Origin: Thomasclavelia cocleata
GTDB lineage: Bacteria > Bacillota_I > Bacilli_A > Erysipelotrichales > Coprobacillaceae
Direction of reading: 5' to 3'
Assembly (NCBI RefSeq): GCF_900102365.1
Contig: NZ_FOIN01000003.1
Location: 62,001-126,000 of the forward strand
DNA length: 64,000 nucleotides
In this document: in pieces, positions 1-64,000 of the stretch
Position numbering within the stretch: the stretch's first letter is position 1
How the letters are laid out: each line of letters begins with the position of its first letter
Notes under the pieces: generated by a model
Database searches by the model: none
The model's input: only the letters and a program-made list of their open reading frames with translations
What the model was told of the DNA's origin: nothing
Program-made: the position numbers and the translations under genes

Positions 1-559
1 CACAAACATTAGTATAAAAAAGTAATGGGTCGACTATTTTATATGAATAAGTTCCATGACAGCGTATTGAAATATCAATATCTAAGCCAATATTAGCATC
101 AACAACTCTAAATGGCACAGGATTAGCTGTCCCATATTTATTATCCATTATCTCCTTTAAATTAAAATAATAAATTCTTTGATCCTTTCCAGTATCACCG
201 CCATAAGTAAATCTACGCCACATTGTTTCAAACGTTTTATAAATACTTTCACCCAGATTTCCCACAAAAATACTCGGTTCACTTGAGCTATCAAATATAA
301 ATTGTCCAGGTTCCGCACAAACTTCGATAATCTTACCTTGTTCAACAATAATCATACATTGACCATCTGCTACTGCAATACCACTACCATTAGAAATAAT
401 ATTTTCTTCACCTTTTTGATTAGATGAACGATCAGAAGTCTTCTTTCGCCCTTTTGCAACTAAAACATCTTTATCAATAGCATCACAATAAAAAAATTCT
501 TTCCATTGATCTGCAAAGGTTCCTCCAATCGCTCCTATTCCAGCTTTAATTAATCCCAT
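1..559 (-). CDS. SPFH/YdjI-like protein, partial (C-terminus beyond left edge)
   Basis: The reading frame is open from an ATG at 557-559 to the left edge, about 186 codons without a stop. A GGAAGGAGA ribosome site lies eight bases upstream. The N-terminus (MGLIKAGIGAIGGTFADQWKEFF is split here as MGLIKAGIGA then IGGTFADQWKEFF) resembles the SPFH-domain proteins of the YdjI or 'virion core protein-like' family, which associate with membranes and often carry a C-terminal zinc ribbon. The C-terminus is missing, so a zinc ribbon cannot be checked. The family assignment rests on memory of the N-terminal pattern only. Confidence 0.7.
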   Translation of the reverse strand, partial: MGLIKAGIGAIGGTFADQWKEFFYCDAIDKDVLVAKGRKKTSDRSSNQKGEENIISNGSGIAVADGQCMIIVEQGKIIEVCAEPGQFIFDSSSEPSIFVGNLGESIYKTFETMWRRFTYGGDTGKDQRIYYFNLKEIMDNKYGTANPVPFRVVDANIGLDIDISIRCHGTYSYKIVDPLLFYTNVC

Positions 560-792
560 AAAATAATCTCCTTCCATTCATATTTAATACTTAATTCTAT
601 TACTAATTTTTTATCATCTAGTACTTTTATTTTTAAACATTTAAAGAATAATTTTATAATTCTTTATCTTACTTTCTAATGTATTTATTTTAACATATAT
701 ATTAAAGCTTTACTATTATTGTCGAATCTAATTTAAGTATTAAAATACAATATTCCATTATAGTTATATTAAATACTTTCACTTTATTAATA
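560..792. other. AT-rich intergenic region
   Basis: This stretch is very AT-rich. It holds the ribosome site of the SPFH gene at its left side. I see no open frame, tRNA or clear terminator in it. Confidence 0.6.
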
Positions 793-1512
793 CTATTTTA
801 TAAGTGATATTAGTTCTTCATTAGTTAGAGAGCGATATTGACCAAAATCTAAGGTTAGATCTAATTTTATTTGACCAAACTCAATTCTCTTTAATGACTC
901 GACTTTATTTTCACATGATAAAAACATCTTTTTTATTTGGTGATATTTACCTTCACTAATTGCTACATAACAGTGATATTTATCAATAATTTCTATATCA
1001 GCTGGTAAACATTTTATCTTTCTATCAATAATAATCCCTTGATTAAAACATATTACTAAATCATCTGTTAATTCATATTTTGTAGAAACTAAATATTTCT
1101 TTTGAACATGATTTTGTGGTAACAATAATTTCTTTGAAATAGTTGGATCATCTGTTATTATTAATAATCCTGTTGTATCTTTATCCAATCTTCCTAAGCA
1201 GTAACAATCTTTATTATCTATCAAATCAATAACACATTTTTCTTTAATATCCTTGTTAGCACAAATATAACCTGCTGGCTTATTCATCATATAATAGCTG
1301 AATGGCTGAGCATTTAACTGTATTTCTTTATATGTGATAATATCATTAATTTTTACTAAATATTTATAATCCTTAATAACTGTATTATTTACTTTAATTA
1401 AACCATGTTTGATTAAAGTTCTGCATTCTTTAGCATTACCTAATTTATTTTTCATTAAAATATAATATAGTTCTTTAATACTATCACCCCTATTACAATT
1501 ACTTTTCTTCAA
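793..1512 (-). CDS. RsuA/RluB-type 16S or 23S rRNA pseudouridine synthase
   Basis: The enzyme converts a uridine in rRNA to pseudouridine. An S4 RNA-binding domain covers about residues 11-60. The catalytic signature GRLDKDTTGLL follows, with the nucleophile at Asp110 in this numbering. The C-terminal part (EGKYHQIKKMF) matches the family's EGKxHQVRRM motif. The listed start is a TTG with a poor ribosome site. An AGGGGTGAT ribosome-site match at 1482-1490 would instead serve a start near 1479, where the in-frame codon is ATT and the S4 fold begins. The start is therefore uncertain by 11 residues. Confidence 0.88.
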   Translation of the reverse strand: MKKSNCNRGDSIKELYYILMKNKLGNAKECRTLIKHGLIKVNNTVIKDYKYLVKINDIITYKEIQLNAQPFSYYMMNKPAGYICANKDIKEKCVIDLIDNKDCYCLGRLDKDTTGLLIITDDPTISKKLLLPQNHVQKKYLVSTKYELTDDLVICFNQGIIIDRKIKCLPADIEIIDKYHCYVAISEGKYHQIKKMFLSCENKVESLKRIEFGQIKLDLTLDFGQYRSLTNEELISLIK

Positions 1513-1612
1513 ATCTTATTTACTTATTATACAATTCTTTTAAATAAAATGAAATCGTAAATTAGTTAATGTAAGATACTAGATAACATTGTCTCAAATT
1601 ATACCAGCCATC

Positions 1613-1640
1613 TAAAAAACGTCTACAATCTTTGTAGACG
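1613..1640 (-). terminator. Intrinsic terminator after the ATPase gene
   Basis: A 9-bp stem (CGTCTACAA with TTGTAGACG, three-base loop) is followed on the minus strand by a run of T. It lies about 105 bases past the stop codon of the DUF4143 ATPase. Confidence 0.75.
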
Positions 1641-1746
1641 CCTATAATCTCAATATTTAATCCTAAAATTTTTGCTTAGATAATTCGCTCCTAAATATCT
1701 TTTTAAGCCTGATTTTAATCTATTATCCCTTTCTCATACTCATAAA

Positions 1747-2946
1747 TTAATAATCCTCAGTTAATAGAAAATCAGCCAGATGTACAATTTTTACACCATT
1801 GATATTGCCTGTAGCAAGCTCATCAAGTGTTACAACATACTTAGGGTAGTGATCCTTGATTTCAAGCAGATTAGCAACCTCACGATTAGATTCCTCTGGC
1901 AGATTGCGACATACTTGTACATAAATGCGCTCATCACGTCGTACTGCTACAAAATCAATTTCTTTCGTTTCATTTTTACCTATATACACCTCATAGCCTT
2001 TTCTACGAAGTTCAAAGTACACGATATTTTCAAGCATAGCAGCAACAGATTTCGGATTGAAGCCCATTGTACAATATTTCAAAGAAGCATCAGCAAGATA
2101 GAATTTCTCCTGCGTTTTCAATACAGATTTTCCCTGTAAATCGTATCGTTGACAACGATAGATTACAAAAGCCTTTTCCAGCCATTCTAAATAATTATAT
2201 ACCGATTCTACTGAGAGAGAACGCCCCTCACTTTTCAAAAACTTCACAATAGCATTCGCAGAAAAGGTCTTACCCACATTTTCAACGATATACTTCACAA
2301 TGCGGTTGAATAAGTCAAAATTTGTGATATTGTGTCGCTTGGTTATATCACTTGTGATAACAGAACTGTAAATACCCTCGACAACCTGATATGCTGCACT
2401 CTCATCAAAATTGCTCAGCGCAACGATAGGAAATCCGCCCATGCGAATATATTCATTAAGCAGCTCTTTGGACGTATGTCCACTTGCCTTTTTGAACTCT
2501 GTATACTCTTCAAAAGAAAGTGTAAATACAGGAATAGAGATATACCTTCCGGTCAGGTAAGTAGATATTTCACTTGACATCAGCTTAGAATTGGAACCAG
2601 TCACATATATGTCTGTATTGGCATTCTCCAGCAAACTATTGACAGCTTTTTCCCATCCAGTGATTTCCTGTACTTCGTCAAGTAAAAGATAGTAACGCTC
2701 TCCATTGATCATTTTATCTTTAATTCCATTATACATATCCTTATCGGTCATACCATCATCAAAATCTTCCGAAGTATAACGCATACTAATAATGTGATCA
2801 GAAGTAACACCACTTTTTATTAAATCATCCTGTAACATTTCTAAAATTGTGGATTTCCCACATCGCCGAATCCCGGCAAGAATTTTTACCAGTGGTACAT
2901 CACGGTAAGTTTTCAGTATTTTTAAATAACGGGGTCTGACAATCAT
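1747..2946 (-). CDS. AAA ATPase with C-terminal DUF4143 domain
   Basis: The protein has an AAA_14-type ATPase domain with Walker A GIRRCGKST (residues 25-33) and Walker B YYLLLDEVQE ending near residue 93. A DUF4143 nuclease-like domain follows, with an EIDFVAVR stretch near residue 332. Proteins of this family are common, often horizontally spread, and of unclear function. The gene has a good AGGAGG ribosome site and its own terminator. Its coding sequence is richer in G and C than its neighbours, which suggests acquisition. It stands alone, with no obvious partner. Confidence 0.9.
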   Translation of the reverse strand: MIVRPRYLKILKTYRDVPLVKILAGIRRCGKSTILEMLQDDLIKSGVTSDHIISMRYTSEDFDDGMTDKDMYNGIKDKMINGERYYLLLDEVQEITGWEKAVNSLLENANTDIYVTGSNSKLMSSEISTYLTGRYISIPVFTLSFEEYTEFKKASGHTSKELLNEYIRMGGFPIVALSNFDESAAYQVVEGIYSSVITSDITKRHNITNFDLFNRIVKYIVENVGKTFSANAIVKFLKSEGRSLSVESVYNYLEWLEKAFVIYRCQRYDLQGKSVLKTQEKFYLADASLKYCTMGFNPKSVAAMLENIVYFELRRKGYEVYIGKNETKEIDFVAVRRDERIYVQVCRNLPEESNREVANLLEIKDHYPKYVVTLDELATGNINGVKIVHLADFLLTEDY

Positions 2947-3464
2947 ATTATCTCCTCCTATGTTATTAGTGTATCCAAAAAGTCTTGGATAATCAATAGT
3001 TTTTACTGATATTTCATAAAAACTTTATTTTTTGATAATGTTTTTATTATCGATAACACTGTATATATCAATTTGGGCATAAAAATATGCTGTCCAATTC
3101 TCGTTTTGAAAATCAATAGGTTATTATAAATGTCAACATAAAAATGTACAGTTATGACTGCTCCTTTAGACTGGGACTATTCATTTTTTAACACACTCGT
3201 AAATATATGTTTTAACGGTTTAAATTCATTTATTAGATATTCTGAATCCTCATATCCGCTTAAAAATTCATCTTTATCAAACTGTTAACTCGAACTTTAA
3301 ATTAATCACTTTGTTCAAAATAAGCTAACTGAAAATTAAAATAATTTGACAATTATATAGGCACTTTATGATAACTATTTATGTCAAGAAAACTTTTGAC
3401 AGGGAAATTAGAATAAATAAACTGTTATTTTAATTTGCTCTTATTGTTGATGAAATTTAAATAA
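2947..3464. other. Degraded intergenic region
   Basis: No intact gene is visible. A minus-strand stretch at about 3177-3287 reads QFDKDEFLSGYEDSEYL followed by more residues to a TAG stop. It has no start codon and looks like the tail of a lost gene. Repeated TGTCAA...TGTACA and TGTCAA...TTGACA motifs at 3130-3160 and 3380-3405 resemble insertion-sequence ends. I cannot name the element. Confidence 0.4.
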
Positions 3465-3587
3465 CATACTGACCTAAAGGAATCTGACGAAACCCTTGTA
3501 AAACGCTGGCTCAAGCAAATCACAATCTGGAATAACCATTGCACCATTGAATTGAAATCCAATCTCAAGGTCGATGCAGAAAGATAA
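3465..3587 (+). pseudogene. C-terminal tail of a serine recombinase, remnant
   Basis: An open frame of 40 codons without a start runs to a TAA at 3585-3587. It reads LKESDETLVKRWLKQITIWN followed by NHCTIELKSNLKVDAER. This resembles the very C-terminus of large serine recombinases found on mobile elements, from memory of that tail. A stop lies just upstream in frame. A terminator follows 14 bases later, so this is probably the end of a deleted element. The rest of the gene is absent. Confidence 0.45.
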
Positions 3588-3600
3588 GCATAAATTACAA

Positions 3601-3646
3601 AGGCTCCTCACCACTGGAACTTAATCTGGTGATGGGGAGTCTTTTT
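3601..3646 (+). terminator. Intrinsic terminator of the lost recombinase gene
   Basis: A stem (GGCTCC..TCACCA with TGGTGA..GGGGAGTC, three-base bulge) is followed by TTTTTT on the plus strand. It lies directly after the recombinase tail and supports the idea that a plus-strand gene once ended here. Confidence 0.75.
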
Positions 3647-3663
3647 TAATTATTGCTGAGTTA

Positions 3664-4530
3664 TTATATTGTATAATCTTCGATTGTACCTATCGGATAT
3701 GCCACATTTTTATCGAACAGTACAATATTTCTTCCTACAGTCGACACAGTACTTCCATATATGATTCCTGAATAACCAAGCGAGATATAATACTGAGCCA
3801 TTGTCTGAAAAGGAGCATACATTAGTGCTTTATTATCTGTGTCACTTAAAGGTTCAAATATCTGTTCTGAAAGCAACTTGGTATGTGTATAAACTCCCCA
3901 TTCTGTAAAGAGCCTTTTGAACTCATCAACGTTTACACTATGCCTTGGAATAAATCCAAGAGCCTTAGCAGCTTTTATCCCTTTTTTCACTTGCTCTTGT
4001 TCATATTCCTCTAATCTAGAATTCAGTTCCTCATATGAAATATCATCAGCGATTGTTAAGTCTACCAGCTTTAACTCTAAGAAACTATCATTAAAAGAAA
4101 AATGGCAAAATCCAAATCTATTTCCTTCTTCTGATCTGCATTCTGCCTGAGAACATTCATGGATGTCAGATTCATTTCCCAATGCTAAATAAAGCCATTC
4201 AACTCCCGGAGGACTGAATCTGTTATCTTTTTTGATGAACTCCTTTTTAGGGATAAAACGCTCATAATCTGGAATTTCTTTTTCACCTAAGATAGTACCT
4301 CTACCAACTGATAAGCCTTCCAAGTCTTTAATTTTTATCGTTTTATGGTCAATTCCTGAATGCTGATGAAATAAATCATCATATACCTTCAAAAAAGTAT
4401 ATCCTTTTGCTTTTTCCACTTCATCAAAAGTAAACATGCCCTTTGCTAAAGCATCTCGAAATTCTGACCAAGTTTTTCTGATGGTCTCTTCACTTTTTTC
4501 AATCTCACTAAAATCAAATATTTGATCCAC
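3664..4530 (-). CDS. RES-domain protein
   Basis: Residues about 90-280 fit the RES fold, known in NAD-degrading toxins. I see the Arg region RFSPPGVEWLYLAL (R104), the Glu near residue 125 in SDIHECSQ, and the C-terminal stretch GYSGIIYGSTVSTVGRN with the serine. The true start is most likely the GTG at 4528-4530, which has AAGGAGG seven bases upstream. An ATG further upstream (4659) would run through IS3 debris. No Xre-type antitoxin gene is adjacent, unlike typical RES-Xre pairs, so a toxin role is not shown. The N-terminal 85 residues are unassigned. Confidence 0.65.
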   Translation of the reverse strand: MDQIFDFSEIEKSEETIRKTWSEFRDALAKGMFTFDEVEKAKGYTFLKVYDDLFHQHSGIDHKTIKIKDLEGLSVGRGTILGEKEIPDYERFIPKKEFIKKDNRFSPPGVEWLYLALGNESDIHECSQAECRSEEGNRFGFCHFSFNDSFLELKLVDLTIADDISYEELNSRLEEYEQEQVKKGIKAAKALGFIPRHSVNVDEFKRLFTEWGVYTHTKLLSEQIFEPLSDTDNKALMYAPFQTMAQYYISLGYSGIIYGSTVSTVGRNIVLFDKNVAYPIGTIEDYTI

Positions 4531-4550
4531 GAAAATTCCTCCTTCCTTAA

Positions 4551-4560
4551 CATCTAATCC
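4551..4560 (-). repeat. GGATTAGATG repeat, copy A
   Basis: The minus strand reads GTGGATTAGATGTTAAGG. It lies at the point where the IS3 orfB frame breaks off and just upstream of the RES gene's ribosome site. Two further copies lie at 5182-5191 and 5305-5314. Confidence 0.6.
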
Positions 4561-4561
4561 A

Positions 4562-4680
4562 CTAGTCATAATATCCTGATTTACTGATATTAAGTTTTTC
4601 AAGCATACTGGTAACTGAAGCTTTAGGATCAGTATCAGATTTTTTCTTAATCTGATCATAAAGTTCCTGCTTAGTTAATC
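4562..4680 (-). pseudogene. IS3-family transposase OrfB, 5' remnant
   Basis: In the -1 frame relative to orfA the sequence reads LTKQELYDQIKKKSDTDP, then ASVTSMLEKLNISKSGYYD and a stop. The SKSGYY end is the usual N-terminal pattern of IS3 OrfB before the DDE core. Everything after that is gone, and the RES gene leader follows. The element cannot transpose on its own. Confidence 0.7.
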
Positions 4681-4965
4681 CCCCAGTATGCCAATAGCCT
4701 TTTTTAGAACATCTAATGCATCCTTTGTATCCTTAAGTTCTTTTTTAAGTCTGGCAATTTCTTTAGCTTCATCACTGGAATAATTGCCGCTGCCTCTGGA
4801 ATTAATTGTACCATTATTATTTTTAGCTTCCTTAAGCCACTTGTGAACAGTGCTGTCAGCAACACCAAACTTTTTAGAAACAGCTACTTTAGATTCATTG
4901 GGATGATCTAATACATAGTCAACAACTCCCTGTTTAAATTCATCTGTAAATGTTGGTTTACTCAT
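4675..4965 (-). CDS. IS3-family transposase OrfA
   Basis: This is the small helix-turn-helix subunit of an IS3-type transposase. TDEFKQGVVDYVL and VADSTVHKWLKEAK form the DNA-binding part. A C-terminal leucine-zipper coil (IARLKKELKDTKDALDVLKK) follows. I chose the ATG giving MSKPTF because its AGAGG ribosome site is eight bases away; an ATG two codons upstream is too close. A slippery A-AAA-AAG lies near the 3' end (4699-4705), as in IS3 elements that make OrfAB by -1 frameshifting. OrfB is truncated, so this is a relic. Confidence 0.8.
   Translation of the reverse strand: MSKPTFTDEFKQGVVDYVLDHPNESKVAVSKKFGVADSTVHKWLKEAKNNNGTINSRGSGNYSSDEAKEIARLKKELKDTKDALDVLKKAIGILGD
4699..4705 (-). promoter_or_regulatory. 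-1 ribosomal frameshift slippery site (A6G)
   Basis: The orfA reading frame holds A-AAA-AAG on the minus strand. This is the standard IS3 signal for -1 frameshifting, and the downstream orfB remnant is in the -1 frame. Confidence 0.65.
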
Positions 4966-5056
4966 TATCATATACCTCTTTCATTTCTTATAATTAGCTT
5001 ATGACATTGTACCACAGGACTTCTAATTCTTCCATTTGTCTGGTACAGTTTTTATT

Positions 5057-5143
5057 CTAGCACCAATCCAATTTTTGTAACTTTTTAAAAGCACCTATAA
5101 CATCATAATATTTGATATTGCAAGGAATAATCCATTGTTCCAT
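5057..5143 (-). pseudogene. Truncated 28-residue frame, possible EVE-like protein start
   Basis: An ATG at 5141-5143 with an AAGAGGTG ribosome site opens a frame reading MEQWIIPCNIKYYDVIGAFK and then KLQKLDWC before a TAG. The pattern 'W-I-I-P-C-N' followed by YYDVIGAF resembles the N-terminus of EVE-like or HNH-associated proteins, from memory. The frame ends far too early for such a protein, so it is probably the 5' scrap of a deleted gene. Low certainty on family. Confidence 0.35.
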
Positions 5144-5181
5144 AAGTTTTCACACCTCTTAAATTCACATTTTTATTCTGT

Positions 5182-5191
5182 CATCTAATCC
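5182..5191 (-). repeat. GGATTAGATG repeat, copy B
   Basis: The minus strand reads AGGCAGTGGATTAGATG. It lies about 40 bases upstream of the truncated EVE-like frame. It shares 13 exact bases with copy A and 15 of 17 with copy C. Confidence 0.6.
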
Positions 5192-5304
5192 ACTGCCTGC
5201 TATCTTGAAAACGGTCGAGTTACCGAAATGAACGCCATCTATTTCACTCACTCAAATTGAGTTTGCACCCTAGATAACATCTATCCTAGTGCCACAACCC
5301 TTGA

Positions 5305-5314
5305 CATCTAATCC
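5305..5314 (-). repeat. GGATTAGATG repeat, copy C
   Basis: The minus strand reads AGGCTGCGGATTAGATG and continues TCAAGGG. It lies in a stretch (5190-5340) that is unusually rich in G and C for this genome and has no clear gene. A degenerate palindrome (CTAGGATAGATGTTATCTAG) lies next to it at about 5263-5282. Confidence 0.6.
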
Positions 5315-5363
5315 GCAGCCTAAACCCTCCGACTGGTTTTTCAGTAGATATGTTTTCATATAA

Positions 5364-5410
5364 GAAAAACGGGCTCTCCTGAGCTATTGTCTAATCTCAA
5401 AAAAGCCCGT
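5364..5410 (-). terminator. Terminator after rlmD
   Basis: On the minus strand ACGGGCT pairs with AGCCCGT around an internal GAG/CTC stem, followed by TTTTTC. It starts 22 bases past the rlmD stop codon. Confidence 0.75.
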
Positions 5411-5431
5411 AGATACGCTACTTTTCGCTAT

Positions 5432-6787
5432 TTATTTCTCTTTCCTAGACATCAACACTACCGTCTCCACATGTGTAGTTTGCGGAAACATATCAACTGG
5501 CTGACAAATATCAGCAGTATAACTAAACTCTTGAAGAAATTTAATATCTCTAGCCTGAGTTGAAACATCACAAGAAATATAAACAATCTTTTTAGGTGCA
5601 GCTGCAACTAAATAATCCAGGAATTCAGATGAACATCCCTTTCTTGGCGGATCAACAAAGACCACATCTAAATGTTGATTATCATTAACTAATTCAATCA
5701 TATATTTTCCTGCATCAGCACATGTAAATTCAACATTGTTGATGTTATTTAGATTTGCATTATTTTTAGCATCTGCAATTGCTGCATCAACAATTTCAAC
5801 CCCATACACTTTTTTTACATATTTTGCTACTGAAAGAGTAATTGTTCCAATTCCACAATAAGCATCTAAAACAACATCATCTTTTGATAAATCAGCAAAT
5901 TCAATTGCTTTTGAATATAATTTTTCTACTTGAATCGGATTAACTTGATAAAACGACTTTAAAGAAATCTTATATTTATTATCTAATAATGTATCATAAA
6001 TATAACCATTACCATATAAAATAACTTCCTGTTCACCTAAAATAACATTATCTATTCGCGGATTAATATTTTGAATAACTGTTTTAATCATCGGAAACTC
6101 TTTAACAATTATTTCAACTAATTTATTTACATCCTTAATTTTATTACGATAACTAATTAAAACTAACATTATTTCATTAGTATGATAACCAAATTTAGTT
6201 AGAATATGTTTAATATTACCTTGATGAGATAATTTATCATAAGGATAAATTTTAAATTCTTCCATTAATTCTTTAACACGATTAGTAATCTGGTTAGATA
6301 ACTTATTTTGAATAAAACAATTGTCACATGGAATGATCTCATTTGATTTTTGTTTATAAAAACCTGTAACTAAATGATTTCCCTTTACCCCTATAGGCAT
6401 TTGTACTTTATTTCGATAATACCATGGTTCTTCCATCATCAAACAATCATTTACTGTAACAAAACAATTACCTATTCTTTCTAAACAATCTTTAACCCTT
6501 TTTGTTTTAAATAACATTTGTCCTTCTTTACTTAAATGTTGTAATTGGCATCCACCACAAGGCTTAAAAACTGAACATTTAGGCTCTATACGATATTTAG
6601 AAACTTCATCCAATTCTATTAGTCTAGCAATTGCATAATTTTTTAATACTTTGATCACTTTAAGTCTTCCAGTTTCACCAACTAACATTCCCTTTACAAA
6701 ATAAGTAAAATTATCAACCTTTACAACTCCTTGACCATCATGAGTTAAATCTACACACTCACCATAAAAATAATCATTCTTTTTCAT
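5432..6787 (-). CDS. rlmD: 23S rRNA (uracil-5-)-methyltransferase, RlmD/TrmA family
   Basis: The enzyme methylates a uridine of 23S rRNA with SAM. An N-terminal TRAM domain covers about residues 1-60. Four cysteines for an iron-sulfur cluster follow: C-x5-C-x2-C in KCSVFKPCGGC and a fourth in IPCDNC. The SAM fold contains VLDAYCGIGTITL. The catalytic end shows FVDPPRKGC and YISCDVSTQARD, which carries the nucleophilic Cys. At 451 residues it has normal length. In Bacillus-type genomes this gene follows gatB, as here with one gene between. Which of RlmC, RlmD or RlmCD it equals cannot be told from sequence alone. Confidence 0.93.
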   Translation of the reverse strand: MKKNDYFYGECVDLTHDGQGVVKVDNFTYFVKGMLVGETGRLKVIKVLKNYAIARLIELDEVSKYRIEPKCSVFKPCGGCQLQHLSKEGQMLFKTKRVKDCLERIGNCFVTVNDCLMMEEPWYYRNKVQMPIGVKGNHLVTGFYKQKSNEIIPCDNCFIQNKLSNQITNRVKELMEEFKIYPYDKLSHQGNIKHILTKFGYHTNEIMLVLISYRNKIKDVNKLVEIIVKEFPMIKTVIQNINPRIDNVILGEQEVILYGNGYIYDTLLDNKYKISLKSFYQVNPIQVEKLYSKAIEFADLSKDDVVLDAYCGIGTITLSVAKYVKKVYGVEIVDAAIADAKNNANLNNINNVEFTCADAGKYMIELVNDNQHLDVVFVDPPRKGCSSEFLDYLVAAAPKKIVYISCDVSTQARDIKFLQEFSYTADICQPVDMFPQTTHVETVVLMSRKEK

Positions 6788-6798
6788 TATTTCCTCCT

Positions 6799-6822
6799 AA
6801 AAAGACGAGCAACGCTCGTCTA
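6799..6822 (-). terminator. Terminator between the anchored protein and rlmD
   Basis: An 8-bp perfect stem AGACGAGC/GCTCGTCT with a three-base loop overlaps the stop codon at 6820 and is followed on the minus strand by TTTTTA. The rlmD ribosome site starts only a few bases further, so rlmD may depend on read-through or its own promoter. Confidence 0.75.
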
Positions 6823-7521
6823 TTGGGTCTCATCTTTCTTTAAAGCTCGATCAGTGGCATTTTGATCTACCACATTAGCCCCTGTAAAACTGATTTCATC
6901 ATTATTTGGATGTTTTGTACCAAAAATTGGAAAATTAGTATCACCATTACTTGTTAAAACAAACTCAACATTATATTGTCCACGCCCATTAGCAGTTCCT
7001 AATAACTCACTATAAGCACTACCTTCACTCTTCGGTTGTCCTAAAGCATCATCTAGTGTATGTAAAGCATTAGTAGCTAATGTTTTAGCATCATCAGAAG
7101 TGATATTATCAACAAAATTCATTGAAATCTTAATAATTCGACAATCAACTTCAATATTAACACTATTTATATTTGGATCTGCCTTAACAGTATCTTCAAC
7201 ACTATTAAATTTATCCTTATCAATAGCAATCAAAGATGCACAGCGATCACCATAAACAGGACCATCATTTCCTCCTGCTACAAAAACATATATTACAAAT
7301 CCAATTGCAATTGAAAGAAGTAGGAGCAAAAATATATAGCTCTTTTTAAATTTTCTTTTTTTCTTTTTTCCTTTACCCATTGATTTATCTCCTGAATCCT
7401 TATCACCAGAATCAGCTAAAGATTTATTTATATCATTAACTGCCTTATTCTCTGTGTTAATTGGCTGTAATTCTTCTAAATCATCAATTTCATCATCAAA
7501 TTTAAATCTTTCATGAGACAT
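6820..7521 (-). CDS. Single-pass membrane-anchored protein, unknown function
   Basis: The first ~65 residues are acidic then Lys-rich (KGKKKKRKFKK), followed by one membrane helix (SYIFLLLLLSIAIGFVIYVFVAG). About 145 residues lie outside the cell. The outer part has two cysteines (DRCASL and VDCRII) that could form a disulfide. I chose the ATG giving MSHERF at 7521 because GGAGG lies nine bases upstream. A TTG at 7539 would lie within that ribosome site. It sits between gatB and rlmD. I do not recognise the family. Confidence 0.75.
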   Translation of the reverse strand: MSHERFKFDDEIDDLEELQPINTENKAVNDINKSLADSGDKDSGDKSMGKGKKKKRKFKKSYIFLLLLLSIAIGFVIYVFVAGGNDGPVYGDRCASLIAIDKDKFNSVEDTVKADPNINSVNIEVDCRIIKISMNFVDNITSDDAKTLATNALHTLDDALGQPKSEGSAYSELLGTANGRGQYNVEFVLTSNGDTNFPIFGTKHPNNDEISFTGANVVDQNATDRALKKDETQ

Positions 7522-7570
7522 ATTTACATCCTCCTTCAATCATTGTACCAAATATCTAAATATTTGTACA

Positions 7571-9004
7571 TTAAGAAATTCTTTGCTTTAATAACTCAAT
7601 CAATAACTTACTTGTAAGACTAGGATTAGCTTGACCACCTGTCTTTTTCATAATTTGTCCAACTAAAAATCCAACTGCTCGATCTTTACCATTACTATAA
7701 TCCTCAATTGATTGAGGATTAGCATCAAGAACCTCATTAATAATTCTAGTTAATTCTTCTGGTGAAGAAATCTGTTTCATATTATTTTCTTCAATAATAA
7801 CTTCAGGATCTTTTCCTTCATTCATTAAAATTTCAAATACTTTCTTCCCTTGTTTACTCGAAATAGTTCCATCTTGAATATAATTAATCATCTTCGCTAA
7901 AAATTCAGGAGTAATTTTAGTATCAGTAATAATCAAATTACTTTTATTTAAATATGCTTGAACTTCACCTAATAACCAGTTACAAGCAATCTTATAGTAA
8001 TTAGTATACTTAACTGTTTCATCAAAGAAATCAGAAATTTCTTTAGTTTGTACTAATATCAAAGCATCAGTTTTAGGAATATTATATTCATTTATATAAC
8101 GAGCAACCCGAGATTCAGGCATTTCTGGTATTCTTGCAATAATATCTTCTACCCATTGGTGTTCTAAACGAATTGGCAAAATATTTGGTTCTGGATAATA
8201 TTTATAATCCACAGCATCACCTTTAGCACGCATAACAACAGTTTCTTTTTTATCCTCATCATATCGACGAGTTTCTTGTAATACTTCACCACCACTAATC
8301 AATACTTTTTCTTGACGTGATACCTCAAATTCAATTGCCTTTTGAACATTAGAAATAGAATTTAAGTTCTTAATTTCAGTTCTTGTTCCAAATTTATCAC
8401 TTCCAAAAGGACGAATTGAAATATTAACATCACAACGCATTGATCCTTCTTCCATCTTTGCATCACTTACTTCTGTAAATAAGAAAATTTGTCTGAGTTT
8501 TTCTAAGTAAGCTGCAGCTGCTGCTCCACTACGAATCGTTGGCTTTGTCACGATTTCAATTAACGGAATACCAGCACGATTATAATCAATTAATGAATAA
8601 TCATCAAAATGTAACTGTTTAGCAGTATCTTCTTCCATATGTAATCTTTCAATTTCAATTACTTGTTTACAACCATCTACTTCGATTGTCATTGTCCCAT
8701 TACGACCAATAGGATAACGATCCTGTGTTATTTGAAATCCTTTTGGTAAATCTGAATAATAATAATTTTTACGATCAAATTGAACTAATTCATCAATTTC
8801 CATATTTAAAGCACTACATACTCTAATCGCAAATTCAACCCCTGATTTATTTAAAACAGGCATTGCCCCTGTCATTCCTAAATCCACAATATTAGCATTT
8901 GTATTTGGTGCTTCCCCAAATGTTACTGGGGCTCCAGAAAACATCTTTGATTTTGTTTTAAGTTCACAGTGAACTTCTAATCCAATAACAGTTTCAAAAT
9001 TCAT
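7571..9004 (-). CDS. gatB: Asp-tRNA(Asn)/Glu-tRNA(Gln) amidotransferase subunit B
   Basis: GatB activates the misacylated tRNA for amidation in the GatCAB complex. The N-terminus ETVIGLEVHCEL and the segments MEEGSMRCDVNISIR and TRTEIKNLNSISNVQ are diagnostic. The C-terminal YqeY-like tail ends the protein. Length 477 is normal. It follows gatA by six bases and forms the end of the gatC-gatA-gatB operon. The genome therefore likely makes Gln-tRNA or Asn-tRNA by the indirect route. Confidence 0.97.
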   Translation of the reverse strand: MNFETVIGLEVHCELKTKSKMFSGAPVTFGEAPNTNANIVDLGMTGAMPVLNKSGVEFAIRVCSALNMEIDELVQFDRKNYYYSDLPKGFQITQDRYPIGRNGTMTIEVDGCKQVIEIERLHMEEDTAKQLHFDDYSLIDYNRAGIPLIEIVTKPTIRSGAAAAAYLEKLRQIFLFTEVSDAKMEEGSMRCDVNISIRPFGSDKFGTRTEIKNLNSISNVQKAIEFEVSRQEKVLISGGEVLQETRRYDEDKKETVVMRAKGDAVDYKYYPEPNILPIRLEHQWVEDIIARIPEMPESRVARYINEYNIPKTDALILVQTKEISDFFDETVKYTNYYKIACNWLLGEVQAYLNKSNLIITDTKITPEFLAKMINYIQDGTISSKQGKKVFEILMNEGKDPEVIIEENNMKQISSPEELTRIINEVLDANPQSIEDYSNGKDRAVGFLVGQIMKKTGGQANPSLTSKLLIELLKQRIS

Positions 9005-9010
9005 CTTTCC

Positions 9011-10459
9011 TTACCCCTCTCTTGAATACTGATTTGCTAAACCTAATGCTTGTTCTAAAGCATATGCGACATTAAATACTGTTTGTTCTTCAAATAAACG
9101 TCCCATAATATTTACAGCAATTGGCATTCCTTCACAAAATCCTGAAGGAATTGAAATACTTGGTGTTCCTGCAAAATTACCTAAAGCCAAATGATTTTCT
9201 AAAATCAAATATTCATCAGATAAACGATCATCATTAGCCTCATCTAATTTAGGTGCTATACCACCACCATTAGGTGTTAAAATAATATCATAGTTATCAT
9301 AAATTTTATTCATTTCTTCAACAATCAAACGACGTACTCGTTGAGCTTTTCTAAACATTCTTTCTTGATTTTCTGTAGCTAATGCTATGTTTCCAAGGAT
9401 AAAACGTCTTTTGATATGTGCACCAAAACCATCAGTCCTTGAATTAATCATTACTTCATCAGTTGAACTACCTGGTTGACGATCGCCATATTTAATCCCA
9501 TCTAAACAAGAATGGTTACTTGTAGCTTCACTATTAGCGATAATTGTATATGTAGGTAAAATTGCTTTAGCCAAATATACAGGTATTTCTACTTCTTCAA
9601 CTATAGCCCCTAATTGTTTAAAAGTTTCAACAACATGATTAAAATTATTTTTAATCTCAACATTACGAATCTCATTACTAATAGTTTTCAAAACTGCAAT
9701 TTTCATTCCTTTAATATCACTATTTAATTCTTGTAAATAATGTGGTACATCTCTTGTACTTGATGTCATATCTCGCTTATCATAACCTGCTAAAGCTTCA
9801 GTAACGATTGCCATATCTCGAACATTACGTGTAAATGCACCAACATGATCTAGACTTGATGCATAAGGAATAACTCCAAAACGAGAAATTCTTCCCCATG
9901 TTGGTTTAAAACCTACTATCCCACAAAATCCTGCTGGTTTACGAATCGAATCTCCAGTATCACTTCCAAGAGCAAATGGTACAATACCACTACCAACTAA
10001 TGCTGCACTTCCTCCTGATGAACCTCCAGCTATTCTTGTTGAATCCCAAGGATTAAAAACAGGTCCTGTTAATGCTGACTTGTTTGTTCCTCCCATCGCT
10101 AATTCATCCATACTTGATTTTCCAATCAAACTAATGCCTTTATCAAATAATTTTTCAACTACTGTGGCATTATAAACGGGTACATAGTCTTCTAACATTT
10201 TACTAGAAGCTGTTGTTTTGATTCCTTTAGTATTAAAGTTATCTTTAAATACCCCAGGAATCCCTTTTAATATTTCATCATCATTAATTTTAATATCTTT
10301 AATATTATTTAATGCGTTATCTTTTGTGATTGTAACAAAAGCATTCAAACGATTTTGTTGAAACTCTGCTTCTTTAAATAAATCATGATAATATTCATCA
10401 ATATTTATTTTATCATTAACAATTAAATCATGTAATTCTTCAATTGAATATACTTTCAT
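9011..10459 (-). CDS. gatA: Asp-tRNA(Asn)/Glu-tRNA(Gln) amidotransferase subunit A
   Basis: GatA is the amidase that frees ammonia from glutamine. The Ser-cisSer-Lys core is present: TTASSKML supplies the Lys, and RIAGGSSGGSAALV and LGSDTGDSIRKPA supply the serines. The latter reads DTGDSIR where most Bacilli have DTGGSIR; I recall the D variant from Mollicutes. The start ATG overlaps the end of gatC by one base, which implies coupled translation. Length 482 is normal. Confidence 0.97.
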   Translation of the reverse strand: MKVYSIEELHDLIVNDKINIDEYYHDLFKEAEFQQNRLNAFVTITKDNALNNIKDIKINDDEILKGIPGVFKDNFNTKGIKTTASSKMLEDYVPVYNATVVEKLFDKGISLIGKSSMDELAMGGTNKSALTGPVFNPWDSTRIAGGSSGGSAALVGSGIVPFALGSDTGDSIRKPAGFCGIVGFKPTWGRISRFGVIPYASSLDHVGAFTRNVRDMAIVTEALAGYDKRDMTSSTRDVPHYLQELNSDIKGMKIAVLKTISNEIRNVEIKNNFNHVVETFKQLGAIVEEVEIPVYLAKAILPTYTIIANSEATSNHSCLDGIKYGDRQPGSSTDEVMINSRTDGFGAHIKRRFILGNIALATENQERMFRKAQRVRRLIVEEMNKIYDNYDIILTPNGGGIAPKLDEANDDRLSDEYLILENHLALGNFAGTPSISIPSGFCEGMPIAVNIMGRLFEEQTVFNVAYALEQALGLANQYSREG

Positions 10460-10749
10460 TATCCCACCACCTTTGGTACTTTAATTTGATTATCTTGAAC
10501 ACTTTTAGCATTCTTCAAAACATCTTCACAACTAATTACATCAACTGGTTCATCTTCACGTAAAAAACTAGTTTCAATTTCATAAGGATAAGCTAAAGGT
10601 TCTTTACCCTCAGTATCTATTTTTTCTAATACTGCAACATGATTTAAAAATATATCATATTCTTCTATAAGTTCTGGCATTTCTTCATCACTTATATTAA
10701 ACATTGTTTTTAACCCTATCTTTTTCAACATCTCTTCTTTACTTTCCAT
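10459..10749 (-). CDS. gatC: Asp-tRNA(Asn)/Glu-tRNA(Gln) amidotransferase subunit C
   Basis: GatC is the small subunit that ties GatA to GatB. The 96-residue protein has the expected length and the C-terminal REDEPVD...NA...VPKVVG pattern. It lies first in gatCAB, nine bases after the lipoprotein gene. The start has an AGGAGA-like ribosome site. Confidence 0.93.
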   Translation of the reverse strand: MESKEEMLKKIGLKTMFNISDEEMPELIEEYDIFLNHVAVLEKIDTEGKEPLAYPYEIETSFLREDEPVDVISCEDVLKNAKSVQDNQIKVPKVVG

Positions 10750-10758
10750 AACCTTCTC

Positions 10759-11835
10759 CTAATACAATAAACTACTTTTAGCTTTTTCACCTTGCTCTTT
10801 AATAATAATTGCTTCCAAATCGTCCTGTGAATGGACTAATACTTTAATATCAAACCCAGTAAATTGATTATCTATTTCATCTGCTGCAGTTGATACTAGA
10901 TAAATTAATTCTTCATAAGTTTTTACATTAACATTTAATTTAATATTCATTGATTGAATCGTACCATCTTTATAACGACCATAACCAATTACTCCAACTG
11001 CTTCAGTAGCAGCTTTCTTCATATTACTTTTAAATATTTCAAACTGTGAAGCAGTTTCTTCATCTACTGCTGTAGCTTCTTCACTACTAAACATATAATT
11101 ATGATAATTTAAAGTATCAATACTACCTACACTATTTTCACAAAAACTTTTTAAAATATAACGTCCATTAATATCACTTTCATTAGTGTTAGTAGCGTAG
11201 TATACACAGATATTTGCTGGAATATCCTTTAAATCTTTTTTTGTTTGAAGATAATCATATAATTTACTAATTGATTGACGTCCAAAATCAGCTACGATTT
11301 GTTCATCCATTGAAGTACTTAAGCGATTATTATTCTCATCACGAGGATCAAGTACAATAGCTAAAGAAATACCTTTTAACTCATATTTGTCCCCTTCTTT
11401 TCGATAATAATCCTGCTCATGAACAGTAGATACCATAATTGGATTTTCAACTCCCCCAATTGCTTCTCCCCTTTGTACCTGCAAAGTATGAGGATATTCT
11501 TTAGGATCACTAGAACGTCTTAATAATTTATTCATATCTTCATTTTTTAGATATTGTCCTTCTGACATATAATAATCAGCAGTTGAAAAATGAGCAGTTG
11601 ATAATATTTGTAATTCTCTACCAATTGTTTGAAAATCACTAGTTTGTCCAAAAGAAGTATAGTAATTATCACGATTTAAATTAGTATTAAAATTCACTAC
11701 TCGATAAAATGAATCATCTAAACTATCAGTAGTAGAAACATCATTTGCTGTCTGACTTTCAACTGTTTCTTTAACATCATGACATCCTGTAAGCAACAAA
11801 GACATTACTAATAAAGCTGCTATTTTTTTCATCAT
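10759..11835 (-). CDS. CamS-family lipoprotein (sex pheromone precursor type)
   Basis: A signal peptide ends in a lipobox LLLTGC (Cys18), so the protein is anchored to the outer face of the membrane. The rest fits the CamS family, whose signal peptides release pheromone-like peptides in staphylococci and enterococci. The position between ligA and gatC is the usual one for camS. The length of 358 residues fits. Whether this lipoprotein yields a signalling peptide is not shown by the sequence. Confidence 0.88.
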   Translation of the reverse strand: MMKKIAALLVMSLLLTGCHDVKETVESQTANDVSTTDSLDDSFYRVVNFNTNLNRDNYYTSFGQTSDFQTIGRELQILSTAHFSTADYYMSEGQYLKNEDMNKLLRRSSDPKEYPHTLQVQRGEAIGGVENPIMVSTVHEQDYYRKEGDKYELKGISLAIVLDPRDENNNRLSTSMDEQIVADFGRQSISKLYDYLQTKKDLKDIPANICVYYATNTNESDINGRYILKSFCENSVGSIDTLNYHNYMFSSEEATAVDEETASQFEIFKSNMKKAATEAVGVIGYGRYKDGTIQSMNIKLNVNVKTYEELIYLVSTAADEIDNQFTGFDIKVLVHSQDDLEAIIIKEQGEKAKSSLLY

Positions 11836-11876
11836 ATGATTCCTCCTTATACTAGTGCATTATAACATTATTTTCC

Positions 11877-13910
<2,034 letters not shown>

Positions 13911-13926
13911 TTAACTATAAAACAAA

Positions 13927-13945
13927 AATGTGCATTTTGCACATT
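13927..13945. repeat. Inverted repeat upstream of ligA
   Basis: AATGTGCA and TGCACATT flank three bases. On the minus strand a TATAAT -10-like hexamer overlaps its start and TTTTTG follows its end. It could be a weak terminator of the GNAT gene or an operator over a ligA promoter. The sequence does not decide. Confidence 0.5.
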
Positions 13946-14070
13946 ATAATTTCATATGAAAATTCATTTAATTTTTATAATAGGCAAATATCACAACAAA
14001 ACCATATCCTAATATCTTTCTTCTTTAAAATTTTTTAATTAACTAAAACAGCTAGTACATATAATTACTT

Positions 14071-14529
14071 TTATAACTTCATTCTCATAGTTTTCATTTC
14101 CTCATCAAAATCCATTGCTTTGTATAAAGCAATTGCCTTATCATTTTGACTCAAAACATTTAATTCAATATACTTACAATCTTTTTCTAATGCCCATTTT
14201 TTCACACTTTCAATCAGTTTTTTTCCTATCCCCTTATTTCTAAAAACAGGTTCAACAACAAGATCCATTAAATATGCAAAATTATGTTCTACAAGACAAT
14301 TATATGGAGGTGTTTTTTGTTTTTGAACAAGAGCAAGTCCAATAATTTTTGTATCATATGCAATTAAAATATCACTATCTTCATTTTCAATAATCATTCT
14401 TATAAATTCATCATCTTGTTTTGCCACTTTAAAATACTCTGGTTGTAATTTAGCCATATCACTAAATAATATAGTATATAAATCTATGATTCCATCAATA
14501 TCTTTAGCAGCTGCTTTTCTAATTTTCAT
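14071..14529 (-). CDS. GNAT-family N-acetyltransferase
   Basis: A 152-residue single-domain acetyltransferase that uses acetyl-CoA. The acetyl-CoA loop is visible in VEPVFRNKGIGKKLIESVKKWA, which fits the R/Q-x-x-G-x-G/A motif. The C-terminal NDKAIALYKAMDF is the usual GNAT end. The substrate is unknown. It is inserted between pcrA and ligA, genes that are adjacent in many related genomes. Confidence 0.9.
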   Translation of the reverse strand: MKIRKAAAKDIDGIIDLYTILFSDMAKLQPEYFKVAKQDDEFIRMIIENEDSDILIAYDTKIIGLALVQKQKTPPYNCLVEHNFAYLMDLVVEPVFRNKGIGKKLIESVKKWALEKDCKYIELNVLSQNDKAIALYKAMDFDEEMKTMRMKL

Positions 14530-14571
14530 ATATCCCTCCTAAATTAATTTTATATTATCAACACTAAATAG

Positions 14572-15369
14572 TTATTTCCAGGTTACTGGATAATTTAAAT
14601 GCTTTGGTAACTTTGTATTTCGATTCCCTTTAGCTGAATTAACCTGTCCTTGGGTTAAAAATAATGCTTTTGTTAAATCTGCATCATTAAAATTTGCATC
14701 TCTTGTATCTGCACCTAAAAAAATCGTATTATCAAATTTACAACTATCAAAATTAGCTGCAATTAATAATTTCATACTTAAATCCAAACCACTCATATCT
14801 TCTCCTTTAAAGTTTTTTGCTAAAAAGGCAGTAGGAACTTTTTTATTATTATTAAATTGTGAACATATTTGTTTTAAAACAGGATTTATTTTATCTTTAT
14901 AAGTATTTAAATTAAAAGATAATAACTCATTAGGAAAATAATTACATATCTTTTTATTTTCAATTATTAAATTTTTGATTCTCTCTTTCTTTTTACTTGA
15001 TATATCTAAAGTTAGTGCTTCTAATAAATAATATCTTACTTGATATAATTGAAAGACAATTATAAAAACATCAAATATTTCTGTTGCCTGATTTGTTAAA
15101 TCTCGATATGTTTTTCCCTGATAGATACATTGTGTAACATGTTGCCCAGCTCCAAAACAATCATATCCTATACATCCCTTTAAATTCCTATCTTCTAGTT
15201 GTGTATGTATTTTACATTGAAAATCATTTAGCAAATTATTACATGGCTGACCAGCTTTTTTATCTTTAGGAAAACCATCCATTTTTGAGAAAAATAAAGC
15301 AACACAGCATAATCCAGAACATTTAGAACAGTTTGTTTTTAATTGTAAGAGTTCTTCACTATAATTCAT
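14572..15369 (-). CDS. Cysteine-cluster protein with C-terminal pentapeptide repeats
   Basis: The N-terminus has CSKCSGLCC near residues 14-22 and further cysteines (CNNLL, FQCKIH, GCIGYDC). This resembles the metal-binding cluster of YkgJ-like proteins. The C-terminus (about 190-245) holds pentapeptide repeats in register, such as ANFDSCKFDNTIFLGADTRD and ANFNDADLTKALF, which form a right-handed helix. The function is unknown. The start codon lies one base past the stop of the upstream 57-residue gene (TAA AAA ATG), so the two are probably translated together. Confidence 0.82.
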   Translation of the reverse strand: MNYSEELLQLKTNCSKCSGLCCVALFFSKMDGFPKDKKAGQPCNNLLNDFQCKIHTQLEDRNLKGCIGYDCFGAGQHVTQCIYQGKTYRDLTNQATEIFDVFIIVFQLYQVRYYLLEALTLDISSKKKERIKNLIIENKKICNYFPNELLSFNLNTYKDKINPVLKQICSQFNNNKKVPTAFLAKNFKGEDMSGLDLSMKLLIAANFDSCKFDNTIFLGADTRDANFNDADLTKALFLTQGQVNSAKGNRNTKLPKHLNYPVTWK

Positions 15370-15372
15370 TTT

Positions 15373-15546
15373 TTATTCTCTACTTTTTAAAAGTTCTTCT
15401 TCAATCAATTCTTTTGAAATATTCATTGTTTTAATCATTTTTATATATTGATTATATTGGCATGTATCCTTGGCATACTTTCCTTGTGCATTTTTACATC
15501 TTTTAATAATTGAATTTATTTCTTTAAGCACATCTTCATTATTCAT
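15373..15546 (-). CDS. Small 57-residue protein, unknown
   Basis: An ATG at 15544-15546 with an AGGGGAT ribosome site opens a 57-codon frame: MNNEDVLKEINSIIKRC then KNAQGKYAKDTCQYN and a helical tail ending LLKSRE. It is rich in Lys and Glu and holds two cysteines. It ends four bases before the start of the cysteine-cluster gene, so they likely form a two-gene unit. I do not recognise it. Confidence 0.65.
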   Translation of the reverse strand: MNNEDVLKEINSIIKRCKNAQGKYAKDTCQYNQYIKMIKTMNISKELIEEELLKSRE

Positions 15547-15628
15547 ATTATCCCCTACTTTCTACTAATATCTAAATTAACTAAACCAGCTTTTTTCAAT
15601 TTTACTATTTCTAGCCTTTATTAACAAT

Positions 15629-15665
15629 AAAAAGAATACTTTGAGATAAAAATACCCAAAGTATT
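15629..15665 (-). terminator. Terminator of pcrA
   Basis: AATACTTTG pairs with CAAAGTATT and is followed on the minus strand by CTTTTTATT. The stem overlaps the pcrA stop codon. Confidence 0.75.
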
Positions 15666-17808
15666 AATTAGTCAATTTTTTTAACGCCTTATGACCAGCC
15701 ATCAGTGTTTTTAATCCTGCTGGAAGTTCAAAAGCAATATCTAATGTATTACCTTTAACTTTAACAACAACACCTTTTCCAAAACTGTCATGTAAAACAA
15801 AATCACCAGCAGCCCAATCAGTAATTTGATTATTCCCTACTAACTCTTCTTTACTTGGTGCTGTATTAATAAAATTTGATGTTTTAAAACGTGGCTTAGT
15901 TCCCACATGTTTTATTCCCTCTTTACCAACTTCATCAATAAATCGACTTGCTATTTTAGGTGAATCAGTCACAAAACTAAAACCTTCACTATCCGTTAAA
16001 AATAACTGCTTTTTTGCTCTAGTAAAAGCTACATATGCTAACCTGCGTTCTTCTTCTAAACCATCATCAGACTCACTTAAAGACCTAAAACTTGGAAAAA
16101 TCCCCTCTGACAATCCTAAAACAAAGACATAATCAAATTCTAAGCCTTTTGCCATATGAATCGTCATCAAACTAACATATTGTCCTTCATCAATATTATC
16201 ATTATCAGTATATAATGAAATTTCTTGTAAATAATTTTCTATCGTTGCTAAATCAGGATTTTGATTTTGAAATTCATAAATAGATCTTTGCAGCTCATGA
16301 ATATTATCAATTCTATTTTCCTCAAGATCCTTTTTCAACATTTCAATATATCCAAGATCATTCATTAAATTTTCAAACATCTCATGTAAAGGAAGATTAG
16401 ACTGCTTTGCAGTTTCAATTGCATTGACTAAAACCTTAACTTCTTTTTTAGCTTTAGCAGATAACTTAATTTGATCACTATAAAGAGTTAGCGCTTCATA
16501 TAAACTAACCTGATTATTTAAAGCTACTAATTGAATATTTTCAAGTGTCTTTTTACCTATTCCTCGACTAGGAACATTAATAATTCTTTCAAATGCCAAA
16601 TCTTCATCATTAGAAACTAATTGTAAATAACTTAAAGCATCTTTAATTTCTTTACGACTAAAGAATTTAAGCCCACCAAAAATACGATAATCGATCGCAT
16701 GTGAAATAAGACTTTGCTCAATCGTTCTAGATAAATAATTAGCACGATATAAGATTGCGAAATTACGATAATTAACCCCATCTATATCATTAATAATTTT
16801 CTCTATTTGACTAGAGATATAATCAGCTTCTTCTTGTTCACTTTTACCAGTATAATGAATTACTTCGGCACCACCAGTAGCTTCTGTATATAAATCTTTT
16901 TCTAAACGATTTTGATTTTTACGAATTAAACAGTTAGAAATATTTAATATATTTCCAGTTGAACGATAATTTTGATCTAATATTACTGTTTTACATGGCT
17001 TAAAATCTTTATCAAAATCTAAAATATAATTTACATCAGCACCCCTAAACGAATATATTGTCTGATCAGGATCTCCCACCACACAAGTAATAGCTTTTTT
17101 TGCCATCAATTTGACTAAACGATATTCAATATTTCCAACATCTTGAAATTCATCAACATGAATATATTGAAAACGGTGTTGCCATTTTTCTAATACATCT
17201 GGATAATTTTCAAATATATAAACTGCTTTTAATAACAAATCATCAAAATCAAGCATAAAATGATTTTCTTGATAATCAAGATATTCTTTATATACTTTTG
17301 CCTTTTTTATTTCACCTTGAAACTGTCCCGCTAATTCCAATGCTCTTTCTGGACTTACATTAGCCATCTTATAATTAGAAATTGAAGCAATCATACTTTT
17401 AATACTAATTGTTTTAGCATCAATATCTAAATTATTATATATTTTTTTAATTAATGCTTTTTGATCTTCTTCATCCATTATCATAAAATTACTAGGATAA
17501 TTGATTACATTAATATGTTGTCTTAAAATTCGTACACATAATGAATGGATCGTACAAATCAATGAGCCTAATGCATGAGGCCCTAACAGATTACTAACAC
17601 GTTCTTTCATTTCATTTGCAGCTTTATTTGTAAAAGTAATCGCTAAGATCTTACGTGGATCAACTCCAATTTCATCAATCAAATATGCAATTCGATATGT
17701 AACTACACGAGTTTTTCCTGAACCAGCTCCAGCAATTATTCTTAAATGACTATCAAGATAAGTAGCTGCTTCTTTTTGGTTTTTATTTAATAAATTATCT
17801 AAATCCAT
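15664..17808 (-). CDS. pcrA: ATP-dependent DNA helicase PcrA/UvrD
   Basis: This superfamily 1A helicase moves 3' to 5' in repair and replication-fork processing. Walker A is AGAGSGKT (residues 26-33). HVDEFQDVGNIEY is motif II with DExQ, GDPDQTIYSFRGA is motif III, and VSLMTIHMAKGLEFDYVF and EEERRLAYVAFTRAKK are motifs V and VI. The C-terminal Tudor-like segment (FGKGVVVKVKGNTLDIAFE) binds RNA polymerase in relatives. The 714 residues are normal. It heads the cluster that contains ligA, camS and gatCAB. Confidence 0.96.
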   Translation of the reverse strand: MDLDNLLNKNQKEAATYLDSHLRIIAGAGSGKTRVVTYRIAYLIDEIGVDPRKILAITFTNKAANEMKERVSNLLGPHALGSLICTIHSLCVRILRQHINVINYPSNFMIMDEEDQKALIKKIYNNLDIDAKTISIKSMIASISNYKMANVSPERALELAGQFQGEIKKAKVYKEYLDYQENHFMLDFDDLLLKAVYIFENYPDVLEKWQHRFQYIHVDEFQDVGNIEYRLVKLMAKKAITCVVGDPDQTIYSFRGADVNYILDFDKDFKPCKTVILDQNYRSTGNILNISNCLIRKNQNRLEKDLYTEATGGAEVIHYTGKSEQEEADYISSQIEKIINDIDGVNYRNFAILYRANYLSRTIEQSLISHAIDYRIFGGLKFFSRKEIKDALSYLQLVSNDEDLAFERIINVPSRGIGKKTLENIQLVALNNQVSLYEALTLYSDQIKLSAKAKKEVKVLVNAIETAKQSNLPLHEMFENLMNDLGYIEMLKKDLEENRIDNIHELQRSIYEFQNQNPDLATIENYLQEISLYTDNDNIDEGQYVSLMTIHMAKGLEFDYVFVLGLSEGIFPSFRSLSESDDGLEEERRLAYVAFTRAKKQLFLTDSEGFSFVTDSPKIASRFIDEVGKEGIKHVGTKPRFKTSNFINTAPSKEELVGNNQITDWAAGDFVLHDSFGKGVVVKVKGNTLDIAFELPAGLKTLMAGHKALKKLTN

Positions 17809-17954
17809 CTAATCACCACCACCGCTATATTATAGCTTATATCATTTATAAAAGATACTATTTCTACAAAAAATAATAGTAGCATATTACAAATAAAATC
17901 ACTAAATTCATAAACCCTTTCATACTAACTATATGACTTAAATAATTAAAATGC

Positions 17955-17960
17955 TATAAT
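17955..17960 (+). promoter_or_regulatory. Putative -10 element for the nucleosidase gene
   Basis: TATAAT lies 27 bases before the start codon at 17987, with AAAGGAGA (17973-17980) as ribosome site. The -35 box is not clear. Confidence 0.45.
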
Positions 17961-17986
17961 ATTAAAAATATTAAAGGAGACTCTTT

Positions 17987-18684
17987 ATGATTAATAAAAT
18001 TAGTATAATCTGTGTTAGTGATACTGAACTTGAACCATTTTAAAGCAAATTAAAGTTACTAAAACAATAAATAAGACAATGCTAAAATTTTATCAAAGTA
18101 ACTTTGTACAATTTGAATTAATTTTAGTTTATAGTGGGGTATGTAAAGTAAATGCTGCAATTGCAACCTGGCAGCTTATTAATTTATTTAATGTTGATAT
18201 AATAATTAACGCTGGAACAGCTGGGGGAATTGATGAATCTGTACAACTCTTTGACACAATTATTTCTAAAAAAGTTATCTATCATGATGTTGGTGATGAT
18301 ATATTAACAGATTTTCATCCCTGGTTAAAATCAAACTATTTTAGTACTGATCCATCATTAATTAATCTGATTAAAAGCTACTATCAAGAATCTAAATATC
18401 CCCTCTTAATTGGAACAACTGTTACTGGAGAACAATTCATTACTGATAAAAACAGAACTGAAATCAAACAAAAGTATTCTCCTTTATCTGTTGATATGGA
18501 AACTGCCAGTATTGGCCATGTCTGTTATATAAATAAAGTTCCTTTTATAACAATAAGGACAATTACTGATACAAATAAGTATCAAGGAATAGAGAATGTT
18601 GAACTTAATTGCATAAAAGCTTCATCCATATCTGCATATGTAGTATTTGAGTTTTTAACTAAACTAACAACATCTTTAATATAA
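17987..18684 (+). pseudogene. mtnN: 5'-methylthioadenosine/SAH nucleosidase with a one-base frameshift
   Basis: MtnN splits methylthioadenosine and SAH to adenine and a thioribose. A good ribosome site and ATG at 17987 open a frame MINKISIICVSDTELEPF that stops at 18042. Adding one T to the T4 run at 18038-18041 restores a continuous frame (EPFLKQIKVTKTINKTM) into the rest of the protein from 18079 on. The rest has NAGTAGGID, VDMETASIGHVC with the catalytic Glu, and TITDTN with the Asp. The N-terminal Glu of the active site is in the separated part. Either the gene is inactive, or one base is missing in the assembly, or slippage restores it. Confidence 0.8.
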
Positions 18685-18726
18685 AAAACAATGTATTAGC
18701 AATAAAACTAATTAACATTGTTTTTT
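18683..18726. terminator. Bidirectional terminator between mtnN and pyrD
   Basis: AAACAATGT pairs with ACATTGTTT and an inner ATTAG pairs with CTAAT. T runs occur on both strands. It lies between two convergent genes. Confidence 0.8.
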
Positions 18727-18736
18727 CATTTATTTA

Positions 18737-20402
<1,666 letters not shown>

Positions 20403-20410
20403 AGTATCTC

Positions 20411-21682
20411 CTATATTTCTGTAACTTTACCATCTAATACATGATATTTTAAAGCTCCAAAGCACTTAGTACCAATAAATGGGGTATTAATAGATTTTGA
20501 TTTAATACTTTCTTTTGTAATTACATATTCTTCTTCTAAATCAAAAACTACAAAATTTGCTTTTAGACCTACTTCAAGATCGTGTTCAATACCAATTATT
20601 TTAGCAGGATTAATTGACATACATGTTAAAACTTTTTCTAATGGAATTAAACCCTTTTTTACTATATATGTATACATTAAACTAAATGCATGTTGATTAC
20701 CAATAATCCCAAATGGAGCTTTATCAATTGGTTTGTTCTTTTCTTCTGTTGCATGAGGAGCATGATCAGTTGAAATTACTGTTACACTTCCATCATTAAT
20801 TCCTTCAATTAATGCATTTAAATCTTCTTTACTTCTTAAAGGAGGATTCATCTTATAATTAGAATTCATATCTTTAATATTATCATCAGTTAAAATCAAA
20901 TGATGTGGACAAGCCTCTCCACTAACTACAGAATTGGTTTTACGAGCATCCCGCAATGCCCAAACTGTTTCTTTTGTTGAAATATGACAAATATGATAAC
21001 GATTACCAATTTCCTTAGCTAATTTTAAATCTCTAATTACATGATTATATTCTGAAGCATTATTAATTCCTACTAAACCATGATCTTTAGCATAATTACC
21101 ATCATTTATACATGCTCCAGGTTCAAGCTCAGCTTCATCTTCACAATGAGCTACAATTATAGAACCATTAGATTTAGCTGCTTTCATCGCCATTTCCATC
21201 ATATCTTTAGACTGAACACCTTTACCATCATCTGAAAAACCAGCTACAATATTTTCTTTACTATTAACATTAAAATCTACTAGTTCTTCTCCATTTAAAC
21301 CTTTAGTAATAGCACTATAAGTATATGTATGAACCTTAGCATCTTTTTTTACTCGTTTTTCAAAATCTTTAATTGTTTCAATGTTATCCATACAGGGAAT
21401 TGTATTAGCCATAGCTACTAAATGAGTATATCCTCCATATTTTGCTGAATTAGTTCCTGAAGCAATCGTTTCTTTATATTCAAATCCTGGCTCTCTTAAA
21501 TGAACATGGATATCTACAAAACCAGGAGTTAATAATTTTCCCTCTAAATCAATTACTCTATCAGCCTGACTTATATTTTCTTTAATTTCAGTAATAGTTT
21601 CATTTTCAATTAATACATCTAATTTCTGTAATTTACCATGATAAAATACATTACCATTTTTGAATAATATCTTAGTCATCAC
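20411..21682 (-). CDS. pyrC: Dihydroorotase
   Basis: PyrC closes carbamoyl-aspartate to dihydroorotate. The zinc ligands appear in VDIHVHLREPGFE, in IVAHCED, in YHICHIST and in the Asp of ISTDHAPH. The start overlaps the end of pyrB by eleven bases. Length 423 is normal for the class I enzyme. Confidence 0.96.
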   Translation of the reverse strand: MMTKILFKNGNVFYHGKLQKLDVLIENETITEIKENISQADRVIDLEGKLLTPGFVDIHVHLREPGFEYKETIASGTNSAKYGGYTHLVAMANTIPCMDNIETIKDFEKRVKKDAKVHTYTYSAITKGLNGEELVDFNVNSKENIVAGFSDDGKGVQSKDMMEMAMKAAKSNGSIIVAHCEDEAELEPGACINDGNYAKDHGLVGINNASEYNHVIRDLKLAKEIGNRYHICHISTKETVWALRDARKTNSVVSGEACPHHLILTDDNIKDMNSNYKMNPPLRSKEDLNALIEGINDGSVTVISTDHAPHATEEKNKPIDKAPFGIIGNQHAFSLMYTYIVKKGLIPLEKVLTCMSINPAKIIGIEHDLEVGLKANFVVFDLEEEYVITKESIKSKSINTPFIGTKCFGALKYHVLDGKVTEI

Positions 21683-22544
21683 TTAATACCCTATTCAATA
21701 ATGCCATTCTTACAAATACTCCATTAGCCATTTGTTTAAAAATGCGACTTTGCTTACATTCAACAATATCATCAGCAATTTCAACATTGCGATTAAATGG
21801 AGCAGGATGCATTATTATTGCCCTTTCTTTCATTTTATTAACTCTTTCTTGATTTAATCCATACAATCGATGATACTCATCAGTAGTTAATTTCATTAAA
21901 TCATGATGACGCTCATGTTGAACTCTTAATAACATAATTATATCAGCTTCAGGTAAAATAGTATCAAAATCTACATAATTATACCCTGGTTCTTCAAATT
22001 CACGAGGACCACTAGTATATACTTCCATTCCTAAACGTTTCATTATCTCATAATTACTATGTGCTACTCTTGAATGAACTATATCACCAACAATTACAAT
22101 CTTTAAACCGTCAAAATGACCAAATTCTTCACGAATAGTCATTAAATCTAATAAAGATTGACTAGGATGATTTCCAGTTCCATCTCCTCCGCTGACTAAA
22201 GGTATTTTAATTTTTCCAACCAGATCCTGGTAATAGTTTTCTTTAGGGTGTCTGATAACTACAGCATCGCAACCAATTGATTCAAAAAATTTCACTGTAT
22301 CATATAAGGTTTCTCCTTTTTGAATACTTGAATTAGTTGTATCAAAATTTTGAGTACGACAACCTAAGTTATAAGCCGCTTTGTCAAAGCTATAATGAGT
22401 TCTTGTTGAAGGTTCAAAAAATAAGTTTGCAACTACTTTTTTTCCTTTGAAATCTACTTTTTTTCCAGCTTTAAACTCTTCTGCTTCATCTAAAATTGAA
22501 TTAATATCTGTTGTTGAAAAATCATTTAATGTAAATATATTCAT
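21672..22544 (-). CDS. pyrB: Aspartate carbamoyltransferase catalytic subunit
   Basis: PyrB joins carbamoyl phosphate and aspartate. FFEPSTRTHYSF is the carbamoyl-phosphate loop, and HPSQSLLDL and HPAPFNRNVEI are further active-site segments. There is no pyrI gene nearby. It is the first gene of pyrBCKD and is preceded by an attenuator. A GGAGGAAAAC ribosome site lies just past the terminator's T run. Confidence 0.95.
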   Translation of the reverse strand: MNIFTLNDFSTTDINSILDEAEEFKAGKKVDFKGKKVVANLFFEPSTRTHYSFDKAAYNLGCRTQNFDTTNSSIQKGETLYDTVKFFESIGCDAVVIRHPKENYYQDLVGKIKIPLVSGGDGTGNHPSQSLLDLMTIREEFGHFDGLKIVIVGDIVHSRVAHSNYEIMKRLGMEVYTSGPREFEEPGYNYVDFDTILPEADIIMLLRVQHERHHDLMKLTTDEYHRLYGLNQERVNKMKERAIIMHPAPFNRNVEIADDIVECKQSRIFKQMANGVFVRMALLNRVLSDD

Positions 22545-22556
22545 AGTTTTCCTCCA

Positions 22557-22606
22557 TAAAAAATACCTCTAACGAGGTATAATTGGGAAATAATATTTAT
22601 TATACC
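22557..22606 (-). promoter_or_regulatory. Transcription attenuator of the pyr operon
   Basis: Right before pyrB the leader forms a terminator, ATACCTC-GTTA-GAGGTAT plus six T (22557-22580). An upstream GGTATAAT (22599-22606) can pair with ATTATACC (22576-22583) and so block the terminator. A third pairing (GGG..ATAAT with ATTAT..CCC) can in turn block that. This fits a terminator/antiterminator switch. I do not see the usual PyrR-binding loop. Confidence 0.7.
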
Positions 22607-22632
22607 CAGTTGATGTATCTTTTTCTTTATTC

Positions 22633-22661
22633 ATCATACCAAATATAGTTAATTTTGACAA
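22633..22661 (-). promoter_or_regulatory. pyr operon promoter
   Basis: TTGTCA and TATGAT are 17 bases apart on the minus strand. The leader from here to pyrB is about 80 bases and contains the attenuator. Confidence 0.7.
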
Positions 22662-22684
22662 TTCTTTTAAACATCTAAATTTAA

Positions 22685-23167
22685 TTACTCAAATTTCTTT
22701 TGCAAAGCCTCTTCAACACATGGAGGTACTAACCCCTCAACTCGACGTTTATGACTTACCATTTCCTTCACTGCTGAAGATGAGATAAATGAATGAGATG
22801 GTTTTGTCATTAAAAAGACCATATCTACTTCTTTATCTAAATATTGATTTGAAAAAGCTAACTGTAATTCATATTCAAAATCCATTGTAGCTCTTATTCC
22901 TCTAACTAAAATTCTTGAGCCTACATCTTTAGCATATTCTACAGACAATTTATTTGATGAATCAATAATTACATTATCAAACTGCTTACAGACTTTTTTT
23001 AATAATTCTTTTCTTTCCTCAACCGTAAAAAGTCCTTGTTTATTTGGATTGATACAAATAGTTACATATAAAATATCAAACATTCTACTTGCTCGTTCAA
23101 TAATATCTAAATGTCCATTTGTTACAGGATCAAATGTTCCTGCATATACTGCAATATTCTTTTTCAT
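22685..23167 (-). CDS. coaD: Phosphopantetheine adenylyltransferase
   Basis: CoaD makes dephospho-CoA from phosphopantetheine and ATP. GTFDPVTNGHLD holds the T/HxGH motif and SFISSSAVKE is the second nucleotide motif. Length 160 is normal. It lies four bases after rsmD, the usual rsmD-coaD arrangement. Confidence 0.96.
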   Translation of the reverse strand: MKKNIAVYAGTFDPVTNGHLDIIERASRMFDILYVTICINPNKQGLFTVEERKELLKKVCKQFDNVIIDSSNKLSVEYAKDVGSRILVRGIRATMDFEYELQLAFSNQYLDKEVDMVFLMTKPSHSFISSSAVKEMVSHKRRVEGLVPPCVEEALQKKFE

Positions 23168-23171
23168 ATTC

Positions 23172-23720
23172 CTACCCCTGATATTTAAATACGTTTAATG
23201 CTGTAATCCCATAATCATTCTTTTTAATTAAAATTAACTGATCAAATGAATCAAATATAACTTCTTTTAATTCCTCTACCATAATAATACAATCATTATT
23301 TAACATTTCATTAGTAATTAAAAATTCTAATATTCCATCTACTAATCCTTTACCATAAGGAGGATCAAGTAATACCAAATCAAATTTAATCTTTTCTTCA
23401 CATAATCTTTTCAACGCTTTACGATAATCCAATTTAAAAACTTTTGCATTATCAATTTTCAATAATTTAAGATTATCTTTTATCACTTGAAAAGCTGCAA
23501 ACTGGTTATCAACACTATAAAGATAATCACAACCTCGTGATAATGCCTCAATCCCCAATCCACCACTACCTGCAAATAAATCTAATACATTTCCCCCTTG
23601 AAAATAAGGTCCAATAATATTAAACATATTTTCTTTATTACGATCTGTAGTTGGTCTTGTTAAATTTGATTTTACACTCTTTAACTGTCTACTCTTATAT
23701 TTACCTGCAATTACTCTCAT
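23172..23720 (-). CDS. rsmD: 16S rRNA (guanine966-N2)-methyltransferase
   Basis: RsmD methylates a guanine of 16S rRNA. RVIAGKYKSRQL and TRPTTDRNKENMFNI are the N-terminal family motifs. NVLDLFAGSGGLGIEALSRG binds SAM. VLLDPPYGKG is the NPPY-like catalytic motif. It is followed by coaD. Confidence 0.94.
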   Translation of the reverse strand: MRVIAGKYKSRQLKSVKSNLTRPTTDRNKENMFNIIGPYFQGGNVLDLFAGSGGLGIEALSRGCDYLYSVDNQFAAFQVIKDNLKLLKIDNAKVFKLDYRKALKRLCEEKIKFDLVLLDPPYGKGLVDGILEFLITNEMLNNDCIIMVEELKEVIFDSFDQLILIKKNDYGITALNVFKYQG

Positions 23721-23728
23721 ATGCCCTC

Positions 23729-24082
23729 TTATAATTTATATGGTGATAAATCAAGTTGATTTGATATATTACCAAAAACAATTTTTGTTATTTCTTCCAA
23801 AAAATCATTTAAACAATGATATTTTCGATAATAATCCAAAATATCATTGTTACAACCGATTTGTTTTTTTAAACTCTTTATTTCTTCTTTTAACTGATTA
23901 TTATCAATATATCGATTATATTTTTTTAAATCTTCATACTCATTTAACTTTTCCTGATACTCTTTTAGCATACACTCAATATCTTTGGTATGCAATTTTT
24001 TTTCAGCATCAATATATTCAAGATATCGCTGATCCAACTTTATTTCCTTAACTAATTTATCTAATATTTCTTCCATATCCAC
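23729..24082 (-). CDS. ylbF: YlbF/YmcA-family protein
   Basis: This 117-residue helical protein fits the YlbF family, whose Bacillus members form the RicA-RicF-RicT complex that adjusts RNase Y action. The cysteines in IECMLK, IGCNND and YHCLND could take part in the iron-sulfur cluster known in that complex. The position between ylbE and rsmD matches the Bacillus order. The family call rests strongly on context. Confidence 0.75.
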   Translation of the reverse strand: MDMEEILDKLVKEIKLDQRYLEYIDAEKKLHTKDIECMLKEYQEKLNEYEDLKKYNRYIDNNQLKEEIKSLKKQIGCNNDILDYYRKYHCLNDFLEEITKIVFGNISNQLDLSPYKL

Positions 24083-24265
24083 CTACATCATCATTTCTAC
24101 CATATTTATTAACATTGAAACCTGATCAATTTTATTAATAAATTGTTGATTTTTTTCATCTTTATATTCTTGAATTAAACGCTCATATTCATGAGGATAT
24201 CTAGATAAAATAATATACCATTGGGGATGATAACGCAGATAATATCTTAACTGCTCATTCATCAT
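24083..24265 (-). CDS. ylbE: YlbE-like protein
   Basis: A 60-residue protein with the YlbE-like pattern YLRYHPQWYIILSRYP at its N-terminus. The function is not known. It overlaps the end of ylbD by eleven bases and abuts ylbF, as in Bacillus. Confidence 0.8.
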   Translation of the reverse strand: MMNEQLRYYLRYHPQWYIILSRYPHEYERLIQEYKDEKNQQFINKIDQVSMLINMVEMMM

Positions 24266-24557
24266 ACCATTTTCTTTCTCTTTCTGGTTCTTTTTTATCT
24301 AAAAAAGTACTAGCAACATTTAAAACCTTTTCAATAGAACTTAAACTACTTGATAAAGCATTTAAATCAATATTTTTAATAATTTCAAGTAATCCATTTA
24401 AATCAATACTACTATTAGTTTTATATGGTTGCCAAAATTTATCATCTTTTCCATACATTACAAAAATCTCATATAATTGCTGCCAAGTATAACGACCATT
24501 CAAAACATCTTGTTTTACACTAGGGACAGTTTTTAAGAACTCTTTAAATTCATCCAT
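24255..24557 (-). CDS. ylbD: YlbD-like protein
   Basis: About 100 residues. The N-terminal MDEFKEFLKTVPSVKQDVLN followed by RYTWQQLYEIFVMYG is the YlbD pattern, which in Bacillus is named a coat protein. I placed the start at the ATG of MDEFKE because TTAGGTGAT is a good ribosome site; a start 11 codons upstream would include it. Order ylbD-ylbE-ylbF is conserved. Confidence 0.8.
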   Translation of the reverse strand: MDEFKEFLKTVPSVKQDVLNGRYTWQQLYEIFVMYGKDDKFWQPYKTNSSIDLNGLLEIIKNIDLNALSSSLSSIEKVLNVASTFLDKKEPERERKWYDE

Positions 24558-24589
24558 AATATCACCTAATATATTATATGTTTTTATCA

Positions 24590-25852
24590 TTAATCGGTGT
24601 CATATTTCTGTCGATTATGCTTAGCAATAATTGATTGAGCGATTCCAATTGCAACAAAGGAACAAACAGTTGAAGATCCCCCTGACGAAATAAGTAATAA
24701 TGGTACTCCTGTCATTGGAATCAATCCAGAAACACCTCCTAAATTAATTAATATATGTAAAAAGAAATATGAAGCAATTCCTAACAAAATAATTCTTGAT
24801 TTATTTTCTTTTACTTCATTTGAATACTTTAATAATTTAAAAATAACAATACAAGTAGGAATAATTACTAAAGCTAATCCTATTATCCCCAACTCTTCAT
24901 AAATTATGGCTCCAATAAAATCATTATGCGATTCGGGTATGTAACCATACTTTTGCGTTGAGTTACCAAATCCTAGACCAAATATTCCCCCATTACTAAA
25001 AGCAATAAGTGAATTAACAAGCTGATAACTAGAATTATAAGGATCCATCATAGGATCTAACCATGTATAAATTCGTTTTAACTGATATGGCTGTAAAACA
25101 GTAGTTCCTAGAATAGTTAATATTACTGCACATACACCAATAAAAATCCAGACTATCTTTTTATATTTTTTAAAATATTGTCGTGGAGTTCCAATGAAAC
25201 AAACAAAACAAATTATTACTAAAATTACTGTTGTCCCAAAATCCCTTTGTACAAATACGCCGATTACTGCAGTTATAAACACTAATAGCATTGGTAAAAA
25301 AACACATTTTAAAAATTTTTCTTTATAAAAAGCTGCTTTTACAGCAGAATTTTTAAAACGTCCTTTTACAACAAAAGCTTTATCACTTTCAGTTAAAAAA
25401 TAACTCATGATTAAAATCATTGCAATCTTCATAAATTCAGCAGGCTGAATACTAAAAGCACCACCAAACTTGATCCAGGCATGCGATCCTTTTGAATCAC
25501 TCCAAAACCGACAAATCGTCATTAAAATAATACCAATTACATACAACTTCATTGAAGCACTATAATCAATATATCGTGTTTTAAATACTCTAGCAATAAA
25601 TATCATTACTATCGCTCCAGCAATGACATAAATTGTTTGGGTACTCATATTTTTTATAGCCAAGGTAACTGTTTTAGTTGATGATGTAACACTTCCGATT
25701 GAAGCTGAACCAATCATAACAATCCCAAAAACAGCTAGTATAAATATACTTATATAAATACTTTTATCAACTCCCCGACTAGTAAAAAGCTGTTTAAGTT
25801 TCTCAATTACTCGTTTTATTTTTATAACCTTTATTCTAGCCAAATTACTCAC
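24590..25852 (-). CDS. ftsW: FtsW/RodA-type SEDS peptidoglycan polymerase
   Basis: SEDS proteins polymerise glycan strands with a partner penicillin-binding protein. About ten membrane helices are visible. IQPAEFMKIAMILIMSY, VQRDFGTTVILVI and GGSSTVCSFVAIGIAQS are the family's conserved stretches. ESHNDFIGAIIYEELG is the large extracellular loop. Length 420 is normal. It overlaps the UPF0223 gene by eight bases. FtsW rather than RodA is favoured by the location but not proved. Confidence 0.9.
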   Translation of the reverse strand: MSNLARIKVIKIKRVIEKLKQLFTSRGVDKSIYISIFILAVFGIVMIGSASIGSVTSSTKTVTLAIKNMSTQTIYVIAGAIVMIFIARVFKTRYIDYSASMKLYVIGIILMTICRFWSDSKGSHAWIKFGGAFSIQPAEFMKIAMILIMSYFLTESDKAFVVKGRFKNSAVKAAFYKEKFLKCVFLPMLLVFITAVIGVFVQRDFGTTVILVIICFVCFIGTPRQYFKKYKKIVWIFIGVCAVILTILGTTVLQPYQLKRIYTWLDPMMDPYNSSYQLVNSLIAFSNGGIFGLGFGNSTQKYGYIPESHNDFIGAIIYEELGIIGLALVIIPTCIVIFKLLKYSNEVKENKSRIILLGIASYFFLHILINLGGVSGLIPMTGVPLLLISSGGSSTVCSFVAIGIAQSIIAKHNRQKYDTD

Positions 25853-26111
25853 CTACTCGAATCCAGTCATTTTCTTTTGATTCTTTCACTACTTGATAAA
25901 TAGAATAATGCGATATCTCATAAAATTCTTTATCTAATTGTTTCTCTGCACTTTTACTATCAACAATTACTTTAAATTTGCGATAAGCGTTCATAAATTC
26001 ATCTTTACTTATTCCTACTTCATATGCTTTTTCTACTGCATTATATAAAGCAATAACATCAATTATTTCTTCAGTTGACCAACTATAATCCAAAGGATAG
26101 TTATAATCCAT
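25845..26111 (-). CDS. UPF0223 (YktA-like) protein
   Basis: The 88-residue sequence starts MDYNYPLDYSWSTEEIIDVI, which is the usual start of UPF0223. The rest, including QLDKEFYEISHYSIYQVV, also fits. Function unknown. It leads a transcription unit into ftsW. Confidence 0.9.
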   Translation of the reverse strand: MDYNYPLDYSWSTEEIIDVIALYNAVEKAYEVGISKDEFMNAYRKFKVIVDSKSAEKQLDKEFYEISHYSIYQVVKESKENDWIRVGE

Positions 26112-26223
26112 ATTTACTCACTCCTTAATTTTTTTTTATTATAACGTAAAATTTATCGATTATCTACAATAACCCAGACAAAAGATAAATATTAGAATAG
26201 GATATACTAAAGGAGGTGATAAC

Positions 26224-26442
26224 ATGAACTGTGGTTTTAATTATTCTGGTTGTGGATGCAATTCTTATAGTCCATTTATTACTAACCCATTTGGATGTGG
26301 TGGATGCAACAGCTGTTGTTCAATGTCTAACTGTGGTTGTGGTGGATGCAGTGGATTTGGTTCTACAAACTGGTTTGCTATTGTCTTAGTAGTATTCTTA
26401 CTATTAATTATTTGTGGAAATTCTAGAATTAGAGTAGGATAA
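26224..26442 (+). CDS. Cys/Gly-rich small membrane peptide, YjcZ-like
   Basis: The first 45 residues are Gly/Cys-rich with repeated CGCGGC-type pairs (11 or more cysteines). A single hydrophobic helix (NWFAIVLVVFLLLIICG) ends the protein. The tail resembles YjcZ-family sporulation peptides (FALIVVLFILLIIVG). The ribosome site AAAGGAGGTGAT is very strong, which suggests high output. Membrane and coat roles are inference; the Cys-rich head is not typical of YjcZ. Confidence 0.7.
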   Translation: MNCGFNYSGCGCNSYSPFITNPFGCGGCNSCCSMSNCGCGGCSGFGSTNWFAIVLVVFLLLIICGNSRIRVG

Positions 26443-26502
26443 AGTCTTTATTTCACCTCATTTTATGATATAATACTATCAGAATTTAAATGAGGTGAAA
26501 CT

Positions 26503-27072
26503 ATGTTAACAATGAAAGATATAATTGATGATCACAATGAAATAATTCGGGAAGTCTCAAAGGAAGTAACATTACCATTAAATGAAGAAGATAAACAGCT
26601 CATATTAAAAATGCATGAATTTCTAGTCAACTCTCAAGATCCTGAAATTTCTGAAAAATATGATTTACGTCCAGGTGTAGGCATTGCAGCTATTCAATTA
26701 GGAATTCCTAAAAGAATGTGTGCTATTCATCTATTAGATTATGACAGAAATGGAAATGTAACAAAGGTTAATGATTATGCTTTAGTTAATCCTAAAATCA
26801 TTTCTTATACTGAAAAAAAATCTTATTTAAAAGATGGTGAAGGATGTTTATCTGTAAATGAAGAAATTCAAGGTTATGTGCCACGCTACGCTAAGGTGAC
26901 TGTTAAAGGATATGACGTATTTAGTGATCAAGAAATAAAAATTGTAGCCCGCGGATTTTTATCAATCTGTTTGCAACATGAATTAGATCATTTTGATGGT
27001 ACTTTATTTTATGATCGCATTAATAAAGATAATCCTTTTGCACCAATAGAAAATGCTATGATTATTGATTAA
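26503..27072 (+). CDS. def: Peptide deformylase
   Basis: The enzyme removes the formyl group from new proteins. GVGIAAIQLG, EGCLSV and QHELDH are the three motifs that hold the metal and active site. The long insert before motif 1 marks a type 2 enzyme of Gram-positives. Length 189 fits. A GAGGTGA ribosome site precedes the ATG. Confidence 0.95.
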   Translation: MLTMKDIIDDHNEIIREVSKEVTLPLNEEDKQLILKMHEFLVNSQDPEISEKYDLRPGVGIAAIQLGIPKRMCAIHLLDYDRNGNVTKVNDYALVNPKIISYTEKKSYLKDGEGCLSVNEEIQGYVPRYAKVTVKGYDVFSDQEIKIVARGFLSICLQHELDHFDGTLFYDRINKDNPFAPIENAMIID

Positions 27073-27095
27073 AAAACGGCTTCGGCCGTTTTTTT
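27071..27095. terminator. Terminator of def
   Basis: AAAAAACGGC pairs with GCCGTTTTTT around a TTCG loop directly at the stop codon, giving T runs on both strands. Confidence 0.85.
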
Positions 27096-27325
27096 AGATA
27101 CTTAAATATACATAAAAAGTTACTTTATTTATATATTTAAAAAATTATCACATCACTTATCTTAGTGAAAAAATAAAATTCACCCAATTACTCCAATATA
27201 ATGATAATTCATTACATATAAACTAACAGCAAGAAAAAATTCAAAATATATCAAAATTAAATAAATTAAAAACAAACTATCTAAGTATATTACTAAAACT
27301 ATATAGATAATTTTATAAATAAACT
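27096..27325. other. AT-rich intergenic region
   Basis: The 230 bases between two terminators are over 80 percent A and T by eye. I see no open frame or RNA gene here. Confidence 0.55.
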
Positions 27326-27359
27326 CAAAAAAGATTAACTGTTTTTTAAACAATTAATC
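27326..27359 (-). terminator. Terminator of the metY-like gene
   Basis: GATTAA..TGTTT pairs with AAACA..TTAATC and is followed on the minus strand by TTTTTT. Confidence 0.8.
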
Positions 27360-27368
27360 CTTCTAAGT

Positions 27369-28652
27369 CTATATTTTAGAAAAAGCTTGTTTTAAATCTG
27401 CGATTAAATCTTCAACATCTTCTAAACCAACTGACATTCTAATCGTTTCCTGCTTTACTCCTCCAGCCAAACGCTCTTCTTCCGACATTTGAGCATGAGT
27501 AGTACTAGCTGGATGTGTTAATAATGAGCGTGAATCAGCAAAATTAGTTACATGAATAAATAACTTTATATTATTAATGACTGTTTTACCACCAGCAACG
27601 CCACCTTTTACCCCAAATGTATATAGTCCCCCAAAACCATTTGGAAAATACTTTTTAGCTAATTCATAATTAGGACTATCAGGCAATTCAGCATAACTAA
27701 CCCACTCAACATCTTTACATTCATTTAAAAATTCAGCCAAAGCTCGGGCATTTTCAACATGTTTTTTCATTCTCAATGATAATGTCTCTAAACCAAGTAA
27801 TGTCATATAAGCATTAAATGGTGACATACATCCACCCAAATCACGTAATGTTTTAGCAACTGCCTTAGTACAAAAAGCAGCTTCCTTTAAATCTGCATAA
27901 ACGATATCATGATATGCTTTATCAGGCATATTAAATAATGGATAACGGGGGTTATCTTTCCAATTAAAGTTACCACTATCAACAATAACCCCACCCATAA
28001 CATTACCATGACCTGCCAAATATTTAGTTGTTGAATAAACAACTAGATCTGCTCCAAATTTAATTGGCTTAAATAAATAAGGTGTTGGTGTTGTATTATC
28101 GACTACAAATAAAATTCCATATTTTTTTGCAATAGCACTTATTGCCTCAAAATCCAACATATCACCATTAGGATTACCAACTGATTCAACAAAAATTATT
28201 TTTGTTTTATCATTTATAGCTGCTTCCAATGCCTCTAAATCTGTAGGATTAACAAAATGTGAAGTAAATCCCATTCCTACCATTGTTCCAGATAATGAAC
28301 CAATTGTTCCCCCATACAAATTATTTGCTGCTAAAATTTCATCACCACTTTGGCAAACAGTCATTATCAACCCCATAATAGCTGCTGTTCCTGAAGCAAA
28401 TGCAACAGCACCAAAACCACCATCCAAAGCTGCCATTCTAGTTTGCAAAGCATCTACCGTAGGATTAGAAAGACGCGAATAGAAATATCCTCCTTCTTCT
28501 AAAGCAAATATTCTTGCTGCTTGATCAGCATCATCAAAAGTAAATGCATTTGATAAATATAAAGGCATTCCTGTTGCTTTAGTTGTTGTATCTGGTTTTT
28601 GTCCTGCATGTATTTGTAATGTTTCAAAACCATAATTTTTATTATCCATCAT
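27369..28652 (-). CDS. metY: O-acetylhomoserine sulfhydrylase-type PLP enzyme
   Basis: This Cys/Met-metabolism enzyme uses pyridoxal phosphate and typically makes homocysteine from O-acetylhomoserine and sulfide. YSTTKYLAGHG holds the PLP lysine. SRLSNPTVDALQTRMAALDG and TLLGLETLSLRM are family motifs. Length 427 fits the acetylhomoserine class. Gamma-lyase activity is possible; sequence alone does not decide. Two ATGs follow a GGAGG site at four and seven bases, so the start may be 28649. Confidence 0.85.
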   Translation of the reverse strand: MMDNKNYGFETLQIHAGQKPDTTTKATGMPLYLSNAFTFDDADQAARIFALEEGGYFYSRLSNPTVDALQTRMAALDGGFGAVAFASGTAAIMGLIMTVCQSGDEILAANNLYGGTIGSLSGTMVGMGFTSHFVNPTDLEALEAAINDKTKIIFVESVGNPNGDMLDFEAISAIAKKYGILFVVDNTTPTPYLFKPIKFGADLVVYSTTKYLAGHGNVMGGVIVDSGNFNWKDNPRYPLFNMPDKAYHDIVYADLKEAAFCTKAVAKTLRDLGGCMSPFNAYMTLLGLETLSLRMKKHVENARALAEFLNECKDVEWVSYAELPDSPNYELAKKYFPNGFGGLYTFGVKGGVAGGKTVINNIKLFIHVTNFADSRSLLTHPASTTHAQMSEEERLAGGVKQETIRMSVGLEDVEDLIADLKQAFSKI

Positions 28653-28707
28653 ATAACCTCCTCAAATTGATAAAATTGTATCATAATTATCATTTTTTTT
28701 CTATAAT

Positions 28708-28731
28708 AAAAGGTTGGCTAACCAACCTTTT
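28708..28731. terminator. Strong 10-bp hairpin upstream of metY
   Basis: AAAAGGTTGG and CCAACCTTTT flank a four-base CTAA. On the minus strand it ends in TTTTATTATAG, so it can serve as terminator between the flavodoxin-like gene and metY. A second terminator lies further upstream. Confidence 0.6.
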
Positions 28732-28877
28732 ACAATTATTTTCAGAAAATCTGGATATTCTTTTAAATCACTTCATCAATATCTTTTTCCTCTAATTTAA
28801 AATAATTTCTATTACTTAACTACTTTCAATCTTCTACTAAAAAATTAATAAAATCACATCACAAACAATCATTTATT

Positions 28878-28904
28878 AAAAAAGTGATATATTTTAATCA
28901 CTTT
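28878..28904 (-). terminator. Terminator of the 140-residue gene
   Basis: AAAGTGAT and ATCACTTT flank eight bases, and TTTTTAAT follows on the minus strand. It is 14 bases past the stop codon at 28919. Confidence 0.7.
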
Positions 28905-28918
28905 AAATTTTTATAACA

Positions 28919-29341
28919 TTAATAATAATCCCTTACCAAATTAACCATATCTTCAACATATAATCTTGCTCCATCAATGACATTTTGGTCAATTTCTTTA
29001 AGTTGTTTAAAAGTTAATTTAAATGAGTACTGTTCACGCATTAGTGGCAAATCAGTTTCCTGACATAACTTAATCATATTTTTCATTTTATGATCATTTA
29101 TATAAAAAGCATTGACTAAAGCGATATTTCGGACTTTCTGACGATTTAAATTCTTGATAAATGCTTCAAGCTGTCCATCTTTCCATGTGGAATCATCGAA
29201 ACCGATAACCATTAAATCAACACAACCACAATCATCAAAATCATCTATTTTTTTAGCATAAGTCTTAACCCATCTAGCCATAGCATCTGCAACTGGTTTG
29301 ATATGTTTTGACTTGTTCGTGTACAAAATTTCTATTCTCAT
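28919..29341 (-). CDS. Flavodoxin-like small protein
   Basis: The start MRIEILYTNKSKHIKPVADA and the strand DLMVIGFDDSTWKDGQLEAF resemble the first half of a flavodoxin fold, with the phosphate loop altered. This and the 140-residue length suggest a flavodoxin relative, possibly without bound flavin. The function is unknown. It is divergent from the lipoprotein gene. Confidence 0.5.
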   Translation of the reverse strand: MRIEILYTNKSKHIKPVADAMARWVKTYAKKIDDFDDCGCVDLMVIGFDDSTWKDGQLEAFIKNLNRQKVRNIALVNAFYINDHKMKNMIKLCQETDLPLMREQYSFKLTFKQLKEIDQNVIDGARLYVEDMVNLVRDYY

Positions 29342-29503
29342 TTATATCACCTACTACATTTTAAATTCTTTATGTGAACTGTGTATAAACTCAATTTAAT
29401 ATCTCATATTTAATATTAATTATATCACTTAATTTTTATAGATTCTAGTTTTTTTAATATTAGAAAATTGAGTTTGTGGCACAATAAGTATGGAGGTGAA
29501 TTA

Positions 29504-30166
29504 ATGAAATATAGAAACTATGGATTATTCATTGTTTTACTTCTCCTATTAACTGGCTGTGTTAAAGGTGATGTAAACATAGAATTTAGTAACGAAAAAA
29601 AAGCAAATATGGATGTGGAAATATTGTTCCCAGAAAATTTTTTTAGTAGTTATAATACTTCAATTAATGAATTAAAAAATAAATTAAATGAAAATGGTCT
29701 ACAAGATTGGAAAAGTGAAGAATTAAAGGAATCAATTAATGGTGTAACTTATCTAGGATTAAAGGTAATTGCACCAGAAAGTATAAATAAATCTCTTATC
29801 TCATTTGTTAAAATTGATAATAATGAAAAAAATTTTCAGGTTGAAATAGATATGAATGCAGTTAATGAACTATATAATACTAGTGAATTAAAAGATATTG
29901 ATAATTATTCACTATCCAATTTAAAAACAATGGGATTGGATCTTGATTTAAATATTACTATGCCTGGTATGATCAAGGAAACAAATTTAGGTGATATTGA
30001 TGATAATATAGTAAAAATAAATCTTTTAGACTTATTAACTCAAGATAAAATATCTTCAATTTCAATTATTTCTACGAATGAACAAAAAAATAATTTCCCA
30101 GTAAATTCTCTAATAATTATTAGTTTATTAGTTATTCTTTATTTTATTATACGAAAAAGTAAGTAA
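29504..30166 (+). CDS. Membrane lipoprotein with C-terminal helix
   Basis: A signal peptide ends in the lipobox LLTGC, so the N-terminus is lipid-anchored. The middle is an LppM-like beta-rich domain. The end is a helix (SLIIISLLVILYFIIRK) with a basic tail. I chose the ATG at 29504 giving MKYRNYG, which has TGGAGGTGA upstream, over a start 12 codons earlier. Function unknown. Confidence 0.75.
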   Translation: MKYRNYGLFIVLLLLLTGCVKGDVNIEFSNEKKANMDVEILFPENFFSSYNTSINELKNKLNENGLQDWKSEELKESINGVTYLGLKVIAPESINKSLISFVKIDNNEKNFQVEIDMNAVNELYNTSELKDIDNYSLSNLKTMGLDLDLNITMPGMIKETNLGDIDDNIVKINLLDLLTQDKISSISIISTNEQKNNFPVNSLIIISLLVILYFIIRKSK

Positions 30167-30223
30167 AGTACCTTTTTTTTACTGTCTAAAGATGTTAAAA
30201 TTAAACAGTAAAAGGAGAACAAG

Positions 30224-31462
30224 ATGAAAAAAAGAAATTGTATTATTGGACAATCTGGAGGACCCACAATCGCAATTAATGCAAGTCTTGCTGGAATCAT
30301 CCATAAAGCTAAATATAGTGAAGAATATCAAAATGTTTATGGTATGATAAATGGTATTAAAGGTCTACTAGAAGAACGTTATATGAATCTTCTAGAAGAA
30401 TTTAATACTGGTGAAAAAATCAATGCATTAAAACAGACACCAGCTATGTATTTGGGTTCATGTCGATTTAAATTGCCTACTCACGAAGAAAATACAGATA
30501 CATATGTTAAACTATTTGAAATATTAACTAAATTAGAAATCACAGATTTTTATTATATTGGTGGTAATGATTCTATGGATACAGTAATGAAACTAGATTC
30601 ATATGCTAAAAGTATTGGTAGTACTATTAAATTTATTGGTATTCCTAAAACTATTGATAATGATTTAATGGGAACTGATCATACACCAGGATTTGGTTCT
30701 GCTGCTAAATACGTAGCCTCTTCAATTTTAGAAGTAATACATGATAGTTTAATTTATCAATTACAATCTGTTACAATAATTGAAATCATGGGAAGAAATG
30801 CTGGCTGGTTAACTGCTGCTGCTGCTTTAGCTCGTAATGAATATAATGAAGCACCTGATTTAATTTATCTACCAGAAGTTGTTTTTGATATAAATAATTT
30901 TTTAGATGATATTCGTGAAGTTTTTAAAAGAAAACGTTGTGTGGTTATCGCAGTCAGTGAAGGAATTAAAGATAAAAATGGACATTTCTTAGATGATAAT
31001 TCTAAATATTTAAAAAAGGATGCTTTTGGCCATGTTTTACATTCTGGAACTGGAAAAATGTTAGAAACAATTGTATTTAAAGAATTTCAATGCAAGGTTA
31101 GAAGTATTGAATTAAATGTATTACAGAGATGTGCTATGCATATTGGTAGCAAAACTGATTTAAATGAATCGTTTGTAATTGGGCAAAAAGCAGTTGAAAC
31201 AGCTATTGCTGGTAAAACTGGTCAAGTTATGGGATTTAAAAGAATTTCAAATAATCCTTATAGTGTCGATTATATTTCTACTGATGTTCAGGATGTTGCT
31301 AATTTAGAACAAAAAATTCCAACTGAATGGATCAACGAAGCTGGTAATAATATTACTCAGGAATTATATGATTATTTATTCCCTCTAATTCAAGGTGAGG
31401 TACATATTAATTATCGTAATGGAATTCCTGCTTATTATAGTTGTAAACATCTTAATAAATAA
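30224..31462 (+). CDS. pfp: Pyrophosphate-dependent 6-phosphofructokinase
   Basis: The enzyme phosphorylates fructose 6-phosphate, using PPi as donor if the motifs hold. YIGGNDSMDTVMKL is the donor loop, and FIGIPKTIDNDL holds the Lys that marks PPi-type enzymes. EIMGRNAGW binds the sugar. GGND rather than GGDG argues against ATP use. Length 412 fits. An AAGGAGAAC ribosome site precedes the start. Confidence 0.88.
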   Translation: MKKRNCIIGQSGGPTIAINASLAGIIHKAKYSEEYQNVYGMINGIKGLLEERYMNLLEEFNTGEKINALKQTPAMYLGSCRFKLPTHEENTDTYVKLFEILTKLEITDFYYIGGNDSMDTVMKLDSYAKSIGSTIKFIGIPKTIDNDLMGTDHTPGFGSAAKYVASSILEVIHDSLIYQLQSVTIIEIMGRNAGWLTAAAALARNEYNEAPDLIYLPEVVFDINNFLDDIREVFKRKRCVVIAVSEGIKDKNGHFLDDNSKYLKKDAFGHVLHSGTGKMLETIVFKEFQCKVRSIELNVLQRCAMHIGSKTDLNESFVIGQKAVETAIAGKTGQVMGFKRISNNPYSVDYISTDVQDVANLEQKIPTEWINEAGNNITQELYDYLFPLIQGEVHINYRNGIPAYYSCKHLNK

Positions 31463-31463
31463 T

Positions 31464-31492
31464 AAAAGGATTATTTCTAATCCTTTTATTTT
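31464..31492. terminator. Terminator between pfp and the MocR-type gene
   Basis: AAAAGGATTA and TAATCCTTTT flank a four-base loop, with ATTTTT after it. It separates two convergent genes. Confidence 0.85.
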
Positions 31493-31499
31493 TGTATTA

Positions 31500-32816
31500 T
31501 CATAACCATATTTTCTCTAATATTTCTGTTGCTTGATCAATATCTTGATCAAGAATTCCAGAAAATGATAATGTTATTTGGTTATTATTATTCTTATTTA
31601 CTAAAATATCATTCTCTTTAGCTATTCTAATATAACTATCTAATAAGTTTTCATCAACTGACATAGTAATTTTTAAAGCTGTTTCATATAAAACAAAATT
31701 ATAATGAGGAAAAGATTGTTGTAAATTCTTTAAAAGATGTTCACTTTTATTACGATAGTGTTTTCTTAATCTTCTTAGATGTCTTGATAACTGGCCATCT
31801 TCTATATACATCGCCAATGCTAGTTGTTCTAATTTAGATGCAGTTTGATGATAACCATTTGATTTTTGTAGAAATATTGGTAATAAATGATGAGGTAAAG
31901 CCATATAACTAATTCTAATTGATGGTAATAATAACTTTGAAAATGACCCAATATAAATTATATGATCATTATCAAATTTTGCCATCGCATCAATTGGCTT
32001 AGTATTGAACTTCAACTCTCCATTATGATCATCTTCAATAATATATACACCATTCTTTCTAGCATACTCAATAATTTCTAAACGACGTTGTTGTTTAATT
32101 GGATGACCATGGTAACCACCAGATGAACTATTTAAATATAATAACTTTAAATTTGCTTCTTTTAGACCTTCAATTGTTATTCCATGATCATCGACTGGCA
32201 ATTTTACAACCTGCATATGACAATCATGAAAAACAGCTTCCGCCTGAGTAAATCCCCCTACTTCTATACCCACAATATTTTCTTTTTCAAATAAACTACA
32301 TACATGATAAAGTAAAATTTGAAATCCTGCACCAATAATATAATTATTAACTGGGCGTCTTACACCACGATATTCATGGCTATATTTCTGTAAAACTTTC
32401 TTTAACGACAGTTCACCAAGTGGTTCACCATAGCTCAATAAATCATCACTTTGATTTAATGCTTTTTTTATATATTTTTTCCAAATATCAAGATTAAAAC
32501 ACTCATTGTCTACTAACTTTCCACTAAAATCATATCGATATTTATGATTATCAATTCCTATTTTATTATTAGTAATATTATTATCAATTTCACGATTACT
32601 ATATTGCACATCAACAAAATAACCTACTTTTTCTTTTGAATAAATATATCCTTCAACTAACAACTGTAAATAAGCACTTTCAACTGTAGTTCTACTAACA
32701 TCTAATTTTTTAGCCATTTTTCTAATCGAAGGAATTTTATCATTATACTTTAAATATCCATTTTGAATATCATCAACAATAGAATCATAAACCATTAAAT
32801 ATTTATATTCTTTCAT
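31500..32816 (-). CDS. MocR/PdxR-type transcription regulator (GntR-aminotransferase fusion)
   Basis: An N-terminal GntR winged helix (PSIRKMAKKLDVSRTTVESAY) covers residues 25-60. A full class I aminotransferase fold follows, with PLP lysine in YIGSFSKLLLPSIRISYM. Such fusions usually sense PLP or a PLP adduct. It is divergent from cysK, so regulating cysteine synthesis or B6 is plausible. No B6 gene is near. Confidence 0.88.
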   Translation of the reverse strand: MKEYKYLMVYDSIVDDIQNGYLKYNDKIPSIRKMAKKLDVSRTTVESAYLQLLVEGYIYSKEKVGYFVDVQYSNREIDNNITNNKIGIDNHKYRYDFSGKLVDNECFNLDIWKKYIKKALNQSDDLLSYGEPLGELSLKKVLQKYSHEYRGVRRPVNNYIIGAGFQILLYHVCSLFEKENIVGIEVGGFTQAEAVFHDCHMQVVKLPVDDHGITIEGLKEANLKLLYLNSSSGGYHGHPIKQQRRLEIIEYARKNGVYIIEDDHNGELKFNTKPIDAMAKFDNDHIIYIGSFSKLLLPSIRISYMALPHHLLPIFLQKSNGYHQTASKLEQLALAMYIEDGQLSRHLRRLRKHYRNKSEHLLKNLQQSFPHYNFVLYETALKITMSVDENLLDSYIRIAKENDILVNKNNNNQITLSFSGILDQDIDQATEILEKIWL

Positions 32817-32935
32817 AAACAGTCCCCTTTATATTCATTATAAATTACTATATTGATAAAGACAAATAAATATAATTATAATTTTTATACCATATTTAAT
32901 ATTTTTATGATATAACAAGAAAAAGGAGTAAATTT

Positions 32936-33850
32936 ATGAGTACAAAAAAAAGTGTCTTAGAAACAATTGGGAAAACCCCTCTTATTCAAATAGATCGTTT
33001 TAAAGAAACTAAAAATTTAAAAAATAATTTATATGCAAAAGTAGAATTTTTTAATCCTGGTGGTAGTGTTAAAGACCGAGTAGGCTTAAAACTAATTTCA
33101 CAAGCTTATCAAAATAAACAAATCAATGAAAAAACAACTATTATTGAGCCTACTAGTGGCAATACTGGGATTGGTTTAGCAATTGCCTGTGCCATTTATA
33201 ACAATGATTTAATTTTAACTATGCCAGAAACAATGTCAATTGAAAGACAAAAACTATTAAAAGCTTATGGAGCAAAAATCATTTTAACTGCTGGAGCTAA
33301 AGGAATGCAAGGTGCAGTTGATAAAGCTAATGAACTAGCTTGTAAAATTGAAAATAGTTATATACCTGGACAATTTATAAATCCTAGTAATCCACTTGCC
33401 CATGAAGAAACAACTGCATTAGAAATAATTGAGGATTTTGAAGAACAAATTGATTATTTTGTTGCTGGAATTGGAACTGGTGGAACAATTACAGGAATTG
33501 CTCGAGTACTTAAAAAGAAATATCCTGATATTAAAATTATTGGTATTGAACCTAAAGATTCCCCTTTAATCACTAAAGGAAAATCAGGTTCACATGGTCT
33601 TCAAGGGATTGGCGCTAATTTCATTCCTGAAATTCTTGACTTAGATTTAATTGATGAAGTAATAACTGTTAGTACTGAAGATGCATATGATACTGCAAGA
33701 ATATTTGCTAAAAAAGAAGGTTTATTAATTGGAATATCTTCTGGTGCTGCTTTATATGGAGCTACTAAAATAGCTGATCAAAATAAAAATATTATTGTTC
33801 TATTACCTGATACAGGTGAACGATATCTTTCAACTGATTTATTCGATTAA
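32936..33850 (+). CDS. cysK: Cysteine synthase (O-acetylserine sulfhydrylase), copy 1
   Basis: This PLP enzyme makes cysteine from O-acetylserine and sulfide. FFNPGGSVKDR holds the PLP lysine, and [12 protein letters not shown] and GIGTGGTITGIARV bind substrate and phosphate. At 304 residues it has normal length. A second, similar gene lies 240 bases downstream in the opposite direction. It is divergent from a MocR-type regulator. Confidence 0.93.
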   Translation: MSTKKSVLETIGKTPLIQIDRFKETKNLKNNLYAKVEFFNPGGSVKDRVGLKLISQAYQNKQINEKTTIIEPTSGNTGIGLAIACAIYNNDLILTMPETMSIERQKLLKAYGAKIILTAGAKGMQGAVDKANELACKIENSYIPGQFINPSNPLAHEETTALEIIEDFEEQIDYFVAGIGTGGTITGIARVLKKKYPDIKIIGIEPKDSPLITKGKSGSHGLQGIGANFIPEILDLDLIDEVITVSTEDAYDTARIFAKKEGLLIGISSGAALYGATKIADQNKNIIVLLPDTGERYLSTDLFD

Positions 33851-33882
33851 AAATCGTATTAATATTTAATATGATTTTTTAT
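33849..33882 (+). terminator. Terminator of cysK copy 1
   Basis: AAAAATC and TATTAA pair with TTAATA and GATTTTT around a short loop. T6 follows. Confidence 0.65.
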
Positions 33883-34058
33883 TTTCAATAAATATTATTA
33901 ATCCCATTTAACAATTCAATACATATTCAAATAAACATTTTATATTACAAATACTATAGTCATATCTAAACTATTATACTAATAAATTTTGTCACAAAAC
34001 TAAATAAAAATATCGCTATTAATATATTTCTTTGGCTATAAGTCCTTCATTCTTATAA

Positions 34059-34084
34059 AAAAAGATATTATCAAAAAATAATAT
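34059..34084 (-). terminator. Terminator of cysK copy 2
   Basis: AGATATTAT pairs with ATAATATCT, followed on the minus strand by TTTTTTT. Confidence 0.75.
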
Positions 34085-34086
34085 CT

Positions 34087-35019
34087 CTAATCTTGTATTA
34101 CTAAAGGCGTTGATAAATAACGTTCTCCTGTATCTGGTAATAATACAACTATATTTTTTCCTTTATTTTTTTCCTGTTTTGCTAAAAGTGTAGTTCCATA
34201 TAAAGCTGCCCCTGATGAAATTCCAACTAATGTTCCTTCTAATTTTGCAACTTCTCTACTAGTTTCAAAGGCACTTTCATTAGATACTGTAATTATTTGA
34301 TCATATATATCAGTATTTAAAGTATCAGGAACAAATCCTGCTCCTATTCCTTGAATCATATGTGGTCCAGAAATTCCTTTAGAAAGAACTGGAGACCCTT
34401 CTGGTTCAATTGCAATGATTTCAATTTCTGGATTTTTTTCTTTTAAATATTTTCCTACTCCACTAATAGTACCACCTGTACCAACTCCAGCTACAAAAAT
34501 ATCAATTTTACCTTCTAATTGCTGATAAATTTCTGGCCCTGTAGTTAAATAATGAGTATTGGGATTTACAGTATTTTCAAATTGACTAGGAATAAAAGCA
34601 TTAGGAATTTCTTTAGCTAATTCTTTTGCTTTAGCAATTGCACCACTCATCCCTAAATTTCCTGGAGTTAACACAACCTTAGCTCCATATGCTTTTAATA
34701 AATTACGTCGTTCTATAGACATGGTTTCTGGCATCGTAAGAATTACCTGATACCCTAATGAAGCACCTAGTGATGCTAGACCTATTCCAGTATTACCACT
34801 AGTAGGTTCAATAATAACCGAATCAGATTTTAATATATTATCTTCAATGGCGTTAAATAGCATCGCTTTAGCAATTCTATCCTTCACACTACCTGCAGGA
34901 TTGAAAAATTCTAACTTTGCATATATATTCGCTTCTAATTGATATTTAGACATATAATTATTTAATTTTAAAATCGGTGTATTACCTACTAATTCACTAA
35001 CATGATTATTAATTGTCAT
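34087..35019 (-). CDS. cysK: Cysteine synthase, copy 2
   Basis: It is the same family as the plus-strand copy. [14 protein letters not shown] holds the PLP lysine, [14 protein letters not shown] and [14 protein letters not shown] bind substrate. The ATG at 35019 (MTINNHVSE) fits TTGGAGG six to ten bases upstream; a TTG five codons earlier would lie in that ribosome site. The promoter and an inverted repeat lie just upstream. An Rrf2 regulator follows on the same strand upstream, which suggests sulfur control. Confidence 0.93.
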
Positions 35020-35042
35020 ATTCTTTTCCTCCAATATTTTTT

Positions 35043-35064
35043 ATTATTGACAATAGTCAATAAT
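35043..35064. repeat. Inverted repeat in the leader of cysK copy 2
   Basis: ATTATTGAC and GTCAATAAT flank four bases. It sits between the promoter and the ribosome site, so it may be a leader hairpin or an operator. Confidence 0.6.
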
Positions 35065-35090
35065 TTATAATCTATATATTTCCTACTTGT

Positions 35091-35130
35091 TTAGTATGAT
35101 TATATGTTACAGATATTAATTTGTCAATAA
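35091..35130 (-). promoter_or_regulatory. Promoter of cysK copy 2
   Basis: On the minus strand TTGACA and TATAAT stand 17 bases apart. A stretch ATACTAAACAAGTAGGAAAT just downstream partly fits Rrf2-type operator patterns. The link to the neighbouring Rrf2 gene is inference. Confidence 0.7.
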
Positions 35131-35148
35131 AAAAAGCCCAAGGGCTTT
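35127..35148 (-). terminator. Terminator of the Rrf2-type gene
   Basis: AAAGCC pairs with GGCTTT around a CUUG loop on the minus strand, followed by TTTTT. It overlaps the stop codon of the Rrf2-type gene and the upstream end of the cysK promoter region. Confidence 0.7.
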
Positions 35149-35581
35149 AGTTAAAATAATCATCTATTTGACTATTAACTTGAGTAATTAAATCTTGAAG
35201 TGTGATTCCATCAACATATTCCTTAATAACTTTATCCAATCCTTGCCAAAAAGGTAATGTAAGACAGTCATTACTTCGTAAACAGATTTCATTGTTCTCT
35301 TTTAGACAAGCTATAGGTGCCAAATCTCCCTCAGTAATTCTTAATATGTCCCCTACAATGTACTCATCTGGCCTTTTAATCAAACGATATCCACCAGCAT
35401 TCCCTCTTAAACTTTGTAAATAACCAGCCTTATTTAGTAAAGAAATTATCTGTTCAAGATATTTAACTGTTAATTCTTGTCGTTTAGCAATATCTTTTAA
35501 TGGGATAAATTTACCATCATCATGCATAGCGATATCTAACATGATCCTTAAAGCATAACGTCCCTTAGTCGAAATTTTCAT
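35147..35581 (-). CDS. Rrf2-family transcription regulator
   Basis: The N-terminus MKISTKGRYALRIMLDIA and YLEQIISLLNKAGYLQSLRG give the Rrf2 winged helix. Three cysteines lie in IACLKENNEICLRSNDC (spaced C-x7-C-x5-C), near those that hold an iron-sulfur cluster in IscR. CymR-type cysteine regulators belong to the same family. Next to cysK, a role in sulfur or iron-sulfur sensing is likely. I cannot tell CymR from IscR here. Confidence 0.88.
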   Translation of the reverse strand: MKISTKGRYALRIMLDIAMHDDGKFIPLKDIAKRQELTVKYLEQIISLLNKAGYLQSLRGNAGGYRLIKRPDEYIVGDILRITEGDLAPIACLKENNEICLRSNDCLTLPFWQGLDKVIKEYVDGITLQDLITQVNSQIDDYFN

Positions 35582-35636
35582 TTATGCTCACCTCAATATA
35601 ATAATACTGATATTATTAACCGAATACAAGTAAAAA

Positions 35637-36374
35637 TTAGTCATTTATACTATCTATTATGCAATTATCTTTTTTTTCTAATAAAAAACTATGTTCAATA
35701 TTATCTAAATTTTCTAAAAAATCACTCAAATCAGTAGGCGTAATTAGTATATGATCAAAAATGTTAGTAGTTTTTGTTACTTCAATATCAACTGCTTGTA
35801 ATGCATAGTATACTAATTCACTACAATAAAGTGTCTTATCATCATAAGTAATCATACTATAATCATATGGGGTTCCTAAATAATCTAAAGCATGAAATAA
35901 ATATGTTTTAATAAACTCACTGCTTTCATTAAAACGATATCCAGAAAGAGCTTTAAGATATGATTCTTCTTTTAAATTTGCCATCTGATCAAAAGTTCTA
36001 ACTTTAACACCTGAGGAATTACTATCTAAGACAAGAACTTCATCTTGAGTTTGATAATGTTTAATAATCTCATGATAATATTTATCCTCAGGTTTAAAAA
36101 AAGCTAAAAACTGCTGGTAACTGCCAATATAAAATACTGTATGTTTCCATCTTCCTGGAATAGCATATGAACTTAAATAATTTGTATTTTCAATATTTAT
36201 AATATCTCCAACTTTAAAAATATCTGTATATTCTAATAATTCGCTATATTCAATAACCTCTTCTTTTTTTATTGGTTTACTTTCTACAGCTACAGTTTGA
36301 TCACTCATTTTATTTTCAAATGAACAACCACTTATTATTAATAAAAATACTATTCCAAAAAGAAATTTTTTCAT
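35637..36374 (-). CDS. Lipoprotein with YiiX/YaeF-like papain fold
   Basis: A signal peptide ends in IISGC, a lipobox. The C-terminal two thirds resemble permuted papain-like proteins: GDIINIENTN, PGRWKHTVFYIG with the His, and LYCSELVYYAL with the Cys. These are often amidases at the cell surface. The ATG at 36374 follows AAAGGATGAG. The gene lies nine bases after tex. Confidence 0.75.
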   Translation of the reverse strand: MKKFLFGIVFLLIISGCSFENKMSDQTVAVESKPIKKEEVIEYSELLEYTDIFKVGDIINIENTNYLSSYAIPGRWKHTVFYIGSYQQFLAFFKPEDKYYHEIIKHYQTQDEVLVLDSNSSGVKVRTFDQMANLKEESYLKALSGYRFNESSEFIKTYLFHALDYLGTPYDYSMITYDDKTLYCSELVYYALQAVDIEVTKTTNIFDHILITPTDLSDFLENLDNIEHSFLLEKKDNCIIDSIND

Positions 36375-36385
36375 CAACTCATCCT

Positions 36386-38530
36386 TTAATCTTTTATCAT
36401 ACTTAGTCCCACACGATGTTTATTAATATCAACATCAATAACATAGACTTCAACAATATCTCCTATACTTAGTTTATCCAAAGGATGCTTAATTCTTTCA
36501 TGTGAAATTTTAGAAATATGAACTAATCCATCATTTTTTAATCCTATATCAATAAATGCACCAAAATCAACTACATTTCTAACAGTTCCTTCTAATACCA
36601 TACCAGGTTTCAAATCATCAATTTTTAAAATATCTTTTTTCAATAAAGGAGTTGCATAATTATCTCGTGGTGAACGATTTGGTTTAATAAAGCTATCAAT
36701 AATATCCTCTAATGTATAACTATCAATTTGTAACTCATTCATTATTTCTTCTTTATTAAGATTGCCTAATTTTTCTGCTATTTCTTTAGTTCCTAATGCA
36801 CTTTCATTAGCTCCAATCAACTCCAATAATTTTTTAGCCTGTTGATAATTTTCAGGATGAATTGCAGTGGCATCAAAAGGATCATTTGCTCCAGGAATCC
36901 GTAAGAATCCAATCGCCTGCTGATAAGTTTTAGCCCCTAACTTACTAACATTCATAATCTCTTTACGATTAGTAAATTTTCCATTTTCATCACGATATTT
37001 AATAATATTTTTTGCAACACCAGCATTTAACCCAGCTACATATTGAAGTAATGACACAGAAGCTGTATTGATATCAACCCCAACATTATTAACTGCTTTT
37101 TCTACAACAAAATCTAATTGTTCTTCTAATTGTTTTTGTGCAATATCATGCTGATATTGACCAACACTAATTGCTTTAGGTTCAATCTTTACTAATTCTG
37201 CTAAAGGATCCTGCAATCTACGTGCAATTGATACTGCTGAACGTTCTTCAACTTGATAATCTGGAAATTCTTCTTTTGCTAGTTTACTAGCTGAATAAAC
37301 AGAAGCTCCAGCTTCAGAAATAATTGCATAATCAACATTAAGATTATTATCTTTAATCAACTGTGAAATAAAAGCTTCACTTTCACGACTTGCAGTACCA
37401 TTACCAATAGCAATAATCTCAATATTATATTTCTTAATAATATCTAAAAGAACTTTCTTTTCTTTATCATAATTAGCTTTAGGAATTGTAATAAAAACTT
37501 TATCAATTTTTAATACCTTTCCTGTTTGATCTACTACAGCTAATTTACATCCTGTTCGATAAGCAGGATCTAATCCCAAAACCATCTTATCTTTTAATGG
37601 TGCCTGCATCAATAATTTTTCTAAATTAATAGAAAAAACTTTTAATGCCTGTTCACTTGCTTTTTCTGTTAATTCACTACGAACCTCACGTTCAATCGAA
37701 GGTAACAATAAACGATTTAAACTGTCTTCTACAGCTTTGAATAAGTGTTCATTAACACTACTATTTCTATTCTTAGTAACTCCTCGATTTATATATTGAG
37801 TTAAAAAATCTTTATCTACTACTATATTTACTGCTATTACTTTTTCATTTTCTGCTCTATTTATTGCTAAAATACGATGAGATACAATTCGATTAACTCG
37901 TTCATGATAATCATAATACATTTCATATACTTTAGCTTCATCAGGATTTTTCTTTTTAACTTTAGTTTCAATTATTCCTGATTTATATATTATATCTTTA
38001 ACAAATTTACGATATTTAATATCATCACTAATAACTTCTGCAATAATATCTAAAGCTCCTTGAATAACATCCTCAATAGATTCTACTTTATCATTTAAAT
38101 ATTTTCCAGCTTCTTGATTAATATCCCCTTTTGGTAAAGATAAAATCCATTTACTCAAAGGCTCTAAACCTTTAGCTTTAGCTTCAGTTGCTCTAGTTTT
38201 TCTTTTTTCTTTATATGGACGATATAAATCTTCAACTTCATTTAACTTTGTTGCTTTTAAAATATCACTTTTTAACTGATCAGTTAACATTCCTTTTTCA
38301 TCAATTAATCTAATTACATCCTCTTTACGTTTTAATAAATTAACTTGATATTGATAATATTTATCAATATTTCTTATTTGATCTTCATCCAAACCACCTG
38401 TTGCTTCTTTACGATAACGAGCAATAAATGGTACTGTATTACCTTGTTCCAACAATGCCAATACTGCATTTATCTGTTTTTCAGTTATTTCTAACTCTTT
38501 TACTGCTATTTTAATAATATCTTCGTTCAT
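36386..38530 (-). CDS. tex: Tex-family RNA-binding transcription factor
   Basis: Tex is a cytoplasmic protein with a YqgF-like nuclease fold, helix-hairpin-helix parts and a C-terminal S1 domain. PFIARYRKEATGGLDEDQI at the start, VLGLDPAYRTGCKLAVVD in the middle, VGVDINTAS, LNAGVAKNIIKYRDENGKF and the S1 end (GMVLEGTVRNVVDFGAFIDI) all fit. The 714 residues are normal. Confidence 0.95.
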   Translation of the reverse strand: MNEDIIKIAVKELEITEKQINAVLALLEQGNTVPFIARYRKEATGGLDEDQIRNIDKYYQYQVNLLKRKEDVIRLIDEKGMLTDQLKSDILKATKLNEVEDLYRPYKEKRKTRATEAKAKGLEPLSKWILSLPKGDINQEAGKYLNDKVESIEDVIQGALDIIAEVISDDIKYRKFVKDIIYKSGIIETKVKKKNPDEAKVYEMYYDYHERVNRIVSHRILAINRAENEKVIAVNIVVDKDFLTQYINRGVTKNRNSSVNEHLFKAVEDSLNRLLLPSIEREVRSELTEKASEQALKVFSINLEKLLMQAPLKDKMVLGLDPAYRTGCKLAVVDQTGKVLKIDKVFITIPKANYDKEKKVLLDIIKKYNIEIIAIGNGTASRESEAFISQLIKDNNLNVDYAIISEAGASVYSASKLAKEEFPDYQVEERSAVSIARRLQDPLAELVKIEPKAISVGQYQHDIAQKQLEEQLDFVVEKAVNNVGVDINTASVSLLQYVAGLNAGVAKNIIKYRDENGKFTNRKEIMNVSKLGAKTYQQAIGFLRIPGANDPFDATAIHPENYQQAKKLLELIGANESALGTKEIAEKLGNLNKEEIMNELQIDSYTLEDIIDSFIKPNRSPRDNYATPLLKKDILKIDDLKPGMVLEGTVRNVVDFGAFIDIGLKNDGLVHISKISHERIKHPLDKLSIGDIVEVYVIDVDINKHRVGLSMIKD

Positions 38531-38624
38531 AATTACTCCTTACTAAATAATCTTAACTCTAATATTCTATCTCATTTTTATAAAATATCAACTCTTGAAA
38601 TTAAAAAGTTTAATAATTATAAAA

Positions 38625-38654
38625 GAAAGTCTAAACAACAAAGATTAGACTTTC
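38625..38654 (-). terminator. Terminator of the sialidase gene
   Basis: GAAAGTCTAA pairs with TTAGACTTTC, with TTTT after it on the minus strand. It lies eleven bases past the stop codon. Confidence 0.7.
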
Positions 38655-38664
38655 TCAATATAAA

Positions 38665-41600
38665 TTATTTCTTTTTCTTTCTAGATAAATATGCAATTAC
38701 ACTTAATGAAGTTACTGCCCCTAGTGCTGAAACTAAATTACTATCATCACCAGTTTTCACACTTGCAGTTGTATCTCCTGGTTTTACTGGTGTATTAGTA
38801 TCTACAGATGGATTATTTGGTTTTATTTCTAATCCAGACATTGCTTTTGTTAGTGCTGCTACTACAGCTTCTACTTCTTCTTTTGTTGCTTCTGGATTAT
38901 TTAATACTGCAGTTGCTTTTTCTACCTCAACATCTACCACTTTTAATGATGCTGCTGTGTAGCTTGCTCTATTTAACCCATTTGCCTTACTGATTAAATC
39001 TTGTAATAAATCTTTATTTGGTTTTAATTGACTTTCTATATAATCTGCTTTTACAATAATATCTAAAACTTCTCTAGCCGATACAGTAGTATCTAATTTT
39101 TCATTTAATGCTGTTAACTCAGTTACAAAAACTGCCCATGATTCAACTGTATAATCTTTATCATTTAAATTATTTAATTTTATTAGTACATCTTTTGCTT
39201 TAGTAATATCAACTAAAGATTTTTTTGCTTTTGATAAATTTAAATATGCATTATCTAACATATTTTGAGAAACAATAGATGCGCTTAACAATATTTGAGC
39301 TTCATTAATACTTACATTAAGATTATCAACAGTTACTTTAGAATAATTATTCTTATCTAACGAATTAATTTCATTTACTAGATTTGTTAATCTTGTCTTA
39401 TTACCAGATTCAATTACTCCATCACTATATTCATAAAGATCAATACCTGCTACTGCACAACTTTGTTTTGCACCACCAGCATAAGCTTCATAAGCAGTTA
39501 ATTTAATATATTTAGCATCAATAGGAACAAACTCAACATATTGTATTTGATTTGTATCCTGCCAGATTCCTGATGCTACAGAAGTAAATTCCTGACCATC
39601 TGTACTAACAGATATTTCATACTGCTTAATTCTACCACTATTACTATTTTGACGTGGTGTATAAGCAAATTTATATATTTGTTTTGTTTCATCTAATTTT
39701 AATGTTACTGATTGTGGTAAATTGATATTTGCATCTCCCCATACTGAGTGCCAATATGTATTTGGATTATCATCAATAACATTACTTGCAGCTCCATCTG
39801 TGTTTTCTGCAGTACTTGTACTATGTTGAGAAGTGTAGCTATCTAAAGTTATACCACTAACAATTTTTGTAAAATCATATATTGTAGTATTTAATGCTTC
39901 AACTTTACCATTTTTAATATTTTCAATAACACCATCAGTTTCAATAATCTCAATAGCTTTCATTATTCCATTGATTGATGCAGGTAAATTGACTTCAAAT
40001 ACGATCGTATCACTCCCTGATCCAGATAAATAATCAGCAAAAATAATTTGGTTACCAACATCTAATTTTAATTGAGGATTACCTGCCACTAACAAATCCT
40101 GATTAAATTTTAATGAAATATTAAGTTTTCCATCATTAACACTAGTACTTAGACTAACAAATTCTGGATTTTTCATTTGTTCTGTTTTTGTTCCTGCACG
40201 AATAAAATCATCATTAAATTCAGTATATCTTAACTTAAATGTTCCATCTGTATCATCTTCATAAAGCAATCCAAAACGAACATCATCTTCATTATTTTCT
40301 AGTACACTTAAACAAGAATATTGGAACTTACCAGTATTTAAAATCTGACTATTTGTCCAAGTAATATCACCAGTTGTTTGATCCACCTCACCAATATGTA
40401 CCATTCCCTGAGTTCTTGGTGAATGATCTGGATTAGTCATTACCACATACTCTTTTCCATCGTGTGTATAATTGACAACTGAAAGTTGACAGTAAACTTC
40501 ATTAATATCAGTTCTATCAACTCTATCCCAAGTAAAACCGCCATCACTACTTGTTGCAACATAAACTTTATTTGCATATGTATTACGCATAAACAATTTA
40601 ACCTGTCCATTATTTAACTGAACTGCTTGAGATTCAGTAAACATTTGACCACTATTATTCATTGTCTCACGATCATTTCCCATATTCTCTTGTGGTGATT
40701 TACCTAAAGTCCATGTTTTACCATCATCCGCACTAATAATCATTGCTGAAGATTGACTTCCACCAACATTACTGCTTGCACTATAAACAGGGAATGCTAA
40801 TTTTCCATCTTTTAACTGAAGTCCCACACCAGGACCTGTTCCTAAAAACATCATCCAATCTTGTTTTACTTGTGGGGTTATATCAACTGGATTAGCCCAT
40901 GTTTTACCATCATCATCAGAATAAGTCAACCATAAATACTGGGTATTCAATACATGTAATTCCCCTTTATCAGGACTATCTTTCAACATATAGATATTTC
41001 CTTTATAGTCACCATTTAAATAAAGACTACCACGTTCATGATATGGTGCATCGTTTTCTAATATAACTGTGTATTCTGTTTTATTATTTTGATCATCATA
41101 TACATATCCTAATCCATTTTCTGGACGAACTGTATACTGATTACCATCAGTGTCAAATAATTGTAAATAATCTACCCCATTAATTTTTGTATATCCAGTT
41201 CCCGTAGTCAACTGACTAGAATCCATTAATCCAGATGATTCTGGGAACATATCTACTAATAAATAAACGCGTCCAGTTTCTTTATCTTCCAACATACTAC
41301 TATCAATTAAAAATGCTGATGATGAAGGATTATTTTGATTTGAAATCAAATCAGTAACAATTATTGGATCTCCAAAAGTGTCTTGATTAGCTTCACGTCT
41401 TCTAAGTGAAATATCAATATTTCCATAATCTTGAGCCCCCGTTTGACGTTTGTCAATAGCAGCTAATAAAGTTCCTTTTGAAGTTTTTAACAATGATGGA
41501 ATACGATAGCCTGAATCATCATAACCTTGGTAGAATAAATTTTCTGTTTCAGTCTTTATGACATTTGTCATATCAATTTCTTGACCTGGCTGCCAAGTTG

Positions 41601-42861
41601 TTAAAGTATGTTCTTGACTAATTGCACTAGTATCTAATATCTCATCATATGCTTTAATATAATCAACTACTCCAGATAAAGCTTCTAAATCATTTCCTGA
41701 TGTATCAATAAATCCCAAATTAACCGCATTTGCATCTTCTAAAATATTAAAGAATCCCTCTTGCACTGCAGTAGTATATTTATCAATATATACACCATCT
41801 AAATAAAACATAAAGCCTTTACCACTGCCATTATCTTTAGTAATCGTAATTGTATGCCATGCAGTATCTTTTACTGTTCGATTAGCTCTAGAGATAGAAC
41901 TAGTAGGCATAACAAAATCTTTAGTTCCTTCAATATTCAATCCAAATACATCCTGACTAGGATCAACATATAAATCAATATATTTATTTGAAGTATCTCT
42001 ATTTGAAATAGAGAACAATGACATTCTTCCTGAATTTGAATCATTAACTCGATATCTTATCGAAATACTTCCTTTAGTCATTGCAACTAATTTATCTAAA
42101 TTATCATTATCTTGTACCCGATCAACATTAGCATCCTTATAATAAACACTACTATGTTCGTAAATAACACTTTCAAGTTTCCCTAAATGATATGAAATAA
42201 TTTGATTTTCATCAATTGCACTATTATATAACTCCAAATCTTTTAAATTACCAGTCATTGGATAGTTATTTTGACCAGTAGACCTACTTCCAATTCCAAA
42301 GCCCATATAATTTGGATTTGTAATTACCCCATTAGTAAATCCTGATGAAACATTACCCTCTAAAACTTTTTTTCCATCTAAATAAATTCGGTAATAATTA
42401 TTCCCAGACATTGTAAAGGTAACTTTATGTTCTAATGTAAAATCGATCTCGCTAAGTGTCACATTTGAATTACTTAGCATTTGCCCTCCTGAAGCATTTC
42501 TTAGTTCAACACCTAACTTTTTAGCACTAGGAATCACATACAAAGTAAAATAATTATTGGCAGTAGTGTTATCACCAATAAAGAAAATAGAATTAACTCC
42601 TCCATCACTGTTACTTCCAAGACTGAATGTTCCATTAATTGTAAAATCATCCAAATTAACATAATTACTTAAATCGCTACTTGCATCAATTGCTCCTGTT
42701 CCATTATCGACTACTGTAATCATATCTGTAGAATATTGATTAGTTGGCTCAATTATTCTACTTTCCTGAGCATAAGCAGGTATTGTCATTAAAGGTGTCA
42801 TTACTGTTGTCGAACCTAATAATGAAGCCACCAATACTGAACAAGCTATTCCCTTTTTCAT
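38665..42861 (-). CDS. Cell-wall anchored sialidase with lectin-like, F5/8C and FIVAR domains
   Basis: The protein cuts sialic acid from host glycans outside the cell. It has a signal peptide to about residue 31, then two laminin-G-like or CBM40-like domains (about 45-215 and 235-410). The GH33 sialidase fold begins near 430 with YRIP at 452-455. Asp boxes SDDDGKTW, SADDGKTW and SSDGGFTW lie near 650, 710 and 770. An F5/8C (CBM32) domain lies near 1000-1150, then three FIVAR repeats to about 1345. The end is a sorting signal, SVKTGD, a helix and RKKKK. The motif is VKTGD rather than LPxTG. At 1398 residues it is a large secreted glycosidase of gut-bacterium type. Confidence 0.92.
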   Translation of the reverse strand: MKKGIACSVLVASLLGSTTVMTPLMTIPAYAQESRIIEPTNQYSTDMITVVDNGTGAIDASSDLSNYVNLDDFTINGTFSLGSNSDGGVNSIFFIGDNTTANNYFTLYVIPSAKKLGVELRNASGGQMLSNSNVTLSEIDFTLEHKVTFTMSGNNYYRIYLDGKKVLEGNVSSGFTNGVITNPNYMGFGIGSRSTGQNNYPMTGNLKDLELYNSAIDENQIISYHLGKLESVIYEHSSVYYKDANVDRVQDNDNLDKLVAMTKGSISIRYRVNDSNSGRMSLFSISNRDTSNKYIDLYVDPSQDVFGLNIEGTKDFVMPTSSISRANRTVKDTAWHTITITKDNGSGKGFMFYLDGVYIDKYTTAVQEGFFNILEDANAVNLGFIDTSGNDLEALSGVVDYIKAYDEILDTSAISQEHTLTTWQPGQEIDMTNVIKTETENLFYQGYDDSGYRIPSLLKTSKGTLLAAIDKRQTGAQDYGNIDISLRRREANQDTFGDPIIVTDLISNQNNPSSSAFLIDSSMLEDKETGRVYLLVDMFPESSGLMDSSQLTTGTGYTKINGVDYLQLFDTDGNQYTVRPENGLGYVYDDQNNKTEYTVILENDAPYHERGSLYLNGDYKGNIYMLKDSPDKGELHVLNTQYLWLTYSDDDGKTWANPVDITPQVKQDWMMFLGTGPGVGLQLKDGKLAFPVYSASSNVGGSQSSAMIISADDGKTWTLGKSPQENMGNDRETMNNSGQMFTESQAVQLNNGQVKLFMRNTYANKVYVATSSDGGFTWDRVDRTDINEVYCQLSVVNYTHDGKEYVVMTNPDHSPRTQGMVHIGEVDQTTGDITWTNSQILNTGKFQYSCLSVLENNEDDVRFGLLYEDDTDGTFKLRYTEFNDDFIRAGTKTEQMKNPEFVSLSTSVNDGKLNISLKFNQDLLVAGNPQLKLDVGNQIIFADYLSGSGSDTIVFEVNLPASINGIMKAIEIIETDGVIENIKNGKVEALNTTIYDFTKIVSGITLDSYTSQHSTSTAENTDGAASNVIDDNPNTYWHSVWGDANINLPQSVTLKLDETKQIYKFAYTPRQNSNSGRIKQYEISVSTDGQEFTSVASGIWQDTNQIQYVEFVPIDAKYIKLTAYEAYAGGAKQSCAVAGIDLYEYSDGVIESGNKTRLTNLVNEINSLDKNNYSKVTVDNLNVSINEAQILLSASIVSQNMLDNAYLNLSKAKKSLVDITKAKDVLIKLNNLNDKDYTVESWAVFVTELTALNEKLDTTVSAREVLDIIVKADYIESQLKPNKDLLQDLISKANGLNRASYTAASLKVVDVEVEKATAVLNNPEATKEEVEAVVAALTKAMSGLEIKPNNPSVDTNTPVKPGDTTASVKTGDDSNLVSALGAVTSLSVIAYLSRKKKK

Positions 42862-42981
42862 TTCTCTCCTCCTTTAGTCTACATATAAATTTTGTTTTAT
42901 TTATACAATAATGTAGACACTTTATGGAATAAACTCTATCATCAAATATACTTAGTGTATTTACAAATTATATTGATTTAT

Positions 42982-43413
42982 TTACAATTTTTTACTATTA
43001 GATAAAATATGATTGTATTCTTCGACTGTACAAATAATATCATTAAAGATTTCATTATCTAATAATTCTTTAGCTTTTTCAAGTGATGCAAATAAATAAT
43101 CAATATGCTCATTAGAAAGATGAACACAATCATTTTTAGGAATACATAAAAAACCAATTCCAACAGTTTGATAATCTTCTCTAACCTTAGTAAAAGTATA
43201 AGCTGGCTTTAAAATTATAATATCTAATCCTGTTTCCTCTTTTAATTCACGAATCAAAGCTTGATTAGGTGTCTCACCATACTCTAATCCACCCCCTGGT
43301 AACTCCCAGTAACCTAAACCATCACTTGAAGGATGGATTCGTTTCATCAATAATATTTTATTATTTAATACGACAATACCTTTAACAGTAATATGAAATC
43401 TTACATTTTCCAT
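42982..43413 (-). CDS. Nudix hydrolase
   Basis: The Nudix box is complete: GGLEYGETPNQALIRELKEE followed by TGLD, matching G-x5-E-x7-R-E-x2-E-E. The 143-residue size suits a nucleotide-diphosphate hydrolase such as a MutT-like enzyme. The substrate is unknown. It is divergent from pepV and shares an inverted repeat with it in the promoter region. Confidence 0.9.
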   Translation of the reverse strand: MENVRFHITVKGIVVLNNKILLMKRIHPSSDGLGYWELPGGGLEYGETPNQALIRELKEETGLDIIILKPAYTFTKVREDYQTVGIGFLCIPKNDCVHLSNEHIDYLFASLEKAKELLDNEIFNDIICTVEEYNHILSNSKKL

Positions 43414-43440
43414 GTTTTACCTCCATTTGATATCTATATC

Positions 43441-43491
43441 ATAACACTATTATTAATAAAATTGTTTAATTTTTATGCCTAATAGTGTTAT
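43441..43491. promoter_or_regulatory. Divergent Nudix/pepV promoter region with 12-bp inverted repeat
   Basis: ATAACACTATTA (43441-43452) and TAATAGTGTTAT (43480-43491) are exact reverse complements with 27 bases between. The right arm overlaps the pepV -10 (TATAAT at 43489-43494). The left arm overlaps TATGAT for the Nudix gene on the minus strand. This suggests one regulator or two mirrored promoters. Confidence 0.6.
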
Positions 43492-43514
43492 AATTGTTAG
43501 GAGGTGATATTATT

Positions 43515-44882
43515 ATGATAGATTTCAAATCAGAAGTTTTGAAAATAAAAGACCAAATGATTGAAGATATAAAAAATTTGTGTGCTATTCCTTCTACACA
43601 AGATGATAGTACTATAGCGGAATTCGCACCTTTTGGTAAAGCAAATCGACAGGCATTAGATGCAATGTTAGAAATTGGAAAACGTGATGGTTTTGATGTC
43701 GAAGATGTTGATGGATATGCTGGTCATATTGATATTGGCGAAGGAGATGAGACATTTGGTATTCTAGGACACTTAGACGTTGTTCCTGTAAATGAAGTGG
43801 GATGGGATAGTGATCCTTTTAATGTTATTATTAAAGATGATAAATTATATGGTCGTGGAGTTGCAGATGATAAGGGACCATTATTAGCTGGATACTATGC
43901 AGCCAAAATTATTAATTCTTTAAATATTCCTACTAAAATGAAAATTAGAGTCATTTTTGGATGTAATGAAGAATTAGGAAGCAGTTGTGTAAAATATTAT
44001 TTTACAAAAAAGCCATATCCTAAAATGGGGTTTACTCCTGATGCTTCCTTTCCTGTTGTTTATGGAGAAAAAGCTGGATGTGGATTTAATATTGAGGGTC
44101 ATGTTGAAAAAGGTGGATTGATTTATTTATGTGCTGGAAATCGTCCAAATATAGTTCCAGAAACATGTGAAGCTGTTATTACTGGAAATTATAAACAATA
44201 TGTTGATTCATATCGAAAATTTTTAAATGCTAATAATTTAGTTGGTGAAATTGAAGAAGAAGGAAATCATACAAAACTTATCTTAAAAGGAAAATCTGCT
44301 CATGCCAGCACCCCAGATGAAGGGATTAATGCAATAATATTCCTTTGTAAATATTTAGCAACTGTAGTGGATAATAAACTAGTTGACTTTATATTAGAGT
44401 ATCTTGATGATTGCAATGGTAAAAAATTAGGTATTGATCATACTGGTATGATGGGCTCTTTAACTTTAAATCTCGGTGTTATTTCATATTGCAAAGAAGA
44501 GTTTAAAATAATACTTGATTTACGTTGTCCTCATGATATGGATTTTGATGGAATGATTGAAAAATTCCAAACGGCTTGTGCAAATTATGGTTTTAGAGAA
44601 AATCATAATATTGGTAAAGCATTATATATCGATCCTGATTCAGACTTAATTAATAATTTACACACAGCTTATGTTAATGTAACTGGAGATACTATTAACA
44701 AACCCCAAGCTATTGGGGGGGGGACTTATGCTAAGTCAATGCCTAATTGTGTTGCTTTTGGAGCTGAATTTTTAGGTGAGGATAATCTAATTCATGGAAA
44801 TAATGAAAACATTAAAATTGATTCCTTATTAAAAGCTACTGAAATATATTGTCATGCTCTTTATAATTCTATCAAAGTCTAG
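43515..44882 (+). CDS. pepV: PepV-like dipeptidase (M20)
   Basis: This zinc peptidase cuts dipeptides in the cytoplasm. GHLDVVP, GRGVADDKGP, GCNEELGSS and FTPDASFP are the metal and active-site segments. The ATG at 43515 (MIDFKSE) has TTAGGAGGTGAT upstream; a TTG seven codons earlier lies ahead of that site. Near the C-terminus AIGGGTYAKSMPN is encoded with a run of nine G (44715-44723). Confidence 0.92.
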   Translation: MIDFKSEVLKIKDQMIEDIKNLCAIPSTQDDSTIAEFAPFGKANRQALDAMLEIGKRDGFDVEDVDGYAGHIDIGEGDETFGILGHLDVVPVNEVGWDSDPFNVIIKDDKLYGRGVADDKGPLLAGYYAAKIINSLNIPTKMKIRVIFGCNEELGSSCVKYYFTKKPYPKMGFTPDASFPVVYGEKAGCGFNIEGHVEKGGLIYLCAGNRPNIVPETCEAVITGNYKQYVDSYRKFLNANNLVGEIEEEGNHTKLILKGKSAHASTPDEGINAIIFLCKYLATVVDNKLVDFILEYLDDCNGKKLGIDHTGMMGSLTLNLGVISYCKEEFKIILDLRCPHDMDFDGMIEKFQTACANYGFRENHNIGKALYIDPDSDLINNLHTAYVNVTGDTINKPQAIGGGTYAKSMPNCVAFGAEFLGEDNLIHGNNENIKIDSLLKATEIYCHALYNSIKV

Positions 44883-44905
44883 AACTTAATGTTCTAGACT
44901 TTTTA
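44876..44905 (+). terminator. Terminator of pepV
   Basis: AGTCTAGAAC and GTTCTAGACT flank five bases, followed by TTTTT. It overlaps the stop codon. Confidence 0.85.
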
Positions 44906-44933
44906 TCAATAATCTGATAAACTATTTATACTT

Positions 44934-45020
44934 GCAGACATGGCGAAACTGGTATACGCGCTATCTTGAGGGGGTAGTGGGCAAATGCTCGTGCGAGTTC
45001 AAATCTCGCTGTCTGCACCA
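44934..45020 (+). tRNA. tRNA-Leu (anticodon GAG)
   Basis: The acceptor GCAGACA pairs with TGTCTGC, and CCA is encoded. The loop TTGAGGG between CTATC and GGTAG gives anticodon GAG. A long variable arm fits the leucine class. The T loop TTCAAAT closes the 3' half. Confidence 0.93.
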
Positions 45021-45033
45021 AAATGATACTTTT

Positions 45034-45058
45034 AAGATAGTTTTATCACTATCTTTTT
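45034..45058 (+). terminator. Terminator after tRNA-Leu
   Basis: AAGATAG pairs with CTATCTT around an eight-base loop, with TTTTT after it. Confidence 0.7.
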
Positions 45059-45097
45059 ATTATAATCATCGTTCTATACAGGCTAAATAATTTATGA

Positions 45098-45103
45098 TAT
45101 AAT
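45098..45103 (+). promoter_or_regulatory. -10 element for tRNA-Thr
   Basis: TATAAT lies 17 bases before the mature 5' end of the second tRNA. The -35 box is poor. Confidence 0.5.
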
Positions 45104-45120
45104 TATTTGCAAACAATAAA

Positions 45121-45194
45121 GCCAGTGTAGTTTAATGGCAGAACGCATGAATGGTAATCATGAAATTCAAGTTCGATTCTTGGCTCTGGCACCA
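45121..45194 (+). tRNA. tRNA-Thr (anticodon GGT) with Gly-like D arm
   Basis: CATGA and TCATG form the anticodon stem and ATGGTAA the loop, so the anticodon is GGT. The acceptor GCCAGTG pairs with CTCTGGC except for a T-T mismatch at position 6-67. CCA is encoded. The D arm (GTTTAATGGCAGAAC) and the four-base variable loop look like those of tRNA-Gly in Firmicutes. Identity as Thr rests on the anticodon, the G1-C72 and C2-G71 pairs and A73. Confidence 0.8.
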
Positions 45195-45253
45195 TTTTTT
45201 CCACTTCGAACAACAGTTAGTAAAACGGTTATTCAAGAAAAAATTTTTTTCAT

Positions 45254-45310
45254 AAAGGCTTTTCACAAAAAGCTTTCCAAAAAAGGCTTTTCCCAAAAGG
45301 CTTTTATATA
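45254..45310. repeat. AAGGCTTTT tandem repeats
   Basis: Four units of about 13-15 bases (AAAGGCTTTT, AAAAGCTTT, AAAAGGCTTTT, AAAAGGCTTTT) follow each other. Each is nearly self-complementary. They lie between tRNA-Thr and the recombinase, in the zone where the element should end. Confidence 0.65.
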
Positions 45311-45496
45311 ACCATTTAATCTAGCCAAAGCGAAGTTTAAAAATGATGCTATTATAGTTGAATTGATTTTCTAATATGTTATACTAAATACAAGTTATTA
45401 TTTAACTTAAATTTATTAACATATACAAATCAATCAATATATAGTATATATATTGTTCATCGATTCTAACTTCTCTTTAGAATTAGATGGTCTCTT
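45311..45496. other. Intergenic region at the likely left element boundary
   Basis: AT-rich and without an open frame. The left attachment site of the element should lie here or in the repeats to the left, but with only one end in the window the crossover point cannot be read. Confidence 0.4.
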
Positions 45497-45525
45497 AGAG
45501 TGTCTTCCTACAGATACTCTTTTTT
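45497..45525 (+). terminator. Plus-strand terminator near the recombinase gene
   Basis: AGAGTGTCT and AGATACTCT form a 9-bp stem (one G-U pair) with a six-base loop, followed by TTTTTT. It faces the recombinase gene from the chromosome side and would stop read-through into it. Confidence 0.7.
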
Positions 45526-45627
45526 GTTTGTATTGTATTAAGTTAATACCAATTTTAGCACAATAATATAATTAATAAAAGTCTTATAACAAAAAAATAT
45601 CACATTCATCCAGCAATTAATAATTTG

Positions 45628-46932
45628 CTATTTCATCAGTATTTTATATATCTTTTTTGTTTCAGGCTCAATTATAATCTTATCAACATTATTTCTAACA
45701 TATTTATACTTTTCTTCGCAGGAGCGCATATCTCCATAACGCTGCTTGTTTATTGTCACCCTATCAATTCCCCTTTTTTTATCTTCCAGTCTGTCTATAG
45801 CTTTATTTATAGGCTTTAACAGCTCAATATAATCTTCATCATTTATAACTGCTTTTAAATATTTATTTTTAATCCTTCTTATTCTCATATTTAGCAGTTT
45901 TAGCTGATAATCAATATTGTTTACAAGCTCAGCTTTCATTTTACTTACACTTACATCAGGCTCTTGTTCAGCGAATACTGTATCTAATTTATTTTCACTT
46001 ATTATAGTATTACATTCAGGACATTTGTAATAATTATATCTTTGTCCAGTTGCAGAAGTTCCATGCGTGTTTATAAAAAACTTCCCACAACTTTTACAGT
46101 ATAATCTCTGATTATATATATACCCCTCACCTGTTTTGCTGTATCTTCTTGTTACTCGCTGTGCTTCATCAAACAAACTGTCTTCTATTATTCGTGGAAC
46201 TATATCCGTATAATCCTTACCCTTGTAATGCAATAAACCAGTATATATTTTATTTTTAAGTATCCGCCTTATATGTGCGTTATCAAAAATTATATTCCTA
46301 CTGTTGGATATTGCGTTCACTGTTATTCTAATATCATCAATAGAATAACCTTTTTTAGCCATTTCAAACATACGTCTAACAATTTTACTATCAGTAGGAT
46401 GAATATATATATTCTTATCTTCACCTCTAAAATATCCAAATGAAACAATACCGCCACAGGGGTATCTTCCACTTTCAGCAATTGACAAAAGTCCATCATT
46501 AGTACGTTCAACAATTCTTTCACGTTCATACTGATTATTTAAAATTTTAATATTTGTTGAAAATCTGTCACTTGCCGTCTTAATTGATGTCTGATCATAG
46601 ATACATTTTAAAGCTGCACCATGATTATTAAACATCCTAAGTAATGAATTGCTGTCAAACATTTCCCTACTTAATCTCGATAAATCATAACATATTACGG
46701 CATACACTTCGTCTTTTTTTATTTTTTCTATAAGTTCTTTTATTTTTGGACGTTCCAGTGATTTTCCGGAATATCCATCATCAATAAAAAATTCAATTTC
46801 ATCAGCATTTTTTACAAGCTCCATCATCAAAGCATGCTTGATAATCATTTCTTTTTGCATATCTACTGATACACCATCATTTTTTTGTTTTAACGTTGAT
46901 ACTCTTACGTATCCTGCAATTATTCTTCCCAT
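45628..46932 (-). CDS. Serine site-specific recombinase
   Basis: An N-terminal resolvase domain starts AGYVRVSTLKQKNDGVSVDMQ with the catalytic serine in RVST. DDGYSGKSLERPKI and CYDLSRLSREMFD complete the active site. A recombinase domain and a zinc ribbon (LYCKSCGKFF with YKCPEC) follow, then a coiled coil and a short tail. At 434 residues it is among the shorter large serine integrases. It is the most likely integrase and excision enzyme of the element and sits at its left end. It follows the terminator of the conjugation genes, so it likely has its own promoter. Confidence 0.92.
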   Translation of the reverse strand: MGRIIAGYVRVSTLKQKNDGVSVDMQKEMIIKHALMMELVKNADEIEFFIDDGYSGKSLERPKIKELIEKIKKDEVYAVICYDLSRLSREMFDSNSLLRMFNNHGAALKCIYDQTSIKTASDRFSTNIKILNNQYERERIVERTNDGLLSIAESGRYPCGGIVSFGYFRGEDKNIYIHPTDSKIVRRMFEMAKKGYSIDDIRITVNAISNSRNIIFDNAHIRRILKNKIYTGLLHYKGKDYTDIVPRIIEDSLFDEAQRVTRRYSKTGEGYIYNQRLYCKSCGKFFINTHGTSATGQRYNYYKCPECNTIISENKLDTVFAEQEPDVSVSKMKAELVNNIDYQLKLLNMRIRRIKNKYLKAVINDEDYIELLKPINKAIDRLEDKKRGIDRVTINKQRYGDMRSCEEKYKYVRNNVDKIIIEPETKKIYKILMK

Positions 46933-46951
46933 AAAAATCCTCCTTCTAATT

Positions 46952-46998
46952 GCAAAAAAAAAGGTGCGGAGATGGATAAATTATCCAAGCCCCACACC
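46952..46998 (-). terminator. Terminator at the end of the conjugation gene cluster
   Basis: On the minus strand GGTGTGG pairs with CCGCACC (one G-U pair that exists only in that strand's RNA) around an inner GGAT/ATCC stem. Nine T follow. It separates the conjugation cluster from the recombinase. Confidence 0.85.
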
Positions 46999-47033
46999 AT
47001 TGTTAATAACAGTAACACATTTTTAGATATGAA

Positions 47034-47438
47034 TTAATTTTTATTTGAAGTTTCCTTTGTATTTTTTAATTTCTTAGCCAGTTCTTTCCACCTGCCGTTT
47101 ATTCTCCAGTTTCTGTTTCTAGTTCTTTTTTTCATTTTTTTGACCTGTTCTACTCGTCGCTCAAAATCAGCAACTCCAATTTTACAAAAAACATAGCTCC
47201 ATGGATCAGTTCCATCTTCACTTACTTTTTCTCTATAGTCAGTCACTTCCATGACTTTCTCGACTCTAGCCACTTGAAAAAAATCATTTTTATTTTTTCC
47301 TTTTTTTATTGCCACTTCAGTAAGTACATAGTCACCTGCCTCGATCGTATCAATCGGACACATAAAGCTGTATACTGGTTGCCCAGACCGTATTGGTCTA
47401 TCAATACCGTGTCTGAATTTTACATTTACTACTTTCAT
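47034..47438 (-). CDS. Unknown element protein, 134 residues
   Basis: The N-terminal half reads FRHGIDRPIRSGQPVYSF and GDYVLTEVAIKKGKNKNDFF, perhaps a beta-rich fold. The C-terminal half is very basic (KKMKKRTRNRNWRINGRW) and could bind nucleic acid. A GAGGTG ribosome site precedes the ATG. I do not recognise it. It is the last gene before the terminator. Confidence 0.7.
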   Translation of the reverse strand: MKVVNVKFRHGIDRPIRSGQPVYSFMCPIDTIEAGDYVLTEVAIKKGKNKNDFFQVARVEKVMEVTDYREKVSEDGTDPWSYVFCKIGVADFERRVEQVKKMKKRTRNRNWRINGRWKELAKKLKNTKETSNKN

Positions 47439-47458
47439 TTACTTACACCTCATAAAAA

Positions 47459-47476
47459 GATGGAACAAGTTCCATC
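47459..47476 (-). repeat. Intergenic hairpin P9
   Basis: GATGGAACTTGTTCCATC (minus strand). It starts right after the TAG of the primase gene and lies 21 bases before the next ATG. Confidence 0.85.
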
Positions 47477-48520
47477 CTATCTGCCTATTTGTCTGTCAGT
47501 TTTTTTTTCAAAATTAAATTTTCTTGATGATAACTGCTTTAAATCTTCATTCCAGTCTTTTGAAACCGAAAACTCTTTACTAACTTTGACATCTCCAAGC
47601 TCCGCAAGTTCTTTTTCTAATGAGTTTCCTAATTCAATGCCAGCTTTATCATTATCGAAGCAGATAACAACATCACGGCTATATTCTTTAGCTGCATTAA
47701 CAACACACTTATACTTAGAAACACTTCCGCATACTACAAATATATCATTAGAAAGGTCTTTTCCCTGCCGTTTTGCAAGCGTTCGATATGACAGCATATC
47801 AATATACCCTTCAAAAGCATATATCTTAGCTCCTGGAGAAATCCCCGCTGTTTTTGCATTATCTGGAAATACCCTCCAGCCAAGATCGTAGTTGCATCCC
47901 TTAAAATCTCCTTTAAAAGAAGAAATGCTTGAAATTGCCCTTCTGCATATGCAACTGTACAGTCCCATTTCTTTTGAAATGAAGGCAACAGACTTATAAC
48001 CATACATTGTTATTTGAGCTATTTCACCTTTTTTTATCCCATTAAGAACAATATCGGGGTCTATTTTTCTTGTTTGAATCAAATACGCCATCACATTTCG
48101 ATAGGTACTGTCTATTTCAAGCTGATCTTTTAATGTCTGATGACAGGATTTAATTTTTTCAATTCTCTCTTTTGGTGACATATCTTCATATGCCTTTTTT
48201 TTGTTGTCTGTAAGTTCAACTTTAAAATCTGGGTCAATTCTACCCTGGAGAAAATTAACTGCATCCTTGAACGTATGTATTCCCTCTATTTGTGTTTCCA
48301 TAACAAAAGAAATTACGTCTCCACCATGACGTGTTGACTGTCGAAAGAATGAATTTGTAGCTGGATAGATAACAAGAGAACTGAAGTCACCTCCATCATT
48401 TGCACTGCCAACAATTCCAAGATAACCGTTTTTCTTAGTTACTTGAAAATATTCATTTGCCAAATCTACAATACTAACATGATCTTTAATTTCTTTAATC
48501 ATTTTTTTTGATATCGCCAT
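47477..48520 (-). CDS. DUF3991/Toprim primase-like protein
   Basis: The middle has a DUF3991-type stretch (FFRQSTRHGGDVISFV) and the C-terminal half a Toprim fold (KIYAFEGYIDMLSY, then DVVICFDNDKAGIELG). These proteins are typical of Gram-positive conjugative elements and are thought to help DNA processing or second-strand synthesis. There is no full N-terminal CHC2 zinc finger. A GGAGGGA ribosome site precedes the ATG. A hairpin lies before and after the gene. Confidence 0.82.
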   Translation of the reverse strand: MAISKKMIKEIKDHVSIVDLANEYFQVTKKNGYLGIVGSANDGGDFSSLVIYPATNSFFRQSTRHGGDVISFVMETQIEGIHTFKDAVNFLQGRIDPDFKVELTDNKKKAYEDMSPKERIEKIKSCHQTLKDQLEIDSTYRNVMAYLIQTRKIDPDIVLNGIKKGEIAQITMYGYKSVAFISKEMGLYSCICRRAISSISSFKGDFKGCNYDLGWRVFPDNAKTAGISPGAKIYAFEGYIDMLSYRTLAKRQGKDLSNDIFVVCGSVSKYKCVVNAAKEYSRDVVICFDNDKAGIELGNSLEKELAELGDVKVSKEFSVSKDWNEDLKQLSSRKFNFEKKTDRQIGR

Positions 48521-48548
48521 TTTTATCCCTCCACTTCATTAAACTGTC

Positions 48549-48572
48549 AAAGATGGAACAAGTTCCATCTTT
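48549..48572 (-). repeat. Intergenic hairpin P8
   Basis: The core GATGGAACTTGTTCCATC is extended by AAA/TTT arms, giving 10 base pairs. It overlaps the stop codon of the upstream gene and lies 29 bases before the primase-like ATG. Confidence 0.85.
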
Positions 48573-49062
48573 ATAGAGTTCTACTTTTAGTTTTTGTATT
48601 TCCGCTGCTTCTCTGTTTGGCAATCTTTTTTGCTTTCTCCAACCGTTCATTTATAACCTGTTTGTTTTCTTTTCTACGAGACCAGTTAAACAGATTTTCA
48701 AGTTCCTTTGCCGTCACATTCAAACAGTCAATTCTTTCTTCACTGCCGTCTTCTTTTGCACGACCTTTAAACTGAATGTTGTAACTTTCACGATTCAGAT
48801 AAAAATAACGCTTATTATCGTCATTCTTGTCGTGTTTAATCATGTCCCATGGAACGTTCAAGTAAGCCAATCGTTCATTTCGATTGATTCCATGACTGTC
48901 AACTCCAAAATCCGTACCTGTTGGTCGGAAAAGTTCTGATGGCAGCATTACTAGTCTCATTTTTAGTCTTTTGCCTTCTCTATCTTTGTATGTTCGGTGA
49001 TAAGAAGGTTTTTGACTGCACTGCTTATTAGAAAATACGATTGCTAATTTGTTGTTTTCCAT
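48571..49062 (-). CDS. Unknown element protein, about 163 residues
   Basis: A basic protein with many Arg and Lys residues. YLNVPWDMIKHDKNDDNKRY and FNWSRRKENKQVINERL are the stretches one could use to find relatives. The start is best placed at the ATG of MENNKLAIVF, with AAAGGTGG upstream; a GTG four codons earlier lies in that site. The basic tail (AKKIAKQRSSGNTKTKS) suggests nucleic-acid contact. Not recognised. Confidence 0.7.
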   Translation of the reverse strand: MENNKLAIVFSNKQCSQKPSYHRTYKDREGKRLKMRLVMLPSELFRPTGTDFGVDSHGINRNERLAYLNVPWDMIKHDKNDDNKRYFYLNRESYNIQFKGRAKEDGSEERIDCLNVTAKELENLFNWSRRKENKQVINERLEKAKKIAKQRSSGNTKTKSRTL

Positions 49063-49124
49063 ACTGTTTTCCACCTTTTTTCATTACTATTTCTTTTTAT
49101 TTTTTTTATTAATCTTGCGTATGA

Positions 49125-49289
49125 TCATATTTCTATGATTATACACACCGTTATCAGACAAAGCATTTTCCACAAATAATTGCTATCACCAAAATTATTC
49201 TTGATATATCTAACTGCTTCATCAACCCGTAATTCTTTTGTTTGATTGACTAAATCTTCAATCTTCGCAAATAATTTTTCATCAATCAT
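49125..49289 (-). CDS. Small membrane protein, 54 residues
   Basis: The frame from MIDEKLFAKIEDLVNQ ends in a short hydrophobic helix (LWKMLCLITVCIIIEI). A GAGGAG ribosome site precedes this ATG. Upstream in frame the leader hairpin P7 adds a false 'MELVP' start. A small anchored protein of unknown role. Confidence 0.6.
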   Translation of the reverse strand: MIDEKLFAKIEDLVNQTKELRVDEAVRYIKNNFGDSNYLWKMLCLITVCIIIEI

Positions 49290-49312
49290 AACTACACTCC
49301 TCTTGTATAGAC

Positions 49313-49328
49313 ATGGAACAAGTTCCAT
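49313..49328 (-). repeat. Leader hairpin P7
   Basis: ATGGAACTTGTTCCAT (minus strand), 24 bases before the ATG of the 54-residue gene. The stem is six base pairs, with the loop CUUG. Confidence 0.8.
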
Positions 49329-49345
49329 CTGATATTCAGTTCCAA

Positions 49346-49373
49346 CAAAAAAAGACAATCATTCGACTGTCTT
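49346..49373 (-). terminator. Terminator in the leader between hairpins P6 and P7
   Basis: AAGACA pairs with TGTCTT around an inner TC/GA, and TTTTTT follows on the minus strand. It is flanked by two copies of the GGAACTTGTTCC hairpin, so it may be controlled. Confidence 0.7.
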
Positions 49374-49393
49374 AAATTATTTAATTTTTTGAC

Positions 49394-49405
49394 GGAACAA
49401 GTTCC
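49394..49405 (-). repeat. Leader hairpin P6
   Basis: The GGAACTTGTTCC core with outer AT and GT that pair only in minus-strand RNA (one U-G pair). It lies about 20 bases past a likely transcription start. Confidence 0.75.
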
Positions 49406-49434
49406 ATGCCCTCTAAAATTATCTATATGATAAC

Positions 49435-49440
49435 ATTATA
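49435..49440 (-). promoter_or_regulatory. Putative internal promoter (-10)
   Basis: TATAAT on the minus strand, followed by hairpin P6, a terminator and hairpin P7. The -35 element is unclear. ACAC..GTGT repeats lie just upstream. Confidence 0.5.
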
Positions 49441-49471
49441 ACACGTATTTTGTGTAAAAATGTCCCCACTT

Positions 49472-50215
49472 TTATCTTTGCCTGATTCTCATTTTTGGTT
49501 TTGTTTTATGCAAATTTCTATAGGCATTATTATTTCTCATAATACGGTTTTTTATATATACATTATCATCAAATCGTGAAGAATACTGCTTAACCATTTC
49601 ATCATGAAAATTTGGTTTTATCCAGTGTTCACGACAGCTCGTTTCAAAACGATAAACAAGGTCTTCAATATCTATATCTGAAATATCATTGATATTTTTT
49701 TCCAGAAGCCCGTCATGATCTATATCTGTCCCTCTATCAAGGACAGCTAATGTATAAGACATATAAACTATATCTGCTGGAGAATAATATTGAAACTGCT
49801 CAAAATCTTTTGGATCAGCAAGCAGGCAGTATAACCAAAGATCCTCATGCTTTACATTTTCCATAATAAAATCAAGATACCATTCTTCTGCTTCTTTTTC
49901 CGCTTTTTTTAACATCTCAAGATATTCCTGTTCCTGCTTTTCTTTTTTTGCTTTCTCTGCAAGTATTCTTTTATACCTAGTTATATCCAGTTCTATCAGA
50001 TACAGTATCTGAAGAAACAGATTTTTATTTAGTGTCTTATCTTTAGCTATATTAAATTCATACTTTGGTTTCAAATCATTTTTGAAACGATATAACGATA
50101 CTTTTAAGATTTTGTCATCAGAATGCAGGAACGCATTATATCGTTTTTGAGCATAATTATAGCTATAGCATTTTTCATTTCCCACAACCAGCATATAACA
50201 GTGACTTTTATTCAA
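49472..50215 (-). CDS. Unknown element protein, about 247 residues
   Basis: A coiled-coil-like stretch (KRILAEKAKKEKQEQEYLEM) splits the protein in two. The C-terminal half has YYSPADIVYMSYTLAV and many acidic residues. It reads directly after the surface protein gene. A TTG start at 50215 fits the GGGGTGAT site; a GTG three codons earlier is part of it. I do not recognise it. Position next to VirB4 and the hydrolase suggests a transfer role. Confidence 0.65.
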   Translation of the reverse strand: MNKSHCYMLVVGNEKCYSYNYAQKRYNAFLHSDDKILKVSLYRFKNDLKPKYEFNIAKDKTLNKNLFLQILYLIELDITRYKRILAEKAKKEKQEQEYLEMLKKAEKEAEEWYLDFIMENVKHEDLWLYCLLADPKDFEQFQYYSPADIVYMSYTLAVLDRGTDIDHDGLLEKNINDISDIDIEDLVYRFETSCREHWIKPNFHDEMVKQYSSRFDDNVYIKNRIMRNNNAYRNLHKTKPKMRIRQR

Positions 50216-50238
50216 ATAAATCACCCCTTATCTCCATG

Positions 50239-50829
50239 TTACTTTTTTACATATATATAATAAACAGCAAGTATAATAATACCAATGCCAGCAACAACTG
50301 GTACAGCCGAAGTCCAGATGGAACTAGTTCCATCTCCCACCGCTACATCTTTCTTAGCGTTTTCAGCCTGCTGTTCAATTTCTTTGACATTACTAGGTTT
50401 TTCTTCTGCATATTTATGTGGTTCTTCAACTGTATCTTCTTCCAGTTCTACCCAGCCTTCAGGTCTGCTGACTTTTATATTAAAATCATAACGTGAATGT
50501 CTTTCATCAACCATAAAAGCCTCCTGGTCATATGTATATACCCATTGACTGGAATTGCTGTCATATACACGTATACAATAAGAACCATCTTCAACGAAGA
50601 AAGTCCATTCATTACCAACCTCGGCAATTTTCCAAGTTTCATCAATATATTTACCGTTTTTTTTAAATTCAGCCCCTGTTAAACAAACTTTTAAAGCACT
50701 GTCAAATCCCGCCTCAGATGTATCTACATGAAATTTTAATACACCTACATTCACTGCATTTACAGGCTCAATGCGTGCAAAGCATAACATAGCTATCAAT
50801 AAGCTAAGACTAAAAACAATTTTTTTCAT
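50239..50829 (-). CDS. Small surface protein with C-terminal helix
   Basis: A signal peptide (ends VNA) is followed by a beta-rich domain of about 110 residues with two cysteines. An acidic stalk (ELEEDTVEEPHKYAEE) and one C-terminal helix (AVPVVAGIGIIILAVYYIY) follow. There is no LPxTG motif, so it is held by the helix. The codons for GDGTSSI near the helix contain hairpin P5. It follows the cell-wall hydrolase, as mating-surface proteins often do. Confidence 0.7.
   Translation of the reverse strand: MKKIVFSLSLLIAMLCFARIEPVNAVNVGVLKFHVDTSEAGFDSALKVCLTGAEFKKNGKYIDETWKIAEVGNEWTFFVEDGSYCIRVYDSNSSQWVYTYDQEAFMVDERHSRYDFNIKVSRPEGWVELEEDTVEEPHKYAEEKPSNVKEIEQQAENAKKDVAVGDGTSSIWTSAVPVVAGIGIIILAVYYIYVKK
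50316..50335 (-). repeat. Hairpin P5, inside a coding sequence
   Basis: AGATGGAACTAGTTCCATCT, an exact 20-base palindrome and identical to P2 at 56989-57008. It encodes part of the surface protein and lies about 100 bases before the next gene's start. Confidence 0.85.
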
Positions 50830-50852
50830 TTACATATCTCCTCGTATTTTGC

Positions 50853-50874
50853 AGGATGGAACAAGTTCCATCCT
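50853..50874 (-). repeat. Intergenic hairpin P4
   Basis: The core GATGGAACTTGTTCCATC with an AG/CT extension. It overlaps the stop codon of the hydrolase and lies 24 bases before the surface protein's ATG. Confidence 0.85.
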
Positions 50875-51994
50875 AATATTTTTTTCCAGCAACAAGTGAT
50901 CCGTCAACATATTCAAAATGCATATAATCTTTGATGTTTTTATAATCACCGCCCCAGTAGAAGCCGTATTTTTTCCATATGCCAACTATCTCACCATCTA
51001 TTTTATAATATGACGGTGCATTATTCCATACAGAACTGCTCGTTCCTTTAATTCCTTTAACATAAGGATTAAATGCAGGATTAATGTCTACAGCAAAACC
51101 AAAAGAATGATTAGACATTGTTTGAGTTGTTCCGGTCATTACCCTCCAGTTGAAGCATCCATTATCATACGCCCTGAAACCTTTTGCCTTCATTTCTCTA
51201 TAAGCGTTCTGGATAGAACTAGCAAGTTTTTTATGACATGTAAGTGAAACCTGTTTTGCTTTACCGTTTTTATCTAAAATTTCAACAGATATCGTAGTGA
51301 GATATTTTCTACATTCATTTTCCGAACTAGGGACACCATTTGGAAACAGCCATCTAACACGTTCATTTTTAGTTCCCGTATTTGCAGGCTCACCGCTAGA
51401 ATCTCCGCCAGTACCAAAAGTACGATTTTTTACCTGCTCCAGTTCCTCATTTGTCAGATTGTCAAACATTGTGAGGTTATAGCTCTCGATATGATTTTTA
51501 ATCTTATTAGTATATCTGCTTCCTTCACAGTATCCTCCATTTGCGAGTGCAATTAATACTTCAGTATAATCCTGAACACCCTTGCAGTGATATTTTTCAC
51601 TAATAAGCTTAGAATACGCTTCGACGCTTTCTTTTCTGGAGTTAAACTTTTGCCACTTTCCAGAAGAAGTGACATAGCTTCCAGCAGTTCCAGTTCCCTT
51701 AATTCCAAACAGATTATTTGCATTTTTGGCAATGGAACTAGTTCCCCAGCCAGATTCTTCTATTGCCTGTGCAAGAGTTACTGAGGTAAGTATCTGATAA
51801 GCACTTTTATACTCATAACTGTATTCAGTTACAGACATAATAAACTCATACTGTTCAGCAGTTAGATTTTCAATGTTGGAAATTCCATTTCCTGTATTAC
51901 TGTCTTCACTATCACCAGAAATCGCAGCAATTATGATCAGCGGTACAAGAAAAAACATAATTATCTTTACTGCATACTTTCTATATTTTGACAT
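50873..51994 (-). CDS. Two-domain cell-wall hydrolase (glucosaminidase plus M15 peptidase)
   Basis: This is the VirB1-type enzyme that opens the cell wall for the mating channel. One membrane helix (IIMFFLVPLIIIAAIS) is followed by a GH73 glucosaminidase domain (residues about 45-180) with AIEESGWGTSSIAKN. The second domain (about 230-370) is an M15 D,D- or L,D-carboxypeptidase with SNHSFGFAVDIN and MHFEYV as zinc motifs. A usual Gram-positive relative has an NlpC/P60 second domain instead. It starts two bases after virB4. Confidence 0.9.
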   Translation of the reverse strand: MSKYRKYAVKIIMFFLVPLIIIAAISGDSEDSNTGNGISNIENLTAEQYEFIMSVTEYSYEYKSAYQILTSVTLAQAIEESGWGTSSIAKNANNLFGIKGTGTAGSYVTSSGKWQKFNSRKESVEAYSKLISEKYHCKGVQDYTEVLIALANGGYCEGSRYTNKIKNHIESYNLTMFDNLTNEELEQVKNRTFGTGGDSSGEPANTGTKNERVRWLFPNGVPSSENECRKYLTTISVEILDKNGKAKQVSLTCHKKLASSIQNAYREMKAKGFRAYDNGCFNWRVMTGTTQTMSNHSFGFAVDINPAFNPYVKGIKGTSSSVWNNAPSYYKIDGEIVGIWKKYGFYWGGDYKNIKDYMHFEYVDGSLVAGKKY

Positions 51995-51995
51995 A

Positions 51996-53816
51996 CTACT
52001 CCATCATTTTGAACATATCGTCAGTAACCTGAATCTGGATAGGAATCCTTTTGTTTCCAGCAATCAGTACTGCCTCACCCATCTTAAACCTGTCAATAAG
52101 TGATGCTTCACCTTCGGTAAGTGTAGTCAGTTTCGTAAGATCGCTAATTCCGTCCCGTTCAAGGTTCATAATAAGTTTATATGTACTAGAATTGAAGATA
52201 GCTTTTCCACTTGTCAATACTTTATCGTCAGCAAAGTCATGTACTTCCTGTGTAGCCAAGATCGTTGCATTATTATACTTTCTTGAACGTCTTACAAACT
52301 GTTCAAGCATTTTAGCTGTTTCACCAACAAGAATAAGAAGATGCGCTTCATCAACGCAAAAAACTGAAAATACCGATTCATCTAGACATAAACTCCAGCT
52401 GAATTGAAGAATTATATGCATTAAGGCATTTCTTAAACCTTCAGTAAGGTTAAAAAAGACCTTCGTTCCAAATCCAATAAATGGATTTGCCGTTTCTGAA
52501 ACATTTATAGTCGTCTTACCATCAAAATAAATGGCATATTCGTTGATAAGTGGCTTGATTTTTAAAGACAAATCTTTATATGCTCGATATTCATCATCAA
52601 ATATTTCTGCACTTTCCATCTTTTCAATGTGTTCCTGCAATACGGCATTGAAATTTGTGAAAGTCGGATATTTTTCATACCCCAAATATCTAAAATTAGT
52701 ATCGTTGTCAATTCCAACACTTTCGTAAGTCTTGACTGCTATATCTCCTATAACCGCAAGCGTTTCATCACGGATCTGGGGACTAAGATATTTTAAAATA
52801 ATTTTAATGTCTTCCACAACATTGTATATAGCTAGTTTAGTGTTATATTTTTCAACTACATCTTCTTCATCGGAAGAAATAGGTTTTAAATCAAATATAT
52901 TGATTCTAGCTTTTGAAGTTCCCATATTAAAAAAAGAACCACTTGCTCTTTCTATAAGCGGTTTTATCTTATTTTCTGGATCAATCCAGATAATTTTTCT
53001 TTTATAAAGCATGTGCTGCATCATAATCGAATTTAGTGCAGTAGTTTTACCAGAACCTGATTTTCCTACTGCAATCAAATTCCCGTTAAGACGGTTCTGC
53101 TCAACTGCTATGTTTCTATCATTAACATAAACAAACTGATCAAACATAATTTTTCCGCCATTGTACTGTTCATTTCCTATTAACAATCCTTTTGGATCAT
53201 CTAAGGTATCAAATGTAAACGGGTACAAAGAAGCCAGATTCAATGATGGTAACAGTACTCCAAGATTGCGTTTCATTTCACTGTTAAAACCGTCCTTATA
53301 AAACCATACTGATGTTCTTTTATAAAGTTTTTCCTGTATACCAATCAATGACTGTAACTGCCATCCCATCACACTCAACTGCATCTTCAATTTTTGATAT
53401 TCTTCATTAAGTTCACTTACACTATCGGCAATGATCATTACATTAATAACGACATTATATGTTTTATCCCTTCTCGCAACTAGATGAGCAACCATGTTGT
53501 TTAGCGCTGTCACATCCTGAGATATTTTCTCTCTTTTAGTAACATCAACTGTTTCACGATATTCTCGCTCCATTTTATTTACCTGATTTTTTATCAGATT
53601 TGGGATGTTCTCACTTGATGGTTCACACATCATATCGACTTTAATATTTGGATTTGAAGTCAATACGGAAAGAATCCCAGCATAATATTCTTTGGGTGTA
53701 TTCAAAACAGTAACTATTTTGACATACTTATCCCCCATCTGGATATAATTTCTATTAAATGATAGCCCTTTGGGTGCAACCTTTGATTTAAAACTACGTT
53801 TTAATAAAGAACTCAT
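51996..53816 (-). CDS. VirB4-like conjugation ATPase (ATPase half)
   Basis: This ATPase powers the type IV secretion channel. Walker A is GKSGSGKTTA and Walker B is VFCVDEAHLL. NNATILATQEVHDF is a further motif of the family. A start at the ATG overlapping the previous gene's stop (ATGA) gives MSSLLKRSF. The N-terminal part matches the usual VirB4 N-terminal region only in part; the first 225 residues seem to be in the gene before it. Length 606. Confidence 0.92.
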   Translation of the reverse strand: MSSLLKRSFKSKVAPKGLSFNRNYIQMGDKYVKIVTVLNTPKEYYAGILSVLTSNPNIKVDMMCEPSSENIPNLIKNQVNKMEREYRETVDVTKREKISQDVTALNNMVAHLVARRDKTYNVVINVMIIADSVSELNEEYQKLKMQLSVMGWQLQSLIGIQEKLYKRTSVWFYKDGFNSEMKRNLGVLLPSLNLASLYPFTFDTLDDPKGLLIGNEQYNGGKIMFDQFVYVNDRNIAVEQNRLNGNLIAVGKSGSGKTTALNSIMMQHMLYKRKIIWIDPENKIKPLIERASGSFFNMGTSKARINIFDLKPISSDEEDVVEKYNTKLAIYNVVEDIKIILKYLSPQIRDETLAVIGDIAVKTYESVGIDNDTNFRYLGYEKYPTFTNFNAVLQEHIEKMESAEIFDDEYRAYKDLSLKIKPLINEYAIYFDGKTTINVSETANPFIGFGTKVFFNLTEGLRNALMHIILQFSWSLCLDESVFSVFCVDEAHLLILVGETAKMLEQFVRRSRKYNNATILATQEVHDFADDKVLTSGKAIFNSSTYKLIMNLERDGISDLTKLTTLTEGEASLIDRFKMGEAVLIAGNKRIPIQIQVTDDMFKMME

Positions 53817-54490
53817 TTTTTCTCCTCCAATCCGATCTTGCCATCCTTTAATTCAAATCTTTCAATTTCTTTTAAAACCGAGAAATAATATTCATCAATT
53901 ACCGGATTGTCAAAATCATAAGCAATCATATTTCTAAAATCATCATTTGTCATAGGCGATATCATTAAGCGAGTTTCAGACATAAAACGTTTCAGATCAC
54001 TGTATACTTTGTCTATCATTTTTTCATTTTCCATTACAACTAAATAGAATGAAATTTCTTTAAAGTTATTAATATACCATTCATGATAGTTTAAAAACAT
54101 ATCTCCAAGATTAAGTATTGACTTATCTTCTTCGTTTTTTAGTCTCTGCATTAAATTATGATTTTGTTCATCCAGATTTGGCTGCTGATAGACAAACTTC
54201 CAGTAAAATTTGAAATCAATTTTATTAAAAGCAATTGCAAGTGATTCGATTACTCTGTAATTGTCGTCAACATTAAGCATATGAATATTTAGCGGATGTA
54301 TTTTAATACCTCTTACAATATATTTAGTACCAGAATCATCGATAATACATTCATTGTGTTCAATACTTTCAACATCAAGCCAATTAAGCGTTGTAGCTAA
54401 TTTTTTTGCTCTCTTTTTTACACTCTTTTTCTCTTTCTTAATGCTTTTCAAGTCATTCTTCTTTATTTCTTTCGTCTTTTTCTTCATCAT
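53813..54490 (-). CDS. VirB4 N-terminal-like protein, separate gene
   Basis: A Lys-rich start is followed by a domain (VRGIKIHPLNIHMLNVDD, ISFYLVVMENEKMIDKVY) of the kind that precedes VirB4 ATPase domains. Length 225. It overlaps the ATPase gene by four bases (ATGA) and the PrgI-like gene by 38, so the three are coupled. The idea that VirB4 is split is inference. Confidence 0.6.
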   Translation of the reverse strand: MMKKKTKEIKKNDLKSIKKEKKSVKKRAKKLATTLNWLDVESIEHNECIIDDSGTKYIVRGIKIHPLNIHMLNVDDNYRVIESLAIAFNKIDFKFYWKFVYQQPNLDEQNHNLMQRLKNEEDKSILNLGDMFLNYHEWYINNFKEISFYLVVMENEKMIDKVYSDLKRFMSETRLMISPMTNDDFRNMIAYDFDNPVIDEYYFSVLKEIERFELKDGKIGLEEKK

Positions 54491-54803
54491 AATTTACTAT
54501 CCCCTCAAATACATAATCTTTGTTTGAAACAAAGTAATCCAAATATTCAATCAAAAAAACCATGATATTGTGGTATACTGAATAATTCGTTGTTAGTATC
54601 CAGCACAATCCGCCAATAAATACAAAAATAATAATCCCAACAATTAGCGCTGTTCCAGATAAGTTGTTAAAACAGATAATACAGCCAACAATCATTAAAA
54701 CAGTACCACTGGCAATAATGATCAGATCACTAATTCGATACATTCCAAAAATAAGTCTACCGCCTTTAAAATTAGACGGTGCTATATATCTATGTTCATC
54801 CAT
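54453..54803 (-). CDS. PrgI/TcpE-like membrane protein (VirB3-type position)
   Basis: Two close helices (LIIIASGTVLMIVGCIICF and ALIVGIIIFVFIGGLCWIL) and a short N-terminal segment IAPSNFKGGRLIFGMYRI fit small PrgI/TcpE proteins that lie before VirB4 in Gram-positive conjugation clusters. The ATG at 54803 (MDEHRY) follows AGGAGG. A longer start would read through hairpin P3 as 'MELVPSF'. Confidence 0.75.
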   Translation of the reverse strand: MDEHRYIAPSNFKGGRLIFGMYRISDLIIIASGTVLMIVGCIICFNNLSGTALIVGIIIFVFIGGLCWILTTNYSVYHNIMVFLIEYLDYFVSNKDYVFEGIVNYDEEKDERNKEE

Positions 54804-54822
54804 AGATTTGCCTCCTAACATA

Positions 54823-54846
54823 AAAGATGGAACAAGTTCCATCTTT
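54823..54846 (-). repeat. Intergenic hairpin P3
   Basis: Core GATGGAACTTGTTCCATC extended by AA/TT pairs. It is six bases past the stop codon of the VirB6-like gene and 19 bases before the ATG of the PrgI-like gene. Confidence 0.85.
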
Positions 54847-54852
54847 GATTAA

Positions 54853-56961
54853 TTACCATCTTCCTCTATGGCGCATGGTACTTCCTATAGTTGTTTTTCC
54901 AACATTTTGAAAAGCAGCCGCTTTAGAATTTAAAAAGTTTCCAACTCCAGAATTTTGACGATTACGCTTATCTACATTCTTTGTATTCATCATAGATGCC
55001 CGATTAACCGCAACCGCATCAATACCGCTCATACCACCAGCACGATTAAATTTGACGGCATCACCTCCAGCGTTCACAACTGCACTGCCAAGCTGTGAAC
55101 GTGACATCGTATTAGCGTTATCAATTCCAAGCGAATTGGCATAGCTGATTTGACTGCTTGTCGGCGGTATGCCATTGTCACCTGACAGCATAGAAAATAC
55201 CGCTGAACTTCCACCCGCATCAGTTACTGCACTGTTTAGTTCCTGAGCTGTCATCCCAGCACCGTTTATACCAAATGAATTAGCATAATCAAGCTGTGAT
55301 CCTGTAGGGGCAGTATCATTCATTCCCATAGCTTCAAACGCTCCTAAAGAGCCACCTGCTACCTCAACAGCCGAAGCCATTTCACCACGAGTCATACTGG
55401 CACCATCAATTCCTAGAGAACTGGCATAATTCTGCTGATCACTGTTCGGGGCTAAGTCACTCATACTTGAATCACTCATACCGCCAAAGCCATCTGCACC
55501 GCCAGCTGCAGGATTTCCTTTACCACTGCCAAAAACGTTACTAGCCATATTTTTTAAACCAATACCTTGACCAACACCAGCTTTGCTTGAAATTTTTCCT
55601 GCTGCTGAAAATCCCTTACCAGCAAGTCCCAATGCTCCACCAGCTGCAAGTATACCAGCTCCTGCTGTTACAGCTGTCATTCCAGCTCCAAAAGCCATCA
55701 TGCTCTGCATTTGCTGTAACGTACTTGCACTGGACATCTCACTACCACCTATAATTGCAGCAACACCGCTTGGAGATTTATATACAGCAAGCAATCCGCC
55801 GAGTAATATAAAAATCTTAGCAACTGTTCCTACAACAGTAGTAGACTTTAGAAAACTATCTAAAGTTGAGCTTCCAATAAAGCCAAACAAAAGCATCATC
55901 ATATACAGCTGTAGCCAATTAGAGATTAGATCAGCTGTAATATATTTACACCATGTCGAATATGTATTGCTCTCTGGATCAAGAAGACTTGATATTGCAT
56001 ATGGTGCTAAAAAGACTTTAAAAACAAGCGATATTTGTCTTTCTGCCATCATTAATAATACTGGTATGAATACTAGCGCAACTGCAATAACTGTAGCCAC
56101 ACCAAAAAATAAACTGCTCCAGCTTGGATACATGTAGTAGACTTTATCAACCGCACCTGCTAAGCCAAATGTTACAGTATCAGCAATTTTTTCTAATATG
56201 TTTCCTTTTTCTTCACCAGCATTTATGTCAATGTCATTAATATCACCGCTAAACCAGTAACTCTTATAAAATGTTGATTCTAAAGCTGCATTCATTTTCT
56301 TTACATATGAGTTATATACTTTATTTATCTGACTAGAGGATAAATCAGCTCCAGCAATGTTTTTTATTGAGTTTTCGGTTTCAGTGATTTTATCAGCTGA
56401 CCAATATCTAACCATTGATTTGAAAGTGTCTTTAGACATAACAAACATATCTTTTGCCTGCTCCATCTGCGAAGACAGATAATCTTTCATTGTGCTTGCG
56501 TTGCTATTCATATTACTACTATTCAAATCAATTGAAGAACTATCCACAAGCAATGTAGACAGTTTTTTACTGTCATACATTTTTGTATCATCCGTGAAAT
56601 ACTCAACATTGTTAACCAGCGAACTTACTAACCCTGTAGCCTGTTTCATAGCAAAAGGAACAGCAGATATAATTATTACTGTAACTGCCATCTTGATAAT
56701 CATTTTTCCTGGATCAAGCTTATTCATGTATTCATCATCAGTAAAAGCTTTAAAAACTATTTTTAAAAGCCTAAAGACAATAAAAAGCACTAGAAATAAT
56801 TCAATGTATATAAACCAGTTCCATATCCAGTCAAAACCATCATTAGAAAAATCAAGTCCGCATATCAGTTTTGCTGCTTCCCACAAAATATCAATGACGT
56901 TTAAAATCATTTGCATAAGTCCCCAGATTATGCTTCTTATTAATTCAGCAATATCTAACAT
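54853..56961 (-). CDS. VirB6/TrbL-like channel protein with C-terminal repeats
   Basis: About seven helices (IELFLVLFIVFRLLKIVF, MAVTVIIISAVPFAM, LFFGVATVIAVALVFIPV, and others) in the first 460 residues suit a VirB6-type membrane channel. The C-terminal tail (about 500-640) holds three copies of a 47-residue repeat with pattern Q..YA.SLGI....M....L.SAV..AGG. The tail end is basic (MRHRGRW). Length 702. Confidence 0.8.
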   Translation of the reverse strand: MLDIAELIRSIIWGLMQMILNVIDILWEAAKLICGLDFSNDGFDWIWNWFIYIELFLVLFIVFRLLKIVFKAFTDDEYMNKLDPGKMIIKMAVTVIIISAVPFAMKQATGLVSSLVNNVEYFTDDTKMYDSKKLSTLLVDSSSIDLNSSNMNSNASTMKDYLSSQMEQAKDMFVMSKDTFKSMVRYWSADKITETENSIKNIAGADLSSSQINKVYNSYVKKMNAALESTFYKSYWFSGDINDIDINAGEEKGNILEKIADTVTFGLAGAVDKVYYMYPSWSSLFFGVATVIAVALVFIPVLLMMAERQISLVFKVFLAPYAISSLLDPESNTYSTWCKYITADLISNWLQLYMMMLLFGFIGSSTLDSFLKSTTVVGTVAKIFILLGGLLAVYKSPSGVAAIIGGSEMSSASTLQQMQSMMAFGAGMTAVTAGAGILAAGGALGLAGKGFSAAGKISSKAGVGQGIGLKNMASNVFGSGKGNPAAGGADGFGGMSDSSMSDLAPNSDQQNYASSLGIDGASMTRGEMASAVEVAGGSLGAFEAMGMNDTAPTGSQLDYANSFGINGAGMTAQELNSAVTDAGGSSAVFSMLSGDNGIPPTSSQISYANSLGIDNANTMSRSQLGSAVVNAGGDAVKFNRAGGMSGIDAVAVNRASMMNTKNVDKRNRQNSGVGNFLNSKAAAFQNVGKTTIGSTMRHRGRW

Positions 56962-56988
56962 TTCATCACCACCTTTTTGAACTTAAAA

Positions 56989-57008
56989 AGATGGAACTAG
57001 TTCCATCT
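56989..57008 (-). repeat. Intergenic hairpin P2
   Basis: AGATGGAACTAGTTCCATCT, a perfect 20-base palindrome. It lies directly past the TAG of the VirB2-like gene and 27 bases before the VirB6-like ATG. Confidence 0.85.
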
Positions 57009-57374
57009 CTAATTTGCCTGACTTAACCCAAAAACTTTGAAAATCTCAACAAGGGATTCAATAATAATTACAATTATTACCCCTCTTTTAATATTACCCC
57101 AAACATTAATTCTTTGACGTTCTTCCTCAGTTGCCTGTAAATATGTAAGTCCAATTCGACCAACATAAATAATTCCTAACCCGACCGCTGCCCACTGTAC
57201 GATTAAAATACCAGCCTTGATCCAAGGATTAAGCAAATTTTTTGCTTCATCCGTATTAGGCGTTGCAACAGCTGATACAGATACAATATTTTGCAGTCCA
57301 ATATAGCCTGAAATCAACAACGCTTCTAACTGATCTTTCTTTTTTAATACAAATCTTTTTATTTTATTAATCAT
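57009..57374 (-). CDS. VirB2-like pilin/TrbC-type protein
   Basis: A 121-residue protein with an N-terminal signal-like part and two hydrophobic helices (AGILIVQWAAVGLGIIYVG and RGVIIVIIIESLVEIFKVF). A short loop with TYLQATEEERQRINVWGN lies between. That is the VirB2/TrbC layout. Its position before virB6 supports this. No sequence match is certain. Confidence 0.6.
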   Translation of the reverse strand: MINKIKRFVLKKKDQLEALLISGYIGLQNIVSVSAVATPNTDEAKNLLNPWIKAGILIVQWAAVGLGIIYVGRIGLTYLQATEEERQRINVWGNIKRGVIIVIIIESLVEIFKVFGLSQAN

Positions 57375-57725
57375 TTATCGTTCCTCCATATTAATTTTTT
57401 CAGCGTTAATATCAATTCTTGGTGCAGTTTTAAAAAACTGAAATGTATCTACAACTACAACAGTTTTCTTCTTTTCTTCATATTCCTCAGTTTTTAAATG
57501 ACCTTCAACTTCGCAAAAAAGTCCATCCTCAACATACTGAACGAATCTTTTAGCATTTTTTCCCCATGCCTTGCATGTGATCCAGTCAGTATACTCATTA
57601 CCGTTAGAATATTTTGTTACTGCTATATCAAAGAAACAGCACACACTATCAGTTTCCTGATTTCCATAAAGCTGTTTATTTACTTTGCCTAAACGTCCGC
57701 TTAAAAAAACTCTATTCATTGACAT
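57375..57725 (-). CDS. ssb: Single-stranded DNA-binding protein
   Basis: An OB fold reading NRVFLSGRLGKVNKQLYGN, then DIAVTKYSNGNEYTDWITCK and VEGHLKTEEY, fits SSB. At about 116 residues it lacks the long acidic tip of the host SSB. The ATG at 57725 (MSMNRVF) has GGAGG upstream; a longer start would include hairpin P1 as 'MELVPPF'. In the transfer cluster it likely protects the incoming strand. Confidence 0.88.
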   Translation of the reverse strand: MSMNRVFLSGRLGKVNKQLYGNQETDSVCCFFDIAVTKYSNGNEYTDWITCKAWGKNAKRFVQYVEDGLFCEVEGHLKTEEYEEKKKTVVVVDTFQFFKTAPRIDINAEKINMEER

Positions 57726-57751
57726 GATGTAATTCCTCCATATATATAAAT

Positions 57752-57779
57752 TAAAAGGTGGAACAAGTTCCACCTTTTA
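57752..57779 (-). repeat. Intergenic hairpin P1
   Basis: The longest copy. The core GGTGGAACTTGTTCCACC is extended by AAAA/TTTT and one more pair, 12 base pairs in all. It carries G-C where other copies have A-U, a compensated change. Confidence 0.85.
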
Positions 57780-57813
57780 TGCATGTAAAAAATCCATATC
57801 TATCTTTGCTTCA

Positions 57814-58713
57814 TTAATTTTCACTTTTTCTTTTCTTAAATACAGCAAGTCCGATAAGTACAAAAGATAAACCGCCTAAACAACAGTACATTGCAATATC
57901 AGTGTTATCTCCTGTTTTTACCTTTTTAGGCAACAGTTCATCATACATGATTACTTCTTGAATTTTGCCTGTTTCTTCAACCTTAAATTGAATTGATTGA
58001 GCTATCTTGTATCCTTTTGGTGCAATCGTTTCTGTAAGTCGATATACATGATTTGCATACAGAGTTTTCATCATATGAGGAACATCTGTAGAAATCCATT
58101 CTTCTACTGGCACGGTTTTACCAGTAGTGATATCTTCAAGACTTAAATGCGCTCCAGGCAACTCTTTTGAAGTAGTTATATCCTGTTTAGATACCGATAC
58201 CTTAAAAGGGGTATGTTTAGGAATAACTGTAACATCAAAATTCATTGAATTCTGAACATCTTCATCATATGTTGGAATACTAATTAAAGTTGGTTCAACA
58301 TATTCATATTCATTGTAATCAGTTACTCTTAATAAATAGATACCTACCTTTAATTCTTTAAAAACAATTTTACCAGTATTATCGGTTATATCTGATATAC
58401 CAGTAATTTTATTTTCATTTGCAATTTTATTTAATCTGATTGCTAGTTCTTCCATTTCGTCAGCTTTTTCAACTTTATTTAAATCAGTTTTTTCATCTGA
58501 GAAATCTTCTGTATATTCATACAGTCCGTCAACAACATTTCCAACTTGAATTAATTCAAATTTAACACCTTCTGTTGATGTGCCAGCGACACCGTCTTCT
58601 AGTGCAACTGTTATCGATCCAATTTCGCTATATGCATCTACTGTACTTACAGTACTTATAATTCCAACTGTACTTAATAATGTAACAGCGAAAACCATAA
58701 ATTTTTTGATCAT
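57814..58713 (-). CDS. Pilin, probable base subunit, VKTGD-anchored
   Basis: A signal peptide (ends DAYS) is followed by a SpaA/Cna-B-like region with E-box IYLLRVTDYN and YRLTETIAPKGY. The C-terminus is a sorting signal PKKVKTGDNTD, a helix and KKRKSEN. VKTGD replaces LPxTG, as in the chromosomal sialidase, while the other pilins of this locus use LPATG. This suggests a minor pilin used to anchor the fibre via the housekeeping sortase. Overlaps the sortase gene by four bases. Confidence 0.82.
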   Translation of the reverse strand: MIKKFMVFAVTLLSTVGIISTVSTVDAYSEIGSITVALEDGVAGTSTEGVKFELIQVGNVVDGLYEYTEDFSDEKTDLNKVEKADEMEELAIRLNKIANENKITGISDITDNTGKIVFKELKVGIYLLRVTDYNEYEYVEPTLISIPTYDEDVQNSMNFDVTVIPKHTPFKVSVSKQDITTSKELPGAHLSLEDITTGKTVPVEEWISTDVPHMMKTLYANHVYRLTETIAPKGYKIAQSIQFKVEETGKIQEVIMYDELLPKKVKTGDNTDIAMYCCLGGLSFVLIGLAVFKKRKSEN

Positions 58714-59507
58714 TTTTTTGCTCCTTTCTTTCTGAAAATTATAATTCCTAAAACAACAAATAATAACGGTATTGTATAAATGATAAGTTCGTGCGAGGAT
58801 GGCAGACTCTTTCTTATTGCATCTTTTACACCCTGATCATATTGAATACGATGACCTGTTACCAGCAGTCTATGTGTGTTAATACCATAAGGAGTACATG
58901 TTACAAGGGTTGCAAGGTCTTTACCATCTTCAATTGTATAGTCTGCTTTTTCAGGCAATACTATTTCAATTTTATCTATTTCATATGCAAGAACTTCATC
59001 AAGTATATAAATATAAAATTTATCATTTTTTTCTAATTCATCCAGCCTTGTAAATAATTTATTTGATGGCAGACCGCTGTGCCCAGTTATAACTGTATGA
59101 GTATTATTACCACCTAAAGGTAAAGAGGAATCTTCCACATGACCAGCACCAGTATTTAAAACACTATCACTAGTACCATGATAAACTGGAATATTTACAT
59201 CTATTTGAGGTATTTCAATTGTTCCAATCACACCATTACCGATATCTAAAACATCTTCATAACTAGTATTATTTTCAACAGCTATTCCTCTTTGCTGTAA
59301 ATACAGGTTATTATTCCATTCTTTTGCCTCTTCCAGCATTTTTTCTTTTTGATTTTCAGTTAATATAGTAACTTTATTATCATAAGTAGAAATTAGCTTA
59401 GAAGTATCAATAGATTTAAAATAATTAGAAACAATAGGGTAGCATATTAAAGCTAATCCTATTGTAAAAATAAAAATATCTTTTCTAAGAAGTTTTTTTA
59501 ATTTCAT
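58710..59507 (-). CDS. Class C sortase
   Basis: A pilus-type transpeptidase. The catalytic His lies in HTVITGHSGL, the Cys in LATLVTCTPYG and the Arg in HRLLVTGHR. Two membrane helices (N-terminal and C-terminal IIYTIPLLFVVLGIIIF) are the class C pattern. It overlaps the base pilin gene and lies directly after the main pilin gene. Confidence 0.94.
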   Translation of the reverse strand: MKLKKLLRKDIFIFTIGLALICYPIVSNYFKSIDTSKLISTYDNKVTILTENQKEKMLEEAKEWNNNLYLQQRGIAVENNTSYEDVLDIGNGVIGTIEIPQIDVNIPVYHGTSDSVLNTGAGHVEDSSLPLGGNNTHTVITGHSGLPSNKLFTRLDELEKNDKFYIYILDEVLAYEIDKIEIVLPEKADYTIEDGKDLATLVTCTPYGINTHRLLVTGHRIQYDQGVKDAIRKSLPSSHELIIYTIPLLFVVLGIIIFRKKGAKK

Positions 59508-61321
59508 TATTTTTCAGCTTCTTTTTTTCTTTTAATTAAAGCAGTTAACATCATTGCAGTACCTGTACCAGCTAGCATTACTGTCATTGCAGAACCAGTA
59601 GCTGGCAACTTTGAACCAACCTTATTTACAACCTTAATATTTAATGAACCTTTTTCTAAATCAGTAGTTAGATTATTTACATACTCACTGTATTCACCTG
59701 TATAGAATTCTTTAAACTGAGCAGTTGCTTCTAATTTCTGTAATGTCTTATTAGTTGCACCGTCACCTTTAGTATAGTTCACACGGTTATCTTCACTGTA
59801 TGTAGCTTTGATATTAATTTTAATTGGATCTTTTAATAATCTGTACCCAGCAGGGGCTTTGGTTTCCTTTAAGTAATATGTCTGACTATCAAGTCCAACG
59901 ATATTAAATAACCCATCAGCATCAGAAACCATTTCTACCGCTTCAGCTGGCACTTCACCATCTGTAACACTGTCTCTGTTGATTACTATATAATCATCTC
60001 CATTATCTGCCTTTTTTACATAAACTTCTTTTGTGCATAAGCTGTCGCTATACAATCTAAATTTAGCACCTTCTAATGGTCTTTCTGGTGTCTGATCATT
60101 TACCTTTACTCCATCCATTCTAAATGTAAAGCAAACTACTGTATCCCAAGGTGTTTCACCAGTTTGCCCAATACCATCAGAATCAGGATTATTAGAATAT
60201 TCTAATTTGACATCATTTTCAAAACCTGGTCTACCAACATCATCTGTCGCTTTTTCATTTAATGTTGCATTGTATTCTATTAAAATTTCTTGTCCATAAT
60301 ATTTCTCCATTTCAGGATTAGCACCTTCATATTCCTTAAAGAAATATTTATTTATAGTTGCTTTCAAATCCATAATTTGGATTTGAAAAGTTTCATCAAC
60401 TGGTATACCTGTTGTTACAACTTTATAATCGGTATCTTTAACTAATGTTTTATCAGCAATCTTTACAGTAACAGAATCAGAATTGAATGTTAATTCTTCA
60501 TCCATCTTATCATGAAGCGCAAAATAATAACTATCATATCCATTCATATTTGGTGCATATGTTAAATAGCGGTAAGGAACAGTTTGTCCGATTTCGAAAT
60601 CAGCAACATCATTCCATCCATCATGATCTTTTCCAATACTTGTTCTTAAATCATCTTCTCTGATCTGTTTTTGGATAACAGGAAAATCTGATTTAATATT
60701 GATAAATACGTTTGGATTTGCAGTATTGACCATACATAAAGATGATGCACTGTGTTCTCCAGCTACATTAGTAATTTCATCTATGACATACCATCCAAAT
60801 GGTACATCTAATGTATAACTTTCTTTTGCAGATGCAGGAACTGTTACAACCTGTGTCGGCTCTGCTTTATCTGCAACAAGCATATTTCTTAAACTTTCGA
60901 TAAAATATCTAAAATTAGAATATCGACTTTCATTTAACTGCGGTGCTTCTACATTATTGATTACTGTATTATTATTCATTGTTTGAATGTAGTCAATTAT
61001 GCTGTACTCAGTATTTTTTCCAGTTACTTTCTTTAAAGATTTTTCATATGCAGGATTCATTGTATAATTGATACTTTCCATTCCTACTGAATTTTCAGCA
61101 TCAAAGATGCGGTAAACATTAAATTTCTTTCCTGCTAAAGACTGTACTTCGCCATTATCCCCAATGTTTGCATTGATAGTAATGCAACCTTGTTCTTTAG
61201 CACTTACAGAAGTAATTAAATTACTATTTGGAGCAACTAAAGTAGCAGTTGCTAATGCTCCAGAAAAAGCTGTTGATACAGCTAACAATCCAACAATTGA
61301 TTTTTTTATTTTATTATTCAT
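59507..61321 (-). CDS. Major pilin with isopeptide domains, LPATG-anchored
   Basis: A signal peptide (ends near VSAKE, residue 42) precedes a SpaA-type pilin with E-box YYLKETKAPAGY and an N-terminal domain with KKFNVYRIF. It ends SKLPATGSAM, a helix and KRKKEAEK. At 604 residues it suits a backbone subunit, polymerised by the sortase next to it. The start overlaps by one base nothing else; gene and sortase share the ATGA-like junction at 59507. Confidence 0.88.
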   Translation of the reverse strand: MNNKIKKSIVGLLAVSTAFSGALATATLVAPNSNLITSVSAKEQGCITINANIGDNGEVQSLAGKKFNVYRIFDAENSVGMESINYTMNPAYEKSLKKVTGKNTEYSIIDYIQTMNNNTVINNVEAPQLNESRYSNFRYFIESLRNMLVADKAEPTQVVTVPASAKESYTLDVPFGWYVIDEITNVAGEHSASSLCMVNTANPNVFINIKSDFPVIQKQIREDDLRTSIGKDHDGWNDVADFEIGQTVPYRYLTYAPNMNGYDSYYFALHDKMDEELTFNSDSVTVKIADKTLVKDTDYKVVTTGIPVDETFQIQIMDLKATINKYFFKEYEGANPEMEKYYGQEILIEYNATLNEKATDDVGRPGFENDVKLEYSNNPDSDGIGQTGETPWDTVVCFTFRMDGVKVNDQTPERPLEGAKFRLYSDSLCTKEVYVKKADNGDDYIVINRDSVTDGEVPAEAVEMVSDADGLFNIVGLDSQTYYLKETKAPAGYRLLKDPIKINIKATYSEDNRVNYTKGDGATNKTLQKLEATAQFKEFYTGEYSEYVNNLTTDLEKGSLNIKVVNKVGSKLPATGSAMTVMLAGTGTAMMLTALIKRKKEAEK

Positions 61322-61323
61322 TT

Positions 61324-64000
61324 TTATTCTTCCCCTTTATTCTTATTATTTTTTCTTTTTTGATTAATTCCAATTAAACACATACATATTCCTGCACCAG
61401 CTAATAACATAGTTCCTGATGAGCCTGTTGCTGGTAACTTTGAACCTCTTTTATTAAAAATTGTCATATGACCAACATACCAGTCATTTTCAATCGTCAT
61501 ATTGTAATTTCCTATTGTATCTTTGATAGGTACATCGTTGACTAAGAACGTATGTACGCCATCAATACATTTAAATTCTACTTTGATTGGATCTAGTAAT
61601 TTACGATACCCTGTAGGAGCTTTCGTTTCTTTTAAGTAGTAAGTACCAACTTCTACTTTATCGAAACGTAAGTTTCCATCTTGATCTGTCATTCCCTTCA
61701 TCACTTCTTTAGTGCAATCAACATCTTTAAACAGAGTGAATTCAGCACCTTCCAATCTTTTACTTACATCATTCATTTTAACAATATCAAGCTTAAACCA
61801 TCTCAATTTATTACTTAATGAAATAGTCATATCGCCTTTATCATTGATAGTAAACATATCTTTATTATCATCACTGTTTTTATCAGATACTTTCACAAAA
61901 CCATTACTGTCAATATCAAAATAGAATTTTGTATCATTGATTTCATATCCATTAGGAGCTGTAACTTCCTGTACGTAATAGCTGTTTCCACCAGCAAGTT
62001 TGTACAAATCAATAATACCTTCATCATTTGTTTTGTAGCGACCAACTTCCTGATTTGTAGTTTCGTTAAAAATCATATATTCAGTTTCCCTTAAAGGAGC
62101 TTTAGTTTCTACATCATATTTATACAATCTAATATGTGTTTCTTTATCAGTTACAGTAATATGCTGTACTTTAGTAGTTTCACTAACATCTTTATCAATA
62201 GTGAATTCAATATCATCAGCTTTTACATAACCTGATGGTGTACCAGTTTCACGTAAGATGTAGGTACCGAAAGGCAGGTCCTTAGTAACTGCCTGTCCGT
62301 CTTTTCCATCAATATTTGCAGTAGTTACAATATCGTATATTTCTGCATTATCCCATCCATTTTCAGATACATCACTTTTTAATTTAATAGTAAATTCAGC
62401 ACCATTTAATGGAGCAGTGTTGCCTTCCTGATCCAGAGCAACTTTTTCGATTTCAATATGATGTTTTTTTACCTCATCTTTAACAATTGGAAAATTTCCA
62501 GTGGTAACTTGAGCAGAACCATTAATATCATTTTGTATAATTTGTGTCAAATAGATACCGTTATCAATATTTTCAGTACTTCCATTTCCATCAACTAGTG
62601 TAGCACCATCTAATAAGTATCCGTTAGGTGCTTTTGTTTCCTGAACAGTGATTGTTCCTATTGGCAATGTTACTATCCCATATTCTCTATAGAAATCATC
62701 TCCACTAACTTTATAACTGTCCAACATTAACGCTTTATATGTTCCATTTGTTTGCTTCTTAGTTTTTAATACCCATGTTCTTGTCGCCTGTTCTGGGAGA
62801 TCACTATGCTTATCATATAATGCATTATAGTATTTTACTGTAAATTCAGCACCTTCCAACGAAGCATTTCCTTGAGGATTGCTTTCACCAGAATCCATAT
62901 CAGCTTTAGTGATCTGAATAGCAACTGGGTCATTTGCTGGCTGTTCAACTAAACACCCTACACCATTTAGGGTAGTAGTCTGTCCTGCATTAATAGTTAC
63001 AGATGTATGTTCAGGATTAAGCTCAAATCCTGGTGATGCTTTAGTTTCTACTAATATATAATTACCAGCAATAATGTCACTGGCATAAGCATTACCGTTT
63101 ACATCGGTAATCAGTGTTGCGACTGTACTGCCATTTTCATCACGAAGCTGATATTCTGCATCTGCCAAAGAGTAGCAGTCATTACCACCAGTTAATGATG
63201 AGTTGCCATTAACCTTAGTAATGCTTAGATTGCCTTTTTTAGGTCTTTTTCTAAACTTAACGATACTTGCTCCTGACTGTGAATTTACCCGTTTAGTTAA
63301 GAACCCAATTACGATCTCACTGGCTGTTTCATCTAACACTCTGACATTAATCATTTCATCCTTCCACTCACCCCCTTTTCCTGTATCAGGGTTGGAAAGA
63401 TGAGTACACTGCAGTCTTAACCATCCGTCTATTTGTGTAGCTCCTGAAATTCCTTCTGTCGACCAGTTCCAGAAATTTGGATGAGCAATACCTGTAGTAG
63501 TATCAATTCCACCTTGAAGCCATACCCCTAAACACATTTGTGTACTTTGTGAATTAAGCCTGCTGTAATCTAAACCACCGCCATGATAGATCAAATTCAT
63601 CAAACCAGCTTCATCTCCGCCTAAACCATATGCTGGTAAAGTGGGATTTTTCCAATCACTTGCATAGGCTTTGAACAAAGAAACTTCTCCTTTCCAGCCA
63701 ACTCCTACACCATCTGGTACATCAATCGTACCTGCACATCCCATCTGGTTCATTGAAACTGCATGTACATCTGCAATATTAAAGAATTTATCAGCCAGTT
63801 TTTTAATAACTGATTCTTCATCAACCTCTACATTCACTGACTGTACAGCTGTAGAAGACTGTTCAACAGTTACTAAACCAGTTTTAGAATCATACTTAAA
63901 ATCTTCAACAGGCAGACCATTGACAGATACCATCAGTTCAGACTTTTTCAGTCCTTTTTCAGTTTTTACACTAGTTTCAAAGTTAAAACCACCAACTTTA
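61324..64000 (-). CDS. Large LPATG adhesin with CnaB repeats, partial (N-terminus beyond right edge)
   Basis: The frame stays open to the right edge. Five CnaB-type modules each end in an E-box: YILVETKASPGF, ITVQETKAPNGY, YILRETGTPSGY, YYVQEVTAPNGY and YYLKETKAPTGY. The end is SKLPATGSSG, a helix and KRKNNKNKGEE. The N-terminal domain visible (CLGVWLQGG) could be the adhesive part of a tip pilin. The signal peptide is outside the window. It is the first visible gene of the pilus set. Confidence 0.88.
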   Translation of the reverse strand, partial: KVGGFNFETSVKTEKGLKKSELMVSVNGLPVEDFKYDSKTGLVTVEQSSTAVQSVNVEVDEESVIKKLADKFFNIADVHAVSMNQMGCAGTIDVPDGVGVGWKGEVSLFKAYASDWKNPTLPAYGLGGDEAGLMNLIYHGGGLDYSRLNSQSTQMCLGVWLQGGIDTTTGIAHPNFWNWSTEGISGATQIDGWLRLQCTHLSNPDTGKGGEWKDEMINVRVLDETASEIVIGFLTKRVNSQSGASIVKFRKRPKKGNLSITKVNGNSSLTGGNDCYSLADAEYQLRDENGSTVATLITDVNGNAYASDIIAGNYILVETKASPGFELNPEHTSVTINAGQTTTLNGVGCLVEQPANDPVAIQITKADMDSGESNPQGNASLEGAEFTVKYYNALYDKHSDLPEQATRTWVLKTKKQTNGTYKALMLDSYKVSGDDFYREYGIVTLPIGTITVQETKAPNGYLLDGATLVDGNGSTENIDNGIYLTQIIQNDINGSAQVTTGNFPIVKDEVKKHHIEIEKVALDQEGNTAPLNGAEFTIKLKSDVSENGWDNAEIYDIVTTANIDGKDGQAVTKDLPFGTYILRETGTPSGYVKADDIEFTIDKDVSETTKVQHITVTDKETHIRLYKYDVETKAPLRETEYMIFNETTNQEVGRYKTNDEGIIDLYKLAGGNSYYVQEVTAPNGYEINDTKFYFDIDSNGFVKVSDKNSDDNKDMFTINDKGDMTISLSNKLRWFKLDIVKMNDVSKRLEGAEFTLFKDVDCTKEVMKGMTDQDGNLRFDKVEVGTYYLKETKAPTGYRKLLDPIKVEFKCIDGVHTFLVNDVPIKDTIGNYNMTIENDWYVGHMTIFNKRGSKLPATGSSGTMLLAGAGICMCLIGINQKRKNNKNKGEE

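What the first reader, a model, noticed from the sequence alone, without database searches (positions are those of the whole stretch)
47459..57779. Nine copies of a palindromic hairpin punctuate the conjugation gene cluster
Sequence shows nine copies of a palindrome with core GGAAC(T/A)(T/A)GTTCC and consensus GATGGAACTTGTTCCATC on the gene strand: 57752-57779, 56989-57008, 54823-54846, 50853-50874, 50316-50335, 49394-49405, 49313-49328, 48549-48572 and 47459-47476. Seven are 19-29 bases before a start codon and touch or follow a stop codon. Junctions with overlapping genes lack one. None lies in the pilus genes or the chromosome part I read. Inference: a repeated RNA or DNA element of one transfer transcript, for RNA processing, translation control, antitermination or a regulator's operator. 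I know of no named family with this sequence.
Basis: partly seen in the sequence, partly recalled or inferred. Interest (0 to 1): 0.85.

Follow-up and report, generated by a model that had tools for sequence, protein, structure and literature searches.

The report
Element-wide parS-like code of ICEs
The repeated palindromes are not RNA hairpins but about 26-32 DNA docking sites scattered over a whole integrative conjugative element, most likely for a ParB/KorB-like protein the element itself encodes, and related elements each carry their own private version of the site.

Summary
The repeat is real and larger than reported. The core GGAACWWGTTCC occurs 10 times in the window (0.27 expected) and 26 times in the 2.96-Mb genome, every time inside one ~45-kb integrative conjugative element (ICE); 32 sites allow up to 2 mismatches. 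Ten of the 32 lie inside genes, nine of them in one reading frame (GTSS/GTNS), and the centre is not tied to the transcribed strand. This points to a double-stranded DNA site rather than an RNA hairpin.

De novo palindrome counts in loci around ParB-like and VirB4 genes of related genomes show that many ICEs carry their own dispersed 13-19-bp palindrome (up to 24 copies). Across elements the palindrome follows the helix-turn-helix of the element's ParB-like protein (Mantel r = 0.47, p = 1e-4, 25 elements), not the ParB N-domain or VirB4. Different ICEs in one genome use different palindromes. The ParB model matches Noc, ParB and RK2 KorB.

Best explanation: dispersed parS/O_B-like loading sites of an element-encoded ParB/Noc/KorB-type protein (binding inferred, not assayed), working like RK2 KorB in partition and in coating or silencing the element (function inferred). 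I found no earlier description in the papers held.

The parts
47460..47475 (.). parS-like site ATGGAACAAGTTCCAT, between genes, 21 bases before next start
48553..48568 (.). parS-like site, between genes, 32 bases before next start, 2 after stop
49313..49328 (.). parS-like site, leader region, 23 bases before next start
49392..49407 (.). parS-like site (1 mismatch) about 25-30 bp downstream of a TATAAT promoter-like sequence that recurs elsewhere in the ICE
50318..50333 (.). parS-like site inside gene 50239-50829, read as DGTSSI
50856..50871 (.). parS-like site, between genes, 26 bases before next start, 1 after stop
54827..54842 (.). parS-like site, between genes, 23 bases before next start, 10 after stop
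56991..57006 (.). parS-like site, between genes, 29 bases before next start, 2 after stop
57758..57773 (.). parS-like site with paired change in both arms (GGTGGAAC..GTTCCACC), before ssb
45628..46932 (-). ICE serine recombinase (Resolvase/Recombinase), left end of the element; the element runs out of the window to about C57:152400 (window coordinate about 90400). The two ParB-like genes (C57:145419-146129, 149549-150418) and ParA (C57:132043-132948) lie outside the window
   Evidence: Pfam
51996..53816 (-). VirB4-like ATPase used to find related ICEs

Best explanation
The palindromes are dispersed double-stranded DNA binding sites (parS / O_B type, 16 bp: ATGGAAC-WW-GTTCCAT) for a ParB/Noc/KorB-family protein encoded by the same ICE. 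The ICE has two such proteins, at C57:145419-146129 and 149549-150418, outside the window, plus a ParA. A dimer reads the two arms with its helix-turn-helix. By analogy with ParB, Noc and KorB it then takes up CTP, closes as a clamp and slides off the site. Sites lie on average 1.4 kb apart (median 0.9 kb), so clamps loaded at them could cover most of the element. Likely outcomes are repression or silencing of transfer genes, plus ParA-dependent maintenance of the excised element. Shown here: the sites, their confinement to the element, their DNA rather than RNA character, the ParB fold, and the covariation of site with helix-turn-helix across ICEs. Inferred: physical binding, CTP clamp behaviour, silencing and partition. 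I put binding by the ParB-like protein at about 0.88 and the KorB-like regulatory plus partition role at about 0.55.
For: (1) 26 exact cores, all in the ICE, none elsewhere in 2.96 Mb. (2) Ten in-gene sites, nine in the frame reading GTSS/GTNS, so a DNA-level constraint accommodated by coding sequence. (3) De novo palindrome search around ParB-like genes of other genomes: most loci carry their own over-represented palindrome; chromosomal controls and shuffles do not. (4) ICEs found through VirB4 instead show the same. (5) Different ICEs in one genome use different palindromes: G057 TGGGGCAA vs GGGGGCG, G066 TTGGTAT vs AGGACA, G029 ATGGCAA vs TTGACA. In G057 three ICEs with 90-100% identical ParB share one palindrome, and the fourth (about 32%) differs. 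(6) Motif similarity follows the HTH: r = 0.47, p = 1e-4 after removing near duplicates; ParB N part r = 0.12, p = 0.09; VirB4 r = 0.09, p = 0.21. Partial test on the full set: HTH given VirB4 r = 0.50, p = 2e-4; VirB4 given HTH r = -0.13. (7) Pairings found afterwards fit: the G315 ParB on another contig carries the same palindrome as its VirB4 contig; a G188 ParB with a G193-like HTH has the G193 palindrome; a G188 ParB with a G197-like HTH has the G197 palindrome beside it. (8) Profile matches Noc/Spo0J to E 5e-14; the model matches KorB over N-domain and DNA-binding domain, Z 13.0, 145 residues, rmsd 3.7. (9) ParA within 1 kb of ParB in 27 of 36 loci.
Against: No binding assay. Two contigs of the closest ParB relative (G016, 70% and 58% identical) show neither this palindrome nor another, though they cover only 17 kb and the matching region of this ICE has few sites. 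G152 has a ParB but no palindrome in the stretch read. G092 has a palindrome but no ParB of this type was found. In this ICE ParB is duplicated and separated from ParA, and which ParB reads the site is unknown. Seven intergenic sites in the window crowd before start codons, which would also suit a translational role. Mantel tests do not fully remove shared ancestry, and several motifs rest on few sites (G188b 1, G244 2, G014b 3).
Confidence: 0.78

Rival explanations
1. Hairpins in the transfer mRNA that control translation, processing or antitermination of each downstream gene.
For: Seven of ten window copies sit 21-32 bases before a start codon and the arms can form a stem; intergenic copies in this ICE favour TT on the gene strand; in three to four leader copies a terminator-like hairpin follows the site.
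Against: In-gene copies far from any start codon; centre orientation mixed; no clear G.U preference among mismatches (19 G.U vs 14 A.C); the palindrome follows the ParB HTH, not VirB4.
Confidence: 0.07
2. Operators of a different ICE-encoded repressor acting only on transcription, with ParB merely linked to it.
For: Operator-like symmetry and promoter-proximal copies 25-30 bp after TATAAT.
Against: The HTH of ParB follows the motif better than ParB's own N-domain or VirB4; sites inside genes and between genes of operons are more than a promoter repressor needs.
Confidence: 0.08
3. A small selfish palindromic repeat (REP/RPE-like) spreading inside the element.
For: Repeated short palindrome, also inside genes.
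Against: Confined to the ICE; sequence differs in each ICE and follows the ParB HTH; the in-gene site in ParB2 aligns without length change to a site-free linker in G016 (by eye).
Confidence: 0.03

Closest known systems
RK2/RP4 KorB-O_B (with IncC = ParA)
   Same: ParB-family CTP clamp with ParA partner on a conjugative element; 16-bp operators dispersed over it (12 sites, per the title of a reference in PMC11790492); clamp slides up to 1.5 kb (PMC11790492)
   Different: Here chromosomal ICEs of Firmicutes, unrelated site sequences, up to about 30 sites per 40-45 kb, many inside genes; a KorA partner was not sought; silencing untested
Noc and its dispersed binding sites (Bacillus, Staphylococcus)
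   Same: Best profile match (7ol9, TIGR04285); many dispersed palindromic sites (site number from own knowledge)
   Different: Noc sites are spread over the host chromosome; here sites are only in the mobile element and differ from element to element
ParB-parS (Spo0J)
   Same: Fold, conserved GxRRxxA and NxxR residues, ParA neighbour, about 16-bp palindrome
   Different: parS sites are usually few and clustered (own knowledge); here they are dispersed through the whole element
Mycobacteriophage L5 stoperators
   Same: About two dozen repressor sites scattered over one mobile element (own knowledge)
   Different: Those are asymmetric and oriented with transcription, read by an unrelated repressor

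Membership tests
ParB/Noc/KorB proteins | N-terminal ParB/Srx-like CTP-binding domain | tested here: met
   PF02195 in 16 of 20 members (not in the ICE ParB1 itself at E 0.1); profile vs Noc E 5e-14; model of the 70% identical G016 homologue Z 14 to ParB N-domains
ParB/Noc/KorB proteins | Conserved nucleotide-binding residues (GxRRxxA and NxxR motifs) | tested here: met
   G76, R79, A82, N118 invariant in 20 sequences, R121 at least 90%; role of these motifs from own knowledge
ParB/Noc/KorB proteins | Helix-turn-helix DNA-binding domain | tested here: met
   Conserved KRDWIGxxxGxSGRTVQxYL segment; KorB N-domain plus DNA-binding domain aligned over 145 residues
ParB/Noc/KorB proteins | C-terminal dimerisation domain | tested here: inconclusive
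   Two C-terminal helices predicted, block pLDDT 46-78; ParB_C Pfam match in 2 of 20
ParB/Noc/KorB proteins | Binds a cognate 14-16-bp palindromic site | tested here: inconclusive
   Supported by covariation only: motif tracks HTH, r 0.47, p 1e-4; binding itself not testable here
ParABS partition systems | ParA gene next to ParB | tested here: inconclusive
   Within 1 kb in 27 of 36 loci; in this ICE ParA is present but about 12.5 kb from ParB1
KorB-like clamp silencers | CTP-dependent clamp sliding and promoter silencing | not testable with these tools
   needs biochemistry and expression data
LexA (Cheo box) operators | GAAC-N4-GTTC spacing | tested here: not met
   spacer is 2, GAAC-WW-GTTC, in all 26 cores; Cheo box from own knowledge
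L5-type stoperators | Asymmetric site in one orientation to transcription | tested here: not met
   symmetric palindrome, mixed centre orientation
RNA hairpin elements | Strand-specific, pairing-driven (G.U tolerated over A.C) | tested here: not met
   19 G.U vs 14 A.C mismatches, mixed orientation

The most novel reading that the evidence does not exclude
ICEs of this class mark their whole length with a private address code. Dispersed parS-like sites let an element-encoded ParB clamp coat, silence or compact exactly its own element, and the code diverges between elements so that co-resident ICEs do not cross-talk.
Probability: 0.4. Interest if true: 0.8.

Novelty: new variant of a known kind. 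Interest (0 to 1): 0.68.

Why it matters
Regulation and maintenance of gut Firmicutes ICEs, major carriers of accessory genes, is poorly known. A visible, decodable site for an element-encoded ParB gives a direct way to map ICE extent, pair fragmented contigs, tell co-resident ICEs apart and predict a ParB's target from its helix-turn-helix. It also supplies about two dozen natural ParB-site specificity pairs, useful for the open question of how ParB specificity and spreading evolve. It suggests that KorB-like control may not be confined to proteobacterial plasmids.

Tried and rejected
RNA hairpin reading: rejected on in-gene sites, centre orientation and mismatch types. LexA/Cheo box: wrong spacing. 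Even spacing of sites: not found, gaps look random (CV about 1). Collection scans gave little: the genome scan with a ParB alignment found only 5 loci, all apparently from genomes already found through whole-genome search; three viral contigs hold one chance-like match each. The ParB alignment of 20 diverse members was too diverse for degenerate scans. Plasmids and phages hold no close relative of this ParB. A Lactococcus garvieae plasmid with a ParB-domain protein showed no comparable dispersed palindrome in the 50 kb read, only repeats at the IS1216 copies and a short AATCAC-type repeat near its ParA genes. Paper searches for dispersed palindromes or parS in ICEs returned no description of this; one for Tn1549 with ParB returned nothing. 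Paraclostridium sordellii plasmids with a ParB relative were not fetched because such plasmids can carry a listed toxin.

Full report
Observation. The core GGAACWWGTTCC occurs 10 times in the window against 0.27 expected. The nine listed copies are right and a tenth lies in the glucosaminidase gene at 51734. The window is G000:C57:62001-126000. In the whole 2.96-Mb genome there are 26 exact cores, all between C57:109462 and 149750, none elsewhere, and none for the reversed control. Allowing up to two mismatches to ATGGAACNNGTTCCAT gives 32 sites. The carrier is an ICE of about 45 kb with nearly all genes on the minus strand. It has a serine recombinase at one end, a MobL relaxase, VirB4, topoisomerase, SSB, a primase-like protein, a glucosaminidase/peptidase and a sortase-pilin block. 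The pilin block has no sites. In the host family only one other genome (G012) holds any copies of the 16-bp form, two of them.

DNA or RNA. Ten of the 32 sites lie inside ORFs, nine of them in one frame (eight read GTSS, one GTNS) in otherwise unrelated proteins; the tenth, at C57:132026, may precede the true start. On the gene strand the centre is TT, TA or AA. In elements with odd-length palindromes the central base is mixed in most (for example G057b A and T equal, G279 A, T and G), though skewed in G315, G066a and G197. Single mismatches leave G.U pairs 19 times and A.C pairs 14 times on the gene strand. Arms change together, for example GGTGGAAC..GTTCCACC at 57758. Together this argues for a symmetric duplex DNA site. 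I infer that many intergenic sites lie just before start codons partly because the gaps between genes are short.

The reader of the site. The ICE encodes two proteins (236 and 289 aa, 62% identical over 185 residues) that look like ParB, at C57:145419-146129 and 149549-150418, and a ParA at 132043-132948. Twenty homologues align with invariant or near-invariant G, R, A, N and R of the nucleotide motifs and a helix-turn-helix. A profile of the family matches Noc (7ol9, E 5e-14) and Spo0J; NCBIfam Noc and ParB models match 14 and 13 of 20 members. An AlphaFold2 model of the 70% identical homologue in G016 (mean pLDDT 80, five sequences) matches ParB, Noc and KorB structures, KorB over 145 residues at Z 13.0. 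In 27 of 36 loci a ParA gene lies within 1 kb of the ParB.

Other ICEs have other palindromes. I searched the loci without any motif in mind, counting perfect inverted repeats (half-site 6, spacer 0-7). In the 36 ParB loci most had one over-represented palindrome; shuffles reached at best log10 p -6.6 and chromosomal controls -4.0. VirB4 loci gave the same result. Examples: G279 TGGCAA-1-TTGCCA 24 sites; G193 TGAGCAA-2 22; G057 TGGGGCAA-1 16 in one ICE and GGGGGCG-3 12 in another; G315 GGCATGA-1 24 over two contigs; G031 CCCGTCA-4 12; G066 TTGGTAT-5 11 and, elsewhere, AGGACA-2 9; G018 TGTAGCAA-2 10. Co-resident ICEs in one genome use different palindromes, so the factor is likely encoded by the element.

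Covariation. Across 29 elements motif similarity follows helix-turn-helix similarity (r 0.50, p 1e-4). After removing near duplicates (25 elements) r is 0.47 (p 1e-4), while the ParB N-terminal part gives 0.12 (p 0.09) and VirB4 0.09 (p 0.21, 18 elements). With VirB4 held constant the helix-turn-helix effect stays at 0.50 on the full set. Three pairings found after the pattern was noticed fit it: the G315 ParB contig shares its palindrome with the VirB4 contig, a G188 ParB with a G193-like helix sits among TGAGCAA sites, and another G188 ParB with a G197-like helix has an ATGGCAA-3 site next to it. In G057, three ICEs with 90-100% identical ParBs share a palindrome and the fourth, about 32% identical, has another.

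How it likely works. RK2 KorB is the nearest working model. It is a ParB-family CTP clamp with a ParA partner that loads at dispersed 16-bp O_B sites, slides up to 1.5 kb and silences replication and transfer genes (PMC11790492). Here sites average 1.4 kb apart with no regular spacing, so sliding clamps could reach most of the element. Sites lie about 25-30 bp downstream of the TATAAT of three copies of one promoter-like sequence. I infer loading by a ParB dimer, CTP-dependent spreading, repression of ICE genes and ParA-aided maintenance after excision. None of this was assayed, and a role during or after transfer remains possible.

Weak points. The close G016 homologues sit on two short contigs with no recognisable sites, the ParB and ParA genes of this ICE are apart, one element with sites (G092) lacks a detected ParB, and one with a ParB (G152) lacks detected sites. 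The Mantel tests do not remove all shared ancestry, and motif halves for a few elements rest on one to three sites.

Novelty. Proteins of this fold and dispersed ParB-family operators on a conjugative replicon are known (KorB). A dispersed parS-like code on Firmicutes ICEs, different in each element and following the ParB helix-turn-helix, did not turn up in the searched literature. The library lacks most subscription papers, so earlier work may exist.

Noticed in passing
window 49342-49480; C57:127200-127300, 139320-139360, 139586: Near-identical leader modules: the palindrome is followed by AAAATTAAATAA and a terminator-like hairpin AAGACAGTC-GAAT-GATTGTCTTTTT; two of them also share a TGTTATAAT promoter-like sequence upstream. 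They could be attenuators of the transfer operons.
   Followed up: partly
window 57814-63933: Sortase plus LPxTG-type pilin/adhesin gene block inside the ICE, without any palindrome; looks like cargo gained later.
   Followed up: partly
C57:131457-132062 and 146369-146980 (outside window): Two similar proteins, one (PemK-like by weak Pfam match) next to ParB1 and the other directly after ParA, where ParB sits in most related elements.
   Followed up: no
C57:144246 and 146369 (outside window): Repeated DNA upstream of two genes gives the same probably spurious N-terminus VICDKKQGSTSLHLAF.
   Followed up: no
L079, L071, L088 (G053, G196, G197): Sites often carry flanks AAC..GTAG just before a Shine-Dalgarno-like run, an asymmetry beyond the palindrome.
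   Followed up: no
window 38665-42861: Large chromosomal sialidase-like gene close to the ICE's recombinase end.
   Followed up: no
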